A stretch of 64,000 bases of DNA from Microbacterium oxydans. Its GTDB lineage: Bacteria; Actinomycetota; Actinomycetes; Actinomycetales; Microbacteriaceae. Below are positions 1 to 64,000 of this stretch, one piece after another (position 1 is the stretch's first letter; every line of letters begins with the position of its first letter). The position numbers were made by a program, and so were the translations under genes. The DNA lies in assembly GCF_000956525.1 (NCBI RefSeq), contig NZ_JYIW01000024.1, forward strand, positions 248,001-312,000. Reading direction: 5' to 3'. Below the pieces are notes generated by a model. That model worked only from the letters and a program-made list of their open reading frames with translations. It was not told the origin of the DNA and searched no databases.

Positions 1-28
1 CACCCCGCCGACCGGCCCCCTTCTGCGC

Positions 29-86
29 GAGCCACCCCCTTGGGTGCTGCACAGACGGGGGCCGCTCGCGTACAAGGGGGTGGCTC
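29..86. repeat. Intergenic inverted repeat, family copy A
   Basis: Positions 29-41 (gagccaccccctt) and 74-86 are perfect 13-base inverted complements around a 32-nt centre. The same modules (CCACCCCCTT and a GGCCCC block) recur near 11334, 34135 and 45185. It lies just ahead of acpS and may terminate the gene left of the window; that is inference. Confidence 0.6.
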
Positions 87-109
87 GGCACAGGGGGAGG
101 GGTGCCGAG

Positions 110-115
110 TAGGCT
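110..115 (+). promoter_or_regulatory. -10 element TAGGCT, leaderless acpS promoter
   Basis: TAGGCT ends exactly 6 nt before the GTG start at 122, so transcription would begin at or next to the start codon. The same spacing recurs at many genes in this window. Confidence 0.55.
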
Positions 116-121
116 TGTCCG

Positions 122-481
122 GTGATCATCGGGACCGGCATCGACCTCGTGGACATCCCGCGATTCGAGCGGACCCTCGAGCGGACACCACGCCTGCTGC
201 AGCGACTCTTCGCCCCGTCAGAACGCACCCTGCGGCTGGCATCGCTCGCCGCACGCTACGCCGCCAAAGAAGCACTGATCAAGGCGCTCGGCGGCTCCGA
301 CGGGGTGCACTGGACCGAGATCGAGATCGCCTCCGAACCATCCGGCCGACCGGTCTTCGTGTTGTCCGGCTCGACGGCAGCGGTGGTCGCCGAGCGCGGC
401 ATCACCTCGCTGCACCTGTCCATGTCCCATGACGCCGGTCTCGCGACCGCGTTCGTCGTCGCCGAAGGAGCACCACTGTGA
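122..481 (+). CDS. acpS: Holo-[acyl-carrier-protein] synthase
   Basis: Transfers 4'-phosphopantetheine from CoA to a serine of acyl carrier protein, activating fatty acid synthesis in the cytoplasm. The protein has 119 aa, the usual AcpS length. The N-terminal GTGIDLVDIPRFE block contains the Mg-binding Asp8, and YAAKEALIKALG supplies the second acidic ligand, Glu50. The GTG start fits the -10 hexamer 6 nt upstream, which implies a leaderless mRNA. It overlaps alr by 4 nt (GTGA), so the two are translationally coupled. The pairing of acpS with alr is an actinobacterial arrangement. Identity is secure. Confidence 0.93.
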   Translation: MIIGTGIDLVDIPRFERTLERTPRLLQRLFAPSERTLRLASLAARYAAKEALIKALGGSDGVHWTEIEIASEPSGRPVFVLSGSTAAVVAERGITSLHLSMSHDAGLATAFVVAEGAPL

Positions 482-1584
482 CGGTCCCGTTCCGCGAAGC
501 AACGATCGACCTGGATGCGATCGCCGACAACGTGCGGCACTTCCGCCGGCTCACGGGCGTCGAGGTCATCGCCGTCGTCAAGGCCAACGCCTACGGCCAC
601 GGTGCAGCGGCATCGGCCGTCGCCGCGCTCGCCGGGGGCGCCACGAGGCTCGGCGTCGCCGAGATCCCCGAGGCGCTCGAGCTGCGCAGGCAGGGCGTGC
701 ACGCGCCGATCATGGCGTGGCTGCACGCGCCGGGTGAACGCTTCGAACAGGCTGCCGCCGAGAACATCGAGCTCGGGATCTCGTCGTTCGACCAGCTCGA
801 GGCGGCATCCGTCGTCGCGAGCGTCGACCGCCCGGTGGCCGTGCACCTCAAGTTCGAGACCGGCCTCTCGCGCAACGGGATCGCCCCCGCCGACTGGGGG
901 CGCGTGCTCGCCGAAGCGGCGCGTCTCGAGCGGATCGGACGCCTTCGGGTCGTCGGACTCTTCAGCCACCTCTCGAACACGTCGCTCGATGACGATCGCG
1001 CAGCGCTCTCGAAGTTCGAGGAGGGGGTCGCGGCCGCAGCATCCTCCGGGATCCGCCCCGAGATCCGGCACATCGCCGCGACGGCCGCTGCGATCGAGCA
1101 CGCCGAGATGCGCCTCGACGCTGTCCGGGTCGGCGTCGGCATCTACGGCCTCTCGCCCTTCGACGACCGCAGTTCGGCGCAGCTCGGACTGCGCCCTGCG
1201 ATGACCCTGCGCAGCGCGGTCGCCGCCGTGCGACGGGTTCCGGCCGGAACCGGGGTCTCCTATGGGTACGACCACCGCACCGAGCGCGACACGACGCTCG
1301 TGCTCGTGCCGTTGGGATACGCCGACGGCGTGCCGCGGCAGGCATCGGGCAAGCTGCCGGTGTCGATCGGCGGTCGCCGCTTCACCAATGTCGGACGCAT
1401 CGCGATGGATCAGTTCGTCGTCGACGTCGGCGACACCCCGGTCTCGATCGGCGACGAGGTCGTGCTGTTCGGCGACCCGACGCTCGGTCTGCCCTCGGCG
1501 GCGGACTGGGCGGATGCCGCCGGCACCATCAACTACGAGATCGTCACGCGCATCGGCGCACGCGTGCCACGGCGGGCCTCATGA
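478..1584 (+). CDS. alr: Alanine racemase
   Basis: PLP-dependent interconversion of L- and D-alanine, supplying D-Ala for peptidoglycan. It is 368 aa, normal for Alr. The PLP lysine is Lys35 in VVKANAYGHG, and the opposite-face catalytic tyrosine is in GVSYGYDH near residue 262. RIAMDQFVVDV is the conserved C-terminal domain motif. The GTG start overlaps the acpS stop, and the stop overlaps the tsaE ATG (ATGA), placing it inside one continuous operon. No anomalies seen. Confidence 0.95.
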   Translation: MTVPFREATIDLDAIADNVRHFRRLTGVEVIAVVKANAYGHGAAASAVAALAGGATRLGVAEIPEALELRRQGVHAPIMAWLHAPGERFEQAAAENIELGISSFDQLEAASVVASVDRPVAVHLKFETGLSRNGIAPADWGRVLAEAARLERIGRLRVVGLFSHLSNTSLDDDRAALSKFEEGVAAAASSGIRPEIRHIAATAAAIEHAEMRLDAVRVGVGIYGLSPFDDRSSAQLGLRPAMTLRSAVAAVRRVPAGTGVSYGYDHRTERDTTLVLVPLGYADGVPRQASGKLPVSIGGRRFTNVGRIAMDQFVVDVGDTPVSIGDEVVLFGDPTLGLPSAADWADAAGTINYEIVTRIGARVPRRAS

Positions 1585-2066
1585 GCATCGATCCCGCCTT
1601 CCTCGGCCGCTCGGAGATCGCGACGGCCGAGGCGATGGAGCAGCTCGGCTTCCGCATCGGCGAGCAGCTCGACGCAGGTGATCTGCTCGTGCTCACCGGA
1701 CCGCTCGGCGCCGGCAAGACGACGTTCACCCGCGGGCTCGCCGACGGCCTCGGCGTCCGCGGCCCCGTGCAGAGCCCGACGTTCGTGATCGCGCGCACCC
1801 ATCCGTCGCTCGTGGGCCGCGCGCCGCTCGTGCACGTCGACGCCTACCGGCTCGGATCGGGCGCTGAGCTCGATGACCTCGATCTCGACCTCGCGCGCTC
1901 GGTGGTGGTGGTCGAGTGGGGACGGGGCATGGCCGAAGAGCTCGCGGACGCCTGGTGGGACATCGAGCTGGAACGCCCGGTGGGCAGCGTCGGCGACGAC
2001 ATCGATGCGTCCGAGCTCGATGCCGATGCCCCGCGCATCGTCACGATCGCCCGTGCCGGCGTCTGA
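1581..2066 (+). CDS. tsaE: tRNA t6A37 biosynthesis ATPase TsaE
   Basis: P-loop ATPase that, with TsaB and TsaD, installs threonylcarbamoyladenosine at position 37 of ANN-decoding tRNAs. It has 161 aa. The Walker A motif GPLGAGKTT is at residues 40-48, followed by SPTFVIARTH and a VHVDAYRL segment typical of the family. The ATG overlaps the alr stop by 4 nt. A gap of about 40 nt containing its own -10 element separates it from tsaB. The family is normally next to tsaB/tsaD, as here. Confidence 0.93.
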   Translation: MSIDPAFLGRSEIATAEAMEQLGFRIGEQLDAGDLLVLTGPLGAGKTTFTRGLADGLGVRGPVQSPTFVIARTHPSLVGRAPLVHVDAYRLGSGAELDDLDLDLARSVVVVEWGRGMAEELADAWWDIELERPVGSVGDDIDASELDADAPRIVTIARAGV

Positions 2067-2094
2067 GGCCAGCTCGCGACGGACGAACGCCGAC

Positions 2095-2100
2095 TACCCT
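2095..2100 (+). promoter_or_regulatory. -10 element TACCCT, internal leaderless promoter for tsaB
   Basis: TACCCT ends 6 nt before the tsaB GTG at 2107. A GGGAGGG run lies directly against the start codon, too close to act as a normal ribosome-binding site, which supports leaderless initiation. Confidence 0.5.
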
Positions 2101-2106
2101 GGGAGG

Positions 2107-2730
2107 GTGATCCTCGCCGTCGACACCTCCCTCGGAACAGCCATCGCTGCCATCGACTCCGATGGCTCGCCGAGGGCGGAAGCCGGCACCGCTGATCCGC
2201 TCGGACACGCCGAGGTCATCGGCGATCTGCTGGTGCAGGTGCTCACCGACGCAGGGTCGGCTGAGATCACGCACGTCGTCGCGGGCATGGGACCAGGACC
2301 CTTCACCGGTCTGCGCATCGGCATCGCCGCGGCGCGCGCCTTCGCGCTCGGCCGCGGTATCCCGGTCATCTCCGTGCCGAGCCATCTCGGCGCCGCGCTG
2401 ACCGTGATCGAGACGGAGAGCCGCCCAGGACCGTTCGCGATCGTGACCGACGCGCGCCGTCGGGAGTTCGCCATCACGGTGTTCGACGGGACGGATGCCG
2501 ACGGCATCCCGAACATCGTCGCCGACACCGTGCTCGTGCGGCACGCGGATGCCGATGCGCACCTCCAGGGGATCCATCGCGTCGACGTCGCCACGCTGTC
2601 GGGCGTCGACCTCGCACGCGTCGGCGCGCGAGCGGTCGCCGCCGGTCGCACGCTCACCGGTGAGGAGCCGCTGTACCTGCGGCACCCCGACGTGTCGGTG
2701 CCCGGTGCCCCCAAGAAGGTGGGGCTATGA
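2107..2730 (+). CDS. tsaB: tRNA t6A37 synthase partner TsaB
   Basis: Inactive ASKHA-fold partner that dimerises with TsaD in the threonylcarbamoyl-transfer complex. It has 207 aa from the GTG at 2107. This start gives the family N-terminus MILAVDTSLGTAIAAI and sits 6 nt after a TACCCT hexamer. The longer open frame upstream overlaps tsaE and is not used. The GPGPFTGLRIGIAAARAFA block (residues ~62-80) is the TsaB hallmark. The stop overlaps the rimI ATG (ATGA), so it is co-translated with rimI and tsaD. Confidence 0.92.
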   Translation: MILAVDTSLGTAIAAIDSDGSPRAEAGTADPLGHAEVIGDLLVQVLTDAGSAEITHVVAGMGPGPFTGLRIGIAAARAFALGRGIPVISVPSHLGAALTVIETESRPGPFAIVTDARRREFAITVFDGTDADGIPNIVADTVLVRHADADAHLQGIHRVDVATLSGVDLARVGARAVAAGRTLTGEEPLYLRHPDVSVPGAPKKVGL

Positions 2731-3233
2731 CGCTGCGACCCGCGGCCGCTGACGACCTCGACGCCATCATGCTGATCGAGACGCGCTCGTTCCCGACCGA
2801 CGCCTGGAGCGCCGACGCGATGCGCTCCGAACTGGCCAGCCCGCACGGACGCTACCTCGTCGACGAGCACGACGGCGTCATCATCGGCTACGGCGGTGTG
2901 CGTGCGCTCCTGGGCAGCGCGGATGCAGACATCCAGACGATCGCCTTCGCAGCAGAGCACCGCGGCGGGGGTCGTGGTCGTGCGTTGCTGCGTGCACTGC
3001 TCGACGCGGCTTCCGAGCGGGGCGCTCGCGAGGTGTTCCTCGAGGTCAGGGCCGACAACCCCGCTGCGGAGGGCCTCTACATCTCCGAGGGCTTCGAGGA
3101 GATCGGCCGGCGTCCGCACTACTATCAGCCGGATGACGTGGACGCGATCGTGATGCGCGTCGATCTGCGCAAACGTGCAGCGACGGCGCCGGATGCAGCA
3201 ACCGCAGACCCCGCCAAGGAGGCGACCGCATGA
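2727..3233 (+). CDS. rimI: Ribosomal protein N-acetyltransferase RimI-like
   Basis: GNAT acetyltransferase expected to acetylate protein N-termini; E. coli RimI modifies ribosomal protein bS18. It has 168 aa. The acetyl-CoA loop is [16 protein letters not shown], and [19 protein letters not shown] carries the conserved Asn and Tyr. The C-terminal ~20 residues are Ala/Thr-rich and probably disordered. Four-base overlaps with tsaB and tsaD on both sides match the common tsaB-rimI-tsaD order. The exact substrate cannot be read from sequence. Confidence 0.88.
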
Positions 3234-4297
3234 GTGAGCCGCTGGTGCTCGGCATCGAGACGAGCTGCGACGAGACCGGCATCGGGATCGTCCGCGGGCG
3301 CACCCTGCTGTCGAACACGATCGCCTCCAGCATGGACGAGCACGCCCGCTACGGCGGTGTCGTGCCGGAGGTCGCCGCGCGCGCACATCTGGAGGCGCTG
3401 CAACCCTCCATCGATGCCGCGCTGGCCGAGGCAGGCGTGCGACTCGATGAACTCGATGCCGTCGCCGTGACCAGTGGCCCCGGTCTCGCCGGGGCACTCA
3501 TGGTCGGCGTCGGCGCCGCCAAGGGACTCGCCGTGTCGCTCGACAAGCCGCTGTACGCCGTGAACCACCTGGTGGGCCACATCGCCGCCGACATCCTCAC
3601 GGCGGACTCCGCACCCCTGGAGTACCCCACGATCGCGCTGCTGGTCTCCGGTGGGCACACGTCGCTCCTGCACGTGCGCGATCTCACGACCGACGTCGAG
3701 CTGCTCGGCGAGACAATGGACGACGCTGCGGGCGAGGCCTTCGACAAGGTCGCCAGGCTCCTGTCGCTGCCGTACCCTGGCGGCCCCGAGATCGATCGGG
3801 CGGCACTCGACGGCGACCCGACCGCGATCCGCTTCCCTCGGGGGCTGTCCCGGGCATCCGATCTGGCGAAGCACCGGTACGATTTCTCGTTCTCCGGTCT
3901 GAAGACCGCAGTCGCGCGGTGGGTCGAGCGCTGCGAGGCAGACGGTGTCGAGGTGCCTGTCGCCGATGTCGCGGCCAGCTTCCGCGAAGCGGTGGTCGAT
4001 GTGCTCGTGACGAAGGCGCTCGCCGCGTGCGCCGATCTGGGCGTGCCTCGACTGCTGCTCGGTGGTGGCGTGATCGCGAACCGTCGACTGCGCGAGGTGG
4101 CTCTGACGCGTGCAGAGGCCGCCGGGGTGACCGTGCGGATCCCGCCGCTGTCGTTGTGCACCGACAACGGCGCGATGATCGCCGCGCTCGCCGCTGAGCT
4201 CATCTCCTCCGGGCGTCGCCCGTCGACGCTGGCGTTCGGCGCTGACTCGACGCTTCCCGTCACCGAGATCCAGATCGCCGAGGCGGTGGCGACGTGA
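3230..4297 (+). CDS. tsaD: tRNA t6A37 threonylcarbamoyltransferase TsaD
   Basis: Transfers the threonylcarbamoyl group from TC-AMP to A37 of tRNA. It has 355 aa. The N-terminus [13 protein letters not shown] is the ASKHA phosphate loop, and NHLVGH places the metal-binding histidines at 113 and 117. DEAF-like [11 protein letters not shown] and [12 protein letters not shown] follow in family order. It starts with an ATGA overlap on rimI and ends with a 4-base overlap on the next membrane-protein gene. Formerly called Gcp or O-sialoglycoprotein endopeptidase. Confidence 0.95.
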
Positions 4298-4815
4298 GCG
4301 ACGCGACGCGCGACCCGCACGCTGCAGACGGTCAGAGGCCGCAGTCGGATGCCGCCGCTCGAGCCGGCGCGGCGACCCCGACGAGCATCGATCAGCCCAG
4401 CGGCGAGGTCGAGCATCCGGCGGGCGCCGCACGGCTTCCCGGTGCCAGGCGGGAGGGGTATTCGAAGCTGCCGACCGGCCCCGTCGGCATCGAGCCCGTC
4501 GTCGCCACCGGCCCCGACATCGACGCGGCAGACGAGCCGGAGTGGGTGCCGTCGACCGGCGCAGCGCCCGTCGATGACACGCGTCTCGCCCCGTGGGCGC
4601 TGCTCGCCGCGATCGTGGCGCTCGGCGCATCGTTCTTCGTCGGCTGGGGCATCCCGGTCGCGATCGTCGCGGTGATCGCGGCGGTCATGTCGCTGCGTCG
4701 TCCGGTGGAGAGCCGAGCGATCGCCCGCTGGGCCCTCGTGCTCGGCCTCGTCGCGACCCTGTACAGCGCCGGCTGGCTGATCTGGGCGGCCATGCAGTTC
4801 GAAGTCCTGGGGTAG
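4294..4815 (+). CDS. DUF4190-like two-TM membrane protein
   Basis: Unknown function. It is 173 aa with a hydrophilic, low-complexity cytoplasmic half of about 100 residues rich in Ala, Pro and Asp. Two membrane segments follow, about residues 105-127 and 145-167, joined by a short [12 protein letters not shown] loop. The layout resembles DUF4190 proteins. It overlaps the tsaD stop by 4 nt and is 4 nt from the next gene, so it belongs to the same transcript. No catalytic motif is visible; link to t6A modification is not implied beyond co-transcription. Confidence 0.7.
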
Positions 4816-4819
4816 ATCG

Positions 4820-5869
4820 ATGCTCGGCGCCGACGAACGGGACGAACTGCGTGCACTGCAGGCACGCGCGTACGGACGTGGCGGCGAGCTGAGCGAGCCG
4901 GAGGCCGGCAGGCTCCGCGAGCTCTCCCGCCGCCGGGCCGGGCCGACGCCGGTCACTCCGACTCCGGGGCTGATCTCCGGTGTGCCGGAGGCGCTGGTCG
5001 GCACGTCCCACGCCGACGAACATGCTGCATCCACGCCTGGCATGTCGACCGACGACGTGCAGACAGACGCGGCTCCGCGTTCCCTCCGCTCCGCCATCGT
5101 GGCCCACTGGCGTCCTGCGCTCATCGCCGTCGTCGGGGCCATGATCATCGGGATCGGTGCCGGATGGCTGCTGTTCGGACGCTCGGGTGTTGAGTCGATC
5201 GAGCTCACGCCGCAGCAGCAGGAATGGCAGACGGCGCTCGCCGACGGCGGATACGATCCGGGTTCGGTGCGTCCGGTCGCAGGGTATGACGGCGTCGTGC
5301 TCTGGTACGCGACCAAGATGGCCGGCGAGAAGACGTGCCTCGTGATCGGCGACGGTGACCAGACCGAAGTCGCCTGTCAGGACACCGCATCGGTCCGGGT
5401 GTCCGGCGTCTCGACGAGGCTGGTGGTCGAGGGCGAGCAGCAGACCGAGATCAGCGGACACCTGTTGCTCTCTCCCGGAGGCCAGCCCGCCGTGATGGTG
5501 AGCGCATCCGTCATCAGCGGAGAGGTCGAACCCATGTTCGCGAACCCTGAGGAGGAGCGTTTCGCCGCGGGACTGGTGGATCAGGGGTTCAAAGCGAACA
5601 CGGTGTTCGTCGTCGGATACGACGGCGACAACGCGATCTGGACCGGATTCCACCCCGAGAACGGCGCACAGTGCCTGATCTATGCCGCATCGGCGGATAG
5701 GTCCGTGATGCACTGCGGAGAGAACGGCGTGAACGAGGATCTCTGGATCGAGTACGTCGATCCGAAGTCGGGCGAGCCGACGCGAGCCGAGTGGAATCGG
5801 GCATCGAGCGTCGGCGCGAACCTCGTCATCATCAGGAGCGGGGACACCGGTGATGCCGCAGAGGAGTGA
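4820..5869 (+). CDS. Single-pass membrane protein with two-copy extracellular repeat (paralogue 1)
   Basis: No known function recognised. 349 aa. The N-terminus has the motif DELRALQARAYGRGGELSE and an acidic linker; one TM segment (~residues 95-115) ends GAGWLLFGRSG. The outer region contains two similar units: residues ~134-190 (ALADGGYDPGSVRPVAGYDG, then TCLVI and a second Cys) and ~244-300 (GLVDQGFKANTVFVVGYDGD, then QCLIY and a second Cys). The paired cysteines may form disulphides. The next gene is a paralogue with the same architecture. The ATG lies 4 nt after the preceding stop. Confidence 0.72.
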   Translation: MLGADERDELRALQARAYGRGGELSEPEAGRLRELSRRRAGPTPVTPTPGLISGVPEALVGTSHADEHAASTPGMSTDDVQTDAAPRSLRSAIVAHWRPALIAVVGAMIIGIGAGWLLFGRSGVESIELTPQQQEWQTALADGGYDPGSVRPVAGYDGVVLWYATKMAGEKTCLVIGDGDQTEVACQDTASVRVSGVSTRLVVEGEQQTEISGHLLLSPGGQPAVMVSASVISGEVEPMFANPEEERFAAGLVDQGFKANTVFVVGYDGDNAIWTGFHPENGAQCLIYAASADRSVMHCGENGVNEDLWIEYVDPKSGEPTRAEWNRASSVGANLVIIRSGDTGDAAEE

Positions 5870-7010
5870 CGACGACGACGAGCTCCGGATGCTCCAGCGC
5901 AAGGCGTACGGTCGCGATGGCGGGCTGACGGATGCCGAAGCCGCGCGGCTGCGAGACCTCGAACGCCGGGAAGCACCGGCTGCGTCCATCGCGCATGCGG
6001 CCGAGGTGTCGCTGCCGGATGCGGCCGAGGTGTCGCGGGTCCCGACGCACACCCCAGAGGTCGTACCGGCCGTCGAGGAGGCCACTGAAGACCCCTCGGT
6101 GGACGACGCACCGACGACGAGCCGTGTCAGACCGCGGCTGCGCGAGTTGCGACGGCACTGGCGCTTCGCCACCGTGGCATCCGTCCTCCTGCTCGCAATC
6201 GGAGTCGGGGCGGGATGGGCGCTGTTCGGTCAGGACCGGGAGGCGATCTCATTGACCGCCGAGCAGCAGCAGCGGCGTCTCGAGCTCTACGACTTTGGCG
6301 ACTACGACGAGGGCAGCCTGCGAGCGGTCGGTCAGGACGACGAGGGAGCCCTGGTCTGGTACGGCACCAAGAAAGACAGCGAATTGCAATGCCTGGTGCT
6401 CGACGTCGGCGAGGAGTCCGGTCAGCAGTGCGCGCCGCGCGACGACTCGAACTCGTTCTCGCTCATGGCGAGCGTGACGATTCCCGGTGTCGCCGATCCG
6501 GCCTCTGAGTTCGTGAACGACATCGGTGTCAACGCGTATCTGCTGCTCTCGACGACGCGTGAGCCGATGGTGTCCATCCAGCGCTGGGAGCAGACGAATG
6601 GCAGCCTGGTCGAGCAGTACCCGGGCGCGGAACGGGCCCGGGTCGAGGAACTGATGTCCGAGGGCATCGTGCGGAGCCTCTCGATCATCGGCTCCTTCCG
6701 CGACGAACCCGTGTGGTTGCTCGATGACCGGGCCGACAACGGCATGCAGACCTGTCTCGTGGTCGATGCAGCCAGTGGCGATCGACAGTGCGTTCCGACC
6801 GAGGTCGCGATCAAGGACGGGATCAGCACCGTCGTCTTCGTCGACGACGGTGCCGACGGATCCGAGGCATGGACGATCCAGGTCGCCTATACGGTCAGCC
6901 AGACGCCCTACCTCGTCATCACCCGGGATCCGACGCCGGCGAGTGTGACGTTCAGCGAGTTCTCCGAGAACGACGATGACTCTGCGCCAGGCCGTGCTCC
7001 GACCGGCTGA
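5850..7010 (+). CDS. Single-pass membrane protein with two-copy extracellular repeat (paralogue 2)
   Basis: Tandem paralogue of the gene before it; function unknown. 386 aa from GTG 5850, or 385 from the adjacent ATG 5853, overlapping the previous stop by about 20 nt with AGGAG at 5834-5838. It shares the N-terminal DELRMLQRKAYGRDGGLTD block, the RRHWRFATV pre-membrane segment, one TM ending GAGWALFGQDR, and two outer units near residues 140-195 and 263-315 (CLVLD...C and CLVVD...C). Divergence from paralogue 1 is substantial, so the duplication is not recent. It ends the operon and converges on the methyltransferase gene 9 nt away. Confidence 0.72.
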   Translation: MMPQRSDDDDELRMLQRKAYGRDGGLTDAEAARLRDLERREAPAASIAHAAEVSLPDAAEVSRVPTHTPEVVPAVEEATEDPSVDDAPTTSRVRPRLRELRRHWRFATVASVLLLAIGVGAGWALFGQDREAISLTAEQQQRRLELYDFGDYDEGSLRAVGQDDEGALVWYGTKKDSELQCLVLDVGEESGQQCAPRDDSNSFSLMASVTIPGVADPASEFVNDIGVNAYLLLSTTREPMVSIQRWEQTNGSLVEQYPGAERARVEELMSEGIVRSLSIIGSFRDEPVWLLDDRADNGMQTCLVVDAASGDRQCVPTEVAIKDGISTVVFVDDGADGSEAWTIQVAYTVSQTPYLVITRDPTPASVTFSEFSENDDDSAPGRAPTG

Positions 7011-7019
7011 AGTGCTGCC

Positions 7020-8237
7020 TCAGGCCGCGACCGGCACTCGATCGGCGAGGATCGCCAGGCGCTGCGAACCCACCCTGGCGAGGATCAGCGTCGCCGATTG
7101 CGTGCCCCGCAGCGTGAGCGTCTTGCGGAAGGCGGCAGGGTCGATGTCGACGCCGCGCTTCTTGATCTCGAGCGTGCCGATGTCCGCCGCCTTCAGCGCG
7201 GCGTTGATCGCCTTCGGGTTCGCCGACATCGTCTCGCGCACCCGGAAGGACTGCACGAACGGGCTCGTCAGCGCAGCATCCGAGGTCAGGTAGGCGATCT
7301 TCGGGTCGAGCATGCCGGCGTCGAGACTGCGGGCGACGTCGCCGATCAGCCGCGCACGGATCACGGCACCGTCGGGCTCGTGCAGGAACGCGCCGAGCTC
7401 GCGCACCGGAGCATCCTCGGCATCCGCCCCGGCCGTGAGTTCATGCGAGCGCTCGCCGCGGATGATCAGCGCCGCGCGTCGCACACCTGGGCGAGCGAGC
7501 GCTCCGGTCCAGACCACGAGTTCGACGACACTGCCATCGGCGCTCACCCACTGCGCCTCCGCCTCGTCGGGGAGGGCATCGCGATCGTGCGCCGGGCCGA
7601 GCTTGATCCCGGTCGGCACACGTGAGGCGAGCTCGAACGCCCAATCCAGTGAGGGGGAGTAGTCGTCGGCCGAGACGCGGCGGGTCTCGCTGTGGCCAGA
7701 GGTGCGTCGAGCCGGGTCCATCCAGACAGCGTCGTAGTCGCTGATGTCGGTCGCCTCAGCGGTGCCGTGCTGCACGACGACGCCGGATTCGCCGTTCTCG
7801 GTGTGCAGGAACGGCGCGAGGTTGTACGCGGCGATCGCGGCGGTGACCTCGTCGGCGTCGACGGCGAGCACGTCGAGTCCTGCGCCGGCGAACGCGAGGG
7901 CGTCTCCGCCGATCCCGCAGCCGAGGTCGGCCACGCTCGTCATCCCCGCCTGACGGATGCGCTGAGCGTGCCGAGCTGCGACGCCGAGGCGGGTCGCCTG
8001 TTCGAGACCGGCCTTGGTGAACAGCATCCGTCCGGCGAACCCGCCGAACTTCGCGGCGGCTCTGGCCCGCAGAGTGGACTGCCCGACGACCGCGGTGACG
8101 AGTTCGGGGGCGTGCCCTGCGGCGCGCAGCCGGGAGACGGCGCGGGCGACCTCGGCGGTCGACACGATCGGATCGGTCCCGTCGAGCAGCGCCAGGCCGT
8201 CGGGGGTCAGCAGGGCTCGCAGCTCGGACATCTCCAC
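7020..8237 (-). CDS. Class I SAM-dependent methyltransferase with THUMP-like C-terminus
   Basis: Predicted methyltransferase, substrate unknown but RNA is plausible. 405 aa. After an all-alpha N-terminal part, the SAM-binding loop VADLGCGIGGDALAFAGAG (residues ~100-118) is followed by the acidic VLAVDADE and a WMDPARR motif typical of this actinobacterial family. The C-terminal ~70 residues resemble the THUMP-like domain. The GTG start (cac at 8235-8237) is 6 nt after a TAGTCT hexamer on the same strand, so it is probably leaderless. It converges on the preceding operon. Confidence 0.8.
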   Translation of the reverse strand: MEMSELRALLTPDGLALLDGTDPIVSTAEVARAVSRLRAAGHAPELVTAVVGQSTLRARAAAKFGGFAGRMLFTKAGLEQATRLGVAARHAQRIRQAGMTSVADLGCGIGGDALAFAGAGLDVLAVDADEVTAAIAAYNLAPFLHTENGESGVVVQHGTAEATDISDYDAVWMDPARRTSGHSETRRVSADDYSPSLDWAFELASRVPTGIKLGPAHDRDALPDEAEAQWVSADGSVVELVVWTGALARPGVRRAALIIRGERSHELTAGADAEDAPVRELGAFLHEPDGAVIRARLIGDVARSLDAGMLDPKIAYLTSDAALTSPFVQSFRVRETMSANPKAINAALKAADIGTLEIKKRGVDIDPAAFRKTLTLRGTQSATLILARVGSQRLAILADRVPVAA

Positions 8238-8243
8238 CCGTCC

Positions 8244-8249
8244 AGACTA
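8244..8249 (-). promoter_or_regulatory. -10 element TAGTCT, leaderless methyltransferase promoter
   Basis: Read on the minus strand, TAGTCT is followed by 6 nt and then the GTG start at 8237. Confidence 0.5.
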
Positions 8250-8267
8250 CGGCGCGTGTCGCGCGGG

Positions 8268-8294
8268 CTGGCACTCGCATTGCATGAGTGCCAA
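8268..8294 (+). promoter_or_regulatory. CIRCE operator 1 (HrcA site)
   Basis: CTGGCACTC, a 9-nt centre, then GAGTGCCAA: the CIRCE inverted repeat with the diagnostic N9 spacing. It overlaps the groES -35 region (TTGCAT at 8280-8285), so HrcA binding would block RNA polymerase. Confidence 0.85.
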
Positions 8295-8309
8295 TGGACG
8301 GCATAGACT
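8280..8309 (+). promoter_or_regulatory. groES promoter
   Basis: -35 TTGCAT at 8280-8285 and -10 TAGACT at 8304-8309, 18 bp apart, sit between and over the two CIRCE operators. The predicted start of transcription (~8316) falls inside CIRCE 2, leaving a leader of about 65 nt. Confidence 0.7.
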
Positions 8310-8312
8310 GGA

Positions 8313-8339
8313 TTAGCACTCTCGGGTTGAGAGTGCGAA
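8313..8339 (+). promoter_or_regulatory. CIRCE operator 2 (HrcA site)
   Basis: TTAGCACTC, 9 nt, GAGTGCGAA: eight of nine half-site bases match the consensus TTAGCACTC-N9-GAGTGCTAA at the right arm's inner end. It covers the predicted transcription start. Confidence 0.88.
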
Positions 8340-8379
8340 CAAGTCTTTCGTGTCAGCGTCAAGAAAGAAGAGGTAGACC

Positions 8380-8676
8380 GTGTCGGTTTCCATCAAGCCG
8401 CTCGAAGACCGCATCGTCATCCAGCAGGTCGAGGCCGAGCAGACCACCGCGAGTGGCCTGGTCATCCCCGACACTGCCAAGGAGAAGCCCCAGGAGGGCC
8501 AGGTCGTGGCTGTCGGCCCCGGCCGCATCGACGACAACGGCAACCGCGTTCCGATCGACGTCGCCGTCGGCGACCGTGTCCTGTACAGCAAGTACGGCGG
8601 CACCGAAGTGAAGTTCGGCGCAGACGAGTACCTCGTCCTGTCGGCTCGCGACGTCCTGGCGGTCGTGGTTCGCTGA
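8380..8676 (+). CDS. groES: Co-chaperonin GroES
   Basis: Heptameric lid of the GroEL chaperonin, cytoplasmic. 98 aa, standard length. It starts [20 protein letters not shown], has the mobile-loop region ending in [13 protein letters not shown], and ends [17 protein letters not shown] start. Two CIRCE sites upstream predict heat-shock control by HrcA. Unusually, groEL does not follow: a strong terminator and an unrelated permease gene come next, so GroEL must be encoded elsewhere. Confidence 0.95.
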
Positions 8677-8712
8677 TCTCAGGTTCTCGAGCCTGTCGAA
8701 CGACAGGTTCTC

Positions 8713-8749
8713 GGAAGGGCCCGGATGCATCATGCATCCGGGCCCTTCC
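8713..8749 (+). terminator. groES terminator hairpin
   Basis: A perfect 17-bp stem (8713-8729 with 8733-8749) closed by a 3-nt loop. Its upper part reads GGATGCATCATGCATCC. There is no long T tract, as is common in actinobacteria. A small palindrome with the TTCGACAGGC core (8691-8707) precedes it. Confidence 0.85.
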
Positions 8750-8855
8750 GCATACCCGCCGGAGCGCACCGACCCGCACGGACAGCCGGCCACCGATTCC
8801 TGCCAAAGTGGCGTCGCCCCAGCCGCACCCGACGTCTGTGAGCATGAGCCGGGCA

Positions 8856-8861
8856 TAGGGT
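8856..8861 (+). promoter_or_regulatory. -10 element TAGGGT, leaderless promoter of the RarD-like gene
   Basis: TAGGGT ends 6 nt before the GTG start at 8868. Confidence 0.5.
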
Positions 8862-8867
8862 TGTGCG

Positions 8868-9800
8868 GTGACCCCCGAGACGACCCGCGCAGCGCAGACC
8901 GCCGGAGTCGCATATGCCGGGGGAGCGTATCTGCTGTGGGGAGTGCTTCCCCTCTACTTCCTGCTGCTGGTGCCGACGGGCCCCTGGGAGGTGGTCGCCT
9001 GGCGCGTGCTGCTCTCCTTCGTCTTCTGCCTCGTGTTGCTCACGATCATGCGCGGGTGGGCAGCGCTGCGCACGATCATCCGCGACCCCAAGCTGCTGGG
9101 GTGGACGGCACTCGCCGGTCTGCTGATCTACGTGAACTGGCAGGTCTTCCTGATCGGCACGCTCACCGGTCACGTCGTGGAGACCAGCCTCGGCTACTTC
9201 ATCAACCCGATCACGACCGTGCTGCTCGGCGTCTTCGTGCTGAAGGAGCGAATCCGCTCCCTGCAGTGGGCGGCCATCGGCATCGCGGCGGTCGCGGTGA
9301 TCGTGATCGTCGTCGCCTACCGCGCCTTCCCGTGGATCGCGCTCTCGCTCACGGCCTCGTTCGGTCTCTACGGCCTCATCAAGAAGAAGATCGGACCCGC
9401 GGTCGATGCCGTCAGCGGTCTCACGCTCGAGTCGTTCTGGCTGATCCCGATCGCGGTCGTGCAGCTCGTGGTGGTCGCCACCACTCCGGCCGGGCTGACC
9501 ATGGGCATGAACGGCACCTGGCATGCGGTGCTGCTCGCCTTCGCGGGTGTGGCCACCGCCGTGCCATTGCTGCTCTTCGCCGCGGGGGCTCGTCGGATCA
9601 ACCTGACGGTCATCGGCATGATCCAGTTCGTGACGCCCGTCATGCAGTTCATCATCGGTGTCGCGGTGCTCCATGAGCCGATGCCGACCGAGCGCTGGAT
9701 CGGCTTCATCATCGTCTGGATCGCGATCGCGGTCTTCGTCGTCGACCTGCTCCTCGCGGCCCGCCGAGGGCGCGGAACCGCAGTCGCAGAACCGGCCTGA
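8868..9800 (+). CDS. rarD: RarD-like EamA-family transporter
   Basis: Inner-membrane permease of the drug/metabolite transporter superfamily. 310 aa with about ten predicted TM segments in two EamA halves. YLLWGVLPLYFLLL near the N-terminus, LGYFINPITTVLLGVFVLKE in the middle and RINLTVIGMIQFVTPVMQF in the second half are characteristic of RarD (originally linked to chloramphenicol sensitivity). The substrate is unknown. The GTG start follows a -10 hexamer by 6 nt. It is isolated between the groES terminator and the liv binding-protein gene. Confidence 0.85.
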   Translation: MTPETTRAAQTAGVAYAGGAYLLWGVLPLYFLLLVPTGPWEVVAWRVLLSFVFCLVLLTIMRGWAALRTIIRDPKLLGWTALAGLLIYVNWQVFLIGTLTGHVVETSLGYFINPITTVLLGVFVLKERIRSLQWAAIGIAAVAVIVIVVAYRAFPWIALSLTASFGLYGLIKKKIGPAVDAVSGLTLESFWLIPIAVVQLVVVATTPAGLTMGMNGTWHAVLLAFAGVATAVPLLLFAAGARRINLTVIGMIQFVTPVMQFIIGVAVLHEPMPTERWIGFIIVWIAIAVFVVDLLLAARRGRGTAVAEPA

Positions 9801-9886
9801 ATCAGCCGTTCCGGCGCCGTGCGGCTCGGTATCGGATCGTTAACGCACCGAAATACTTGCGACCCCTGCGCGCGGGCTCCACGCCC

Positions 9887-9892
9887 TATGGT
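9887..9892 (+). promoter_or_regulatory. Possible -10 (TATGGT) for the liv binding-protein gene
   Basis: TATGGT lies about 53 nt before the ATG at 9946. The nearest TTGCGA (9857-9862) is 24 bp away, too far for a standard -35, so only the -10 is proposed. Confidence 0.3.
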
Positions 9893-9945
9893 TAGAGCAC
9901 CCGACCGTGGTCACGATCCACGCTCAGTTACGCAAGGGAGCACCA

Positions 9946-11220
9946 ATGAATGCACTGAAGGGTTCGCGCAGCGCGAAGATCTTCGCCGGGATTGCGCTGC
10001 TCAGCGCGTCCGCACTGGTCGTCGCCGGCTGTAGCGGCACGCCGAGTGACAACGCCTCCGAGGGCGGTGGAGACAAGCCCGCCGCCGACCTGACGCTGAA
10101 GCTGGGTTCGCTCCTGCCCCAGACCGGCTCGCTGTCCTTCCTCGGACCGCCCATGGAATCGGGCGTCGGACTCGCGGTCAAGGAGGTCAACGAAGCCGCT
10201 GCCGGAGTCACGATCGACCTCACCGCTGAAGACGAGGGCGACACCGACACCAAGGCGTACGAGACCTCGATCACCAAGCTCCAGGGTGCCGGCGTCACCG
10301 CCATGGTCGGTGCAGCGGCATCCGGTGTCTCCCGCCTCATCCTCGACGGCAACGTCAGCGCGGGCATCCTGCAGATCTCGGCGTCGAACACCGGTCCCGA
10401 CTTCACCGACTGGGACGACAACGGTCTCTACTTCCGCACCGCGCCCAGCGACCTGCTGCAGGGCGAGGTCCTCGGCAACCTGATCGCCGAGGACGGCCAC
10501 AAGACCCTCGGCGTGATCTACCAGAACGACGCCTACGGAACGGGTCTCTTCGACAACATCAAGTCGACGTTCGAAGGCGCCGGCGGCGAGGTCGTCGCTG
10601 ATGCGTCGTACAACGTCGGTGACGGTCAGTTCGACGCGCAGGTCGAGACCATCAAGGCCGCGAACCCCGACGCTGTCGCGATCGTGTCGTTCGACCAGTT
10701 CAAGACCATCGCCCCGCTGCTGCAGAACGCCGGCATCTCGCCGGACAAGTGGTACCTGGTCGACGGCAACCTGTCCGACTACGGCTCCTCGCCCGACACG
10801 AACTTCTCGTTCTCGCTCGAGGGCGCGCAGGGCACGAAGCCGGGTCCGGCGCTCCAGGATGACTTCACCGACCGTCTGCAGACGTACTGGACGGGTGAGG
10901 GCAACCCCGAGGTCAACGACTTCACCTACGCAGCCGAGGCGTACGACGCCGTCGTGCTCGTGGCTCTTGCATCGCTGGCGGCAGGCTCCACCGAGGGCAA
11001 GGACATCGCAGCCAAGATGGAAGAGGTCTCGGGCGGCTCCGGCGACGGCGAGAAGTGCACCACCTTCGCTGACTGCGCCAAGATCATCAACGATGGCGGA
11101 ACGGCCGACTACGACGGCTACTCCGGCGAGATCACGTTCGACGAGAACGGTGACCCGCAGGGCGCCTCGATCGGTACCTACAAGTACGGCGCGGACAACC
11201 TGATCACCCGCACCAACTGA
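9946..11220 (+). CDS. Branched-chain amino acid ABC transporter substrate-binding lipoprotein
   Basis: Membrane-anchored periplasmic-binding-protein fold (Leu/Ile/Val type) that delivers solute to a LivHM permease. 424 aa. The signal peptide ends in the lipobox LVVAGC with acylated Cys29, then a Ser/Gly-rich linker. GSLLPQTGSLSFLGPPMESG and GVIYQNDAYGTGLF are typical of the family. The ATG at 9946 is chosen over the upstream GTG at 9907 because AAGGGAG sits at 9934-9940 and the signal peptide then starts correctly. It faces livFGMH tail to tail, so it has its own promoter and terminator. The exact solute is not readable. Confidence 0.88.
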   Translation: MNALKGSRSAKIFAGIALLSASALVVAGCSGTPSDNASEGGGDKPAADLTLKLGSLLPQTGSLSFLGPPMESGVGLAVKEVNEAAAGVTIDLTAEDEGDTDTKAYETSITKLQGAGVTAMVGAAASGVSRLILDGNVSAGILQISASNTGPDFTDWDDNGLYFRTAPSDLLQGEVLGNLIAEDGHKTLGVIYQNDAYGTGLFDNIKSTFEGAGGEVVADASYNVGDGQFDAQVETIKAANPDAVAIVSFDQFKTIAPLLQNAGISPDKWYLVDGNLSDYGSSPDTNFSFSLEGAQGTKPGPALQDDFTDRLQTYWTGEGNPEVNDFTYAAEAYDAVVLVALASLAAGSTEGKDIAAKMEEVSGGSGDGEKCTTFADCAKIINDGGTADYDGYSGEITFDENGDPQGASIGTYKYGADNLITRTN

Positions 11221-11221
11221 T

Positions 11222-11237
11222 CACACACACACACACA
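11222..11237. repeat. (CA)8 dinucleotide run
   Basis: Eight CA repeats (positions 11222-11237) start two bases after the stop codon and run straight into the terminator stem. Uncommon in a high-GC genome. Confidence 0.9.
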
Positions 11238-11270
11238 CGAAGGCCCCGGATGCAGCATCCGGGGCCTTCG
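11238..11270 (+). terminator. Terminator of the liv binding-protein gene
   Basis: A 16-bp perfect stem (11238-11253 with 11255-11270) folded around a single A, so the top pairs open. The apex reads GGATGCAGCATCC, the same motif as in the groES terminator. Confidence 0.85.
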
Positions 11271-11333
11271 TCGTATCTCAGTGCCGCACCCTGCTTGGGC
11301 AGCTGTCGCGTGTGCCGAGCGGCCCCTATACAC

Positions 11334-11375
11334 ACGACCCGGCCCCTTGTGCGTGAACACAAGGGGCCGGGTCGT
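11334..11375. repeat. Intergenic inverted repeat, family copy B (bidirectional terminator)
   Basis: An 18-bp perfect stem (11334-11351 with 11358-11375) around CGTGAA, built from ACGACCCGGCCCCTTGTG. It is followed by a GGGGGTGGGTCG block. It sits between convergent genes and ends 25 nt past the livF stop, so it can terminate livF as well. Same family as copies at 29, 34148 and 45185. Confidence 0.75.
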
Positions 11376-11400
11376 ACGTATGGGGGTGGGTCGACCTCGT

Positions 11401-12180
11401 TCAGGCGGCGTCGGTACCGAGCGTTCCGAGGTAGAGGCCGATGACCTTCGGGTCGTTCAGCAGGTCGCGTCCTGTGCCCTCGTACGCATCCTTGCCCTGA
11501 TCGAGCACGTACCCGCGGTCGCAGATCTGCAGGCAGCGCCGTGCGTTCTGCTCCACCATGATCGTCGTGACGCCGGCCTTGTTGATGTCGGAGACACGGA
11601 TGAAGGCGTCGTCCTGCCGCACGGGGGAGAGGCCTGCAGAGGGCTCGTCGAGCAGCAGCACCGACGGGTCCATCATGAGCGCGCGAGACATCGCGACCAT
11701 CTGCCGCTCGCCGCCGGAGAGTGAACCGGCGCGCTGCTTCAACCGCGAGCCCAGCTCGGCGAAGATGCTCGAGACGAACTCGAGACGCTCGGCGTAGATC
11801 TTGGGGTTCTGGTAGAGCCCCATCTGCAGGTTCTCCTCGATGGAGAGAGAGGGGAAGACGTTGTTCGTCTGCGGAACGAACGCCACCCCGCGCTTGACCA
11901 GCTTGTCCGCTTTGAGGCCGACGATGCTCTCGCCGTTCAACGTGATCTCGCCGCTGCGCACGTTCACCATGCCGAACATCGCCTTCAGCAGTGTCGACTT
12001 GCCGGCGCCGTTCGGTCCGATGATGCCGATCAGTTCGCCCTTGCGGGCCACGAGGTTCGCCCCGTTGAGGATGTTCACGCCGGGAAGGTAGCCCGCGTGG
12101 ACGTCCTTCATCTCGACGACGATGTCGTCGGTCGATGACGACGACGCCTGCGCTGCGGGTGCGGTGCTGTCCGCGCTCAT
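11401..12180 (-). CDS. livF: Branched-chain amino acid ABC transporter ATP-binding protein LivF
   Basis: One of two cytoplasmic ATPases powering the LivHM importer. 259 aa. Walker A GPNGAGKST at residues 55-63, signature LSGGERQMVAMSRAL, Walker B VLLLDEPSAGLSP, then the LivF-type sequence TIMVEQNARRCLQICDRGYV. A ~20-residue Ser/Ala-rich N-terminal tail precedes the domain. Last gene of livHMGF; its ATG overlaps the livG stop by 4 nt. Confidence 0.92.
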   Translation of the reverse strand: MSADSTAPAAQASSSSTDDIVVEMKDVHAGYLPGVNILNGANLVARKGELIGIIGPNGAGKSTLLKAMFGMVNVRSGEITLNGESIVGLKADKLVKRGVAFVPQTNNVFPSLSIEENLQMGLYQNPKIYAERLEFVSSIFAELGSRLKQRAGSLSGGERQMVAMSRALMMDPSVLLLDEPSAGLSPVRQDDAFIRVSDINKAGVTTIMVEQNARRCLQICDRGYVLDQGKDAYEGTGRDLLNDPKVIGLYLGTLGTDAA

Positions 12181-13193
12181 GCGTTGCCCTTCTGGTCGGT
12201 GTCGGCGGTGCTCGTGGCTTCCAACTCCGCCTCAGCCTCCGCTTCGATCTGCTCTCGGAGCCTGCGTGCCGTGGCATCCTCGACGACGGGGATGCGGCCG
12301 GTGACCGCGCCGAGGTCGACGTCCTGATGCGCGCCGAGGTAGGCGTCGACCACTGCGGGATCCTCCATGACCTCGTCGGGCGGCCCCTCGGCCACGACGC
12401 GTCCTTCGGCCATCACGACGACCCAGTCGGCGATGTGGCGGACCATGTGCATGTCGTGCTCGACGAACAGCACCGTCATGCCCAGGCCCTTGAGGTCGAG
12501 GATGTGGTCGAGGAGCGACTGCGTCAGAGCCGGGTTCACGCCGGCCATCGGCTCGTCGAGCATCACCAGCGTCGGGTCGCTCATCAGCGCCCTGGCCATC
12601 TCGAGCAGCTTGCGCTGGCCGCCCGAGAGCGACGCGGCGAAGTCCTTCTCCTTGGCGTCGAGCTTGAACCGGGCGAGGAGATCGCGCGCCTTGCCCTCGA
12701 TCTCCGTGTCCTGCGTTCGCCAGAGGAAGGGGAACAGGCTCGACCAGAACCCCTCGCCGCGCTGATGCGGGGCGCCGAGCTTCATGTTCTCGAGCACGGT
12801 CAGCAGCGACAGCGACTTGGTCAGCTGGAACGTGCGCACCTGACCCATCCGGGCGACCTTGAACGATGGGACGCCCGAGAGGTTCTTGCCGTCGAACGAC
12901 CAGGTGCCGCTGTTGGGCTTGTCGAACCCGCAGAGCAGGTTGAACAGGGTCGTCTTGCCGGCGCCGTTCGGGCCGATCAGGGCCGTGATGGCACCGCGCG
13001 GGATCTCGAGGTGATCGACGTCGACGGCGGTCAAGCCTCCGAACCGACGCTGCACCGCATCGACGACGAGGATCGGATCGACCTTGGCGACGCCGGGCTT
13101 CACCTCTCCCTTGGTCAGGCCGGTGGTCTTCGGTCGACGGATACTGCCGGTCGTCGGCGCTGCGGCCGGTTCCGGGGTCAGTTCATTTGACAA
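12177..13193 (-). CDS. livG: Branched-chain amino acid ABC transporter ATP-binding protein LivG
   Basis: Second ATPase of the Liv importer. 338 aa, longer than typical LivG (~255). It has a Pro/Lys-rich extension of about 40 residues at the N-terminus and an acidic, Ala/Glu-rich tail of about 50 at the C-terminus. Walker A is LIGPNGAGKTTLF (from ~residue 72), signature LSGGQRKLLEMARALM, Walker B LVMLDEPMAGVNP. The start overlaps the end of livM by 11 nt and the stop overlaps livF by 4 nt. Confidence 0.92.
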   Translation of the reverse strand: MSNELTPEPAAAPTTGSIRRPKTTGLTKGEVKPGVAKVDPILVVDAVQRRFGGLTAVDVDHLEIPRGAITALIGPNGAGKTTLFNLLCGFDKPNSGTWSFDGKNLSGVPSFKVARMGQVRTFQLTKSLSLLTVLENMKLGAPHQRGEGFWSSLFPFLWRTQDTEIEGKARDLLARFKLDAKEKDFAASLSGGQRKLLEMARALMSDPTLVMLDEPMAGVNPALTQSLLDHILDLKGLGMTVLFVEHDMHMVRHIADWVVVMAEGRVVAEGPPDEVMEDPAVVDAYLGAHQDVDLGAVTGRIPVVEDATARRLREQIEAEAEAELEATSTADTDQKGNA

Positions 13194-14160
13194 AGGTCAT
13201 CTCCCTCTTGTCTCCGAGGATGCCCTGCGGGCGGAAGATCACGAGCAGCATGAGAGCCACACCGACGAAGATGAACACCAGGGTGGACGCCTGGCTGTCC
13301 GACATCGGCAGGATTCCCGCCTTCGCCATCGACGGCAGCAGGTTCGCCATGAACGCGAACACGAGCCAGAACAGGATCGCACCGAGCGTCGGACCGAACA
13401 CCGTGGCGGCGCCACCGAGCAGCAGGACCGTCCACAGGAAGAACGTGAGCGAGGTCGAGTAGCTGCCCGGCACGACGGCCGACGGCAGGACGAACACGAT
13501 CCCACCGGCGGCGCCGATCACGCCGCCGACCACGAGGGCCTGCATCTTGTATGCGAAGACGTTCTTCCCGAGCGAGCGCACGGCATCCTCGTCCTCACGG
13601 ATGCCCTTGAGCACGCGGCCCCACGGGCTTCGCATCAGGGCCCAGACCAGGAGCACGGCGACCGCGAGGACGATCAGGCCGAACACCCGGTTCCACAGGT
13701 CGTTCGCGCTGTACGTCCACGGGCCGAAGCCGTACGTGCCGTCGGGGAAGGGATTGGCGTCGCGGAAACCGCCGTTGAACTGCGCGAGTCCGTCGGCGGA
13801 GTTCGTGTACTCGTCGAACACCTGGGTGGTGAAGAGGAGACGCACGATCTCACCGGCGGCGATCGTCGCGATGGCGAGGTAGTCCGCTCGGAGTCGCAGG
13901 GTCGGGATGCCGAGGAGCACCGCGAACAGCGCGCCGCCGAGCAGACCGATGAGCATGCCGATCCACCAGGGCAGGCCGAAGGTCAGCACGGAGATGGCGT
14001 AGCCGTATCCGCCGATGGCCATGAACGCGGCCATACCGAAGTTCAGGAGTCCTGCGTAGCCGAAGTGCATCGCCAGGCCGGTCGCGGCCAGCGCGTAGGC
14101 GAGGGTGACCGGGCTGAACAGGTAGACGGCGGTGTTGGAGAAGATGCTTCCGAAGTCCAT
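13183..14160 (-). CDS. livM: Branched-chain amino acid ABC transporter permease LivM
   Basis: Inner-membrane permease subunit. 325 aa from the ATG at 14160, which gives MDFGSIFSNTAVYLFSPVTL and lies 5 nt after the livH stop; the open frame extends further upstream but runs antiparallel inside livH coding sequence. About eight TM segments are expected. GLLNFGMAAFMAIGGYGYA and RSPWGRVLKGIREDEDAVRSLG (the EAA-like cytoplasmic loop contacting the ATPase) are diagnostic. A 45-residue outer loop rich in Asn and Phe lies between them. Confidence 0.9.
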   Translation of the reverse strand: MDFGSIFSNTAVYLFSPVTLAYALAATGLAMHFGYAGLLNFGMAAFMAIGGYGYAISVLTFGLPWWIGMLIGLLGGALFAVLLGIPTLRLRADYLAIATIAAGEIVRLLFTTQVFDEYTNSADGLAQFNGGFRDANPFPDGTYGFGPWTYSANDLWNRVFGLIVLAVAVLLVWALMRSPWGRVLKGIREDEDAVRSLGKNVFAYKMQALVVGGVIGAAGGIVFVLPSAVVPGSYSTSLTFFLWTVLLLGGAATVFGPTLGAILFWLVFAFMANLLPSMAKAGILPMSDSQASTLVFIFVGVALMLLVIFRPQGILGDKREMTFVK

Positions 14161-14165
14161 GGCGA

Positions 14166-15515
14166 TCAGCCCAACCTTTCCCTGCGTCCGAGCAGTCCCT
14201 GGGGTCTGACGAGAAGGATCACGATGAGCACGACGAGCGCGCTCGCATACTTGAGGTCGGACGGGATCCACAGCGTCGAGATCTCGACGGCGATGCCGAC
14301 GATGAGCGATCCGACGAGTGCGCCGAAGGCGGTGCCGAGGCCACCGAGCGTGATGGCCGCGAAGATCAGCAGCAGCATCTGCATGCCCATGTCCCACTTC
14401 ACACCAGGGCGGAAGTACGCCCAGAGGATGCCGGAGATGGCGGCGAGCGTGCCGGAGAGGATCCAGACGTACCGGACCACCTTGTCGACGTCGATGCCGG
14501 AGGCGGCCGCGAGCTGGGGGTTGTCGGAGATCGCGCGGGTGGCCTTGCCGATGCGGGTCCGGGTGAGGAAGAAGGCGACGCCGAGGATCACGACGATGCT
14601 CACGCCCATCGCGATCATGTCGATGTACGACAGCGAGATCGGACCGAACTGGATGGGGGCGGGGCTCGCTCCCGGCAGCTGCCGGGTACCGCCGCCGATC
14701 AGGTACTGGAAGGCGTAGCGGAGGGCGAGCGACAAGCCGATGCTGACGATCATCAGCTGCACGACCCCGAGGCCCCGCCGCCGGAGCGGGCGCCAGATGC
14801 CGGCATCCAACGCCCAGCCGAACAGCCCGCCGCCGATCACCGCCGCCGCGATGCCCAGCCAGAGGGGCAGATGCCAGAAGCTCGTCGTGACGAGAGCGAC
14901 GAGACCGCCCCACGTCACCATCTCGGCGTGTGCGAAGTTCGACAGGCGAGTGGTGCCGTAGATGAGTGCGGCACCCATCGAGGCGAGCGCGAGGAGGAGC
15001 CCGAAGTTCAGTCCGCCGACGAGCCGCGAGAGCAGCTGATCGATGAACGACACCGTGATCCGCTCGCCCTCACCGAGGAACAGATTCATGATCTTGGTGC
15101 CGGTGAGGCCGAACTCGACCTCGAATGAGGCCGTCGTTCCCGAGATCGGCTGCGTGCCCGGCGGCAGCAGGGATGCGTCGACGATGACACCCTTCGGCAG
15201 GGTCTCCTCATCGACGGTGAGCGTGTACTTCTCCTTCTCGGGGACGTACAGACGCCACTTGCCCTCGGCGTCCGTCTCGGTCTCGCCCTTGAAGCCCTTG
15301 CCCTCGATCGACATCACGACGCCCTCGACGGGCTTGTCGTCGAACGTGATGACCCCGGCGAAGTAGAAGTCGGTGATCTCTTGACCGTCGTCGGTCGTAT
15401 CGGCTGACGCGGGTGCCGCCGGTTGCAGGAGGAATGCGGAAAGTGCGATCAGGATGCCGATGAAGGCGACCACCCAGGGTCGCTTCCTCTGCACGGTGAG
15501 TGTCGTGGGTCCCAC
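14166..15515 (-). CDS. livH: LivH permease fused to a secreted carboxypeptidase-regulatory-like domain
   Basis: Permease of the Liv importer with an unusual N-terminal addition. 449 aa. Residues ~1-38 form a signal peptide ending ASADTT. Residues ~45-130 (FAGVITFDDKPVEGVVMSIE, TDAEGKWRLYVPEKEKYTLTVDE) look like a transthyretin/CarboxypepD_reg beta-sandwich facing outside. The LivH core begins near residue 155 (LLSRLVGGLNFGLLLALASM) and contains NFAHAEMVTWGG and RRRGLGVVQLMIVSIGLSLA. Ordinary LivH is about 290-300 aa. First gene of livHMGF, divergent from guaB across 256 nt. Confidence 0.88.
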   Translation of the reverse strand: MGPTTLTVQRKRPWVVAFIGILIALSAFLLQPAAPASADTTDDGQEITDFYFAGVITFDDKPVEGVVMSIEGKGFKGETETDAEGKWRLYVPEKEKYTLTVDEETLPKGVIVDASLLPPGTQPISGTTASFEVEFGLTGTKIMNLFLGEGERITVSFIDQLLSRLVGGLNFGLLLALASMGAALIYGTTRLSNFAHAEMVTWGGLVALVTTSFWHLPLWLGIAAAVIGGGLFGWALDAGIWRPLRRRGLGVVQLMIVSIGLSLALRYAFQYLIGGGTRQLPGASPAPIQFGPISLSYIDMIAMGVSIVVILGVAFFLTRTRIGKATRAISDNPQLAAASGIDVDKVVRYVWILSGTLAAISGILWAYFRPGVKWDMGMQMLLLIFAAITLGGLGTAFGALVGSLIVGIAVEISTLWIPSDLKYASALVVLIVILLVRPQGLLGRRERLG

Positions 15516-15531
15516 GCAACCTCCACTGTGA

Positions 15532-17274
<1,743 letters not shown>

Positions 17275-17282
17275 CCGCGCAC

Positions 17283-17306
17283 CGCGCGACCCCTTGGGGT
17301 TGCGCG
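17283..17306 (+). terminator. guaB terminator hairpin
   Basis: An 11-bp stem, CGCGCGACCCC (17283-17293) with GGGGTTGCGCG (17296-17306), including one G:U pair, starts 9 nt after the guaB stop. It also precedes the DUF2277 promoter. Confidence 0.65.
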
Positions 17307-17316
17307 CGAATCGGCC

Positions 17317-17322
17317 TACCCT
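17317..17322 (+). promoter_or_regulatory. -10 element TACCCT for the DUF2277 gene
   Basis: TACCCT ends 7 nt before the ATG at 17330; leaderless or nearly so. Confidence 0.5.
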
Positions 17323-17329
17323 GGTTCGC

Positions 17330-17644
17330 ATGTGCCGCAACATCGTCCCGCTGAACAACTTCGAACCGGCCGCGACCGACGAGGAATGCTCCGACGCCGC
17401 ACTGCAGTTCGTGCGCAAGATCGCCGGCACGACGAAGCCCTCCAGAGCCAATCAGGAGGTCTTCGATCGCGCCGTCGCCGAGATCGCGCGCGCGACTCGC
17501 CACCTGATCGACGATCTGGTCACCACGGCGCCTCCGAAGATCCGCGAGGAGGAGGCCGACAAGCGCCGCGCCCGTTCGGCCGAGCGGTACGAGGCGATCC
17601 GGGTGTTCCAGGAGCAGAAGCGCGCGGCGCGCGCGGCATCCTGA
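17330..17644 (+). CDS. DUF2277 family protein
   Basis: Function unknown; small cytoplasmic protein found widely in actinobacteria. 104 aa. The start MCRNIVPLNNFEPAATDEE, the segment ALQFVRKIAG and the APPKIREEEADKRRARSAER tail are family hallmarks. The ATG at 17330 is chosen because it produces the conserved MCRNI start and lies 7 nt after a -10 hexamer. It is mostly helical and charged. It stands alone after the guaB terminator. Confidence 0.82.
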   Translation: MCRNIVPLNNFEPAATDEECSDAALQFVRKIAGTTKPSRANQEVFDRAVAEIARATRHLIDDLVTTAPPKIREEEADKRRARSAERYEAIRVFQEQKRAARAAS

Positions 17645-17860
17645 GACACCGATCCGTCTTTTCCTGCGCACGTCGACGACGTTGCACCCCGGGCGCGGAT
17701 GGCGCGCGGTGCTGCGCGCCGTCGAAGCATCCGGCGGTGTGCCAGTATTTAGAAAAAACCCCGCTCGACTTTCCCTCCGAGCTCCTGGTGTTGAAGGGCA
17801 CCGCGAGATCGACGCCGGCTATCCACGCGGCAGGGAATTTCCCCAAGGAGAGCTGTACAC
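17645..17860 (+). other. Intergenic region before the receiver-deacetylase cassette
   Basis: 216 nt with no convincing gene. An AT-rich island around 17745-17757 (TATTTAGAAAAAA) stands out against the GC-rich surroundings and is the likely promoter area. AAGGAGAG at 17844-17851 is the ribosome-binding site for the ATG at 17861, leaving a leader of about 100 nt. The start-to-leader distance differs from the leaderless genes nearby. Confidence 0.45.
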
Positions 17861-18904
17861 ATGCTTGAGGATGCGCCTCGCGTTCTCGTCGTCGATGACG
17901 ACCCGGACGTCGCCCTGCTCGTGAAGACCGTGCTCGAGAGGCGCGCGGGCTGCGTCGTCGACCTCGCTGCCGACGGTCGAGCCGCGATCGACCTCGTCGC
18001 CACGGTCCGGCCCGATGTCGTGGTCACCGACATCGAGATGCCGGGCATCAGCGGACTCGAGCTGCTCGAGGAGCTGCGACGGATCATCCCTGGGGTGCCG
18101 GTCGTCGTCATGACCGCGCACGTCTCGGTCGACTACGCGGTCTCGGCGCTCCGCGCGCAGGCCGACGAGTTCCTCACGAAACCCCTCGACAACGTCCGAC
18201 TGGTCGAGACGGTCACCCGTCTCGTCGAGGAAGGCCGTCGGCGTCGCGAGTCCAACCGACCGAAGAACGTCGTGCTCGCGATCGGCGCGCACCCCGACGA
18301 CGTCGAGATCGGCGTCGGCGGACTGCTCGCAGCGCACGCCCAGGCCGGCGACGAGCTGACGATCCTCACGCTGTCGCGCGGCGCCCGCGGCGGAGACGCC
18401 GAGAGCCGCCAGAACGAGTCGCTCGCATCGGCCGAGATCCTCGGCGCCCGCCTGTTCCTGAAGGACCTCGTCGACACCGAGATCTCGGGTGGCGGCGGCA
18501 CCGTGCGCCTGATCGAGGAGGTCGTGCGCGAGATCCAGCCGACCATCGTCTACACGCACTCGCAGAACGACCGGCACCAGGACCATCGCGCGGTGAGCGA
18601 GGCGACGATCGTCGCCACCCGACGGGTCGGCACGGTCGCCTGCTACCAGAGCCCATCGTCGACGATCGACTTCCGACCCACCCGCTTCGTGCGCATCGAC
18701 CAGTACCTCGAGCAGAAGCAACGGCTGCTGGCGTGCTTCCAGTCGCAGACCGCGAGCCGCGACTACCTCGAACCTGATTTCGTGAGCGCGACGGCGCGCT
18801 ACTGGTCGCGTTTCGGCGGTGGACTCGCGGTCGAGCCGCTGGAAGTGGTGCGTGAGACGGCCGAGTTCGTCGGTGCACATGAATTGACGAGGCGGGAGAG
18901 CTGA
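17861..18904 (+). CDS. Response-regulator receiver fused to PIG-L (LmbE-like) deacetylase
   Basis: 347 aa in two domains. Residues 5-125 are a receiver domain: acidic pocket DDD12-14, phospho-acceptor Asp57 in VVVTDIEMPGISG, Thr85 and Lys107 in FLTKPL. Residues ~135-300 are a PIG-L/LmbE zinc hydrolase: AHPDDVEIGVGG with His144, Asp146, Asp147 and the second metal motif His239-Gln-Asp-His242. PIG-L enzymes remove acetyl from N-acetylglucosaminyl groups. Phosphorylation could therefore directly gate a deacetylase rather than DNA binding; no DNA-binding domain is present. First gene of a seven-gene cassette, with a good ribosome-binding site; its stop touches the next ATG (TGATG). Confidence 0.85.
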   Translation: MLEDAPRVLVVDDDPDVALLVKTVLERRAGCVVDLAADGRAAIDLVATVRPDVVVTDIEMPGISGLELLEELRRIIPGVPVVVMTAHVSVDYAVSALRAQADEFLTKPLDNVRLVETVTRLVEEGRRRRESNRPKNVVLAIGAHPDDVEIGVGGLLAAHAQAGDELTILTLSRGARGGDAESRQNESLASAEILGARLFLKDLVDTEISGGGGTVRLIEEVVREIQPTIVYTHSQNDRHQDHRAVSEATIVATRRVGTVACYQSPSSTIDFRPTRFVRIDQYLEQKQRLLACFQSQTASRDYLEPDFVSATARYWSRFGGGLAVEPLEVVRETAEFVGAHELTRRES

Positions 18905-19893
18905 TGACCAAGCGCGTACTGGTGACCGGAGCCGGGGGACCGGCCGGCGTCGCCGTGATCCGATCGCTGCTCCGACGCTCCGACCTGACGGTGTTCGCAG
19001 CGGACATGGACGGCTGGGCGAGCGGCATCTACCTGGTGCCAGCCGACCAGCGTCGCCTCGTGCCGCCCGGACGCGACGAGGACTTTGTGCCGGCGCTCGC
19101 TCGGCTCGTGCAGGAGGATTCGCTCGATCTCGTGATCTCGACGGTCGACGTCGAGCTCGTCGCGCTCGCGAGTCGCCGCGACGAGCTCGCTCCGGCGGTC
19201 CTCGCGGCGCCGTCCGCGGAGACGCTCCACGCCGCGCTCGACAAGCTCACGCTGGCAGAACGTTGCGAGCCGACCGGCTATGCGCCGCGCACGGTGCTCG
19301 CTGGGCCCGACGCCGAGGCAGTGGACTGGGAGTTCCCGGTCTTCGCGAAGCCGCGTCAGGGCGCGGGCAGTCGCGGCATCAGGCTCGTGCCTGATCGCGC
19401 TGCTCTCGTGTCGCTGCCCACGGATGAGGGCCTCATCGTGCAGGACTTCCTGCCCGGCGAGGAGTACTCGGTCGACGTGATCGCCGACGCGCAGGGCAAC
19501 GTCGTCGCGGCGGTGCCGCGCACACGTGCCCGCGTGGACTCCGGTGTCGCGATCGCCGGACGGACGGTGCGCGACCCAGAGCTCGAGCGCACCGCGGCAT
19601 CCCTCGCACAGGCGATCGGTCTGGTCGGCGTCGCCAACGTGCAGCTGCGCCGCGACCGCTCCGGCCGTGCCGTGCTGCTCGAGATCAACCCTCGCTTCCC
19701 CGGAGCGCTCCCGCTGACCATCGCGGCGGGCGTCGACATCCCATCGCTGGTGGTCGACCTGTTCCTCGGGCACGAGCTTCCCGCCAAGATCCCGTTCCGC
19801 GAAGTCGCCTCGGTGCGCTTCCTGGAAGACGTGATCGTCGAGGTCGAGGACATCCTGGTCTCCGAGCATGCGGGGCATCAGGAGGAGTCGTGA
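18904..19893 (+). CDS. ATP-grasp ligase, carbamoyl-phosphate-synthase-like
   Basis: Predicted ATP-dependent carboxylate-amine ligase, substrate unknown. 329 aa. The N-terminus VLVTGAGGPAGVAVIRSLLR is a Rossmann-like preATP-grasp domain. The ATP-grasp core has FPVFAKPRQGAGSRGI with the phosphate-binding glycine loop, GLIVQDFLPGEEYSVDVI, and the Mg-binding LLEINPRFPG near residues 262-271. It overlaps the previous stop by 1 nt and the next start by 4 nt, so it is obligately co-expressed. Such enzymes add amino acids or acids to sugars, peptides or cofactors. No amino-group acceptor can be deduced. Confidence 0.8.
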   Translation: MTKRVLVTGAGGPAGVAVIRSLLRRSDLTVFAADMDGWASGIYLVPADQRRLVPPGRDEDFVPALARLVQEDSLDLVISTVDVELVALASRRDELAPAVLAAPSAETLHAALDKLTLAERCEPTGYAPRTVLAGPDAEAVDWEFPVFAKPRQGAGSRGIRLVPDRAALVSLPTDEGLIVQDFLPGEEYSVDVIADAQGNVVAAVPRTRARVDSGVAIAGRTVRDPELERTAASLAQAIGLVGVANVQLRRDRSGRAVLLEINPRFPGALPLTIAAGVDIPSLVVDLFLGHELPAKIPFREVASVRFLEDVIVEVEDILVSEHAGHQEES

Positions 19894-20603
19894 GTCCGGC
19901 GATCCTCCACGGCGATCACCACGTCCACTCGACCTTCTCCGACGACGCCGTCTCGACCCTCGCTGAGAACGTCGCAGCAGCATCGTCCATCGGCCTCACC
20001 ACGCTGCGACTGGTCGACCACGTTCGACAGAGCACCACGTGGGTGCCCGAATACCTGACCGCGGTGCGCGAACTCGAGATCCCCGATGGACTCACCGTGC
20101 TCACGGGCGTCGAGGCGAAGATCCTCACGGCGGCGGGTGACCTCGACATCCCGGTGCTGCCGGCAGGTATCGACCGCATCCTGATCGCCGACCACCAGTT
20201 CCCCGGTGTCGACGGACCGCTCGGGCCGACCGCGGTGCGCGAGCGTATCGCTGCCGGCTGGGCGAAGGACGACGTCCTGGACCAGCTCGTCGATGCGCTG
20301 ATCGCCTCGATGCAGCGTCATCCGGGCAACCAGCTGGCGCACTGCTTCTCGATCCTCCCGAAGATCGGCCTCTCCGAGGGCGAGCTCGGCGCTGAGCGGG
20401 TCGACGCCTGGGCGCGAGCCACCGCGGCATCCGACACCCTCGTCGAGGTCAACGAGAAGTGGGCGTGCCCCGAACCGCGCACGCTCCACGCGCTCCTGGC
20501 AGCCGGCGCCGAGCTCGTCGCCTCCACCGACAGCCACGTCGCGTCCGATGTGGGCCGCTACGACCGGGTCGCGGGGCTGCTCGCCGACGCGGGAGCAGCG
20601 TGA
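19890..20603 (+). CDS. PHP-domain metal-dependent hydrolase
   Basis: Predicted phosphoesterase of the polymerase-and-histidinol-phosphatase superfamily. 237 aa. The metal cluster begins with HGDHHVHSTFSDDA (His11-x-His13), continues with VDHVR, GVEAKI and DHQFPG, and ends with STDSHVASDVGRYD. The architecture resembles histidinol-phosphatase-type PHP proteins, but there is no histidine biosynthesis context, so a sugar-phosphate or cyclic phosphate substrate is as likely. GTG start overlapping the ATP-grasp stop; the stop overlaps the next start. Confidence 0.78.
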   Translation: MSPAILHGDHHVHSTFSDDAVSTLAENVAAASSIGLTTLRLVDHVRQSTTWVPEYLTAVRELEIPDGLTVLTGVEAKILTAAGDLDIPVLPAGIDRILIADHQFPGVDGPLGPTAVRERIAAGWAKDDVLDQLVDALIASMQRHPGNQLAHCFSILPKIGLSEGELGAERVDAWARATAASDTLVEVNEKWACPEPRTLHALLAAGAELVASTDSHVASDVGRYDRVAGLLADAGAA

Positions 20604-22090
20604 TGACGGACCTCACCTGGCTGCAGACGACCTTCGTCGTCTTCCTCCTGATCTGCGTCTTCGTCGGCACGCTCCCGGTGATCAACACCGGACTGCAGTT
20701 CCTGTCGTTGCCGCTGCACGCCTTCCGCAACCACTACGGGAAGGCCGCGCCGTATCATCCGAACGTCGCCGTCCTGATCCCCTCGTGGAACGAGGGCATG
20801 GTGATCGGACCGGCGATCGAGCGACTGCTGCAGCTCGAGTATCCCGCCGAGCGGCTGCGCATCTTCGTCGTCGACGACGCCTCGACCGACGACACCCCTG
20901 AACTCCTCGCAGCGAAGATGGCGGCCTATCCCGGTCGCGTGCACCACCTCCGGCGCGAGGTCGGTGGGCAGGGCAAGGCGCACACCCTCAACCACGGTCT
21001 CGACATCGTGCTCGCAGACGAGTGGACCGAAGCCGTGCTCATCATGGACGCCGATGTGATCTTCGCGCGCGACTCGCTGCGCAAGCTCAGCAGGCATCTC
21101 GCCGACGAGAAGGTCGGCGCGGTCACGGCATACATCGCCGAGGGCAGCAGGGACCGCAACTACCTGACCCGCTTCATCGCGATCGAATACGTGATCGGAC
21201 AGCTCTCCGCGCGCCGCGCGCAGAACGTGGCAGGTGCGATCGCCTGCCTCGCCGGCGGCGCGCAGCTGCACTCGCGGGCGAACCTCGAAGCGATCGGCGG
21301 GCGCATCCCCACCGGCACCCTCGCCGAGGACACCATGACCACCTTCGAAGGGCAGCTCAAGGGCCGCCGCATGGTGTTCGAGCCGCACGCGGTCGTGATG
21401 GCCGAGGAGCCGCGCACGATCGACAGTCTGTGGAAGCAGCGCCTTCGCTGGGCTCGCGGCAACGTGCAGCTCACCTCGATCTACCGCAAGCTCTGGTTCC
21501 GCCCGAGCCGCACCCACAACCTCGGCAGCTTCGCGTTCGGACTCGCCTGGTTCACGATCCTGCTGCTGCCGGCGTTCATGCTGCTCGCCGCCGCTGCGAT
21601 GCTGACCCTCCTCGTGCTGCACAGCGACATCGCGGAGTTCGTCTTCCGATTCATGTGGATCTCGGCAGCCTGCGTCTACCTGTTCTCGATGCTGTACGCC
21701 GTGCAGCTGGACGGGCGGATCGGACGCCAATCGTGGCGCGAGGCGCTCATGTTCCCCGGGCTCGGGGCGCTGATCCTGATGGCCATCGCGCTGTTCCCGT
21801 GGCTCTTCGAAGCCGGTCTCACCCAGCTCGGTCTGGGGCTCACCGATGAGTCCCGCTTCACCTGGGCCGTGATCTTCTACCTCTGGGGCCCGATCTCGAT
21901 GCTCGGCATCTGGCTCGCGCGGGCCGTGGAGCCGCTGCCCGGCGGACGGTTCTTCGCCGGACTGCTGCTCTACATCTGCGGGTACGGTTCGCTGTTGTGC
22001 GCGATCACCGTCGATTCGTACATCAAGGAGTGGCGTCGCGCCGACGCCTCATGGATCAAGACCGAGAAGATCGGACGGGTCGACTCATGA
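20603..22090 (+). CDS. Processive GT2 membrane glycosyltransferase
   Basis: Membrane polysaccharide-type glycosyltransferase. 495 aa: one N-terminal TM (~residues 8-30), a cytoplasmic GT2 domain, and about five C-terminal TMs from ~residue 305. Catalytic features in order: VVDDASTDDT, the MDADV DxD motif, LAEDTMTT (catalytic acid), and QRLRW (residues 279-283), the QxxRW motif of processive synthases such as poly-N-acetylglucosamine, hyaluronan and cellulose synthases. The ATG at 20603 overlaps the PHP stop (TGATG); GTG 20600 is an alternative. The neighbouring PIG-L deacetylase favours an N-acetylhexosamine polymer, which is inference. Confidence 0.85.
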   Translation: MTDLTWLQTTFVVFLLICVFVGTLPVINTGLQFLSLPLHAFRNHYGKAAPYHPNVAVLIPSWNEGMVIGPAIERLLQLEYPAERLRIFVVDDASTDDTPELLAAKMAAYPGRVHHLRREVGGQGKAHTLNHGLDIVLADEWTEAVLIMDADVIFARDSLRKLSRHLADEKVGAVTAYIAEGSRDRNYLTRFIAIEYVIGQLSARRAQNVAGAIACLAGGAQLHSRANLEAIGGRIPTGTLAEDTMTTFEGQLKGRRMVFEPHAVVMAEEPRTIDSLWKQRLRWARGNVQLTSIYRKLWFRPSRTHNLGSFAFGLAWFTILLLPAFMLLAAAAMLTLLVLHSDIAEFVFRFMWISAACVYLFSMLYAVQLDGRIGRQSWREALMFPGLGALILMAIALFPWLFEAGLTQLGLGLTDESRFTWAVIFYLWGPISMLGIWLARAVEPLPGGRFFAGLLLYICGYGSLLCAITVDSYIKEWRRADASWIKTEKIGRVDS

Positions 22091-22233
22091 CCGAGACACC
22101 TTCGCAGGAGGATCCCGAGGTCGAGGAGATCGCCGCCGACCTGCGCCGCGAACGGCTCCTCGTCACGCAGGCGCTCGTCGCAGCAGGGGTCGTCGTGGTG
22201 ATCGTGATCGTGCGAGAGCTGTTCCTGCGGTGA
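22087..22233 (+). CDS. 48-residue single-pass membrane peptide
   Basis: Unknown function. An acidic N-terminus (EDPEVEEIAADLRRER) is followed by one TM helix of about 20 residues (ALVAAGVVVVIVIV) and a short RELFLR end. It overlaps the glycosyltransferase stop (ATGA) and the next GTG by 4 nt, which argues strongly that it is a real translated gene. Its place behind a GT2 synthase recalls the small accessory membrane subunits PgaD/IcaD, though no sequence similarity is evident. Confidence 0.7.
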   Translation: MTETPSQEDPEVEEIAADLRRERLLVTQALVAAGVVVVIVIVRELFLR

Positions 22234-22574
22234 CCCGTCCGCTCGCTCTCGTGGTCGAGGACAGCGCCGATCAGACGGCACTCCTGCGTCGCTACCTCGA
22301 TCGGGAGGGATTCGACGTGTTCGTGGCACCGGATGCCGAGACCGCGATCGCTGCGTTCCCCGGCATCGATCCTGCGGTGGCCGTGCTCGACCTCCTGCTG
22401 CCGGGCATCTCAGGACAGGAGTGCGCGCGCCTCGTCCGCGAGCGCTTCCCCGACTGCTTCCTGGTGATCAGCTCCGTGCTCGATGCCGCAGAGTATCCGC
22501 CGGCCGACGCCGCGCTTCCCAAGCCCATCATCGGCGCGGACATGCACGAGATCCTCGGACGCGTGCAGCGATGA
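22230..22574 (+). CDS. Single-domain response regulator
   Basis: 114-aa receiver domain without an output domain. Acidic pair Glu10-Asp11, phospho-acceptor Asp54 in VLDLLLPGISG, Ser at the switch position in VISSVLD, and the conserved Lys in ALPKPI. It probably relays phosphate or acts by protein contact. GTG start overlapping the small membrane gene; the stop overlaps the kinase ATG (ATGA). Likely phosphorylated by the adjacent kinase and possibly sharing phosphate with the receiver of the deacetylase fusion. Confidence 0.85.
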   Translation: MTRPLALVVEDSADQTALLRRYLDREGFDVFVAPDAETAIAAFPGIDPAVAVLDLLLPGISGQECARLVRERFPDCFLVISSVLDAAEYPPADAALPKPIIGADMHEILGRVQR

Positions 22575-24364
22575 ACGCCGCCACACCGCTCGACCGCGCC
22601 GAGCACGGCTGGTACCGCCTGTTCGACAACCCGAGTCCGCTGCTGAAGCAGGCCCCCACCACGATCGCGATCGTCACCGCGGCGCTCGTGGCCTGGCTCA
22701 ACCCCGAACTGCCCTTCACCAACGGGTTCTCTGCGCTCGCCGGCCTGGCCCTCGTGCTCGGTGCGACCGTGCAGGCGGCGGCGCTCAGCATGCTGCGGGT
22801 GTACGACGGCTGGATCGTGCTCATCATCCCGATGATCGACATCCTCGGGCTCGGGCTGTTCCGCGCAGGGACCGGCGGAGCGACATCGATCTTCGGCTCG
22901 CTCGTCCTGCTCCCGGTCGTCTGGATCGCGGCGGCTCCCGGCATCCGCTATGTCTTCGCCGTCGGCGGGCTCACATCGGTCGCACTGCTGATGCCGTACT
23001 TCGCGAGCCCGCCGGACACCCCGGTCGAATGGCTGCGAGGCGTGGTCGGACCGCTCGTGTTCTCAGCGATGGCTGCCGTGGTCAACGAGCTCTCGCGGCA
23101 GCAGCGCGTGCGAGCGGAGCAGGCAGAGCGACTCGTCGCGGCGCGGACGGAGGCGCTCTCCGACAACGTCGCGATGATCGTGCAACTGCGCGAGAAGGAG
23201 AACCAGTACCGAGCCCTCGTCGAGTCGTACGAGGGACTCTGGTCGTCGATCACGGCGCAGGCTGTGATCGCGACCGATCACAGCGGGTGGATCACGGCGT
23301 GGAACCCGGGTGCGGAACGCCTGCTCGGCCTGACCTACGCAGAAGCGACTGAGCACGTCCGTGTCGATCGGTTCTTCTCGGCATCGTCGCTGACCGAACT
23401 GGCGAGCGACTGCACGGTCGGTCAGCGAGACGACGAGGCGAGCGACCTCCCTGCTGGGCTGCGGGCGCTGTTCGCCGGTGCGGACGATGAGCAGAGCGTC
23501 GAGAGCGATGTCGCCGTCGTGACGGCAGCCGGGACCGCGGTTCCGGCTCGCGTGACGGTGAACCCGTACAAGGACGGTGAGGGCACGCAGCAGGGATATC
23601 TGCTCGTCGTCACGGACGAGAGCAGGGCCGTCGAGGTCGCCCGCATGAAGGACGAGTTCGTCGGCATGATCTCGCACGAGCTGCGGACGCCGCTGAGCGC
23701 GATCATCGGCTTCCTCGACCTGCTCAAGAACGACCCCGGTCAGCCCCTGACCGAGGATCAGCAGGAGTTCGTCGGCATCATCGAGCGCAACGCGCAGCGT
23801 CTGCTCAATCTCGTGGGCGACCTGCTGTTCACCGCACAGGTCGAATCGGGGCGGTTCCCGCTCGACCGCGCGGACGGCGACATCGCCGAGATCGTTCGCT
23901 CCGCCGTCACCTCGGCCGGGCCGCACGCGGTGCGCGAGGGGATCACGCTCACGGCGGATGTGCCGGATGGCCCGCTGCGGCTGCTCATCGACGCCGGTCG
24001 CATCGGGCAGGCCGTCGACAACCTGCTGTCCAATGCGATCAAGTTCACGCCACCCGGCGGCAGCGTCGTGGCCCGCATCCGCCTGGTCGACAGCGGGGTC
24101 GAGCTCTCGGTGCGGGACACCGGCGTCGGCATCCCGGCCGACGAGCAGGGGATGCTGTTCACCCGGTTCTTCCGTGCATCGACCGCGACGCAGAATGCCG
24201 TCCCCGGCGTCGGGCTCGGGCTCACGATCACGCGGGCGATCGTGATCGCGCACGGCGGGACGATGGGCATGTCGAGCGAGGTGGGCGTCGGGACGGAGTT
24301 CCGGTTCACGCTGCCCTCGGCACCGCGCACCGAGGTGCTGAACACGCTCAGCCTGACGAAGTGA
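22571..24364 (+). CDS. Membrane PAS-domain sensor histidine kinase
   Basis: 597 aa. Residues ~24-175 contain about six TM segments and little outer loop, so it probably senses a membrane or membrane-soluble signal. A short coiled coil (~residues 175-215) leads to a PAS domain (AVIATDHSGWITAWNPGAE). HisKA has EFVGMISHELRTPLSAI with phospho-acceptor His369. The ATPase domain has the N box NLLSNAIKFTPPGG, DTGVGIPADEQ and GVGLGLTITRAIV. The ATG at 22571 (residue-level agreement with ATGA overlap) is preferred over the longer frame upstream. Last gene of the cassette; no terminator-like hairpin directly after it. Confidence 0.88.
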   Translation: MNAATPLDRAEHGWYRLFDNPSPLLKQAPTTIAIVTAALVAWLNPELPFTNGFSALAGLALVLGATVQAAALSMLRVYDGWIVLIIPMIDILGLGLFRAGTGGATSIFGSLVLLPVVWIAAAPGIRYVFAVGGLTSVALLMPYFASPPDTPVEWLRGVVGPLVFSAMAAVVNELSRQQRVRAEQAERLVAARTEALSDNVAMIVQLREKENQYRALVESYEGLWSSITAQAVIATDHSGWITAWNPGAERLLGLTYAEATEHVRVDRFFSASSLTELASDCTVGQRDDEASDLPAGLRALFAGADDEQSVESDVAVVTAAGTAVPARVTVNPYKDGEGTQQGYLLVVTDESRAVEVARMKDEFVGMISHELRTPLSAIIGFLDLLKNDPGQPLTEDQQEFVGIIERNAQRLLNLVGDLLFTAQVESGRFPLDRADGDIAEIVRSAVTSAGPHAVREGITLTADVPDGPLRLLIDAGRIGQAVDNLLSNAIKFTPPGGSVVARIRLVDSGVELSVRDTGVGIPADEQGMLFTRFFRASTATQNAVPGVGLGLTITRAIVIAHGGTMGMSSEVGVGTEFRFTLPSAPRTEVLNTLSLTK

Positions 24365-24387
24365 GCCGCGACGTGCCGGACACCGCT

Positions 24388-24421
24388 CGCGACTGATAGC
24401 CTGGTCGGCTCGCCAGTCGCG
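24388..24421. promoter_or_regulatory. Inverted repeat around a -10 element, ABC-F upstream region
   Basis: CGCGACTG (24388-24395) and CAGTCGCG (24414-24421) flank TAGCCT (24397-24402), a likely -10 for the ABC-F gene whose GTG is at 24444. An operator or leader hairpin is possible. Confidence 0.4.
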
Positions 24422-24443
24422 GGCGGAAGGACGGCCTCGCACT

Positions 24444-26132
24444 GTGGGCTACATCGATGTCTCCGGCGTCTCGCTGACGCTGCCCGACGGCAGACCGCTG
24501 CTCGACGACGTGACGTTCCGCGTCGGTCAGGGGTCGACCAGCGCGCTGATCGGCCCGAACGGGGCGGGCAAGACGACCCTGCTGCGGATCATCCGCGGCG
24601 ACCAGGCCGTGGACGACGGCGTCGTGACGATCGACGGCGGCCTCGGCGTCATGGACCAGTTCGTCGGTCACGGCGAGCCCGGTGAGACCGTGCACGAGCT
24701 CCTGGTCCGCGTCGCGCCTCGTCGTATCCGAGCCGCGGCGGAGGCGCTCGAGGCAGCCGAGAACGCGCTGATCGAGCGGGACGAGCACGAGACGCAGATG
24801 GCCTACGCCTCCGCGATCTCGGAGTATGCGGATGCCGGTGGCTACGAGCACGAGACGGTCTGGGACCAGTGCACGGTCTCGGCGCTCGGCCTGCCGTTCG
24901 AGCGGGCGCGCTACCGCGAGCTCACCACGCTGTCCGGCGGCGAGCAGAAACGGCTGGCGCTCGAAGCGCTGCTCCGCGGACCCGACCAGGTGCTGCTGCT
25001 CGACGAGCCGGACAACTACCTCGACGTTCCGGCGAAGCGCTGGCTCGAGGCGCAGCTGCGCGAGTCGGCGAAGACGGTGCTGCTCGTGTCGCACGACCGC
25101 GAGCTGCTCGCCCGCGCCGCCGACCGGCTGATCAGTCTCGAGCCAGGCGGCGCCGGATCGACCGCCTGGGTGCACGGCGGCGGTTTCGCCACCTACCACC
25201 AGGCTCGCAGCGATCGGATGGACCGCCTGGACGAGCTGCGGCGGCGGTGGGACGAGCAGCATGAGAAGCTGCGCATCCTCGTCGCGAACCTCAAGGTGAA
25301 GGCCTCGGCGAACGACGGCTTCGCCTCGCGCTACCAGGCCGCCCAGACGCGGCTGCGGAAGTTCGAGGAGGCTGGGCCGCCGGAGGAGCGCCCGCCGTCG
25401 CAGGAGTTCGACATGCGGTTGCGCGGCTCACGCACCGGCAAGCGCGCCGTGGTGGCGACCGGTCTCGAGCTGACCGGGCTCATGCGGCCATTCGACGCCG
25501 AGGTCTGGTACGGCGATCGTGTCGCGGTGCTCGGCTCGAACGGGTCGGGCAAATCGCACTTCCTCCGGCTGCTCGCACGCGGTGGCAGCGACCCGGATCC
25601 GACGCTCGGTCACCTGACGGCGGCGGGGGAGCAGGTCGGCGCCGTCGCGCACACCGGGCGCGCGGTGCTCGGGGCCCGTGTCGTTCCAGGGCTGTTCGCG
25701 CAGACGCATGCGCATCCGGAGTTCGTCGGTCGGACGCTCCTCGAGATCCTGCACCGGGGCGACGATCGGCGCAGCGGGATGCCGCGGGATGCCGCGAGCT
25801 CGGCGCTCGACCGGTACGGGCTGGTCCGTCAGGCGCAGCAGACGTTCGAGTCGCTGTCAGGAGGCCAGCAGGCCCGCTTCCAGGTGCTGCTGCTCGAGCT
25901 GTCGGGGGCGACGCTGCTGCTGCTCGACGAGCCGACGGACAACCTCGACCTGGAATCGGCCGAGGCGCTCGAACAGGCCCTCGCGCGCTTCGAGGGCACG
26001 GTGCTCGCGGTCACGCACGATCGCTGGTTCGCCCGGTCCTTCGACCGCTTCCTGGTGTTCGGCTCCGACGGCGACGTCTACGAATCGGGCGAGCCGATCT
26101 GGGACGAACGCCGCGTGGCTCGCGCGCGCTGA
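24444..26132 (+). CDS. ABC-F family ATPase
   Basis: Soluble twin-ATPase protein with no membrane domain, of the type that acts on the ribosome (translation factor or antibiotic protection). 562 aa. Domain 1: GPNGAGKTTLLRII, LSGGEQKRLALEAL, LLLDEPDNYLD. A charged linker rich in Arg (~residues 255-325) then Domain 2: LGSNGSGKSHFLRLL, LSGGQQARFQVLLL, LLLDEPTDNLDLES. The second Walker A is slightly unusual (GKSH). Domain 1 has DNYLD in place of TNHLD. GTG start, leader ~35 nt. Whether it is a housekeeping EttA-type or resistance protein cannot be decided here. Confidence 0.87.
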   Translation: MGYIDVSGVSLTLPDGRPLLDDVTFRVGQGSTSALIGPNGAGKTTLLRIIRGDQAVDDGVVTIDGGLGVMDQFVGHGEPGETVHELLVRVAPRRIRAAAEALEAAENALIERDEHETQMAYASAISEYADAGGYEHETVWDQCTVSALGLPFERARYRELTTLSGGEQKRLALEALLRGPDQVLLLDEPDNYLDVPAKRWLEAQLRESAKTVLLVSHDRELLARAADRLISLEPGGAGSTAWVHGGGFATYHQARSDRMDRLDELRRRWDEQHEKLRILVANLKVKASANDGFASRYQAAQTRLRKFEEAGPPEERPPSQEFDMRLRGSRTGKRAVVATGLELTGLMRPFDAEVWYGDRVAVLGSNGSGKSHFLRLLARGGSDPDPTLGHLTAAGEQVGAVAHTGRAVLGARVVPGLFAQTHAHPEFVGRTLLEILHRGDDRRSGMPRDAASSALDRYGLVRQAQQTFESLSGGQQARFQVLLLELSGATLLLLDEPTDNLDLESAEALEQALARFEGTVLAVTHDRWFARSFDRFLVFGSDGDVYESGEPIWDERRVARAR

Positions 26133-26143
26133 CGTCGATCGCG

Positions 26144-26201
26144 TGAGGGGTCACGGCGCGCCGTTCGCCGCGTGGCGGGCGCGGCGGGTTGTGACCCCTC
26201 A
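26144..26201. terminator. Inverted repeat between convergent genes
   Basis: TGAGGGGTCAC (26144-26154) and its complement GTGACCCCTCA (26191-26201) enclose a GC-rich centre. The right arm contains the stop codon of the minus-strand flavoenzyme, so it can serve both genes as a terminator. Confidence 0.6.
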
Positions 26202-27287
26202 GCGGGGCAGGCGGAACGGCTCGGCCGCGCGAGCTGCCGGGTCGACCGCGAGGTCTGCGAGCACGGCACCGATCCCGGTCGCGAACTTGAAGCCGTGCCC
26301 GGAGAACCCGGCGCCGACGACGGTGCGACCGCGGCGGTCGAGCACGAAGGTGCCGTCGTCGGTCGAGGTGTAGGTGCAGCTGATCGGCACCGCGCTGTCG
26401 GGGTCGAGCCCCGGCATCCACTCCCGCACGTATTCGCGCAGGGCGTCCTGATGCGTGGGCACGTGCGGCCTGGCGTCCGGATCGATCTCGTCGCCGACGC
26501 TGTGGAAGCCGACCTTGACCCCTTCGCCCGGCGTCGGCATGCCGTACACCGTCGCCGGGTACTCGGGCGGCCCGACGACGTGGTTGAACGACGGCCACGC
26601 GGCATCCGTCGTCTGCGCGAAGTGGGCGGGTGCCTCCTCGGTGACCGTGAGGCGCGGCAGACCGAGGCGCGACAGCATCCTGCTCGTCCAGGCGCCTGCG
26701 GTGACGACGGTGGTCTCGGCATGCAGCCGCGTGCCGTCCGCGAGTTCGAGCACGCCGCCGGCCGGATCCTCGCCGATGTGCGCGACCGGGGTGTTCCAGC
26801 GCACCTCCCCGCCACCGGCGACGATGCGCCGCTCGAGCTCGCGCAGTGCATCTGCTGCGCGCACGACTCCGGCGTCAGCTGACCACAGCACGTCGCGCTC
26901 GAAGCGCATGCCCTGCCAGCGACGTGCGCTCTCGGCGGCCGAGAGCAGTTCGGCGTCGATGCCGCGTGCGGTGAGTCCGTCGCGCACCGCGTTGACGTCG
27001 AGGTCGCCGTGCGTGACGAGCCCGTGCAGTCGCAGCAGCGGCTCGCCGCCGACCGTGCCGAGGGCGTCCCAGCCGTCGCGCGCTCGTGCCAGGAGGTCGA
27101 GGTAGTGGTCCTCGACGTACGCGTTGTTGAAGTTGCGGGTGGCGCCGTGCGAGGCGCCCTCATGATGGCCGCGGGCGAATCGCTCGAGCACCACCGGCCG
27201 CCGCCCTCGCCTGGTCAGCTCCCATGCCGTCGCCAGCCCCATCACGCCGCCGCCGACGATCGCGATGTCCACGGTCTCGCTCTTCAT
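26199..27287 (-). CDS. FAD-dependent amine oxidase, monomeric sarcosine / N-methyltryptophan oxidase type
   Basis: Predicted flavoprotein oxidising a secondary or primary amine to the imine with H2O2 formation. 362 aa from the ATG at 27287, preceded by AGGAGGACC; an in-frame extension upstream lacks such a site. The dinucleotide fold is IAIVGGGVMGLATAWEL, then ASHGATRNF. SCTYTSTDDGTFVLDRRG carries the cysteine that binds FAD covalently in the MSOX/MTOX family, and GVKVGFHSVG carries the lysine used for oxygen activation. The preferred amine is unknown. Divergent from guaB3. Confidence 0.82.
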   Translation of the reverse strand: MKSETVDIAIVGGGVMGLATAWELTRRGRRPVVLERFARGHHEGASHGATRNFNNAYVEDHYLDLLARARDGWDALGTVGGEPLLRLHGLVTHGDLDVNAVRDGLTARGIDAELLSAAESARRWQGMRFERDVLWSADAGVVRAADALRELERRIVAGGGEVRWNTPVAHIGEDPAGGVLELADGTRLHAETTVVTAGAWTSRMLSRLGLPRLTVTEEAPAHFAQTTDAAWPSFNHVVGPPEYPATVYGMPTPGEGVKVGFHSVGDEIDPDARPHVPTHQDALREYVREWMPGLDPDSAVPISCTYTSTDDGTFVLDRRGRTVVGAGFSGHGFKFATGIGAVLADLAVDPAARAAEPFRLPR

Positions 27288-27342
27288 TGGTCCTCCTGGA
27301 GTCGGTTCCAGTCTCCCAGTCATCGCCTGCTCACGGCCCCGG

Positions 27343-27348
27343 TAGGCT
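27343..27348 (+). promoter_or_regulatory. -10 element TAGGCT, leaderless guaB3 promoter
   Basis: TAGGCT ends 6 nt before the GTG start at 27355. Confidence 0.5.
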
Positions 27349-27354
27349 GGAGGG

Positions 27355-28476
27355 GTGACCATGGAGATCGAGCTCGGCCGAGGCAAGCGCGCACGCCGCG
27401 CGTACACGTTCGACGACATCGCGGTGGTGCCCTCCCGGCGCACGCGCAACCCGGAGGACGTGTCCACCGCGTGGACGATCGATGCCTTCGGCTTCGACAT
27501 CCCGGTGCTCGGCGCGCCGATGGACTCCGTCGTGAGCCCGCAGACCGCGATCATGCTGGGCAAGCTCGGCGGTCTCGGCGTCCTCGACCTCGAGGGACTC
27601 TGGACCCGCTACGAAGACCCTGCGCCGCTTCTTGCGGAGATCGCGGGCCTCGACGAGAGCCGGGCGACGGCACGGATGCAGGAGCTGTACTCCGAGCCGA
27701 TCAAGCCGGAGCTGATCACCGCACGCATCGCGGAGATCCGCGACGCCGGTGTCACGGTCGCCGGTTCCCTCACACCGCAGCGCACGCAGGAGTACTACGA
27801 CACCGTCGCCGCCGCCGGCGTCGACCTGTTCGTGATCCGCGGCACCACGGTTTCGGCCGAGCACGTCTCGAGCGTGGCCGAGCCCCTCAACCTCAAGAAA
27901 TTCATCTACGACCTCGATGTTCCCGTCATCGTCGGCGGTGCTGCGACCTACACCGCGGCACTGCATCTGATGCGCACCGGCGCCGCCGGCGTGCTCGTCG
28001 GCTTCGGCGGGGGAGCAGCCTCGACCACGAGGGCGACGCTCGGCATCCACGCGCCGATGGCGACGGCGGTCTCCGACGTCGCAGCCGCTCGTCGCGACTA
28101 CCTCGACGAGTCCGGCGGGCGCTACGTGCACGTCATCGCAGACGGAGGCGTCGGCACCTCCGGCGACATCGTCAAGGCGCTCGCGATGGGCGCCGACGCC
28201 GTCATGCTCGGTGTCGCGCTGGCACGGGCGACCGATGCTCCCGGCCAGGGATTCCACTGGGGCCCAGAGGCGCACCACGCGAAGCTGCCCCGCGGCCGTC
28301 GCGTCAGTGTCGGCGGCATCGGCACGCTCGAGGAGATCCTCTACGGCCCGGCACTCGTCGCGGACGGCACCGCCAACCTGATCGGCGCACTGCGCAAGTC
28401 GATGGCGACCACCGGGTACTCCGACCTCAAGGAGTTCCAGCGGGTCGAGGTCGTCCTGGCACCCTACGAGGCCTGA
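27355..28476 (+). CDS. guaB3: GuaB3 family IMP dehydrogenase-related protein
   Basis: Paralogue of IMP dehydrogenase, conserved in actinobacteria; the role in these bacteria is unsettled. 373 aa, with no CBS module. It starts MEIELGRGKRARRAYTFDDI and has VPSRRTRNPEDVSTAW, the GuaB3 hallmark. The loop matching the IMPDH catalytic GPGSICTTR reads GGGAASTTR (residues ~218-226), so the nucleophilic cysteine is replaced. C-terminal LRKSMATTGYSDLKEFQ is also typical. GTG start, leaderless. SURF1 follows 17 nt downstream. Confidence 0.88.
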   Translation: MTMEIELGRGKRARRAYTFDDIAVVPSRRTRNPEDVSTAWTIDAFGFDIPVLGAPMDSVVSPQTAIMLGKLGGLGVLDLEGLWTRYEDPAPLLAEIAGLDESRATARMQELYSEPIKPELITARIAEIRDAGVTVAGSLTPQRTQEYYDTVAAAGVDLFVIRGTTVSAEHVSSVAEPLNLKKFIYDLDVPVIVGGAATYTAALHLMRTGAAGVLVGFGGGAASTTRATLGIHAPMATAVSDVAAARRDYLDESGGRYVHVIADGGVGTSGDIVKALAMGADAVMLGVALARATDAPGQGFHWGPEAHHAKLPRGRRVSVGGIGTLEEILYGPALVADGTANLIGALRKSMATTGYSDLKEFQRVEVVLAPYEA

Positions 28477-28493
28477 GAGGCTCGCGCACGACC

Positions 28494-29291
28494 GTGACAG
28501 CACCGCTGCAGTTCCCGCCGACGCTTCGTGAGGTCATGCTCCGCGGTCGATGGATCGGGGTGCTGCTGCTGTGCCTGGTCGTCGCCGGTGTGTTCGCGTG
28601 GCTCGGCCAGTGGCAGCTCGAGCGCGCGATCGACACCGATCCGCCTCCTGCCGGTGTGACCGAGCAGGTGCAGGCCCTCGACGAGACCCTCGAACCGGGG
28701 GTCTATCTCCCAGAACCGCTGGTCGGACAGCGCGTCGAGACCGAGGGCGTCTGGATCCCCGGCGATTTCCTCGTGGTCTCGAACCGCTTCAACGGCGGCG
28801 TCGAGGGGTACTGGGTCACCGGACAGCTCCGCGTCGCCGAGCGCACCTCGATCGCGGTCGCGGTCGGCTGGGCTCCCGACCGTGCGAGCGCGGATGCCGC
28901 AGCCGCCGAACTCGAAGCGGATGCCGACGGCAGCACGGTCGCGGTCACCGGCCGCATCATCTCCGACGAGGGACCGTCGGTGCCGCCGCGCACCGAGCCC
29001 GATCGGATGGACCGGATGTCTCCTGCGACGCTGCTGAGTCGCTGGCATGACACCGAGGAGCTCGACGTCTACCGCCCGTACCTCGCCTCGACGACGGCGT
29101 CCGCAGGGCTGGTCGACATCGATTCCCCCGCACCGGACGAGATCTCGCCGGTCAACTGGCTGAACGTGTTCTACGCGGTCGAATGGGCTATCTTCGCCGG
29201 CTTCGCGTTCTACCTCTGGTATCGCTTGGCGAAGGACGCGTGGGAGCGTGAAGTCGAGGAATTCGAGGATGCCGCGGCGGCATCCGTCTGA
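28494..29291 (+). CDS. SURF1 family cytochrome oxidase assembly protein
   Basis: Membrane factor for maturation of the haem-copper oxidase. 265 aa. An N-terminal TM (GVLLLCLVVAGVFAWLGQWQ) with the family motif LGxWQLxR, a long outer domain, and a second TM near the C-terminus (VNWLNVFYAVEWAIFAGFAF), giving the two-TM SURF1 plan. GTG start at 28494; the preceding in-frame frame belongs to a shadow of guaB3. The C-terminus ends in an acidic tail. Spaced 17 nt after guaB3. Confidence 0.82.
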   Translation: MTAPLQFPPTLREVMLRGRWIGVLLLCLVVAGVFAWLGQWQLERAIDTDPPPAGVTEQVQALDETLEPGVYLPEPLVGQRVETEGVWIPGDFLVVSNRFNGGVEGYWVTGQLRVAERTSIAVAVGWAPDRASADAAAAELEADADGSTVAVTGRIISDEGPSVPPRTEPDRMDRMSPATLLSRWHDTEELDVYRPYLASTTASAGLVDIDSPAPDEISPVNWLNVFYAVEWAIFAGFAFYLWYRLAKDAWEREVEEFEDAAAASV

Positions 29292-29369
29292 CGTTTTCCG
29301 CCGCTGATCTGCGGTGGATCTCGCGTGCGCTCGCCCGATGAGCAATCGGTGACGAATCGGCAAACTCCA

Positions 29370-29437
29370 TTGAGGATGTCGGAGACGCTCCGTATGCTCG
29401 CAACATATGCGCACGCTGGGAGATCCCCATGTGCGCA
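29370..29437 (+). promoter_or_regulatory. Promoter and leader hairpin of the secreted nuclease gene
   Basis: -35 TTGAGG (29370-29375), 17 bp, -10 TATGCT (29393-29398). The transcript would start near 29405, just before an inverted repeat TGCGCAC (29408-29414) / GTGCGCA (29431-29437) with inner TGGG/CCCA pairing. The leader is about 80 nt; GAGGAG at 29473-29478 is the ribosome-binding site. Confidence 0.65.
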
Positions 29438-29487
29438 GTGACTGATCCCCCAGAGATGTCGCAGCCCGTAGCGAGGAGACAGCCCCG

Positions 29488-32400
29488 ATGATGTCCGCCC
29501 CACTCGACGAGAACCCCCAGGTTCCCGTCTCGCGCAGAACCAGGGGGCGCATCGGCGCTCTCGCCGTGACCTGCGTCGCCGCACTGAGCTTCGGCTCGCT
29601 GACCGCCGTTCCAGCCTTCGCCGACACCACCGGAACGGGGGTGGTGATCAACGAGGCGTACCTCTCCGGAGGCAGCGCCGGCGCCGCGTTCACGAACAAG
29701 TTCGTCGAACTGTACAACCCGACCTCCGCGCCGGTCACCCTCGACGGCATGTCGCTGCAGTACCGCTCGGCGACCGGCACCGCGAACTTCAACGGCGTCG
29801 CACCGCTGACCGGTGTGATCCCCGCAGGCGGGCACTACCTGGTGCAGGGCAACAGCAACGGGACCAACGGTGCAGCGCTGCCCACTCCCGATGCGGTCAG
29901 CACCCTGACCCCGAGCGGCACCAACGGCACGCTCGCGCTCGTCAAGGGCACGGCACCTGTCGCGCTGACCCCCGGTTCGGTCGCTGGCGTCGACGGTGTC
30001 GTCGACCTGCTCGGCTACGGCACCTCGAACACCTTCGAGACCGCGGCAGCGACCCCGCCGACCGGCAACACGGACGTGAAGTCGCTGAACCGCACGAACG
30101 GCGCCGACACCGACGACAACAGTGCCGACTTCTCGCTCTCCGCGACGATCACCCCGCAGAACTCCGGCGGCACCGACCCCGGAACGGACCCCGGCACCGA
30201 TCCGGGGACGGATCCCGAGAAGGTGTCGATCGCCGAGGTGCAGGGCACCACAGACGTCTCGCCGCTGAACGGCCAGACGGTCACCGTCGAGGGCGTCGTG
30301 ACCGGCGACTACCGCACGGGCGGCTACAAGGGCATCTCGATCCAGACCCAGGGATCCGGCGGCGCGAACGACGCGACCCCCGGAGCATCCGACGGCGTCT
30401 TCGTCTTCCTGAACGCACTGGCACCGACCCTCGCGATCGGCGACCTCGTGTCGGTGACGGGTTCCGTGAGCGAGTACTTCGGCCAGACCCAGGTGAACCC
30501 GACGGCGCTCTCCGGCATCACGGTCGTCACCCCCGGCGCAGGCGTGCCGGAGGCCACTCCGCTGCCGGACACCGTGCGCGGCGCCGACCGTGAGCAGTAC
30601 GAGAACATGCTCGTCGCGCCCACCGGGTCGTACCGCCTCGCCTCGAGCCACCAGCTCTACAACTTCGGAACGCTGTGGCTGAACGCGGGCGAGCTGAACG
30701 TCAAGAGCACCGAGACCACGCGTCCCGGCGCTGAGGCTGCGGCCATCGCAGCGGTGAACCGCGCGAACCGCATCCTGCTCGACGACGGGTGGTCGGTGCA
30801 GGTCGGCAACAGCACGCACCCCGGCGAGCAGCCGTACTTCACGGCCGACACGGTCGTGCGCAACGGCGACACCGTCGACTTCAGCGACACGGGCTACGTG
30901 CTGCAGTGGGGCTTCGACGACTGGCGTCTGCAGCCGACCGTACCGATCGACGACGCATCGCCCGCCTCGCTCAAGGCCGGGTTCGAAGCGACGCACGCGC
31001 GCACCACGACGCCGCCTGAGGTCGGCGGCGATGTGCAGGTCGCGTCGTTCAACGTCTACAACTACTTCACGACGCTGAAGTCCGAGAACGCCGACGCGCG
31101 CGGAGCGGCGAACGCCGCCCAGTTCGCGATCCAGAAGTCGAAGATCGTCGCGGCCATCAACGGACTCGACGCCGAGATCGTCTCGCTCATGGAGATCGAG
31201 AACTCGGTCAAGCTGGGCAAGCCGATCGACACGGCGCTCAAGGATCTGGTCGCCGGTCTGAACGAGGACGCCGGCAGTGAGGTGTGGGACTACGTGCCGA
31301 CGCCTGACGCGCTGAACAACGCCGCGACGACCGACTTCATCACGAACGCGATCATCTACAAGAAGGATGCCGTCACGACCGTCGGCGACAGCGCGACGGT
31401 CACCGACGAGACCGTCTGGGGCAACGCCCGCGAGCCGATCGCGCAGGCGTTCGACATCGACGGCCGCGTGGTCACGGTGGTCGCGAACCACCTGAAGTCC
31501 AAGTCGCCGCCCACCGGCGCAGGTGCGGAGCCGGCCGACGGCCAGGGCTTCTTCAACGCCGACCGCGTCGGACAGGCGAACGCGATCCTGGCCTTCACCC
31601 AGACGCTCGAAGACACCACCGGCAGCAGCGACATGCTGCTGATCGGCGACTTCAACGCGTACGGCAAGGAAGACCCGATCGACGTCTTCACCTCGAAGGG
31701 CTGGAGCGACCTGGTCGCCGACAAGACCGACGGGCAGTACACCTACTCGTTCGACGGCGAGCTCGGCTCGCTGGACCACGTGATCGCCTCGCCCTCGCTG
31801 AGCGCCTCGATCACGGGCGCCGGCGTCTGGACGATCAACTCGCCGGAGTGGAGCGACCGCGGCTACGCGTTCGGTGCCACCGAGGCAGGAACGCCGTACC
31901 GGTCCAGCGACCACGACCCGATCATCGTCGGCGTCTCCTCGGAGATCCCGCCGGTGAGCATCGACGTCGTGACGATCAACGACTTCCACGGACGCATCGA
32001 AGCCGATGGTGCTGCCGCCGGAGCCGCGGTCGTCGCCGGCGCCGTCAAGCAGTTCCGCGAGGCGAACCCCAACACGATCTTCGCCGGAGCCGGTGACCTG
32101 ATCGGTGCATCGACGTTCACGTCGTTCATCAACGACGACAACCCGACGATCGACGCGTTGAACGCGGCCGGTCTCGATGTGAGCGCCGCCGGCAACCACG
32201 AGTTCGACCAGGGCTGGGAGGATCTGCGCGACCGCGTGCAGGACCGAGCAGACTGGGAGTACATCTCGTCGAACGTGTTCCTGACCGAGACCGGCGAGCC
32301 TGCGCTCGCACCTGCCTGGGTCAAGGAGCTCGACGGTGTGAAGGTCGGCTTCATCGGAGCCGTCACGGAAGACCTCGACTCGCTCGTGTCGCCGGAAGGC

Positions 32401-34113
32401 ATCGCAGACCTCGAGGTCCGCAGCATCGTCGACTCCGTGAACGCGGTGGCCGACGATCTGCGTGATGGCGACGCCTCCAACGGCGAGGCCGACGTGATCA
32501 TCCTGCTCGTGCACGAGGGTGCGTCCAGCACTGCGCTCTCGAGCATCACGCCCGAGTCGCCGCTGGGCGAGATCGTCTACGGCGTCGACCAGGACGTCGA
32601 CGCGATCGTCTCGGCGCACACGCACCTGGCGTACAACCACGTGATCGACGGACGACCGGTCGTCTCGGCGGGTCAGTACGGCGAGAACCTGGGGCTGATG
32701 AACCTCCAGGTCGACCCGAAGACGAAGGAGCTGCTCTCGATCACCAACCAGATCAAGCCACTCGTCGTCGGCGGCGTCGCCCAGTACCCAGCCGTGCCAG
32801 AGGTCGCCGACATCGTCGCGAAGGCGAAGGCCGAGGCCGACGTGCTCGGTGCGATCAAGGTGGGCGACATCACCGCCGACTTCAACCGCGCTCGCCAGAC
32901 GAACGGCTCGGAGAACCGCGGTGGCGAGTCGACGATCGGCAACTTCGTCGCCGACGTGCAGAAGTGGTCGACGGATGCCGACATCGCACTGATGAACCCG
33001 GGCGGCATCCGCGCCAACCTGACCTATGCCTCGTCCAACGCCTCGGATCCGGACGGCAACGTCACGTACCGCGAGGCGGCGACGGTGCAGCCGTTCGCCA
33101 ACACCCTCGTCACGCTCTCCCTCACGGGTGCGCAGCTGAAGGGTGTGTTGGAGGAGCAGTGGCAGCCGGCCGGTTCGGCTCGACCGTTCCTGAAGCTCGG
33201 CGTCTCGGAGGGTCTGGTCTACACCTACGACCCCGCCGCGGCGCAGGGTTCGCGGGTCACCTCGATCACGTTGAACGGCACGCCGATCGATCCGGCGGCG
33301 AGCTACACGGTCGCAGCCAACTCGTTCCTCGCAGCGGGTGGAGACAACTTCTTCACCTTCAAGGAGGGCACCGGCAAGCGCGACACCGGCAAGATCGACC
33401 TGCAGTCGATGGTCGACTGGTTCGACGCCAACAAGACGGCGACGCCCGATCAGGCGCAGCGTGCGGTCGGCGTCTCGGTCAGCGCAGCGGATGCCGACGG
33501 CTACACCGCCGGCGACCAGGTCACCGTCTCGCTCTCCTCGCTCGCGTTCAGCGCGGGGGAGCCGGCACCGGGTGAGGTGACGCTTTCGCTTGGCGGCACG
33601 CAGCTCGCGAGCGGCGCGGTCGACCCGACCATCGTCGACACGACCGATGAGGCGGGACGTGCCAGCCTGACGTTCACCGTTCCGTCCGGCGTGTTCGGCG
33701 AGCAGGTGCTCGCCGTGGCCGTCGCCGGGACCGGGACGACCGTACAGGTGCCGTTCACGATCACCGGCGAGGCAGCCTTCGCCGGGACGATCGACCTCGG
33801 ATCCTCGAAGGTCACCGCGGGGAAGAAGCTCACCGTCACCGGTGCGGGCTACGTGCCCGGCGAGACCGTGAGCATCGAGCTGCGTCCGAAGAAGGGCAAC
33901 CCGGTCCAGGTCGGCACCGTCAAGGTCGCGGCAGACGGCACGTTCAGCACCTCGGTCACCGTGCCGAAGAGCGCTCCGTCCGGCAAGTACACCGTGGCGG
34001 CGGCGCAGGCTGATGGAGACGCGGCGACCGCCACGGTCACCGTCAACCGCGCCGGCGGCATCGTCGGTGCGATCCTCGACTGGCTCTGGAGCCTGATCAG
34101 CGGATGGTTCTGA
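29488..34113 (+). CDS. Secreted ExeM/NucH-type nuclease fused to 5'-nucleotidase
   Basis: Large exported enzyme, 1541 aa, expected to degrade extracellular DNA and dephosphorylate the nucleotides. Signal peptide ~1-45 ending TAVPAFA; lamin-tail domain from ~residue 52 (VVINEAYLSGGSAGAAFTNK); a GTDP repeat linker at 228-243; OB-like DUF/YhcR part (~246-470); endonuclease/exonuclease/phosphatase domain ~515-815 (VASFNVYNYF, MEIEN, GDFNAYG, SSDHDP). Then metallophosphatase ~825-1075 (TINDFHGRIE, GNHEFDQG, HTHLAYNH), 5'-nucleotidase C-terminal domain ~1125-1300 (GNFVADVQ, MNPGGIRANL, AAGGDNFF), and Ig-like repeats to the end. There is no sorting signal, so it is probably released. ATG with GAGGAG upstream. 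Confidence 0.9.
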   Translation: MMSAPLDENPQVPVSRRTRGRIGALAVTCVAALSFGSLTAVPAFADTTGTGVVINEAYLSGGSAGAAFTNKFVELYNPTSAPVTLDGMSLQYRSATGTANFNGVAPLTGVIPAGGHYLVQGNSNGTNGAALPTPDAVSTLTPSGTNGTLALVKGTAPVALTPGSVAGVDGVVDLLGYGTSNTFETAAATPPTGNTDVKSLNRTNGADTDDNSADFSLSATITPQNSGGTDPGTDPGTDPGTDPEKVSIAEVQGTTDVSPLNGQTVTVEGVVTGDYRTGGYKGISIQTQGSGGANDATPGASDGVFVFLNALAPTLAIGDLVSVTGSVSEYFGQTQVNPTALSGITVVTPGAGVPEATPLPDTVRGADREQYENMLVAPTGSYRLASSHQLYNFGTLWLNAGELNVKSTETTRPGAEAAAIAAVNRANRILLDDGWSVQVGNSTHPGEQPYFTADTVVRNGDTVDFSDTGYVLQWGFDDWRLQPTVPIDDASPASLKAGFEATHARTTTPPEVGGDVQVASFNVYNYFTTLKSENADARGAANAAQFAIQKSKIVAAINGLDAEIVSLMEIENSVKLGKPIDTALKDLVAGLNEDAGSEVWDYVPTPDALNNAATTDFITNAIIYKKDAVTTVGDSATVTDETVWGNAREPIAQAFDIDGRVVTVVANHLKSKSPPTGAGAEPADGQGFFNADRVGQANAILAFTQTLEDTTGSSDMLLIGDFNAYGKEDPIDVFTSKGWSDLVADKTDGQYTYSFDGELGSLDHVIASPSLSASITGAGVWTINSPEWSDRGYAFGATEAGTPYRSSDHDPIIVGVSSEIPPVSIDVVTINDFHGRIEADGAAAGAAVVAGAVKQFREANPNTIFAGAGDLIGASTFTSFINDDNPTIDALNAAGLDVSAAGNHEFDQGWEDLRDRVQDRADWEYISSNVFLTETGEPALAPAWVKELDGVKVGFIGAVTEDLDSLVSPEGIADLEVRSIVDSVNAVADDLRDGDASNGEADVIILLVHEGASSTALSSITPESPLGEIVYGVDQDVDAIVSAHTHLAYNHVIDGRPVVSAGQYGENLGLMNLQVDPKTKELLSITNQIKPLVVGGVAQYPAVPEVADIVAKAKAEADVLGAIKVGDITADFNRARQTNGSENRGGESTIGNFVADVQKWSTDADIALMNPGGIRANLTYASSNASDPDGNVTYREAATVQPFANTLVTLSLTGAQLKGVLEEQWQPAGSARPFLKLGVSEGLVYTYDPAAAQGSRVTSITLNGTPIDPAASYTVAANSFLAAGGDNFFTFKEGTGKRDTGKIDLQSMVDWFDANKTATPDQAQRAVGVSVSAADADGYTAGDQVTVSLSSLAFSAGEPAPGEVTLSLGGTQLASGAVDPTIVDTTDEAGRASLTFTVPSGVFGEQVLAVAVAGTGTTVQVPFTITGEAAFAGTIDLGSSKVTAGKKLTVTGAGYVPGETVSIELRPKKGNPVQVGTVKVAADGTFSTSVTVPKSAPSGKYTVAAAQADGDAATATVTVNRAGGIVGAILDWLWSLISGWF

Positions 34114-34147
34114 TCCGACCCTGACGGGGCGAACCACCCCCTTCGCT

Positions 34148-34190
34148 GCGACCCGGCCCCCTGAGTGATGCACTCAGGGGGCCGGGTCGC
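34148..34190. repeat. Intergenic inverted repeat, family copy C (terminator)
   Basis: A 20-bp perfect stem (34148-34167 with 34171-34190) with a 3-nt loop, built of GCGACCCGGCCCCCTGAGTG. CCACCCCCTT precedes it (34135-34144), and a partial second copy (TTCAGGGGGCCGGGTCG) follows at 34192-34208. It ends the nuclease gene and faces the convergent DeoR gene. Confidence 0.8.
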
Positions 34191-34214
34191 ATTCAGGGGG
34201 CCGGGTCGGCGGGG

Positions 34215-34294
34215 ATGCTCTGGGCGGGGTGCTCGAAGAGGCGGGTGCTCGAGGAGGAGGATGCTCAGGGGGAGGATGCTCAGGGGGTGAGCAC
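34215..34294. repeat. Degenerate ~15-nt tandem repeat
   Basis: Five units beginning (A/G)TGCTC at 34215, 34229, 34245, 34261 and 34276, each followed by a G-rich stretch, then an inverted GAGCAC at 34289-34294. The last unit overlaps the 3' end of the minus-strand DeoR gene. Confidence 0.7.
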
Positions 34295-35086
34295 CTGCAC
34301 CTCGGCCTGAGCGAGCGCCACCGCGATGTGTGGGGGCGGTGGTGCATCCGTGATCAGGTAGTCGGCTTGGCCGAGGTGAGCGATCTGCGCGAAGAAGCGT
34401 CGGTCGAGCTTCGAGGAGTCGGCGAGGATGGCGGTGCGCTCGGCGCGCTGCATCATCTCGGACATCATCGCTGCATCGCCGAGGTTCGACGCGGAGTATC
34501 CCGCCTCGTCGACGGCGCCGACACCGATCAGGGCCAGATCGCAGCGGATGTCGACCTCGGGGCCGCCGGGCGTCATCGTGAACGTCACGGGCCCCGTCGT
34601 GGCCTGGGTGATCGAGCGCACCGCGCCGCCGAAGAGGTAGAGGTCGCGGAAGGCCGACGGCGCGATCTCGGCCGGGATGCGCAGGTTGTTCGTGGCGATC
34701 GTCAGGTCGTGATGGTTGCGCAGCGCACGCGCGACCGCGAGCGTCGTGGTGCCGGCGTTCAGCATGACGACCGAGCCGTTCTGCACGAGGTCGGCCGCGA
34801 GGCGGGCGATGCGCTCCTTCTCCTCTGTCTGCACCCGCATGCGCACATCGAGTGCGCGATCTTTCAGCGGTCCGCTCGCAGTGCTGACCGCGCCGCCGTG
34901 GGTGCGGACCAGCACGCCCTCGCGGTCGAGCTGGTCGAGGTCGCGGCGGATGGTGTCGATCGAGACGTTGAAATGCTCGGCGAGATCACTGACGGTGACC
35001 TGACCGCTCTGCTCGACGTAGGAGGCCAGGTCGGCCTTTCTTCCTGCCGGGAGGCGACGTCGTTGTGCCGTTCCAGAAGCTTCCAT
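34280..35086 (-). CDS. DeoR-family sugar-responsive repressor
   Basis: Transcription regulator, 268 aa from the ATG at 35086 (a longer open frame upstream crosses the intergenic promoter region and is unlikely). N-terminal winged helix: VTVSDLAEHFNVSIDTIRRDLDQL and VLVRTHGGAV, the DeoR signature. The C-terminal DeoRC/NagB-like sensor domain (GSVVMLNAGTTTLAVARAL, ADSSKLDRR) normally binds a phosphorylated sugar. It is divergent from the sugar import and catabolism operon and very likely represses it, being relieved by a pathway sugar phosphate. Confidence 0.88.
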   Translation of the reverse strand: MEASGTAQRRRLPAGRKADLASYVEQSGQVTVSDLAEHFNVSIDTIRRDLDQLDREGVLVRTHGGAVSTASGPLKDRALDVRMRVQTEEKERIARLAADLVQNGSVVMLNAGTTTLAVARALRNHHDLTIATNNLRIPAEIAPSAFRDLYLFGGAVRSITQATTGPVTFTMTPGGPEVDIRCDLALIGVGAVDEAGYSASNLGDAAMMSEMMQRAERTAILADSSKLDRRFFAQIAHLGQADYLITDAPPPPHIAVALAQAEVQVLTP

Positions 35087-35223
35087 GCAGACATCTCTAG
35101 CACATGAACGCGAACAACGCCGCATACATGCGCAGAAAACAGCATCACGGGTTCGATGGTGATTTTCCCCGTCGTCTCGCGGAATCCCCGGCGAGATGAC
35201 TGCAGCATGTTTCGTGCCAAGGC

Positions 35224-35253
35224 TTGACGTTTCCGCAGATGTCGGCATAACAT
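35224..35253 (+). promoter_or_regulatory. Sugar operon promoter
   Basis: -35 TTGACG (35224-35229), 18 bp, -10 TAACAT (35248-35253): the best consensus-like promoter in the window. The sequence just downstream (GCATGAAC at 35266, with a partner CATGAACGC at 35103 near deoR) may be repressor binding sequence. Leader about 60 nt. Confidence 0.65.
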
Positions 35254-35321
35254 TGCTCAAAACCGCATGAACAAGCATCGAAGCGCGTCATGCGGCACCA
35301 TCTCGAAGAGGAGAAAGTGTG

Positions 35322-36620
35322 ATGACCACAGTGGGACGAGGGCAGCGGCGGACCCTGAAGATCGTCGGCGCCGCGACCGCGGCCGTTTCGATGCTGGTGG
35401 TGGCGGGTTGCACCCCCAGCACCTCCGGCGACAGCGGCGGCAGCGATGGCGACGTGACGATCGAATTCGCGCAGTGGTGGGAGCCCGAACTCCCGGACGG
35501 CGAATTCCGCGCATTGATCGACAAGTTCGAAGAGGCGAACCCCGGCATCACGGTCGATCTCGTGAGCGGGCCCTACGCATCGACCAAGGAGCAGCTCTTC
35601 GCGGGCGCGGCATCCGGCACCATGCCAGACGTCGTCGGTCTCGACGGCGCCTGGGTGAACGACTTCGCCTCGCAGGGCGTCATCTCCGACCTGAGCGCGC
35701 TCATGAAGGAGTACAAGTACGACGACAGCGAGCTGGCGAGCCAGATCCAGGTCGACGGCAGCACCTACATGATCCCGGTCGTGAACTTCGTGTACCCGAT
35801 GTTCACGAACGACACCCTGTTGGCTGAGGCCGGCGTCACCGCGCCGCCGACCACCCGCACCGAGTTCGCTGATGCTGCGGCGAAGGTCTCCGCCCTCGGC
35901 GGCGACGCGTCCGGCTGGGTGCTCCCGCTGTCGCTCGAAGCACCGAACGGTGTGCAGAACGACGTGATGTCGTGGGTCTGGGCCTCCGGCGGCTCGATGC
36001 TGAAGGACGGCAAGCCCGACCTGACGAACGACGACGTCACCTCGGCGGTCGACTTCATCGGCGGCCTCTGGGATGACGGCTCGATCGCCTCCGGTTCCTT
36101 CACCATGAAGGAGCAGGACAAGGTCGAGGAGTTCACGAACGGCCGTGTCGGCATGATGATCGACTCGCTCGCGCACATCAACCTGATCCGCGAGACGAAC
36201 CCCGACCTGAAGTTCTCCATCTCGGCGCTCCCCGCCGAGGACGGATACGACGGCGAACGAGGCATCCCGTACGCATCGTGGGGCATCGGCGTCGCCGAGA
36301 ACTCCGAGCACAAGGAAGCCGCGTTCAAGCTCGTCGAGTTCCTGATGAGCGAGGACACCAACTCCGAGCTGTCGACCATGGCGAAGGCGTTCCCCGGCAA
36401 CTCCAAGTCCGTGCCCGACTTCGTGAACGATGACGAGCTGTTCAAGAAGGCGTTCGAGATCTACCAGGCGGGGTACCCGGCGAACGAGTTCACCGGACTG
36501 CCCGTCGCCGAGGAGCTCATGCGCCAGCTCGGTGAGCAGCTGCAAGCGGCCTTCGACGGACAGCAGTCGATCGACGACGCGCTGAAGAAGGCGCAGGAGG
36601 CCTGGGAAGCGGAGTTCTGA
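35322..36620 (+). CDS. Sugar ABC transporter substrate-binding lipoprotein
   Basis: Family 1 extracellular solute-binding protein. 432 aa from ATG 35322 (GTG 35319 possible), AGAGGAGAAAG upstream. Lipobox LVVAGC with Cys30, then a Gly/Ser/Asp linker. The mature part contains ITVDLVSGPYASTKEQLFAG, MPDVVGLDGAWVNDF and a KAFPGNSKSVPDF C-terminal lobe. First gene of the import operon. A hairpin separates it from the permeases. The sugar is unidentified. Confidence 0.88.
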   Translation: MTTVGRGQRRTLKIVGAATAAVSMLVVAGCTPSTSGDSGGSDGDVTIEFAQWWEPELPDGEFRALIDKFEEANPGITVDLVSGPYASTKEQLFAGAASGTMPDVVGLDGAWVNDFASQGVISDLSALMKEYKYDDSELASQIQVDGSTYMIPVVNFVYPMFTNDTLLAEAGVTAPPTTRTEFADAAAKVSALGGDASGWVLPLSLEAPNGVQNDVMSWVWASGGSMLKDGKPDLTNDDVTSAVDFIGGLWDDGSIASGSFTMKEQDKVEEFTNGRVGMMIDSLAHINLIRETNPDLKFSISALPAEDGYDGERGIPYASWGIGVAENSEHKEAAFKLVEFLMSEDTNSELSTMAKAFPGNSKSVPDFVNDDELFKKAFEIYQAGYPANEFTGLPVAEELMRQLGEQLQAAFDGQQSIDDALKKAQEAWEAEF

Positions 36621-36642
36621 TCTCCCGCCTCTCGCCTGAACT

Positions 36643-36674
36643 GGGTGCCGCATCGCCGATGCGGTGCGGCACCC
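36643..36674 (+). promoter_or_regulatory. Intra-operon hairpin after the binding-protein gene
   Basis: GGGTGCCGC (36643-36651) pairs with GCGGCACCC (36666-36674). An alternative inner stem CCGCATCG / CGATGCGG (36648-36655 / 36657-36664) overlaps it. Such hairpins often stabilise the upstream mRNA and lower permease expression. Confidence 0.55.
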
Positions 36675-36699
36675 GACCAACCAAGGAGCACCGGTTCCC

Positions 36700-37623
36700 A
36701 TGAGCCTCAGAACCCACGACGACACCGAGGTGATCGTCACCGGGGTCTCGCTGTCCCGCCGCCGTCGGCAGCTGCGCAAGACCACGGAGTCCTACGCCTT
36801 CCTCTCGCCGACGATCATCCTGCTGTTCGTGCTGATGATCGTCCCGATCATCATGGTGATCGGGTACTCGTTCCAGGACAACGTGATCCTGAACAAGTCG
36901 CCGGAGTTCGTCGGCATCCAGAACTACGTGGAGATCCTCTCGGACCCCGGGTTCTGGAAGGCCACCGGCAACACGATCATGTTCACCGTCGCCAGCGTCG
37001 TCGCGCACCTCGTGCTCGGCCTCGGCTTCGCGATGATGCTGAACAGCCCCCTGCTGGGCGGCTTCGCCCGCTCCGTCTTCCGGGCACTGTACGTGCTCCC
37101 GTGGCTCTTCACGGTCGCCGTGATCGCGGTGCTGTGGCGCATGCTGCTCGCTCCGAACGGCGTCATCAACTTCCTGCTCAACACCGACATCGAGTGGCTC
37201 GCCTCACCGCAGCTCGCGCTCGGAACCATCATCTTCATCAACATCTGGGCGGGCTACCCGTTCTTCATGGTCAGCCTGCTCGCCGGCCTCCAGGGCATCC
37301 CGAACGAGCTCAACGAGGCGGCGACCGTCGACGGTGCGGGGGCGATCCAGCGCTTCTGGAACGTGACCATCCCGCAGCTGCGGCCGATCATCATCAGCCT
37401 CGTCCTGCTCGACCTGATCTGGACCTCGCAGCAGTTCGCGCTGATCTGGATGACCACCGGCGGCGGCCCGATCGATGTCACCGAGGTGCTCAGCACCTTC
37501 ACCTACAAGCTGGCCTTCGCCAAGTACGACTTCTCGCTCGCGGCGACCTCCGCCGTCCTGGTGCTGCTCATGTCGATGGTGCTCGCCGTGTTCTACGTCC
37601 GTCACCAGAAAGCGAGGGACTGA
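36700..37623 (+). CDS. Sugar ABC transporter permease (MalF type)
   Basis: First membrane subunit of the importer. 307 aa from ATG 36700 with AAGGAG at 36683-36688. After a cytoplasmic N-terminus with SRRRRQLRKTTESYAFLSPT, six TM segments are predicted; the EAA loop NELNEAATVDGAGAIQRFWN contacts the ATPase. The operon contains no ATP-binding gene, so a shared MsmK/MalK-type ATPase encoded elsewhere must power it. It is followed 2 nt later by the second permease. Confidence 0.9.
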   Translation: MSLRTHDDTEVIVTGVSLSRRRRQLRKTTESYAFLSPTIILLFVLMIVPIIMVIGYSFQDNVILNKSPEFVGIQNYVEILSDPGFWKATGNTIMFTVASVVAHLVLGLGFAMMLNSPLLGGFARSVFRALYVLPWLFTVAVIAVLWRMLLAPNGVINFLLNTDIEWLASPQLALGTIIFINIWAGYPFFMVSLLAGLQGIPNELNEAATVDGAGAIQRFWNVTIPQLRPIIISLVLLDLIWTSQQFALIWMTTGGGPIDVTEVLSTFTYKLAFAKYDFSLAATSAVLVLLMSMVLAVFYVRHQKARD

Positions 37624-37625
37624 TC

Positions 37626-38471
37626 ATGGCGCTCACCGTCAAGGCTCAGCGCACCGTCCAGAAGACCGGTGTCACGATCGGCCTCATCCTCGGAGCCGTG
37701 TTCGCCGCAGGGCCGGTGCTCTGGATGCTCTCGAGCTCGTTCAAGTCGAACACGCAGATCTTCGAGCTCCCGCCGCGGCTGATCACCGACACGTTCTCGT
37801 TCGACGCGTACATCGCGATCTTCACGAACCCCGAGACGATGCGGTTCTTCCTGAACAGCTACATCGTCGCCGGAGCCGTGACGATCCTGACGCTGATCGT
37901 CGCGATCCAGGCCGCCTACGCCTTCAGCCGCTTCGAATTCCGTGGCAAGCGCATCCTGAACGTCGTGATCGTCAGCGTGCAGGCCGTGCCGCCGATCACC
38001 CTGCTGATCCCGTACTTCGGGCTCATGGTCGGCCTCGGGCTCTACAACTCGTACCTCGGCCTGATCCTCACCTACATGGTGTTCACCCTGCCCTACGCGA
38101 TCATCATGATGACCGGCTACTTCAACACCCTGCCGAAGGAACTCGACGAGGCGGTGCGCGTCGACGGCGCCGGATCCATGACGGCGCTGTGGCGCATCCT
38201 CGTGCCGATCTCCGTGCCGGGCATCGTCTCGGTCGGCATCTACACGTTCATGATCGCGTGGAACGAGTACCTGTTCGCGCTGACGCTCACCCGCACGATC
38301 GACATGCGCACGGTGCCCATCGGCATCCAGCTCCTGATGGGGCAGCACTCCTACGAGTGGAACCAGATCATGGCGATGAGCGTGCTCGGTTCGATCCCGG
38401 TGCTCATCCTCTTCCTCTTCTTCCAGCGCTACTTCATCAGCGGGCTCACTGCGGGCTCCGTGAAGAGCTGA
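37626..38471 (+). CDS. Sugar ABC transporter permease (MalG type)
   Basis: Second membrane subunit. 281 aa. Six TM segments; the ATPase-contacting loop is LPKELDEAVRVDGAGSMTALW; GLTAGSVKS at the C-terminus is the usual end of MalG-like permeases. It follows the MalF-type gene by 2 nt and precedes the aldolase by 46 nt. Confidence 0.92.
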   Translation: MALTVKAQRTVQKTGVTIGLILGAVFAAGPVLWMLSSSFKSNTQIFELPPRLITDTFSFDAYIAIFTNPETMRFFLNSYIVAGAVTILTLIVAIQAAYAFSRFEFRGKRILNVVIVSVQAVPPITLLIPYFGLMVGLGLYNSYLGLILTYMVFTLPYAIIMMTGYFNTLPKELDEAVRVDGAGSMTALWRILVPISVPGIVSVGIYTFMIAWNEYLFALTLTRTIDMRTVPIGIQLLMGQHSYEWNQIMAMSVLGSIPVLILFLFFQRYFISGLTAGSVKS

Positions 38472-38517
38472 CATCCGTCACCCCACACTTCGACCCTCAC
38501 GAAAACAGGAGAATCAC

Positions 38518-39381
38518 GTGCTCTACACCGGCAAATCAATCCTCGATGTCGCGAACGCGAACAACTTCGCGATCCCCGCGTTCAACATCAGCGACTGGGC
38601 GATGTTCAACGGCATCATCGACATCAGCGAGGAACTGTCCGCACCGGTCATCATCGCCATCCACCCCGACGAGGTCTCCCACATCACGACCGACCTGATC
38701 GCGGCGATGCACTCGCGGGCCCACCGCGCCAGCGTCCCCGTCGCGATCCACTGGGACCACGGCGGCACCTACGAGCAGATGATCGTCGCGATCCAGGCGG
38801 GATTCACCTCGGTCATGATCGACGCGTCGCTGCTGCCGTTCGATGAGAACGTCGCGCTCACCCGCAAGGTCGTCGAGGCTGCGCACGCGGTGGGCGTGCA
38901 GGTCGAGGGCGAGCTCGGCACCATCGGCGCGAACGACAGCTACGGCGAGTCGGGTGCGGCCGAGATCATCTACACGAACCCGGACGACGCGGTGCGCTTC
39001 GTGCAGGAGACCGGTGTCGACAGCCTCGCGATCGCCATCGGCACCTCGCACGGCCTGTACCCCGCGGAGAAGAACCCCGAGCTGCGTCACGACCTGCTCG
39101 AGCAGATCAAGGCAGCCGTGAAGATCCCGCTCGTGCTGCACGGCGGATCGTCGAACCCGGATGCCGAGCTGCGTCGCGCGGTGGAGCTCGGCGTCAACAA
39201 GATCAACATCTCGAGCGACATCAAGGTCTCGTACCACAACCGCATGCGTGAGATCCTCGGAACCGATGAGCGTCTGCGCGAGCCGAACGCGATCCAGCCG
39301 GAGCCGATCGCCGCGATGAAGGTCACTGCGGCTGAGAAGATCAAGCTGTTCGGTGCAGACGGCAAGGCCGACCTGTACTGA
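38518..39381 (+). CDS. Class II ketose-bisphosphate aldolase (FBP/tagatose type)
   Basis: Zinc-dependent retro-aldol cleavage of a ketose 1,6-bisphosphate to DHAP and an aldehyde. 287 aa. Zinc ligands are His81 in HWDHGG (with catalytic Asp80), His178 in GTSHG and His208 in LHGGSS. Acid residues and DHAP-binding NKINISSDIK follow. The length and GTSHGLY motif resemble KbaY/GatY or FbaA-like enzymes. GTG start with AGGAGAA. Its operon places it after import and before the kinase and isomerase, so the substrate is likely the bisphosphate of the imported sugar. Confidence 0.87.
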   Translation: MLYTGKSILDVANANNFAIPAFNISDWAMFNGIIDISEELSAPVIIAIHPDEVSHITTDLIAAMHSRAHRASVPVAIHWDHGGTYEQMIVAIQAGFTSVMIDASLLPFDENVALTRKVVEAAHAVGVQVEGELGTIGANDSYGESGAAEIIYTNPDDAVRFVQETGVDSLAIAIGTSHGLYPAEKNPELRHDLLEQIKAAVKIPLVLHGGSSNPDAELRRAVELGVNKINISSDIKVSYHNRMREILGTDERLREPNAIQPEPIAAMKVTAAEKIKLFGADGKADLY

Positions 39382-39432
39382 GTGGCGCGTGTCGAGGGGG
39401 AGGGCGATCGAGGATGATCGGCGACGGGAACA

Positions 39433-40656
39433 GTGACAGTGAGTGACAGGCAGCTCGTGCTCGGGCTCGGCGGCACGGTCGACTTCGAGCTGCGGTGGGA
39501 CTCCGCCGTGATCGAACGACTTGCGCACGAGCACCGGGTGCGTCGGCATGAGCTGACTCCGACCGCTCCGATCGTCGACGAGCGCTCCCTGCTCGTCACC
39601 GTTCTCGCGTTCGTCGCTGCGGGCACAGGGGCTGAACGCTTCGTCGCATCCTCCGAGGTCGTCGAGGTGTTCGCGTCGCACTTCACGTACGACGTGACCC
39701 TCGGCGGCACCGGGGTGCGGGCAGGGCTCGTGCTCGACAGCCTCGGCATCCCCAGCGTGCAGCACCTCGTGAGCATCGACGACAACGTGCGGCGACTGCT
39801 CCCTCCGGCGATCACCGTCCTGTCCTCCGCTGAGCACGACACCCTCGACCCGCACCTGATCGTGCAGTACCCGGTGGGAGCGACGGTGCGGCTGCTCGAC
39901 GGCGACATCGTCTCGCCGGCCGCGAACCGCCTGATCTTCGCGAACGACCCGCCGAACCGCGAGATGGCGCTCGCCGCCGGATTGCCGGATGCGCTCGCCA
40001 CGGCATCCGCGTTCCTGATCTCCGGCTTCAACACGATGCAGGACCATGCCCTGCTCGAGCAGCGGCTCGACGGGATCGTGTTCGCGATGCGACGGCTTCC
40101 CGATGACGCGCTGGTCTACTACGAGGACGCCGGCTTCTACACGCGGGCGTTCGCCGAGACGGTGCGCGGGCGGCTGCTGCCGCACATCGACGTCTACGGC
40201 ATGAACGAGGACGAGCTGCAGGAGTACGTCGGGCGCTCCGTCGACCTGCTCGACGCGGCCGACGTCGTCCGTGCGCTCGACGAGGTGCGGCGGATCATCC
40301 CGGTGCCGGTGCTCGTCGTGCACACCAGGTACTGGGCGATCGCGATCGGCGCGGATGCCGCGCGTCACCGTGACGCCCTGGAGAGCGCGGTGCGGGTCGC
40401 CGCGACCCGGTATCGGCTCGGTGATGACTTCAGCGCCACCGAGGCCGACGCGACCGCCGGGATGGCACGACACCGCGGCGGAGCTGTGCTCGTCGAGGCG
40501 GTGGAGCTGGCGCTGGCGGATGCCGCCGGCGTGCCGGCCTTTGCGCTCGACGTCGCGCATCCCACCACGATCGGACTCGGAGACAGCTTCGTCGGCGGTT
40601 TCCTCGCCGCACACGCACACGCACACGCCGACGCGAAGAACGGATCGCACCGATGA
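39433..40656 (+). CDS. ADP-dependent phosphofructokinase/glucokinase-family sugar kinase
   Basis: Ribokinase-superfamily kinase of the ADP-dependent type, known mainly from archaea and a metazoan glucokinase. 407 aa. TLGGTGVRAGLVLDSLG is the sugar-binding part, FLISGFNTMQDHALL and YGMNEDELQEYVG are the ADP-kinase-specific signatures, and GLGDSF has catalytic Asp384 (residues 381-386). The C-terminus has an AHAHAHADA run coded by three CACACG-like units. GTG start at 39433 (GTG 39439 possible). The phosphate donor and sugar are unproven; in context it would make a ketose bisphosphate for the aldolase. Confidence 0.82.
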   Translation: MTVSDRQLVLGLGGTVDFELRWDSAVIERLAHEHRVRRHELTPTAPIVDERSLLVTVLAFVAAGTGAERFVASSEVVEVFASHFTYDVTLGGTGVRAGLVLDSLGIPSVQHLVSIDDNVRRLLPPAITVLSSAEHDTLDPHLIVQYPVGATVRLLDGDIVSPAANRLIFANDPPNREMALAAGLPDALATASAFLISGFNTMQDHALLEQRLDGIVFAMRRLPDDALVYYEDAGFYTRAFAETVRGRLLPHIDVYGMNEDELQEYVGRSVDLLDAADVVRALDEVRRIIPVPVLVVHTRYWAIAIGADAARHRDALESAVRVAATRYRLGDDFSATEADATAGMARHRGGAVLVEAVELALADAAGVPAFALDVAHPTTIGLGDSFVGGFLAAHAHAHADAKNGSHR

Positions 40657-41630
40657 ACCCGATACGACTCTCATCCAACCGCCCGCCGGAGCGCTTCTAT
40701 CGAGGCGGCGCGCGGCTCGACGCCTTCCGTGGCGAGAGCGGTGCGACCGAGCGCGTCCCCGAGGACTGGGTGGCGTCGACCACGACGATCCGCGGCGAGG
40801 AGAGGCTCGGTCTGAGCACGCTCCCTGACGGACAGCTGCTGCGAGACGCCGTCGAGGCCGACCCCGTCGCCTGGCTCGGCGCCGAGCATGCCGAGCGGTG
40901 GGGCGCCGACATCCGGCTGCTGGTGAAGATCCTCGATGCCGGACAGCGGTTGCCGGTGCACGCGCATCCGCACGACGATTTCGCGGCGGCTCACCTGGGT
41001 CGCGCGCACGGCAAGGCGGAGGCCTGGTACATCCTCGAGGGCGGCCCGGTGCACATCGGTCTGCGCGATGACGTCGACCCGGCACTGCTCGCCGAGCTGG
41101 TCGCCCGGCAGGACGTGGATGCGCTGCTCGGTCTGCTGCACGAGATCCCGGTGGCTCCCGGTGACGTCGTCTGGGTGCCTGCGGGGGAGCTGCACGCGAT
41201 CGGCACCGGTGTGCTGCTGCTCGAGCTCCAGCAGCCGGAGGACCTGTCGATCCTGCTCGAGTGGGACGGGTTCGCGATCGACGGTCCGAGGCTCGGACAC
41301 CTGGGGCTCGGCTTCGACCTCGCCCTCACGGCCGTGAACACCCAGGGGCGCAGTTTCGACGACATGCGCAGCATCGTGCGGAAGGCGCCTGCATCGGGCG
41401 CAGCGCTCCCGTTGGACGCCGACGAGTACTTCCGTCTCGAGCGGTTCCCGGTGAGCGGGGTCGTCACGATCGACGCCGGCTTCTCGATCGTCGTGGTGAC
41501 CGATGGCGCCGTCGAGATCGGTGGCGAGCACCTCGACGCCGGGTCGACGCTGCTCGTGCCTGCGAGCGCCGGGCAGCTCACGGCGCTGGGCGATGGAGAG
41601 CTGCTGGTCGCGCGTCCTCCGGCCGCGTGA
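40653..41630 (+). CDS. manA: Phosphomannose-isomerase-like cupin (class I type)
   Basis: Predicted zinc aldose-ketose 6-phosphate isomerase. 325 aa, shorter than standard ManA (about 390-400). The zinc site pieces are PVHAHPHDDFA, GKAEAWYILEG and VPAGELHAIG, followed by LLELQQPEDLSILLEWD. The ATG overlaps the kinase stop (ATGA), so the two are coupled. In context it would convert the aldose phosphate of the imported sugar to the ketose phosphate that the kinase then phosphorylates. A true mannose-6-phosphate isomerase is possible but the short length and locus suggest a relative. Confidence 0.75.
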   Translation: MNPIRLSSNRPPERFYRGGARLDAFRGESGATERVPEDWVASTTTIRGEERLGLSTLPDGQLLRDAVEADPVAWLGAEHAERWGADIRLLVKILDAGQRLPVHAHPHDDFAAAHLGRAHGKAEAWYILEGGPVHIGLRDDVDPALLAELVARQDVDALLGLLHEIPVAPGDVVWVPAGELHAIGTGVLLLELQQPEDLSILLEWDGFAIDGPRLGHLGLGFDLALTAVNTQGRSFDDMRSIVRKAPASGAALPLDADEYFRLERFPVSGVVTIDAGFSIVVVTDGAVEIGGEHLDAGSTLLVPASAGQLTALGDGELLVARPPAA

Positions 41631-41671
41631 GCGGAGCTCGCCTGGCGCGTGGGAGGCGCTGGCACGCCGAC

Positions 41672-41677
41672 TAGACT
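41672..41677 (+). promoter_or_regulatory. -10 element TAGACT, leaderless DUF3817-guaA promoter
   Basis: TAGACT ends 6 nt before the ATG at 41684. Confidence 0.55.
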
Positions 41678-41683
41678 GGTCGC

Positions 41684-42190
41684 ATGCCCGAACCGAAAGT
41701 CGCCAGCTTTCCGGCGATCCGTGGTGCGCTGAAGTTCTACCAGATCGCGTCGATCATCACCGGAGTCATGCTGCTCCTGCTGCTGACCGAGATGGTGCTG
41801 AAGTACACGCCGATCCACCTCGAACTCTTCGCGGGAGGATCAGGAGGAGCGCTCTGGTTCGCCGGCGTCCTCGCAGGACCCGACTGCCAGTGGTGGTCGC
41901 TGTTCGCCCCGATGACCAACGCCTGCGAGATGACCTCGCTCGGTGACGGGTTCAACCTGTCGCTGTTCATCCTGGTGGCGCACGGCTGGTTCTACGTCGT
42001 CTACCTGTTCGCGTGCTTCCGCATGTGGAGCCTGATGCGCTGGCCGTTCCGCCGCTTCATCCTGCTCGCGCTCGGCGGCGTCATCCCGCTGCTCTCCTTC
42101 ATCATGGAGGCGATCGTCGCCCGCGAAGTGAAGACCTATCTCGCCACAAGAGAGGCCGCTGAGGCCCCTGCCCCGGAAGGTGTCCGTTGA
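41684..42190 (+). CDS. DUF3817 membrane protein
   Basis: Function unknown; a small actinobacterial membrane protein commonly found next to guaA. 168 aa. [20 protein letters not shown] starts the domain, [15 protein letters not shown] follows, and three to four TM segments are predicted, the last two around [20 protein letters not shown] and [15 protein letters not shown]. It ends in a short charged tail. Its stop overlaps the guaA TTG by 4 nt, so translation is coupled to guaA. Confidence 0.82.
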
Positions 42191-43773
42191 CCGAACAGTC
42201 AGAGACCCAGCAGCGCCCAGCGCTCGTCGTCGACTTCGGCGCGCAGTACGCGCAGCTGATCGCCCGTCGCGTCCGTGAGGCGGGCGTCTACAGCGAGATC
42301 GTGCCGCACACCGCCACGGCGGAGGAGATCGCGGCCAAGAACCCGGTCGCCATCATCCTCTCCGGCGGTCCGTCGTCGGTGTACGAGGAGGGCGCCCCGC
42401 GCCTCGACCCTGCGGTCTTCGACCTCGGCGTGCCGACGCTCGGCATCTGCTACGGCTTCCAATACATGGCGCAGACGCTCGGCGGCGAGGTCGCGAACAC
42501 CGGCCTGCGCGAGTACGGAGCCACGGATGCCGTGATCTCCGGCGACGGCGGCACCCTGCTCGGCGGCCAGCCGGAGGAGCAGAACGTCTGGATGAGCCAC
42601 GGCGACCAGGTCGCCAAGGCCCCAGAGGGCTTCGACGTGCTCGCGACGACGGATGCCACCAAGGTCGCCGCCTTCGCGAACGAGGAGCGCGGCTTCTACG
42701 GCGTGCAGTGGCACCCCGAGGTCAAGCACTCCGACCACGGGCAGCAGGTCATCGAGAACTTCCTCCACAAGGGTGCCGGCCTGGCATCCGACTGGAACAG
42801 CGGCAACGTGATCGCCGAGCAGATCGAGCGCATCCGCGAGCAGGTGGGTGACGCCCGCGTCATCTCCGCGCTCTCCGGCGGCGTCGACTCCGCGGTGTCC
42901 ACCGCTCTCGTGCACAAGGCGATCGGCGACCAGCTCACGGCGGTCTTCGTCGACCACGGGCTCCTCCGCAAGGGCGAGCGCGAGCAGGTCGAGACGGACT
43001 ACGTCGAGTCCACCGGTGTGCGGCTGATCACGGTCGACGCGGCGGAGACGTTCCTCGGTCACCTCGAAGGGGTCACCGACCCCGAGGAGAAGCGCAAGAT
43101 CATCGGCCGCGAGTTCATCCGCGCGTTCGAGAAGGTGCAGCTCGACCTCGTCGCCGAGGCGAAGGCCTCCGGCGGCGCCCCGGTGAAGTTCCTCGTGCAG
43201 GGGACGCTCTATCCCGACGTCGTCGAGTCCGGCGGCGGAGCGGGCACCGCGAACATCAAGTCGCACCACAACGTGGGCGGCCTGCCGGACGACCTCGACT
43301 TCGAGCTGATCGAGCCGCTGCGCGCCCTGTTCAAGGATGAGGTCCGCGCGATCGGCCGCGAACTCGGCATCCCGGAGGCGATCGTGGGACGCCAGCCGTT
43401 CCCCGGACCCGGCCTCGGCATCCGCATCATCGGCGAGGTCACCCAGGACCGTCTCGAGATCCTTCGTGAGGCTGACGCCATCGCACGCGAGGAGCTCACG
43501 AAGGCCGGGCTCGACCAGGAGATCTGGCAGTGCCCTGTCGTGCTCCTCGCCGACGTCCGCTCGGTCGGCGTGCAGGGCGACGGCCGCACCTACGGCCACC
43601 CGATCGTGCTGCGTCCGGTCTCCAGCGAAGACGCCATGACGGCCGACTGGACCCGGCTGCCGTACGACGTGCTGTCGAAGATCTCGAACCGCATCACGAA
43701 CGGCGTGCGCGACGTCAACCGCGTCGTGCTCGACGTGACGTCGAAGCCGCCGGGAACCATCGAGTGGGAGTGA
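42187..43773 (+). CDS. guaA: GMP synthase (glutamine-hydrolysing)
   Basis: Amidates XMP to GMP using glutamine. 528 aa. The class I glutamine amidotransferase half has the nucleophile Cys88 in [10 protein letters not shown] and the HPEV triad piece. The ATP pyrophosphatase half has [15 protein letters not shown] and [11 protein letters not shown]-like [13 protein letters not shown]; the C-terminal dimerisation domain ends [10 protein letters not shown]. It uses a rare TTG start at 42187, fixed by the 4-nt overlap with DUF3817 and the [18 protein letters not shown] start. No defects. Confidence 0.96.
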
Positions 43774-45152
43774 CGCACGACGGCGTCCTGCCGGATGCCG
43801 AGTACCTGGTGCTGTCGAGTCGCCTGATCCCCGGACTCGACGGCGGGTACACGATCGCGACGCTCGCGCGCGCCAGGCAGCTCGCCGGCGCAGGGGTCGG
43901 CGACGGCGCAGGGCCGCAGCTGCTGACGTTCGATCCTGGCACGCTCGAGGCGCATGCCGAGCACCGGTCGACCTTCATGGAGCGCGGCGCGCTGACCGAC
44001 CCGTCCCGGCTGCGCAACCTCTTCGACGAGGCACGAGCTGATGACGGGGGAGCGGCCGACTGGCTGCTCGCCGCCGCCGACTCCGCCCTCACGGCGGATG
44101 AGGGCGTCGAGTATCGCACGATCACGGATGCCGAGGGGCGGCCGTTCGTGGCGCTCCCGGTGATCGCGGGCGACCCTGATTGGCATCTGAGCACCGAGCC
44201 GGTGCAGGTCTTCAGCGCCGACGGCGTCGTGCGCGGGGGGCTGCCGGGGTTCGGCGGGATCTACCGCGCCTGGCTGCAACATGTCACAGCCGGCATGGGC
44301 GACCGCCCGATCGTCGTGATCTGCGAGTCCCGGCAGCTCGGCGAGCTCATCGTCGGCTGGTCCGATCCGCGCATCCGCATCCTGCACACCATCCACACGA
44401 TCCATCTCGAGGCGCCGTACACGGCCGATGCCCCGATGAACGCGCTGTGGACGCGCTGGCTCGGCCTCGCCGACCGCTTCGACGCCGTGATCTGGCCGAC
44501 CGGCACGCAACGCGATGACGTGGTGGCGCGGTTCGGTTCGGCGGCGCAGCACGAGGTCGTGCCCAATCCGATCCCGGCGGTCGAGCGACGTGACGACCTG
44601 CGCGAACCGGGTCTCGTCGTCGCCCTCGGGCGCCTCGCGCCGGGCAAGCGCGTGGATCATGCGATCCGTGCGTTCCTCGCCGCTGACGTGCCCGGCACGC
44701 GCCTGGAGATCTGGGGCGGCGGTCCCGAGCAGGACGCGCTCGCGGCACTGATCGACGACCTCGGCGCCGGTGACCGCGTCGTGCTCGCCGGATACACCGA
44801 CGACCCGGGGCGTGTGCTCGACCGCGCCTTCGTCGTGGTCACGGCGACGGCCTTCGAAGGGCAGCCGCTCTCGATCGTCGAGGCACTGCTGCACGGAGCA
44901 CCGGTCGTGTCGTACGACGCCCGCTATGGTATCCGCGATGTGCTCGAGCAGGGCGGTGGCGTGCTGGTGACCCCCGGCGATGAGGCGGCACTCGCCGATG
45001 CGCTTCGCAGCGTGCTCGGGGATGAGAGCCTGCGTGCGCGCCTGAGCGCAGAGGCGCCGGGTGTCGCCGCGGCCTGGAGTCCGGAGCGCTCGCTCGCCGC
45101 GCTCACCGCTGTGATCTCGGATGCGGTCGCGCGACCGTCCCGCCGCGCCTGA
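43770..45152 (+). CDS. GT4-type glycosyltransferase
   Basis: Retaining nucleotide-sugar glycosyltransferase with two Rossmann domains. 460 aa from the GTG at 43770, which overlaps the guaA stop (GTGA); GTG 43764 is an alternative. The C-terminal half has [39 protein letters not shown] and [19 protein letters not shown], including the E-x7-E motif. The arrangement resembles poly(glycerol-phosphate) alpha-glucosyltransferases (TagE-like), so wall teichoic acid or a similar surface polymer is a reasonable but unproven target. Ends 33 nt before family repeat copy D. Confidence 0.8.
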
Positions 45153-45184
45153 GCGCCGCGCCTGCGGCATCCGCTCGTTCCCGC

Positions 45185-45265
45185 CGACCCACCCCTTTGC
45201 GCTCGACCCGGCCCTCTTCGAACGTCTAGAAGGGGCCAGTTCGGGGCGAAAGGGGCCGCTCGGCA
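45185..45265. repeat. Intergenic inverted repeat, family copy D
   Basis: Contains GACCCACCCCTTT and CGACCCGGCCCTCTTC (45203-45220 region) facing GAAGGGGCC and a GGGGCGAAAGGGGCCG block. It is an imperfect version of the repeats at 29, 11334 and 34148. It may terminate the glycosyltransferase gene. Confidence 0.6.
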
Positions 45266-45295
45266 ATCGCGGGTGAGAAAAAAGTTCTGGGCGGA

Positions 45296-45325
45296 TGTCG
45301 ATCCTGACGGTTCCCGTTCGACGTC
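45296..45325 (+). promoter_or_regulatory. Probable ECF42-type promoter of the DGPF gene
   Basis: TGTCGA at 45296-45301, 17 nt, then CGAC at 45319-45322. As I recall it, the published ECF42 target has TGTCGA at -35 and CGA/TC at -10, so this would be an autoregulated promoter for the downstream pair. AGGAG at 45361-45365 is the ribosome-binding site. Confidence 0.6.
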
Positions 45326-45371
45326 TTCGGTGAGAGGGTCGAGAAGCCGGCCCCTGAACAAGGAGAACACC

Positions 45372-45797
45372 ATGAAGTACATGCTCATCATGCGCGCGAC
45401 CGACGAGGCCGTCGAGGCATACAAGGAGACCCCCTTCGAGCAGGTCATCGAGGCCATGGGGAAGTACAACGAGTCCATGATCAAGGCGGGCGTGCTCGCG
45501 GCCGGCGAAGGACTGACGGATGCGGCTGAGGGCTTCGTCGTCGACTTCAGCGCCGAGACCCCGCTCGTCACGGACGGCCCCTACGGTGAGACCAAGGAGC
45601 TGTTCAACGGCTTCTGGATCCTCGAGGTGTCCAGCCGCGAAGAGGCGGCGGAGTGGGCCAGCCGCGCGCCGCTCGGCAAGGGATCGTTCCTCGAGGTGCG
45701 CCGCGTGACGGATGCCTCGGACTTCCCCGCCGACAACGAGTGGATCGAGAAGGAAGCGGGCTGGCGCGAGGACCAGGCGCAGCGCGCGCAGCAGTGA
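45372..45797 (+). CDS. DGPF/YCII-related protein, ECF42 partner
   Basis: Ferredoxin-like YCII-domain protein, function unknown. 141 aa from the ATG at 45372; the longer frame upstream crosses the promoter. MKYMLIMRATDEAVEAY, then the signature VTDGPYGETKELFNGFWIL, in which the DGPF motif reads DGPY. C-terminal GSFLEVRRV. Proteins of this type are usually encoded beside, and transcribed by, ECF42 sigma factors, exactly as here. One base separates its stop from the sigma factor ATG. Confidence 0.85.
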   Translation: MKYMLIMRATDEAVEAYKETPFEQVIEAMGKYNESMIKAGVLAAGEGLTDAAEGFVVDFSAETPLVTDGPYGETKELFNGFWILEVSSREEAAEWASRAPLGKGSFLEVRRVTDASDFPADNEWIEKEAGWREDQAQRAQQ

Positions 45798-45798
45798 C

Positions 45799-47097
45799 AT
45801 GAGCGACGACGCCGCTGCCGGCAGTGCGATGGCGCGTTCCGCCCCCGTTCACGGGTCGGCGGAGCGTGCCGTCGCTGCCGTGTGGCGCATCGAGTCGGCG
45901 CGCATCATCGGTACGCTCACCCGGCTGGTCGGCGACTTCTCGCTCGCCGAGGACCTCGCGCAGGAGGCTCTCGTCGACGCGCTTCGACAGTGGCCGGTGG
46001 AAGGAATACCGCGCACGCCTGCGGCCTGGCTCACGGCCGTGGCGAAACGGAAGGCGGTCGACGGCTGGCGAAGACGTGAACGCCTCGACGATCGCATCGC
46101 CGTGATCGCCCACGACCTGGAACGCGAACAGGCCGACGCCCCGGATGCGCCGTGGGACCCGGATGCCGTCGACGACGACGTGCTGCGGCTGATCTTCATC
46201 TCGTGCCACCCGGTGCTCTCGCGGGAGGCGCAGGTCGCGCTCACCCTTCGCGTCGTGGGTGGTCTGTCGAGCGAGGAGATCGCGCGCGCCTTCCTCGTGC
46301 CGACGGCCACGGTGCAGCAGCGCATCGTCCGGGCGAAGAAGACGCTCGCAGCGGCGCACGTCCCGTTCGAGCTACCACCGCGTGAAGAGCACGCCGCTCG
46401 CCTTGGTGCGATCCTCGGGGTGCTGTACCTGATCTTCAACGAGGGCCACGCGGCCAGCAGCGGCTCCGACTGGATGCGCCCTGAGCTCGGCGAGGAGGCG
46501 ATCCGGCTCGCGCGCGTGCTGGTCGCGCTCGTGCCGGGGGAGCCGGAGGCGCACGGGCTGCTCGCGCTGATGGAGCTCACCGCGGCACGGTTCCCCGCCC
46601 GCACGGACGCCGACGGCGACCCGGTGCTGCTGGCGGACCAGGATCGCAGCCGGTGGGATCGCAGCCGTATCGCGCGGGGCCGTGCCGCCCTCGCACAGGC
46701 CGACGCCCGTGGGCGGGGCCGGGCGGCGTACAGCCTGCAGGCGGCGATCGCGGAGTGCCATGCGGTCGCCCCGTCGATCGACGAGACCGACTGGGACCGC
46801 ATCGTGCTGCTCTACGAGGCGCTGGGGCGACTCGCGCCGTCACCCGTGGTCGAGCTGAACCGGGCCGCGGCCGTCGCGATGGCGACCGGACCGGCATCCG
46901 CTCTCCGCATCATCGACCAGCTCGACGCCTCGGGGGCGCTTCGCGGCTACCACCTGTTGCCCGCCACCCGTGGGGAGCTGCTGCTGCGGCTCGGCCGTGA
47001 GCAGGAGGCCAGGAGCGAGTTCGCGGTCGCCGCTGGTCTCGCCGGGAACGACCGCGAGCGGAAGCTGCTGGAGCAGAAGTCCCGGGGGACAGACTGA
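45799..47097 (+). CDS. ECF42-like RNA polymerase sigma factor with C-terminal extension
   Basis: 432 aa, more than twice a minimal ECF sigma. Region 2 has GDFSLAEDLAQEALVDAL and AWLTAVAKRKAVDGWRRRER; region 4 has LTLRVVGGLSSEEIARAF and TVQQRIVRAKKTL. The remaining ~230 residues form an alpha-helical TPR-like extension (GEPEAHGLLALMELTAARF, LLYEALGRLAPSPVVELNRA). This extended form typifies group ECF42, which lacks a classical anti-sigma factor; the extension is thought to control activity. ATG at 45799 is 1 nt after the DGPF stop. Confidence 0.87.
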   Translation: MSDDAAAGSAMARSAPVHGSAERAVAAVWRIESARIIGTLTRLVGDFSLAEDLAQEALVDALRQWPVEGIPRTPAAWLTAVAKRKAVDGWRRRERLDDRIAVIAHDLEREQADAPDAPWDPDAVDDDVLRLIFISCHPVLSREAQVALTLRVVGGLSSEEIARAFLVPTATVQQRIVRAKKTLAAAHVPFELPPREEHAARLGAILGVLYLIFNEGHAASSGSDWMRPELGEEAIRLARVLVALVPGEPEAHGLLALMELTAARFPARTDADGDPVLLADQDRSRWDRSRIARGRAALAQADARGRGRAAYSLQAAIAECHAVAPSIDETDWDRIVLLYEALGRLAPSPVVELNRAAAVAMATGPASALRIIDQLDASGALRGYHLLPATRGELLLRLGREQEARSEFAVAAGLAGNDRERKLLEQKSRGTD

Positions 47098-47140
47098 TCG
47101 CCCCCTCCGACAGCGCATGTGCTGCCGGAGAGGGCGATCA
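47095..47140. terminator. Bidirectional terminator hairpin
   Basis: Arms 47095-47114 and 47121-47140 pair at 18 of 20 positions around GCATGT. The left arm begins at the sigma factor's TGA stop, and the right side is 20 nt past the end of the convergent GlsB gene. Confidence 0.82.
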
Positions 47141-47160
47141 TCTGATGACGTGAGCAGACG

Positions 47161-47433
47161 TCAGCTGCGAGCCTTGCTGCCGCGACCGACGATCAGGCCG
47201 TAGATCAGCAGCACGATGATCGAGCCGCCGATGGCGAGGAGCCAGGTGCCGAGGTCCCAGAACTCCGTGAGCGGACGGTTCAGGATGAGGCTGCCGAGCC
47301 ATCCGCCGAGCAGGGCGCCGACGACGCCGAGCAGCAGCGTGATGAACCAGCCGCCGCCCTGCTTGCCGGGAAGGATCAGCTTGGCGATGGCTCCGGCGAT
47401 GAGGCCGAGAAGAAGAAATCCGAGGAAACTCAT
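47161..47433 (-). CDS. GlsB/YeaQ/YmgE family stress membrane protein
   Basis: Small membrane protein, 90 aa from the ATG at 47433 with AAGGAGC upstream; the frame extends further but without a site. MSFLGFLLLGLIAGAIAKLI-type start, LPGKQGGGWF, GVVGALLGGWLG and a last helix LLAIGGSIIVLLIYGLIVGR give three short TM segments with the glycine-rich middle one, as in transglycosylase-associated (GlsB) proteins. The role in envelope stress is known for the family only in general terms. Confidence 0.87.
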   Translation of the reverse strand: MSFLGFLLLGLIAGAIAKLILPGKQGGGWFITLLLGVVGALLGGWLGSLILNRPLTEFWDLGTWLLAIGGSIIVLLIYGLIVGRGSKARS

Positions 47434-47561
47434 GGTTTGCTCCTTGTTTGCTGTGGAGGACTCCCAGGGTGCCGGGGGTCCGAGAGACCACTCTTCACCA
47501 GATTCATAGAATCCGCGAAAAAGGCGCACCCCCTTGCGCGCAGGCACCTGGATATGAGAAA

Positions 47562-47589
47562 GGCCCGCCTCCCTCGGGGGAGACGGGCC
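47562..47589 (-). terminator. Terminator of the Bax-inhibitor-1 gene
   Basis: GGCCCG-C-CTCCC (47562-47573) pairs with GGGAG-A-CGGGCC (47578-47589) with one mismatch. On the minus strand it is followed by CCTTTCTC, a short pyrimidine tract. Confidence 0.72.
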
Positions 47590-47616
47590 GTTCGGACGTC
47601 CGTGCGGTGCCTGGCC

Positions 47617-48522
47617 TCAGTTGTTGCCGCGGGCGATCGCGATGATGCGGAGGATCTCGACGTAGAGCCAGACGACCGTGACCATGATGCCGAAGGCGCC
47701 GAGCCAGCCGTACTTGCGGGGAGCGCCGTTGCGCACACCCTGCTGGATCTGGTCGAAGTCGAGCACCAGCGAGTACGCGGCCATGATGACCACGAGCACA
47801 CCGATGATCAGGCCGAGCGGGATGCCGGCGATCGTCGAGCTGTAGAGGCCGAAGGCGTTGTCGTTGATGCCGGTCCACATCAGGACCAGGTTGAGCAGCG
47901 AGAAGACGAGGTAGCCGCCCATCGCGATCAGGAAGACCTTGGTCGCCTTCTTCGAGGCGCGGACCTTGCCGCTCGCGAAGAGCACCAGCGTCACCGCGAC
48001 GACTGCGACGGTCGCGAGCGTGGCCTGCATGACGATGCCGGGCCAGCGGACCTCGAAGAACGATGAGATGCCACCGATGAAGAGGCCCTCGAATGCGGCG
48101 TAGGCGAAGATCAGCGCGGGGCGCACCTTCTTGCGCGAGGTGAAGGTGATGACCATCGCGAGCACGAAGCCACCGAGCGCGCCGACGATCCACGGCAGCA
48201 TCGAGACGCCGCGGGTCGGATCGAACTGGGTGCCGCCGAGGGTCCACACCCAGCCGACGGCTGCGGTGACGAGGAGGATGGCGAACAGGCCGGCCGTCTT
48301 CCACACCGTGTCCTCGACGGACATGCGGTCGGTCTCGATGGCACCGGCGGGCGGAGCGGCGTACATGCCCTCCAGCTGTGCGTTGGCGGCGGCGTCCATC
48401 GTCCCGTGCTGGAAGGAGGCGGCCTGCGCACCCTGAGCAGCCTGGGGTCCGCCCGGGTAGGTCGCGACGTTCCGCGGATCCTGCTTCTGGAACGCCGGGT
48501 TGTTGAATGCGAAGTTGCTCAT
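47617..48522 (-). CDS. Bax inhibitor-1/YccA family membrane protein
   Basis: Integral membrane protein of the TMBIM/YetJ fold (pH-sensitive calcium leak in B. subtilis YetJ). 301 aa from the ATG at 48522. The first ~95 residues are cytoplasmic and rich in Asn, Gln and Ala (AFNNPAFQKQDPRN). Seven TM segments follow, with FAYAAFEGLFIGGISSFFE and VLDFDQIQQGVRNGAP near the end, which holds the conserved acidic residues. No partner gene. Intergenic DNA on either side holds only the terminator described. Confidence 0.87.
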   Translation of the reverse strand: MSNFAFNNPAFQKQDPRNVATYPGGPQAAQGAQAASFQHGTMDAAANAQLEGMYAAPPAGAIETDRMSVEDTVWKTAGLFAILLVTAAVGWVWTLGGTQFDPTRGVSMLPWIVGALGGFVLAMVITFTSRKKVRPALIFAYAAFEGLFIGGISSFFEVRWPGIVMQATLATVAVVAVTLVLFASGKVRASKKATKVFLIAMGGYLVFSLLNLVLMWTGINDNAFGLYSSTIAGIPLGLIIGVLVVIMAAYSLVLDFDQIQQGVRNGAPRKYGWLGAFGIMVTVVWLYVEILRIIAIARGNN

Positions 48523-48598
48523 GGTGGGCCTCACTCCAAAGGGGGTCGTAGGTCGCTTACGTCTACGATACTCGGGCGGTCGTGTCGCGGGGGTGTTC

Positions 48599-48604
48599 TA
48601 CGCT
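48599..48604 (+). promoter_or_regulatory. -10 element TACGCT, leaderless glycerophosphodiesterase promoter
   Basis: TACGCT ends 6 nt before the GTG at 48611. Confidence 0.5.
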
Positions 48605-48610
48605 GAGAGC

Positions 48611-49597
48611 GTGCCCAGGAAATCACCGCTCGTGATCGGACACCGGGGAGCGCCCGGCTACCGTCCTGAGCACAGCAGATCGTCGTACGAGCTCGCCTTC
48701 GCGATGGGCGTCGACGCCGTGGAACCCGACATCGTGGCCACGAAGGACGGTGTGCTGGTGGTCCGCCACGAGAACGAGATCTCGGGCACGACCGATGTCG
48801 CGACGCATCCGGAGTTCGCTGAGCGCAAGACCACGAAGCGCGTCGACGGCGAGGCGTTGACCGGCTGGTTCACCGAGGACTTCACCTGGGACGAGCTCTC
48901 TGCGCTCCGAACCCGTGAGCGCCTGCCCGAGGTGCGGGCGTCGAGCGCGAGCTTCGACGGCGCCCAGGGCATCCTGCGACTCACCGACCTGCTCGACCTC
49001 GTGCGGGCGGCGTCGATCGAGCACGGCCGCGAGATCGGCATCGTGCTCGAGGTGAAGCATGCGACGTACTTCGCCGGCATCGGACTCGACCTCGTGCCGC
49101 TGATCGCCCGCGACCTGCGTGCTGGCGGATGGGCCGATGGTGAGCTGCCGCTCGTGATCGAGTCGTTCGAGTCGACCGTGCTGGGTCAGTTGCGCGACAC
49201 CGGCATCAGCGCCTCGTACATCTACCTGATCGAGGCGTCGGGCCGGGCGTACGATCTGCTGTCAGCGCAGGGCAAGAAGGCGCAGACGTACAAGGCGACC
49301 GTGACGCCGCAGGGCATGAACGGGCTGGTCGGGAAGGTCGACGGCATCAGCGTCAGCAAGAAGATGCTGCTCGCACGGGGCAATACGATCGTCCAGGATG
49401 CGCATGCCCGCGGCCTGCAGGTCTTCACGTGGACGTGCCGCCCGGAGAACGCGTTCCTCGCTGCGGAGTTCCGTGGTCCCGGCGGCAAGGACGCCTATGG
49501 CGACTACGAGGCGGAGTGGGACGTCATCCGGCGTACCGGCGTCGACGGGGTGTTCGTCGATCACCCCGATCTCGGCGTGGACTTCTTCCGCGACTGA
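48611..49597 (+). CDS. Glycerophosphodiester phosphodiesterase
   Basis: Hydrolyses glycerophosphodiesters to glycerol 3-phosphate and an alcohol. 328 aa. IGHRGAPGYRPEHS contains the catalytic His and Arg, AVEPDIVATKDGVLVVRHE contains the metal ligands and second histidine. A ~60-residue insert (TDVATHPEFAERK to RLPEVRASS) is the variant seen in larger GlpQ-type members. There is no signal peptide, so it acts in the cytoplasm. The GTG start at 48611 fits the leaderless promoter; the longer upstream frame overlaps the divergent gene's promoter. Confidence 0.88.
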   Translation: MPRKSPLVIGHRGAPGYRPEHSRSSYELAFAMGVDAVEPDIVATKDGVLVVRHENEISGTTDVATHPEFAERKTTKRVDGEALTGWFTEDFTWDELSALRTRERLPEVRASSASFDGAQGILRLTDLLDLVRAASIEHGREIGIVLEVKHATYFAGIGLDLVPLIARDLRAGGWADGELPLVIESFESTVLGQLRDTGISASYIYLIEASGRAYDLLSAQGKKAQTYKATVTPQGMNGLVGKVDGISVSKKMLLARGNTIVQDAHARGLQVFTWTCRPENAFLAAEFRGPGGKDAYGDYEAEWDVIRRTGVDGVFVDHPDLGVDFFRD

Positions 49598-49618
49598 CCC
49601 GGTCGCCGGAGCGGGCCG

Positions 49619-50080
49619 TCAGAGCGGTCCGAGCACGTCGACCACGTCGCGCTCGAGCGAGAGCGCGCGCAGCGGCGTCAGGATCTCGCGCTCCTCGAAG
49701 CGGAAATGCGACTCCATGATCGCCCCGATGCCGTCGAGGTGCCGCCCGATCGACGCGTGATCCTCATCGCGTTCGGCGGCGCCCCGCAGCGCCTGCAACA
49801 GATGCGCGAGCATCGAGTGGTCCTGCATGAGCGTGTCGATCACGCCGCCGAGTTCCGGATGCTCGGCTCGCAACGCCGGGAACAGGGTGCGGTCCTCGCT
49901 CAGGTGATGGCCGTCGAGCGCCGTGCAGAAGCCGATGCAGAACAGCGTCAACTCGCGCGCGGCATCCGGTGCCTCCTCACCGCGGGCGAGTGCCTCGCGG
50001 GTGGCGGCGAGCGCGGCGCGCAGCCGGGTGTGGGCGTCGCGCAGCTCCTGATCCCAGGCGTGCAGGCGGGCGGCATCCAT
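49619..50080 (-). CDS. Hemerythrin HHE domain protein
   Basis: Four-helix non-haem diiron protein, 153 aa; roles range from oxygen or NO sensing to iron storage. The metal ligands appear as LDGHHLSEDRTLFP, LMQDHSMLAHLL and ESHFRFEEREIL. The start ATG at 50080 lies 6 nt after TAGACT on its strand (50092-50087). It converges on the glycerophosphodiesterase with a 21-nt gap. No redox partner is adjacent. Confidence 0.85.
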   Translation of the reverse strand: MDAARLHAWDQELRDAHTRLRAALAATREALARGEEAPDAARELTLFCIGFCTALDGHHLSEDRTLFPALRAEHPELGGVIDTLMQDHSMLAHLLQALRGAAERDEDHASIGRHLDGIGAIMESHFRFEEREILTPLRALSLERDVVDVLGPL

Positions 50081-50086
50081 CGCGTC

Positions 50087-50092
50087 AGTCTA
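50087..50092 (-). promoter_or_regulatory. -10 element TAGACT, leaderless hemerythrin promoter
   Basis: On the minus strand TAGACT is followed by 6 nt and the ATG at 50080. Confidence 0.5.
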
Positions 50093-50116
50093 GGCGGGTG
50101 CCCGTTCCCGACGTGG

Positions 50117-50515
50117 TCAGAGCGTACGGTCGAAGGCGCCCCTGCGCGTCGAGACGATCTCCTTGCCCAGTGGCGCGAGCGACACCGGCACCATCTTGAA
50201 GTCGGCGATCCCCATCGGGATGCCGATGATCGTGATGCACAGCGCGAGTCCGGAGATGATGTGCCCGATCGCGAGCCACCAGCCGGCGAGGATCACCCAG
50301 AGCACGTTGCCGAGGAAGGATCCGACGCCGGACGTCGGCTTGCTCACGACCTCGCGGCCGAACGGCCAGATCGCATAGCGTGCGATGCGGAACGAGGCGA
50401 TCGCCCAAGGGATCGTCACGATCGGGATGCACAGCAGCACACCGGCCAGCAGGTAGCCGAGGAACAGGGCCCAGCCGGCCAGGATGACCCAGATGACGTT
50501 GAGGATCGTGCGCAT
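50117..50515 (-). CDS. YccF domain membrane protein
   Basis: Function unknown. 132 aa. The domain occurs twice: MRTILNVIWVILAGWALFLG at the start and LGNVLWVILAGWWLAIGHI in the second half, each followed by a helix with a proline-rich CIPIVTIPWAIA or CITIIGIPMGIA turn and the sequence RYAIWPFGREV or VSLAPLGKEI. Three to four TM segments. A CATGAT hexamer lies 6 nt before the ATG on the minus strand (50527-50522), so it may also be leaderless. Confidence 0.85.
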   Translation of the reverse strand: MRTILNVIWVILAGWALFLGYLLAGVLLCIPIVTIPWAIASFRIARYAIWPFGREVVSKPTSGVGSFLGNVLWVILAGWWLAIGHIISGLALCITIIGIPMGIADFKMVPVSLAPLGKEIVSTRRGAFDRTL

Positions 50516-50592
50516 GACCCGATCATGTCATCCATGCGGCGTCGCGGCTGAGCATCCGCCCGGAGGTCAGCGGGTCGGTGCCCTCCCGATGC

Positions 50593-50598
50593 CAGACT
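50593..50598 (+). promoter_or_regulatory. -10-like CAGACT before the ABC ATPase gene
   Basis: CAGACT ends 6 nt before the ATG at 50605, the same spacing as the leaderless genes, with a T-to-C change at the first position. Confidence 0.4.
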
Positions 50599-50604
50599 GG
50601 CCGC

Positions 50605-51567
50605 ATGAGTGGAATCGTGGTCGACGCCGTCAGCAGGTCGTTCGGATCGGTCCAGGCGGTTCGCTCCGCGACCTTCCGTGCCGAGCAGGGGCGGGTCACC
50701 GGTCTCGTCGGGCCGAACGGCGCGGGCAAGACGACGCTGCTGCTGATGCTCGCCTCGCTGCTGGCTCCCGATACCGGGAGCATCCGCATCGGCGATGTGG
50801 ATCCGATGGTCGACACCCTCGCCGCCCGGCGCCTGCTCGGCTGGATGCCGGATGCGCTCGGTGCCTGGCCATCGCTGACCGCGCGCGAGACGATCGTCAC
50901 GACAGCGCGGCTCTACGGGATCTCGCCGACGGATGCCGCCGCGCGCGCCACCGAGCTGCTCGCTCTCGTGGGGCTCGATGAACACGCCGATTCCCCGGCC
51001 AGGGTGCTGTCACGAGGGCAGAAGCAGAAGCTCGGTCTCGCTCGCGCGCTCGTGCACGACCCGCAGGTGCTGCTGCTCGACGAGCCGGCATCCGGACTGG
51101 ACCCGGAGGCGCGTGTGCAGCTGCGGGTGCTCCTGCGGCGTCTTGCGGCAGAGGGACGCACGATCCTGATCTCGAGCCACATCCTGTCGGAGCTCGAGGA
51201 GGTCGTCGACGATGCGGTGTTCCTCGTCGCCGGCTCGGTGGTCGACGGTGCCCCGGCGCAGGCGAGCATCCGTGCCTGGCGGCTGCGTCTCGCGGGGGCG
51301 AGCGCCGAACGGCTGCGCGCCGACACCTGGCAGATCGCATCGGCCCTGGGTGTGAGTCCAGACGTGCTCGTGGCCGATCGCGGTGCCGTGCTGATCGGTT
51401 TCGACGACGAGGGTTCCGCGGTCGACGCACTCCGCCGACTGATCGAGGCCGGTCTCCCGGTGTCGGAGTTCGCCCCGGCGCAGAGCGCGCTCGAGCACAC
51501 GTTCCTGAACCTCCGGCCCCGCGCCGACCCGCCTGCATCTTCGACCCCGACGGAGGCCGGCGCATGA
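50605..51567 (+). CDS. ABC exporter ATP-binding protein
   Basis: ATPase of a two-gene ABC-2-like exporter. 320 aa. Walker A GLVGPNGAGKTTLLLML, signature VLSRGQKQKLGLARAL (Arg in place of the usual Gly after Ser), Walker B VLLLDEPASGLDPEAR, then ISSHILSELEEVVDDAVFL. The ~80-residue C-terminal part is a variable regulatory segment. ATG 50605 chosen for position 6 nt after CAGACT. It overlaps the permease start by 4 nt. Substrate unknown. Confidence 0.87.
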   Translation: MSGIVVDAVSRSFGSVQAVRSATFRAEQGRVTGLVGPNGAGKTTLLLMLASLLAPDTGSIRIGDVDPMVDTLAARRLLGWMPDALGAWPSLTARETIVTTARLYGISPTDAAARATELLALVGLDEHADSPARVLSRGQKQKLGLARALVHDPQVLLLDEPASGLDPEARVQLRVLLRRLAAEGRTILISSHILSELEEVVDDAVFLVAGSVVDGAPAQASIRAWRLRLAGASAERLRADTWQIASALGVSPDVLVADRGAVLIGFDDEGSAVDALRRLIEAGLPVSEFAPAQSALEHTFLNLRPRADPPASSTPTEAGA

Positions 51568-52595
51568 GCATCTCCCACATCACCACGATCGCCCGACTCG
51601 AGTTGACGCAGCGGCTGCGCAGCGTCGGTTGGTACGTGCTGCTCGGCGTCTTCGGCGTCGTCCTGCTCGGTGTCACCGTGCTCGCATTCGCCGTCTACGC
51701 CTGGGGCGACTCCGTCGGTGCCGGCGTCTACTCGATCGTCGTCAACATGGTGCTGCTGCTGGTGGTGCTCGTCTCGCCGACGCTGAGCGGCAACGCGATC
51801 AACGGTGACCGGGACGCCGCGACGCTCGCCGCGGTCCAGGTGACCGCAGCGACGACCGGCGACATCATGCTCGGCAAGCTCCTCGCCGCCATCGCGACCG
51901 GTGGCGCCTTCCTCGTCGTGGCGCTGCCCTTCCTGGCGTTCTCCCTCGTCGGCGGCGGGGCCGACGCGCTCGTGCTGCTCATCTCGCTGCTCGTGCTCGT
52001 GGTCGAGATCGTCATCGTGGCCGCCATCGGCGTCGGGTTGAGCGGTCTCATCGCGCGGCCGCTCTTCTCGGTCGCCGCGACCTACCTGGTGGTCGCGGGT
52101 CTCGTGATCGGCACGCTGATCGCCTTCTCGCTCGGCGGCATGGCCGTGCGCACCGAGACGACGACCTACTCCAGGCCGTACGACGCCAGGGGTGAGGTCA
52201 TCTGCGACCGCTGGGACGAGTCGACCTCCGAGTCGCCCCGCTTCGATCTGGTCTGGTGGGTGCTCGCCGCCAACCCGTTCGTCGTGCTCGCGGATGCCAC
52301 CCCGACCGAGTTCACCGATGATGGATACCCGGTCGATCTGTTCGGCCAGATCAAGCTCGGGGTCCGCACCGCGCAACAGCCTCCGTCGGAGCTGCGATGG
52401 GACGACTGCGTCCCGATGTACCTGCAACAGGAGAACCCGATGCCGACACCGCGCGAGACGATCGAGTCGACTGTGCCGAGCTGGTTCGTGGGACTCGGTG
52501 TGCAGCTCGTGCTCGCCGGCGGACTGTTCGCCGGAGCCTGGGCGCGCACTCGCACCCCGGCGAAGCGGCTGCCGCCTGGAACCCGCATCGCCTGA
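51564..52595 (+). CDS. ABC exporter permease
   Basis: Membrane subunit for the ATPase before it. 343 aa. Six TM segments: residues ~20-45, 55-75, 100-125, 130-155, 160-185 and a C-terminal helix near 315-332. Between the fifth and last lies a ~115-residue outer loop with a pair of Cys (EVICDRWDES and WDDCVPMY) that could form a disulphide. NAINGDRDAATLAAVQVTAA is the usual cytoplasmic motif of the ABC-2 class. No other neighbours hint at the cargo. Confidence 0.83.
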   Translation: MSISHITTIARLELTQRLRSVGWYVLLGVFGVVLLGVTVLAFAVYAWGDSVGAGVYSIVVNMVLLLVVLVSPTLSGNAINGDRDAATLAAVQVTAATTGDIMLGKLLAAIATGGAFLVVALPFLAFSLVGGGADALVLLISLLVLVVEIVIVAAIGVGLSGLIARPLFSVAATYLVVAGLVIGTLIAFSLGGMAVRTETTTYSRPYDARGEVICDRWDESTSESPRFDLVWWVLAANPFVVLADATPTEFTDDGYPVDLFGQIKLGVRTAQQPPSELRWDDCVPMYLQQENPMPTPRETIESTVPSWFVGLGVQLVLAGGLFAGAWARTRTPAKRLPPGTRIA

Positions 52596-52684
52596 CCGCC
52601 ACGCGGTGACGCGGGACAACGGCAACCCCGCGTTCACTCGGCGTACATCGCCGAGCCGTGCGTCGGCCATGCGGTGTCGATGGT

Positions 52685-52716
52685 CTGATCGGGTACCCGT
52701 CTGCATACCCGATCAG
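52685..52716 (+). promoter_or_regulatory. 11-bp perfect hairpin next to the ribosome-binding site
   Basis: CTGATCGGGTA (52685-52695), 10-nt loop, TACCCGATCAG (52706-52716). The right arm runs into AGGAG (52715-52719), which is the ribosome-binding site for the ATG at 52724. It may be a repressor operator or an RNA structure limiting translation. Confidence 0.6.
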
Positions 52717-52723
52717 GAGTCCC

Positions 52724-55700
52724 ATGTCCCGCCTGCATCGCGGGGTCTCGGTCACGGTGGTCTGCGCTCTCAGCGCTGCCGCTCTGCTCGCTGCCCCCGC
52801 CGCCGCCATCGGCGCCACAACCGGCGCCGGCCCCACCGAGGTCGCTGCGCCGCTCGCAGCATCCGGCCTCGTGCTGAACGAGATCGTCTACGACGATGCG
52901 CAGACGGGTCTGGCCGATCAGGTCGAGATCTACAACGCGGGAACCGAGACCGTCGCGCTCGACGGATGGCGGATCTCCGACGAGAAGCGTGATGTCTTCG
53001 GCCAGGCGCCGTCCGGTGCGACGCTGGCGCCCGGTGCGTTCCTGGTGCTCGTGAAGGATGTCGACTTCGACTTCGGGCTCGGCAAGGGCGACGAGGTCGT
53101 GCTCTTCGACCCGAATGACACCGTCGTCGACTCCTACGCCTACGAGAACACCGCCCCGTTGTCGGTCTGGGCTCGCTGCGCCGACGGCACCGGTGAGTGG
53201 GCACCTGCGACCACCGCGACGCCCGGGGCGGCGAACGACTGCTCGATCGCGCCCGCCGCCGGCTCCATCCGGATCAACGAAGTCGACTCGCAGCCGGGCG
53301 ACTGGGTCGAGTTCTTCAACCCGGGGACGGCGGCGCTCGACATCTCCGGCTACGAGATCCGCGACAACTCGGACGACCATCGCTGGCAGTTCCGTCCGGG
53401 CACCACGATCGCGGCCGGCCAGTACCTGCTCGTCGAGGAGGGCACGATCGGGCTCGTGGGTGGCACCGAGACCGCGTTCCGCGATCCGATCGGCATCGGC
53501 AGTGCCGACCGCATCCGCCTGTTCGACACGACCGGCGCACTGATCGACGACACGAAGCCGTGGAACGGCCACGCCGCGATCGACGGCGACGCCGGCGCTG
53601 CCACGCTCGCGCGCTGCCCCGACGGCGTCGGCGAGTTCGTGCTGGCGCACCCGACGCCCGGCGCGAGCAACTCGTGCGTGCTGCCGTCCGTCGTCATCAA
53701 CGAGATCGAGTCGAACGGCGATGCCACTGACTGGGTCGAGGTGCTGAACACCGGTGCCGCGGCAGTCGATCTGTCCGGGTGGACCGTGATGGACAACGAC
53801 CCGAACGGCCACGCGACCGAGACCACGCCGCTCCCGGCGGGGACGGTCCTGGCACCCGGCGCGTACTTCGTGTTCGACCAGCCGACGGACTTCGTCTTCG
53901 GCCTCGGCAACGGCGACACCGTGACCATCCGCGACGCGAACGGGACCACGGTCGCAACGCACGTCTACACCGCGCACGCCGCCGGCGTGCTGGCACGCTG
54001 CGCCGACGGCACCGGCGACTTCATCGACATCGCCGTCTCGACCAAGGGGATGCGCAACGCCTGCGGCAACCCGGTTCGCATCAACGAGGTCGAATCGGAC
54101 GGCGGCTCGCCCGATGACTGGATCGAGCTGGTCAACCCGACCTCGGGCGCGCTCGACGTCGCCGGCATCGTCGTGAAGGACGACGACGACGCCCACGCGT
54201 ACACGATCCCCGCCGGCACCTCGATCGCCGCCGGCGGCTTCCTCGTGATCGAACGCGATGCACTCGGCTTCGGCCTGGGCGGCGGTGACGCGGTCCGCGT
54301 GTTCGACGGCGACCTGCTCATCGACGAGACGTCGTGGGGCGAGGGCCACGCGGCGATCACCTGGGGTCGCTGCCCCGACACGACCGGCACTTTCGCGGTG
54401 ACGGCCGAGTCGACCAAGGGAGCGCCCAACGTGTGCGCCGGGGAGATCGAGGTCACTCCGTGGCCCGGTTCGGCCGAGGTGCGCGTGCTCGACGACGTGC
54501 CGACGTTCCTCGAGGACAGCTCCGGTCTCGACGTGCAGGAGACCGCCGACGGCGCGTTCCTCTGGGCCGTCGACAACGGTGAGGGCCGCATCTGGAAGCT
54601 CGACGCGCACGCAGACGGTTCGGTCGCGAAGGCTGACGGCTGGGACACGGGCAAGCGCGTCCGCTTCCAGAAGGACGCCGCGAACCCCGGTGCCGCCGGT
54701 CCTGACACCGAGGGCATCACGGTCGACGGCGACGGCTTCGTCTACGTCGCCTCCGAGCGCGACAACAGTGCGAAGGGCGTGAATCAGAACATCGTGCTCA
54801 AGGTCGATCCGGATGCCGCGGCCGGCGACCTCGTCGCGCAGCAGGAGTGGGACCTGACGGCCCTGCTCCCCGCTGTCGGCGCGAACCTCGGCATGGAGGC
54901 CGTGCAGTGGGTGCCCGACTCGGCGCTCACCGGACGGCTCTTCGACGACAACACGGGTGCCGCGTACGACCCTGCGGGCTATGCGGGACACGGCGGCGGG
55001 CTGTTCTTCGTCGCCGTGGAGGACACCGGCCACATCTCCGCCTTCGCGCTCGCCGCGGACGGTGGTGCGACGCTCGTCTCCGAGATCGCACCTGGGCTCG
55101 CCGGCGTCATGGCGCTCGACTACGACAGCGTGCGCGACGTGCTGTGGGCGGTGTGCGACGACGGATGCGGCGGACAGTCCGCCGAGATCACCCTCAACAG
55201 CACCGACCAGCCCGGTATCGTGCACCACGCCCGCCCTGCCGGGATGCCCGACATCAACAACGAGGGCTTCGCCACGGCGCCGGCCTCGCTGTCGATCGAC
55301 GGGCAGCGTCCGGTCTGGTGGTTCGCCGACGGCTTCGCCTCGCAGTCGCTGCGGGTGGGCACCCTGCCAGGCGTCGAGACCGAGACGCCGGGCGGCACCA
55401 CGCCGCCGCTCCCCGGTTCGGCTCTGGTCGACGACAACCGCGACGGCGTCACGATCAATCCGGCCGCCGCTGCGCCGGGGGAGCGCGTCGTCGTCTCGAC
55501 CGGCGCTGACCACGCCGGCACGCAGGTCGCAGTGTGGCTGTACTCCGATCCGGTGCGTCTCGCCACCGGAGCCCTGGACGCATCCGGTCGGATCACGGTG
55601 ACGATCCCGGCGGATGCCGCGGCCGGCGCTCACCGCATCGCGGTCTTCGCCGCGAACGGCGATCTGCTGGGCTGGGGCGACCTCACGGTCACCGCAGCGA

Positions 55701-55843
55701 CCGGAGGTGCGAGTGACGGCGGCCGGGCTGACGGCGGCCTCGCGAACACCGGCGGACAGCTCCCGGTCGCGGCGATCGCCGTCGCGCTGCTGATGCTGGC
55801 CGCTGGCGGCCTCATCGTCCGTCAGCGCAGGCGAGCGGTCTGA
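52724..55843 (+). CDS. LAxTG-anchored protein with four lamin-tail domains and a phytase-like domain
   Basis: 1039 aa cell-surface protein. Signal peptide ~1-35. Four lamin-tail domains begin with the same motif at residues ~49 (LNEIVYDD), ~182 (INEVDSQPGDWVEFFN), ~323 (INEIESNGDATDWVEVLN) and ~451 (INEVESDGGSPDDWIELVN). Residues ~585-885 form a beta-propeller-like esterase/phytase region (EDSSGLDVQETADGAFLWAV, TEGITVDGDGFVYVASE). A short Ig-like part follows. The C-terminus LANTGGQLP at ~1005, a TM helix and RRRAV form a class E sortase sorting signal. No sortase gene is in the window. Enzymatic activity is inferred from the fold only. Confidence 0.85.
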   Translation: MSRLHRGVSVTVVCALSAAALLAAPAAAIGATTGAGPTEVAAPLAASGLVLNEIVYDDAQTGLADQVEIYNAGTETVALDGWRISDEKRDVFGQAPSGATLAPGAFLVLVKDVDFDFGLGKGDEVVLFDPNDTVVDSYAYENTAPLSVWARCADGTGEWAPATTATPGAANDCSIAPAAGSIRINEVDSQPGDWVEFFNPGTAALDISGYEIRDNSDDHRWQFRPGTTIAAGQYLLVEEGTIGLVGGTETAFRDPIGIGSADRIRLFDTTGALIDDTKPWNGHAAIDGDAGAATLARCPDGVGEFVLAHPTPGASNSCVLPSVVINEIESNGDATDWVEVLNTGAAAVDLSGWTVMDNDPNGHATETTPLPAGTVLAPGAYFVFDQPTDFVFGLGNGDTVTIRDANGTTVATHVYTAHAAGVLARCADGTGDFIDIAVSTKGMRNACGNPVRINEVESDGGSPDDWIELVNPTSGALDVAGIVVKDDDDAHAYTIPAGTSIAAGGFLVIERDALGFGLGGGDAVRVFDGDLLIDETSWGEGHAAITWGRCPDTTGTFAVTAESTKGAPNVCAGEIEVTPWPGSAEVRVLDDVPTFLEDSSGLDVQETADGAFLWAVDNGEGRIWKLDAHADGSVAKADGWDTGKRVRFQKDAANPGAAGPDTEGITVDGDGFVYVASERDNSAKGVNQNIVLKVDPDAAAGDLVAQQEWDLTALLPAVGANLGMEAVQWVPDSALTGRLFDDNTGAAYDPAGYAGHGGGLFFVAVEDTGHISAFALAADGGATLVSEIAPGLAGVMALDYDSVRDVLWAVCDDGCGGQSAEITLNSTDQPGIVHHARPAGMPDINNEGFATAPASLSIDGQRPVWWFADGFASQSLRVGTLPGVETETPGGTTPPLPGSALVDDNRDGVTINPAAAAPGERVVVSTGADHAGTQVAVWLYSDPVRLATGALDASGRITVTIPADAAAGAHRIAVFAANGDLLGWGDLTVTAATGGASDGGRADGGLANTGGQLPVAAIAVALLMLAAGGLIVRQRRRAV

Positions 55844-55848
55844 GACCT

Positions 55849-55888
55849 GCATCGAGGGCGGGGGAGTGCGCTCCTCCGCCCTCGATGC
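55849..55888 (+). terminator. Terminator of the LAxTG protein gene
   Basis: An 18-bp stem (55849-55866 with 55871-55888) with one G:U pair and a 4-nt TGCG loop, starting 5 nt after the stop codon. Confidence 0.85.
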
Positions 55889-55923
55889 GTGCCGTCCCGT
55901 GTCCGGGTGTCGGTGACCCGGCT

Positions 55924-55929
55924 TAGACT
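55924..55929 (+). promoter_or_regulatory. -10 element TAGACT for pcrA
   Basis: TAGACT ends 9 nt before the ATG at 55939; near-leaderless, with GAAGG between. Confidence 0.45.
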
Positions 55930-55938
55930 CAGAAGGCC

Positions 55939-58416
55939 ATGACCGAAGCTCCCCTCATCGTCTCCGGAACCGCCGGCCCGCAGGGTCAGGACGACCTCCT
56001 CGCCGGCCTCAACCCGCAGCAGCTCGACGCCGTGACCTCCCGCGGCCCCGCGCTGCTCATCGTCGCGGGCGCAGGCTCCGGCAAGACGAGCGTGCTCACC
56101 CGCCGCATCGCGTTGCTGCTGCGCAACCGCGAGGCATGGCCGAGCCAGATCCTCGCGATCACCTTCACGAACAAGGCGGCAGGCGAGATGCGCGAGCGCG
56201 TCGGTTCGCTCGTCGGCGACGTCGCGCGCGGCATGTGGATCTCGACCTTCCACTCGGCGTGCGTGCGCATCCTGCGCCGAGAGGCAGAGCACTTCGGCTT
56301 CACCAAGACCTTCACGATCTACGATTCCGGCGATTCACGTGCGCTGCTCAAGCGCTTGGTCAAGGAGCACGAGGCCGACGCGTACGGGCTGACACCGGCA
56401 TCGGTGCAGTCGCGCATCTCGAAGCTCAAGAACGAGCTGTCGGATGCCGAGTCGTATGCACGGGACGCGAACATGTCCGATCCGGCGGAGCGCATCTTCG
56501 TCGAGCTGTTCGCCGACTACCAGCGTCAGCTGCGCAAGGCGAACGCCTTCGACTTCGACGACCTGATCGGCCAGACCGTCTACCTGTTCCGGGCGTTCCC
56601 GCAGGTCGCCGACACGTATCGTCGCCGCTTCCGTCACATCCTGGTCGACGAGTACCAGGACACCAACCACGCGCAGTACGCGCTCATCCACGAGCTGACC
56701 CGCCCGGTGTCCGGCCCGTCTGCACCGGAGCCGTATGCCTCGAACGGCATGATGATCTTCGAACCGGACCCCGAGCCGCACCCCTCGGCAGCCTCAGGGT
56801 CCGACACCGGAGGTGCCTCGCTCACGGTGGTCGGCGACTCCGACCAGTCGATCTACGCGTTCCGCGGCGCCGACATCCGCAACATCAGCGAGTTCGAGCG
56901 CGATTTCCCCGGCGCGAAGGTCGTGCTCCTCGAGCAGAACTACCGCTCGACGCAGAACATCCTCTCGGCCGCCAACGCGGTGATCGGCAACAACTTCGAC
57001 CGCAAGGACAAGAAGCTCTGGAGCGACAAGGGCGACGGCGACGCCATCATCGGCTTCACCGGGTACTCGCAGCACGATGAGGCGCAGTTCGTCGCCGACG
57101 AGGTCGAGTCGCTGCGCCGTGCCGGCATGCCCTACTCCGAGATGGCGGTGTTCTACCGCACGAACTCGCAGTCGCGCGCGCTGGAGGAGATCTTCATCCG
57201 CTCCGCCGTGCCGTACAAGGTCATGGGCGGCACGAAGTTCTACGATCGCGCCGAGATCAAGGACGCGCTCGCCTATCTGGTGGCCGTCGCGAATCCCGCC
57301 GACGACATGTCGGTCCGCCGCATCCTGAACAAGCCACGGCGCGGCATCGGCGACGTCACCGAGACGGCGATCGCCCGGTTCGCCGACGAACACGACATCA
57401 GCTTCCGCGACGCCCTCGCGAACTCCACGCAGCTCGGCTTCGGACCGAAGATCCAGGCGGCGATCGCGCATCTCGACGAGGTGCTGGCCGAGGCCTCAGC
57501 GATCATGCTTCCTGCCTCCGGCGAGTTGCCGCCGCCGACCACGGTCGCCGACGGCCTCAGTCTGCTGCTGTCGAAGAGCGGCTACCTCGACGCGCTGCGC
57601 GCCAGCCGCGACCCGCAGGACGAGGCGCGCGTCGAGAACCTCGACGAGTTCGTCGCCGTGACCCGCGACTTCGCCCGCAACAATCCCGAGGGCACGATCG
57701 TCGACTTCCTCACCGAGGTCGCGCTGGTGTCGGATGCCGACGACCTGGAAGACGAGTCGGGCACCGTGTCGCTCATGACGATGCACACCGCGAAGGGGCT
57801 GGAGTACGACGCCGTCTTCGTGACCGGCGTCGAGGAAGATCTCATCCCGCACCGCATCTCGGCCGGTGAGCCAGGGGGGCCGCAGGAGGAACGTCGGCTG
57901 TTCTACGTCGGCATCACCCGCGCCCGCAAACGGCTGCACCTGTCGCTCGCGATGACCCGCGCGCAGTTCGGCGAGGTCACGGTCGCGATGCCGAGCCGCT
58001 TCCTGCAGGAGATCCCGGCCTCGCTGATCGACTGGCGCCAGTCGCCCGGCGACGTGAACTCCCGCGGCGGGATGCAGTCGCGTGCCCTGAACGCGCGTCG
58101 AGCCGGCGGCTTCGGCGGCTCGGGCTCTGGAGACCGCTTCGGCGTGAAGCCGCTGCCGGGCAGGGAGTCGCTCAAGCCGCTCTCGACCGCGATGGACAAG
58201 TTCCCCAATCGGGTCACCGCCAAGATGCGCGACAACGGCGATCTCGAGCTGACGGCCGGGGATCGCATCCGCCACACCGATTTCGGCGAGGGTCGGGTCG
58301 ACGCCGTCACGGGAGAGGGCGCGAAGCGCATCGCGCATGTGCGCTTCGACTCCGCCGGGCAGAAGAAGCTCCTCATCAAGGTCGCGCCGATCGAGAAGAT
58401 CTCCTCAGCGTCGTAG
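55939..58416 (+). CDS. pcrA: DNA helicase PcrA/UvrD (UvrD1 type)
   Basis: ATP-dependent 3'-5' DNA helicase for repair and replication-fork maintenance. 825 aa. Motif I AGAGSGKTSVLTRRI (P-loop residues 44-51), Ia AITFTNKAAGEMRERV, II DEYQDTNH, III VGDSDQSIYAFRGAD, IV LLEQNYRST, V SLMTMHTAKGLEYD, VI RRLFYVGITRARKRL. A ~40-residue Pro/Ser/Gly-rich insert lies between motifs II and III (residues ~255-295). The C-terminal ~60 residues contain a Tudor-like RNAP-binding end (DRIRHTDFGEGRV). Housekeeping gene. Confidence 0.95.
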   Translation: MTEAPLIVSGTAGPQGQDDLLAGLNPQQLDAVTSRGPALLIVAGAGSGKTSVLTRRIALLLRNREAWPSQILAITFTNKAAGEMRERVGSLVGDVARGMWISTFHSACVRILRREAEHFGFTKTFTIYDSGDSRALLKRLVKEHEADAYGLTPASVQSRISKLKNELSDAESYARDANMSDPAERIFVELFADYQRQLRKANAFDFDDLIGQTVYLFRAFPQVADTYRRRFRHILVDEYQDTNHAQYALIHELTRPVSGPSAPEPYASNGMMIFEPDPEPHPSAASGSDTGGASLTVVGDSDQSIYAFRGADIRNISEFERDFPGAKVVLLEQNYRSTQNILSAANAVIGNNFDRKDKKLWSDKGDGDAIIGFTGYSQHDEAQFVADEVESLRRAGMPYSEMAVFYRTNSQSRALEEIFIRSAVPYKVMGGTKFYDRAEIKDALAYLVAVANPADDMSVRRILNKPRRGIGDVTETAIARFADEHDISFRDALANSTQLGFGPKIQAAIAHLDEVLAEASAIMLPASGELPPPTTVADGLSLLLSKSGYLDALRASRDPQDEARVENLDEFVAVTRDFARNNPEGTIVDFLTEVALVSDADDLEDESGTVSLMTMHTAKGLEYDAVFVTGVEEDLIPHRISAGEPGGPQEERRLFYVGITRARKRLHLSLAMTRAQFGEVTVAMPSRFLQEIPASLIDWRQSPGDVNSRGGMQSRALNARRAGGFGGSGSGDRFGVKPLPGRESLKPLSTAMDKFPNRVTAKMRDNGDLELTAGDRIRHTDFGEGRVDAVTGEGAKRIAHVRFDSAGQKKLLIKVAPIEKISSAS

Positions 58417-58432
58417 CGCGGCTGCGGCGGGT

Positions 58433-58438
58433 TAGGCT
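58433..58438 (+). promoter_or_regulatory. -10 element TAGGCT for the SseB-like gene
   Basis: TAGGCT ends 7 nt before the ATG at 58446. Confidence 0.45.
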
Positions 58439-58445
58439 GGCAGAT

Positions 58446-59600
58446 ATGGCCCTCTTCTCCCGCCGCAAGAAGTCCGTCGACGATGCCGTCGCCGCCTCCG
58501 ACGACGTCACCGAGACCGACGCGCTCACGGCAGACGACGCTCAGACCGACACGCCTGAGCCCGAGGCCGCCCCGCCGTCGATCGGCATCTCGGTGCAGGC
58601 ATTCCGCGGCGTCGGCGCTGCCGCGGGTCCCGAGGTCGCTCCTCCCGAGGCGCTTCCCGATGTCGATGACAGGACCACCCCTGCGGTCACGCCTCCGACC
58701 GTCTCGGCGCCGCTCGCTCCGAAGTCCGCACCCGCAGCGGCCGCGGTCGATCCGAGCGACCGGCGTCTCCCGCTCGGCCCGCTGCTGCCGCCGGAGCAGA
58801 CCGAGACCGTCGCCGGCATGAAGGACAACGTCCTGCTGCGCGAGGCGCTCAAGCAGATCGAGGCCGGCGCGACGAACGAGCAGCTGCTCGGAGTGATGCG
58901 TCAGGCGCTGCAGGGCCACCTGTACATCCGTGTCAACGGCGATGCCCGTGCGCAGATCAGCGAGGGCAAGCCGCTCGCGGTCGCTGTCGTCCGCGACGGT
59001 GAGCGCCAGTTCATGCTCGCGTTCAGCTCGGCCGCCGCCGTGCGCGACTCCGTACAGCTCGAGCCGGACCCCGCCGCGACCTCCGCCGTCGCGCAGCCGG
59101 TCACCTCGGTGCTGCAGCAGGTCGTCTCGGGCGACTTCGCCGGTCTCATCGTCGACAACGCCTCGGCACCGCACCGCGTGGTCTTCCCCACAGAACTCCT
59201 CGAGAAGACGCTCGAGCAGGCCGATGTCGACATGCGGGTCAAGTCGATCCTCGCCTCGCCGCGCGAACAGGATTCGATGAAGAAGGTCGGCGAAGCACTC
59301 GCCGCCACCCGCATGTGGGTCGCCGTGAACGACGGCAGCGGCGGCGGACCGGTCGGCATCGCCGAGGCGCAGACGACCGACGGCAAACGGTTCCTCCAGC
59401 TGTTCTCGCACCCGCTCGAGGTGATCGCGCTCGGTCGCGGAGATCGTCCGCTGCCCTTCGCCCCCGAGCAGCTCGCCAAGGTGCTCTCGAGCCACGCCGA
59501 GATGGCCGGCGTCATCGTCGACTCCGCCGGGCCGTCGATGGTCGTCGACCGCGCGGCGCTCGCCCCGGTGCTCGTGCTCGCTGTCGATCTGGAGGACTGA
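58446..59600 (+). CDS. SseB-family protein with disordered N-terminus
   Basis: 384 aa. Residues 1-120 are low-complexity Ala/Pro/Thr/Asp, without a signal peptide. Two SseB-type alpha/beta domains follow: ~residues 120-240 (ALKQIEAGATNEQLLGVMRQ, PLAVAVVRDGERQFMLAF) and ~255-384 (KKVGEALAATRMWVAVNDGS, FLQLFSHPLEVIALGRGDRPL). The first carries the SseB N-terminal and the second the SseB C-terminal type. Biochemical role unknown in actinobacteria. It follows pcrA and is probably independently transcribed. Confidence 0.78.
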   Translation: MALFSRRKKSVDDAVAASDDVTETDALTADDAQTDTPEPEAAPPSIGISVQAFRGVGAAAGPEVAPPEALPDVDDRTTPAVTPPTVSAPLAPKSAPAAAAVDPSDRRLPLGPLLPPEQTETVAGMKDNVLLREALKQIEAGATNEQLLGVMRQALQGHLYIRVNGDARAQISEGKPLAVAVVRDGERQFMLAFSSAAAVRDSVQLEPDPAATSAVAQPVTSVLQQVVSGDFAGLIVDNASAPHRVVFPTELLEKTLEQADVDMRVKSILASPREQDSMKKVGEALAATRMWVAVNDGSGGGPVGIAEAQTTDGKRFLQLFSHPLEVIALGRGDRPLPFAPEQLAKVLSSHAEMAGVIVDSAGPSMVVDRAALAPVLVLAVDLED

Positions 59601-59633
59601 CCTCCGGGGGTTCCGCGTCGAACGGTCGCGCCC

Positions 59634-59639
59634 TATGGT
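59634..59639 (+). promoter_or_regulatory. -10 element TATGGT, leaderless LigD-polymerase promoter
   Basis: TATGGT ends 6 nt before the ATG at 59646. Confidence 0.5.
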
Positions 59640-59645
59640 CGGAGC

Positions 59646-60719
59646 ATGGCCTCAGAACGCGTGACACTGACCGTCGCCGACTCCGATGGAGAGCGCGAGG
59701 TCGCGCTGTCGAGCCCGAACCGCGTCGTGTGGCCTGATGTCGGGATCACGAAGGCCGAGCTGGCCGAGTACGTCCAGGTCGTCTCGACACCGTTCCTGGC
59801 GGCGAACGGCAATCGCCCGGTGTCGCTCGAGCGGTTCAGGGACGGCGTCGGCGGCGCTGACTCCCCGCGGGCAGCGGGCTTCTTCTCGAAGAACCCGCCC
59901 AAGGGCACGCCCGACTTCGTCGATGCGGTCACCGTCACGTACAACAGCGGGCGGCAGCATCCGCAGATCGTGCTGAACCGCGCGAGCGCGATCGTGTGGG
60001 CCGTGCAGATGAACACGATCGTGTTCCACCCCTGGGCATCGCTTGCGACGGATGCCGACAACCCCATCGAGCTGCGCATCGACCTCGACCCGCAGCCGGG
60101 GACGGACTTCGCCGATGCCGTGACCGCGGCTCACACCCTGCGAGACGTGCTGCGGGAAGCGGGACTCGAGGCCTTCGCCAAGACGAGCGGCAACCGTGGC
60201 CTGCACGTCTTCGCGCCGATCGAGCCGACGCACGAGTTCCTCGACGTCCGCCATGCGGTGATCGCCGCTGGACGGGAACTGGAGCGACGGATGCCGGAGC
60301 AGGTCACCATGAACTGGTGGAAGGAGGAGCGCGGAGAGCGCATCTTCGTCGACTTCAATCAGGCCAACCGTGACCGCACCATGGCCGGCGCCTACAGCCC
60401 GCGCGCGCTGCCGGGGGCGACCGTGTCGACTCCTGTGCACTGGGACGAGCTCGACGGCCTGGATCCGACTCGGTTCACCGTCCGCAGCATCCCGAAGCGG
60501 CTCGACGACGTCGGCGACCCGTGGGGCGACATGCAAGCCGCGCCGGGGCGCATCGACACGCTCTTGGAGTGGTGGCAGCGCGATGTCGAGAACGGGCTCG
60601 GGGAGCTCTCCTTCCCGCCGGAGTTCCCGAAGATGCCGGGCGAACCCCCGCGCGTGCAGCCGAGCAAGAAGGTCGCGGCGAACTGGGACGAAGACGGCTC
60701 GCCCGCAGCGGATGCGTGA
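59646..60719 (+). CDS. LigD-type primase-polymerase (NHEJ polymerase domain)
   Basis: Archaeo-eukaryotic primase-like polymerase used in bacterial end-joining, standalone and 357 aa. LSSPNRVVWPDVGITKAELAEY starts the domain; LRIDLDPQPGTDFADAV holds the catalytic Asp pair; KTSGNRGLHVFAPI carries the nucleotide-binding Ser and His; DFNQANRDRTMAGAYSPRA and PVHWDELDGLDP are also hallmarks. There is no ligase or nuclease domain in this polypeptide. The ligase is the convergent gene 3 nt away. No Ku gene is in the window. Confidence 0.9.
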   Translation: MASERVTLTVADSDGEREVALSSPNRVVWPDVGITKAELAEYVQVVSTPFLAANGNRPVSLERFRDGVGGADSPRAAGFFSKNPPKGTPDFVDAVTVTYNSGRQHPQIVLNRASAIVWAVQMNTIVFHPWASLATDADNPIELRIDLDPQPGTDFADAVTAAHTLRDVLREAGLEAFAKTSGNRGLHVFAPIEPTHEFLDVRHAVIAAGRELERRMPEQVTMNWWKEERGERIFVDFNQANRDRTMAGAYSPRALPGATVSTPVHWDELDGLDPTRFTVRSIPKRLDDVGDPWGDMQAAPGRIDTLLEWWQRDVENGLGELSFPPEFPKMPGEPPRVQPSKKVAANWDEDGSPAADA

Positions 60720-60722
60720 GGC

Positions 60723-61766
60723 TCAGCCGAGGACGTCGGCGAGGTCGTACCCGGCCACCGTGTCGAGCTGTTCATAGGTGCATGAACGCGCCTCGCGATC
60801 GGGGCGCCAGCGCTCGAACTGCACGGTGTGCCGGAAGCGGGCGCCCTCCAGCTGGTCGTACCGCACCTCCAGGACGAGTTCGGGGCGCAGCCGCACGAAT
60901 GACACGTCCTTCGCGCCGCTGAAGCGGGAACGCTCGCCCTCGCCGGTCACGGCGTCGCCTGCGTCGTCACGCTCGACGAGGGGCTCGAGCTCCTCGACCA
61001 GCTGCTGTCTGCGCACGTCGCTCCACGCGGCGACTCCACCGACCTGACGCAGCGTGCCGTCGGTGTCGTAGAGGCCGACGAGCAGCGACCCGACGCCCGA
61101 CCCCGACTTGTGCACCCGATAGCCGAGCGCGACCACATCCGCCGTGCGGGCGTGCTTGATCTTGATGAGCGTGCGCTTGCCAGGCGCGTAGGGCTGGTCG
61201 AGCGGCTTGGCGACGACACCGTCGAGGCCAGCCCCCTCGAACTCGGCGAGCCAGCCGACGGCCGCATCCCGGTCGCGCGTCGTGCGGGTGATGTGCAGCG
61301 GATGCGCGACGCCGGACATCATCGCCTCCAGCCGTGCGCGCCGTTCGTGGAAGGGGGTGCTGAGCAGGTCGTCGTCGCCCTGAGCGAGCAGGTCGAACGC
61401 GATGAACATCGCGGGTGTCTCGGCGGCGAGCTTCGCGACCCGGGACGCCGCGGGGTGGATGCGCTGACTCAGCGCCTCCCAGTCCAGCCGCTGGGCTCCC
61501 TCCGGACCGGTGGCCACCACGATCTCGCCATCGAGCAGGCACGGTCCCGGCAGCAGCGACGGCACCGCCTCGACGATCTCGGGGAAGTACCGGGTCAGCG
61601 GCTTCGCGCCGCGGGAACCGATCTCGACGGTCTCGCCGTCCCACGAGATGAGCCCGCGGAATCCGTCCCACTTGGGCTCGTACAGCAGCCCGCCGGGCGT
61701 CTTCGCGGGGTCCGGCACCGTGGCGGCGGCCTTCGCGAGCATCGGCGAGGGGATCTCATAGGGCAT
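60723..61766 (-). CDS. ATP-dependent DNA ligase (LigD/LigC type)
   Basis: Seals nicks with ATP. 347 aa from the ATG at 61766, which follows CAGGAT by 6 nt on its strand (61778-61773). The adenylated lysine is Lys32 in YEPKWDGFRG. Later nucleotidyltransferase motifs are GSRGAKPL, LLDGEIVV, FDLLAQGDDDL and GVVAKPLDQPYAPGKRTLIKIKH. The OB fold follows with GYRVHKSGSGVGSLLVGLYD and PELVLEVRYDQLEG. The C-terminal domain is complete, so it is functional by sequence. It converges on the polymerase gene. Confidence 0.92.
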   Translation of the reverse strand: MPYEIPSPMLAKAAATVPDPAKTPGGLLYEPKWDGFRGLISWDGETVEIGSRGAKPLTRYFPEIVEAVPSLLPGPCLLDGEIVVATGPEGAQRLDWEALSQRIHPAASRVAKLAAETPAMFIAFDLLAQGDDDLLSTPFHERRARLEAMMSGVAHPLHITRTTRDRDAAVGWLAEFEGAGLDGVVAKPLDQPYAPGKRTLIKIKHARTADVVALGYRVHKSGSGVGSLLVGLYDTDGTLRQVGGVAAWSDVRRQQLVEELEPLVERDDAGDAVTGEGERSRFSGAKDVSFVRLRPELVLEVRYDQLEGARFRHTVQFERWRPDREARSCTYEQLDTVAGYDLADVLG

Positions 61767-61832
61767 GGCACCATCCTGGCCGCAGCGCATGCCGAGCGGA
61801 AGAGTGCGCGCGTCGGAGCGGACGCGACCGGC

Positions 61833-63284
61833 TCAACCGAAGAGGTCAGCGAGGGTCGCGGGTGTACCGGCGTCCGCGAGCGCGGTGCGTGCGGCGTGCC
61901 AGCCGGCCATGCCGTGCACGCCGGGACCCGGCGGCGTCGACCCCGAGGTCAGATACACGCCCTGCATGGGCGTGCGCCAGGGAGTGGGGGAGAGCGCCGG
62001 TCGACGCAGCGCCTGGCGGATGTCGAACAATCCGCCCGAGATGTCTCCGCCGATCTCGGCCGGATTGATCGCTTCGCGAGCGGATGCCGGCACCGCATGA
62101 TGCGCCAGGATGCGGTCGCGGAACCCGGGGGCGAAGCGTTCGATCTGCGCCGTGATGCGCTCGGTGGGGTCGAGGTCGGATCCAGCCGGCACGTGGATGT
62201 ACGCCCACAGCACTGCGTTCCCGGCCGGTGCCCGCGTCGAATCGAACACCGACGGCTGCACGAGCAGGACGTACGGTCGATCGCTGACCCGGCCGGCAGC
62301 GACCGCGTTCTCGCTCGCCCACACCTCGGCCCTCGTGCCGCCGAGGTGCACGGTCGGCGCGGTGGCGACATCGGCGTTCGCCCACGGCACCGGGCCGTCG
62401 AGTGCGAAGTCGACCTTCGCGACGCCAGGCCCGTAGCGGTATCGGGTGAGGGTGCGAGCGTAGCCGGCGGGGATGTCGGAGTGCGTGAGGGCGAGACGCG
62501 GGGAGGTGTTCAGCACGAGCAGGTCGCCACGACCGGGGTCGCCCCAGTCGAGTGCATCGAGGTCGGTGACGTGCACGTCGGTCTCGACGGTGCCGCCGCG
62601 CACCTCGATATCGGCGACCAGCGCGTCGGCGATCGTCTGCGCCCCGCCGCGCGGGTACGCCCAGCCGCCGGCGTGCCCGTGCGCCGCGAGCAGCAACCCG
62701 GCGGCGGCCGCGGCGAGGGAGGGGAGCGGGGCGTTCGCGTGGGCGACCACGCCCGACATCAGCGCGGCGGCCGCGTCGCCGAGGAACGCCGACGAGGCGA
62801 GCGGGGTGCCCTGCTCCAGCATCCGGATCGCATACCGGGCGGCGGTGATCGGGTCGCCGGGGACGCGCAGCAGCTGATTGCCGGTGAAGTCGACCACGCC
62901 GTCGATGTGCGTGCTCAGCGGGCGGAGTCGAGTCAGCCAGGCGTCGCCGTCGACACCGAGGCCGGCGGCGGTGCGTTCGATGTCGCGCCACGCGATGGCA
63001 GCGCGGCCTCCGTCGAGCGGATGCGCGTAGGAGATGTCCGGATGGATCCAGTCGACGCGATCGTCGAGACCGAATGCCCGGAAGATCGGGGAGGAGCGGG
63101 CAGCCGGATGCACCGCAGAGCACACGTCGTGACGGAATCCGGGAAGCGTGAGCTCCTGTGTTCGGAGGCCGCCGCCGATCGTCGAGGCCGACTCGAGCAC
63201 CCGCACGTCGTAGCCCGCACGGCCGAGCGCCACCCCCGCGGCGAGACCGTTCGGGCCAGAGCCGATCACGGTCGCTCGTGCCAT
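61833..63284 (-). CDS. CrtI-like NAD(P)/FAD-dependent oxidoreductase
   Basis: Phytoene-desaturase-superfamily flavoprotein. 483 aa. The N-terminal Rossmann fold is VIGSGPNGLAAGVALGRAG, then YDVRVLESASTIGGGLRTQE. The C-terminus has YLTSGSTPPGPGVHGMAGWH, the conserved FAD-binding end of this family. No carotenoid genes (crtB, crtE) are near, so a carotenoid substrate is doubtful and it is better called a general all-trans-retinol-saturase/CrtI-like oxidase. A GAGACT hexamer is 6 nt before the ATG on the minus strand. Confidence 0.8.
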   Translation of the reverse strand: MARATVIGSGPNGLAAGVALGRAGYDVRVLESASTIGGGLRTQELTLPGFRHDVCSAVHPAARSSPIFRAFGLDDRVDWIHPDISYAHPLDGGRAAIAWRDIERTAAGLGVDGDAWLTRLRPLSTHIDGVVDFTGNQLLRVPGDPITAARYAIRMLEQGTPLASSAFLGDAAAALMSGVVAHANAPLPSLAAAAAGLLLAAHGHAGGWAYPRGGAQTIADALVADIEVRGGTVETDVHVTDLDALDWGDPGRGDLLVLNTSPRLALTHSDIPAGYARTLTRYRYGPGVAKVDFALDGPVPWANADVATAPTVHLGGTRAEVWASENAVAAGRVSDRPYVLLVQPSVFDSTRAPAGNAVLWAYIHVPAGSDLDPTERITAQIERFAPGFRDRILAHHAVPASAREAINPAEIGGDISGGLFDIRQALRRPALSPTPWRTPMQGVYLTSGSTPPGPGVHGMAGWHAARTALADAGTPATLADLFG

Positions 63285-63355
63285 GACCTCAGTCTCGCAC
63301 GGTCACTCGACGCAGACGGTCGAAACCACCCCCAGGACGTGCGATCCTGGAACTG

Positions 63356-63841
63356 ATGAAAGAAGTACAGGGGCCGACCCCCGCAGGCACCTCACGTCCA
63401 TACCGTTCGCTCCCGGAAGCGCTGCGCGCGCACCGCATCGACCCGTCGAACCACGCGTTCATCACGGCCATCGTCGATGCGATCGGAATCAGCTCGTTCA
63501 TCGATCGAGGCCGCTACATCGAGGCGATCCGCCGCGGTGAAGGTGCACCACTGCACATCGGCCGCACGTACACGAACGGATTCACGGAAGACGAACGACT
63601 CGTCGTCGGCTCGGCGGCACTGCGACTGCAGCCGAGCGAGGGGCGGGCACCGCTCTTCTACGTCAGCCACCCGAGCGAGTTCATCCCGCTGACCCCGCAG
63701 CGTGCGCCGAAGCGCGCCACGACCCCTCGGGTCTCAGCGCCGCGGGAACGCCCGTCGAAGCCGGTCGAGGAGCGGGACTACGGCGTGTGCGACGTCTGCT
63801 TCATGGTGAAGACGCCCGCCGGCGGGTGCGGCTGCGACTGA
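63356..63841 (+). CDS. Hypothetical protein with Cys-rich C-terminal tail
   Basis: No recognised family. 161 aa. The first ~115 residues are probably folded (SLPEALRAHRIDPSNHAFI, IDRGRYIEAIRRGEGAPLHI). A basic, Pro-rich linker (RAPKRATTPRVSAPRERPS) leads to a terminal VCDVCFMVKTPAGGCGCD, with four cysteines arranged CxxC-x8-CxC that could bind zinc. Its ATG lies 7 nt after GATCCT. It is divergent from the CrtI-like gene and followed by the repeat cluster. Confidence 0.6.
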   Translation: MKEVQGPTPAGTSRPYRSLPEALRAHRIDPSNHAFITAIVDAIGISSFIDRGRYIEAIRRGEGAPLHIGRTYTNGFTEDERLVVGSAALRLQPSEGRAPLFYVSHPSEFIPLTPQRAPKRATTPRVSAPRERPSKPVEERDYGVCDVCFMVKTPAGGCGCD

Positions 63842-63852
63842 GGCGCGGGGCG

Positions 63853-64000
63853 CGCTTCGACAGGCTCAGCGACCCAGGGTGGCTCAGCGACCCAGCGTGA
63901 TGCGCGCTTCGACAGGCTCAGCGACCCAGTGGTGGCTCAGCGACCCAAGGGTGGCTCAGCGACCCAGGGTGGGTGAGGGGCGCTTCGACAGGCTCAGCGA
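63853..64000. repeat. Cluster of GGCTCAGCGACCCAG repeats
   Basis: The core GGCTCAGCGACCCA occurs at 63864, 63881, 63915, 63934, 63953 and partly at 63991, where the window ends. Three copies carry the longer leader CGCTTCGACA (63853, 63905, 63981). Spacing is irregular (15-34 nt). An isolated inverted copy of TTCGACAGGC is at 8691-8700. Spacers are too short for CRISPR. Confidence 0.85.

Follow-up and report, generated by a model that had tools for sequence, protein, structure and literature searches.

A conserved receiver-PIG-L, ATP-grasp, PHP and GT2 gene cassette in Microbacterium oxydans with features of a synthase-dependent exopolysaccharide system

Several described systems resemble parts of the gene cassette reported here. 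The PNAG loci pgaABCD and icaADBC are built around a membrane GT2 glycosyltransferase with a small membrane partner, together with an N-deacetylase. The cassette shares these elements and, in several diderm relatives, a TPR protein for which a barrel is predicted; its GT2, however, stays under the PgaC/IcaA cut-off, and its deacetylase is a PIG-L protein, receiver-fused and apparently cytoplasmic, while no exported polysaccharide deacetylase of the PgaB/IcaB kind is found by Pfam among its seven proteins. It further differs in having an ATP-grasp protein, a PHP protein and a kinase of its own, and a partner with one predicted TM segment, whereas PgaD and IcaD have two each. With cellulose synthesis (BcsA/BcsC) and hyaluronan synthase it has the predicted synthase fold in common and, in several diderm relatives, a BcsC-like partner with a predicted TPR-barrel layout, but its GT2 lacks a PilZ domain (Pfam), and it includes putative precursor-modifying enzymes and a phospho-receiver. 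The mycothiol and bacillithiol pathways (MshB/BshB) likewise group a glycosyltransferase, a PIG-L deacetylase with its motif and a ligase; in the cassette, the transferase is a GT2 membrane synthase, the ligase is of the ATP-grasp type, and the PIG-L protein carries a receiver and stays under the BshB1 cut-off. CheB-type response regulators have an enzymatic output, and in the cassette, too, one receiver is joined to an enzyme, not to a DNA-binding domain; its output is a putative PIG-L de-N-acetylase. Among the matches listed by full-text search of open-access PMC, neither the seven-gene combination nor the receiver-PIG-L fusion is described, and no NCBIfam cut-off was reached among the matches listed that would mark a known exopolysaccharide locus. 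The cassette is widely shared and, as far as searched, undescribed; a sequence-only reading of the locus had likewise not recognised the combination as a described system.

The analysis covered a window of 64,000 nucleotides of M. oxydans (assembly GCF_000956525.1, contig NZ_JYIW01000024.1, positions 248,001 to 312,000). The cassette occupies positions 17861-24364 of it, with all seven genes on the + strand (Table 1) in the order receiver-PIG-L, ATP-grasp, PHP, GT2, one-TM protein, receiver and histidine kinase. Every neighbouring pair overlaps, by 1, 4, 1, 4, 4 and 4 nt in gene order; the seven overlapping reading frames proposed earlier are thereby located exactly. Within the leader, AAGGAGAG forms the ribosome-binding site ahead of the first ATG of the cassette. 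A consensus search of the leader gave no sigma-70-type promoter, which says little because the host is an actinobacterium.

Table 1. Features of the cassette (positions in the window)
Feature	Position	Strand	Basis
Leader, intergenic, between DUF2277 gene and cassette; presumed promoter region	17645..17860	+	sequence
Receiver-PIG-L fusion, 347 aa	17861..18904	+	Pfam, motif conservation
ATP-grasp ligase-like protein, 329 aa, PRK12767/ATPgrasp_Ter type	18904..19893	+	Pfam, conservation
PHP-domain phosphoesterase-like protein, 237 aa	19890..20603	+	Pfam, invariant residues
Membrane GT2 synthase (putative), 495 aa	20603..22090	+	Pfam, motifs, model and structural matches
48-aa single-TM protein, presumed partner of the synthase	22087..22233	+	TM prediction, adjacency to GT2
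Stand-alone receiver, 114 aa, Asp54, without output domain	22230..22574	+	Pfam
Membrane PAS histidine kinase, 597 aa, His369	22571..24364	+	Pfam

The search for the gene order that the sequence-only reading had called for showed it to recur widely, far beyond this strain. At places in relatives chosen by GT2 alone (GT2-first), the same core was found in 26 of 32, and GT2 and the receiver-PIG-L fusion are present in the identical 25 of 149 same-genus genomes, which rules out chance or strain-specific clustering; genes co-retained for some other reason would give the same pattern. Among loci L023-L102, PIG-L is followed by ATP-grasp in 56/60, ATP-grasp by PHP in all 49 loci with both, and PHP by GT2 in 42/44. 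The core or parts thereof also occur in other Actinomycetota and in Pseudomonadota, Myxococcota and Rhodothermota. In another genus of the same family (g291), five genomes keep both GT2 and receiver-PIG-L even though the two lie more than 1 Mb apart or on separate contigs, which speaks for the pairing. The genome of L066, on the other side of the balance, is without such an ATP-grasp gene. Mirror-tree correlations between the cassette genes (0.83 to 0.97) were set aside as evidence, since common descent yields the same.

The first protein combines a receiver (residues 8-118, with Asp57; Response_reg, 1e-31) with a putative PIG-L de-N-acetylase (residues 139-252; 3e-26), the latter scoring 92.7 bits against a PF02585 cut-off of 28.2 and carrying the AHPDD and HxDH motifs. 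In the called PIG-L genes HPDD is kept in 76/77 and H239/D241/H242 in 77/77. The ATP-grasp protein matches ATPgrasp_Ter (2e-31) and the PHP protein matches PHP (2e-8), with H11, H13, D18, H44, E75, H102, H151, D214 and H216 invariant across 19 rows. In none of these three proteins is an N-terminal hydrophobic segment seen, so that a precursor is more likely to be their substrate than the polymer, and the earlier proposal that the finished polymer is edited is improbable in that form. No TM segments are predicted in the receiver-PIG-L and PHP proteins, and the ATP-grasp protein shows one borderline internal TM window. In seven proteobacterial genomes that all lack this PHP, an unrelated histidine-phosphatase (His_Phos_1) stands beside ATP-grasp in the place of PHP, a replacement which suggests a phosphatase step in this slot; the genomes of L070, L076 and L077 also lack PHP, but their loci show no His_Phos_1 from the clustered family. 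It is doubtful, though it deserves consideration, that the product of this slot is a protein phosphatase ending the signalling or regulating the synthase and not a metabolic enzyme. PHP-type CpsB/YwqE and the histidine-phosphatase SixA act on proteins, and the occupation of the slot by two unrelated folds would suit such a role. A metabolic step fits the slot better, however, because the gene directly follows ATP-grasp even in L089 and L092, loci in which no related kinase is seen.

The GT2 protein (Glyco_tranf_2_3, 5e-30) has a TM region and the motifs expected of a synthase-dependent exopolysaccharide system, D91/D92, DAD149-151, ED242-243 and QRLRW 279-283, so the QxxRW motif noted earlier is indeed present; these residues are kept in 55/55 aligned rows. 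Its predicted model (pLDDT 89.4) contains TM helices and a HAS/BcsA-like fold, and most of its length can be superposed on hyaluronan synthase (Z 25.6) and on cellulose synthase (Z 24.7). Beside it, as expected of such a system, lies the gene of a small putative membrane protein, of 48 aa, with one predicted TM segment and no Pfam family matched. Wherever a GT2-first place holds the other four genes, in 26 of 32, a one-TM reading frame is present as well, and a frame of at most 90 aa was called beside GT2 in at least 38 of 54 first-route loci, an undercount since L025, L028, L030, L031 and L042, five of the 16 misses, do have it. In L066, L070, L074, L076, L080 and L084, and likewise in L148 (genome of L091), a TPR protein directly follows GT2 and the small TM gene. 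It is found in 10 loci (cluster 7), all of diderm lineages, plus L066; clustering did not find it in L081 and L082. The one member modelled is predicted to consist of 11 helices followed by 14 strands (pTM 0.50), and Foldseek places BcsC first by E-value, with a TM-score of only 0.29. The 50 TPR-protein matches listed by VIA-align include no exporter, their rows aligning mainly to the TPR half. The predicted 14-strand end corresponds to the layout of polysaccharide exporters, and an exported polymer is therefore likely. A TPR-barrel exporter is not expected in the host of the window, a monoderm. These diderm genes, which are new here, lend good support to the earlier claim of a processive-type GT2 product, while its N-acetylhexosamine nature is only suggested, by the presence of PIG-L and by a GT2 nearest to PgaC/IcaA yet far below the cut-off. 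Two neighbouring genes, L092:13376-15196 and L064:11833-12975, gave no PDB sequence match at E up to 1 and no Pfam or NCBIfam match.

Two other products have to be weighed for the GT2. It could be non-processive, with the operon making a small glycoconjugate or glycolipid by a logic of transfer, dephosphorylation, deacetylation and amino-acid ligation. The steps of mycothiol synthesis parallel the set of glycosyltransferase, phosphatase, PIG-L and ligase, the best structural match of the GT2 model is PcManGT (Z 31.4), which we take to be a lipid-type mannosyltransferase, and among NCBIfam models the PIG-L part is nearest to BshB1 (TIGR04001, E 5e-26). We nevertheless consider this unlikely: QxxRW is universal in the aligned GT2 rows, the PIG-L part reaches 91.9 against a BshB1 cut-off of 182.5, and the predicted barrel gene of several diderm relatives would have no evident role for a cytosolic small molecule. 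Less probable still is a divergent PNAG locus in which PIG-L substitutes for PgaB/IcaB. The top NCBIfam match of the GT2 is PgaC_IcaA (TIGR03937, E 1e-35), its small TM partner adjoins it, the TPR protein of several diderm relatives recalls PgaA, and the GT2s of variant loci L064 and L135 come nearer to PgaC (181.7 and 197.7 bits). Yet the window's GT2 scores 123.6 against a cut-off of 422.3 bits, which the variants also miss by far, the receiver-fused deacetylase is apparently cytoplasmic, and to our knowledge pga/ica has no counterpart of ATP-grasp or PHP. In the main text of a survey of EPS operons, as far as it was accessible, ATP-grasp, PIG-L, LmbE and 'PHP domain' are all absent (PMC7112194).

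The last two genes complete a putative two-component system: the kinase contains PAS, HisKA and HATPase_c domains, the stand-alone receiver matches Response_reg (5e-11), and His369, Asp57 and Asp54 are all intact, as had been read from the sequence. The phospho-acceptor His is kept in 41/41 kinases chosen by score, and Asp54 and Lys98 of the stand-alone receiver in 22/22. Neither receiver of the window has a DNA-binding domain by Pfam, in line with the same reading. Post-translational control by phosphorylation is thus plausible, though by indirect signs, with the fusion's receiver Asp kept in 68/77 called PIG-L genes and the kinase downstream on the same strand in 23/26 GT2-first cassettes; against it stand four relatives with an altered Asp57 (L088, L092, L093 and L094). 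In first-route GT2 loci, a kinase lies within 1.5 kb in only 29/54. That the receiver-PIG-L is a separate signalling output, with the polymer genes merely in the same regulon, is the least likely of the alternatives, for although the genomes of L056, L060 and L090 have the fusion without this GT2 and this ATP-grasp, and receiver and kinase genes adjoin it in L056 and L060, these two are MAGs and possibly incomplete (L090 is titled as non-MAG), and the shared 25 genus genomes and the full core at the GT2-first places count against such a separation.

On balance, we slightly favour an exopolysaccharide system of the synthase-dependent type, with a cytoplasmic PIG-L that works on a precursor under receiver control before the ATP-grasp enzyme makes its modification; the polymer, the substrates, the order of steps and the phospho-control are what we infer. 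GT2 and its one-TM partner would polymerize the sugar and move the chain across the inner membrane, with the TPR-barrel protein added for outer membrane crossing in several diderm relatives. PIG-L would take the N-acetyl group off a cytoplasmic precursor, which may be a nucleotide sugar, a primer or a lipid-linked unit; the ATP-grasp enzyme would attach a carboxylate to the amine so exposed, or else make the acyl donor, and the PHP phosphatase would strip phosphate from an intermediate. The kinase would phosphorylate the receiver of PIG-L, directly or via the stand-alone receiver, and the signal would therefore tune the share of deacetylated or re-acylated unit entering the polymer, with transcription unchanged. 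A sensor kinase would apparently be wired here to a building enzyme instead of to gene expression.

More tentatively, the cassette may represent a separate cross-phylum class of synthase-dependent exopolysaccharides, in which a kinase-switched receiver-PIG-L sets monomer chemistry before polymerization, and may be the missing source of the galactose/GalNAc network reported for M. oxydans. The monomer would be deacetylated, after which the ATP-grasp ligase would re-acylate it, an amino acid being one candidate acyl group, in contrast to periplasmic trimming and c-di-GMP control. If true, this would make the few known classes of synthase-dependent exopolysaccharides one richer, the new one being common to monoderm and diderm bacteria, and would provide a case of a receiver domain directly gating a sugar-modifying enzyme. 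In the parts of the reports available, another strain of M. oxydans, when on its own, is reported to form galactose/GalNAc network-like structures (PMC11985002), and the genome of M. oxydans DR951, screened for EPS clusters already known, yielded none (PMC12246864). The cassette, carried by two M. oxydans assemblies other than DR951 (L029 and L042), could be the source of this orphan matrix and is offered as its candidate locus; the lectin signal might stem from another glycan.

Concerning the origin of the cassette, composition gives no sign of recent acquisition, its G+C of 0.686 being that of the window. Cross-phylum transfer of GT2 is not supported by its tree, which is mostly ordered by lineage (label changes: Actinomycetota 2, Pseudomonadota 3) in a sample that omits 17 of the 54 first-route GT2s, close relatives having been thinned, and includes the window's own. 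A plasmid search with GT2 returned 690 records, every one below 60% identity and none with 80% query coverage. An island at a fixed site is likewise unsupported: guaB and an ABC-F gene are 0.69 kb apart in the cassette-free relative G021, the only genome with an evident empty site, where the window has 7.2 kb between them. Of the 8 cassette-free genomes tried, however, three more have gaps of 2.2, 5.9 and 3.4 kb, with a DUF2277 match in L161, and the remaining 4 gave no such ABC-F match. Two further genomes from the same comparison do carry the cassette.

All seven genes of the cassette are present in the window as the sequence-only reading had described them, judged from their open reading frames and Pfam matches. 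They would likely be co-translated, because every junction between them overlaps, by 1 or 4 nt. The cassette is a genuine, conserved gene set and likely represents a putative exopolysaccharide system whose control would be arranged in a new way; no description of it was found in the literature searched. The genome containing the window has 3.81 Mb. Flanking genes are included in the table; in a same-genus genome (G021, locus L158), guaB and the ABC-F gene are separated by a gap of 0.69 kb, and the cassette is absent there.

Features around the cassette in the window and around its relatives (L-numbers)
Feature	Location	Position	Remark
Putative guaB, read as such	Window	15532-17274	As ORF; upstream of cassette
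DUF2277 gene	Window		Upstream of cassette
Putative ABC-F ATPase gene, read as such	Window	24444-26132	Downstream of cassette
1541-aa ORF	Window	29488-34113 (+)	ExeM/NucH extracellular nuclease, 5'-nucleotidase C-terminal and lamin-tail domains
1061-aa ORF	Window	52658-55843 (+)	Lamin-tail domains (four stretches), phytase-like esterase domain
Carbon-nitrogen hydrolase gene	L033 (Leifsonia relative)	14188-15018	Overlaps kinase gene end; GT2 elsewhere in genome
H-NOX (haem NO-binding) gene	L076 (Marinicella sediminis)	8218-8763	Beside receiver-bearing signalling genes adjoining the cassette relative
Conserved ~118-aa protein, SFxLDSWKHR-like motif	L075	14668-15006
	L077	5422-5787
	L081	3485-3844
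	L082	5063-5407
	L100	896-1252
~370-600-aa family	L089	13244-14746
	L092	13376-15196
	L093	12090-13898
	L094	12797-13918
His_Phos_1 by ATP-grasp	L074, L080, L084, L085, L087		Within locus
His_Phos_1 by ATP-grasp	L083, L091		Elsewhere in genome

Conservation was followed by two routes. Selection in the second was by a GT2 profile only (A2, E up to 1e-100), which matches 31 of the family's 299 genomes, spread over 15 of its 85 genera, and 3 of 396 phylum genomes, the window's genome included in both; the distribution of the GT2 is thus patchy. The 32 GT2-first places comprise 30 of the 32 family matches (the window and G066 left out) and the two other phylum matches. The search beyond the strain bore out the conserved order receiver-PIG-L, ATP-grasp, PHP, GT2: by stop positions, 26 of the 32 places hold these genes and the small TM gene in that order. 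The GT2 frame is split in one place (L134). Six places hold the GT2 alone, and all six genomes also carry a receiver-PIG-L gene; G565 has a complete cassette plus a GT2-only place, and in five genomes of another genus of the family (g291) the GT2 and receiver-PIG-L genes are separated by more than 1 Mb or sit on different contigs. Among 149 same-genus genomes, the fusion is matched in 26 at 1e-30, in G071 over residues 132-338 only, and the remaining 25 coincide exactly with the set of 25 genomes that have the GT2.

In the first route, genome contigs were scanned with the receiver-PIG-L fusion protein and the best 80 loci of at least 492 relatives were kept, among which the best named matches are Microbacterium (identity up to 87%). 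The PIG-L gene was called in 77 of the 80. Counted within the fetched stretch, where some contigs end early, ATP-grasp accompanies it in 60, PHP in 51 and GT2 in 54 of the 77 loci; all four occur together in 44, and GT2 is absent from the stretch in 23. Same-strand adjacency was found for PIG-L and ATP-grasp in 56/60, ATP-grasp and PHP in 49/49, and PHP and GT2 in 42/44 cases. The second route depends in part on the first, as the GT2 profile was built from first-route loci, at least five of the 26 cassettes share contigs with them (L103, L105, L106, L124 and L131 with L095, L035, L038, L031 and L039, respectively), and L130 sits in the genome of L036. Searches at genome level found GT2 in 13 of 16 genomes behind chosen first-route loci, two of the 16 (L081, L082) already having it within the locus, and ATP-grasp in 9 of 13, once (L074) as a local copy uncalled as a gene; some of the 16, such as that of L064, carry elsewhere an additional cassette that includes a PIG-L of its own. 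Neither gene was found in the genomes of L056, L060 and L090, nor ATP-grasp in that of L066, which is evidence against an absolute link between the genes.

Among close relatives chosen by score, the GT2 residues D91, D92, D149, D151, E242, D243, Q279, R280, R282 and W283 are kept in 55/55 rows, the PIG-L HPDD motif in 76/77 and H239, D241 and H242 in 77/77 called genes, the kinase His in 41/41 and Asp54 of the stand-alone receiver in 22/22; nine PHP residues of the metal-site kind are invariant across 19 rows. These alignments show the predicted GT2, PIG-L, PHP, kinase and receiver sites to be intact across relatives, which says nothing on function. Asp57 of the fused receiver is kept in 68/77, being a gap in five short calls of 156 to 245 aa (L058, L067, L082, L099, L102) and substituted in four (L088, L092, L093, L094).

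The position beside ATP-grasp is occupied by PHP in 49 of 60 loci, by His_Phos_1 in 4 and by neither in 7, the latter including L073, where ATP-grasp reaches the contig end, and the looser relative L099; His_Phos_1 also lies behind ATP-grasp in L074. Among 14 genomes without a local PHP, three have it elsewhere (adjoining a TPR gene in L162), and seven, none of which has this PHP, have His_Phos_1 by ATP-grasp; in the other four (L066, L070, L076, L077) no PHP was found in the genome and no His_Phos_1 at the loci examined. That hydrolases of unrelated fold fill this position suggests that the predicted enzyme removes a phosphate. In L099, a HAD hydrolase, a UDP-GlcNAc 2-epimerase, ATP-grasp and GT2 are clustered with PIG-L.

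By hydropathy scan only, no TM segment is predicted in the PIG-L fusion and PHP, and ATP-grasp has a single borderline internal window; because no clear TM segment is predicted, the three would probably act in the cytoplasm. Synthases of this GT2's type, as is established for BcsA and HAS, extrude the growing chain. The editing of a polymer proposed in the sequence-only reading would thus most likely have a precursor as its target.

The GT2 model (pLDDT 89.4, pTM 0.88) has its best structural match in PcManGT (Z 31.4, rmsd 3.1, 341 aligned), followed by hyaluronan synthase (Z 25.6, rmsd 3.3, 378 aligned) and cellulose synthase (Z 24.7, rmsd 3.6, 367 aligned); its nearest sequence model is PgaC/IcaA, with a score under the cut-off. 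In L066, L070, L074, L076, L080, L084 and the genome of L091 (L148), the next gene after the GT2 and small TM genes encodes ~430 aa (379 aa in L066); a relative of this gene is placed after ATP-grasp in L077. This family spans ten loci, in diderm lineages throughout, with L066 added; no member clustered in L081 or L082. Scanned members contain TPR repeats, and 8 of 11 (exceptions L066, L074, L079) end in F or W, a trait of outer-membrane proteins. For the Marinicella member, 11 helices followed by 14 strands are modelled (pLDDT 84.3, pTM 0.50), and Foldseek ranked the cellulose exporter BcsC top by E-value, with a TM of only 0.29. The chief new reason to expect an exported polymer is this predicted TPR and 14-strand protein behind the GT2 and small TM genes. 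According to PMC9384988, the PNAG, alginate, cellulose and Pel operons each encode an outer-membrane-associated TPR protein.

Two further families were observed near the GT2. The ~118-aa protein lies within about 1.5 kb of it in L075, L077, L081 and L082, and the L077 member has no match in Pfam or NCBIfam. In some actinobacteria, the ~370-600-aa family adjoins the GT2 or its small TM gene, and its members may be glycan-active enzymes; three scanned members gave no Pfam match, and that of L092 no NCBIfam or PDB sequence match.

The PIG-L/ATP-grasp/GT2 trio recurs with other GT2s: in L064, L065 and L068, receiver-PIG-L and a kinase are paired with more distant forms of GT2 and ATP-grasp (Pfam basis: genes of L064 and L065), and G071 (L135) has ATP-grasp, GT2 and a PIG-L that lacks the receiver. 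L064 and L135 share a protein family without assignment (32% over 361 columns).

A same-strand kinase lies downstream of the core in 23 of the 26 GT2-first cassettes, 13 of which have two stand-alone receivers, whereas the window has one; of the 54 first-route GT2 loci, 29 have a kinase no more than 1.5 kb downstream of GT2. L095 has a kinase and an OmpR-type regulator with DNA-binding domain upstream, L041 an OmpR-type regulator on the opposite strand, L096 a hybrid kinase and L076 the tabulated H-NOX gene nearby. Because kinases and receivers recur though the sensor type differs by locus, predicted phospho-input is a repeated theme, some lineages having transcriptional regulators nearby or lacking Asp57.

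Elsewhere in the window, the ExeM/NucH match of the 1541-aa ORF scored 522.6 bits against a cut-off of 300.
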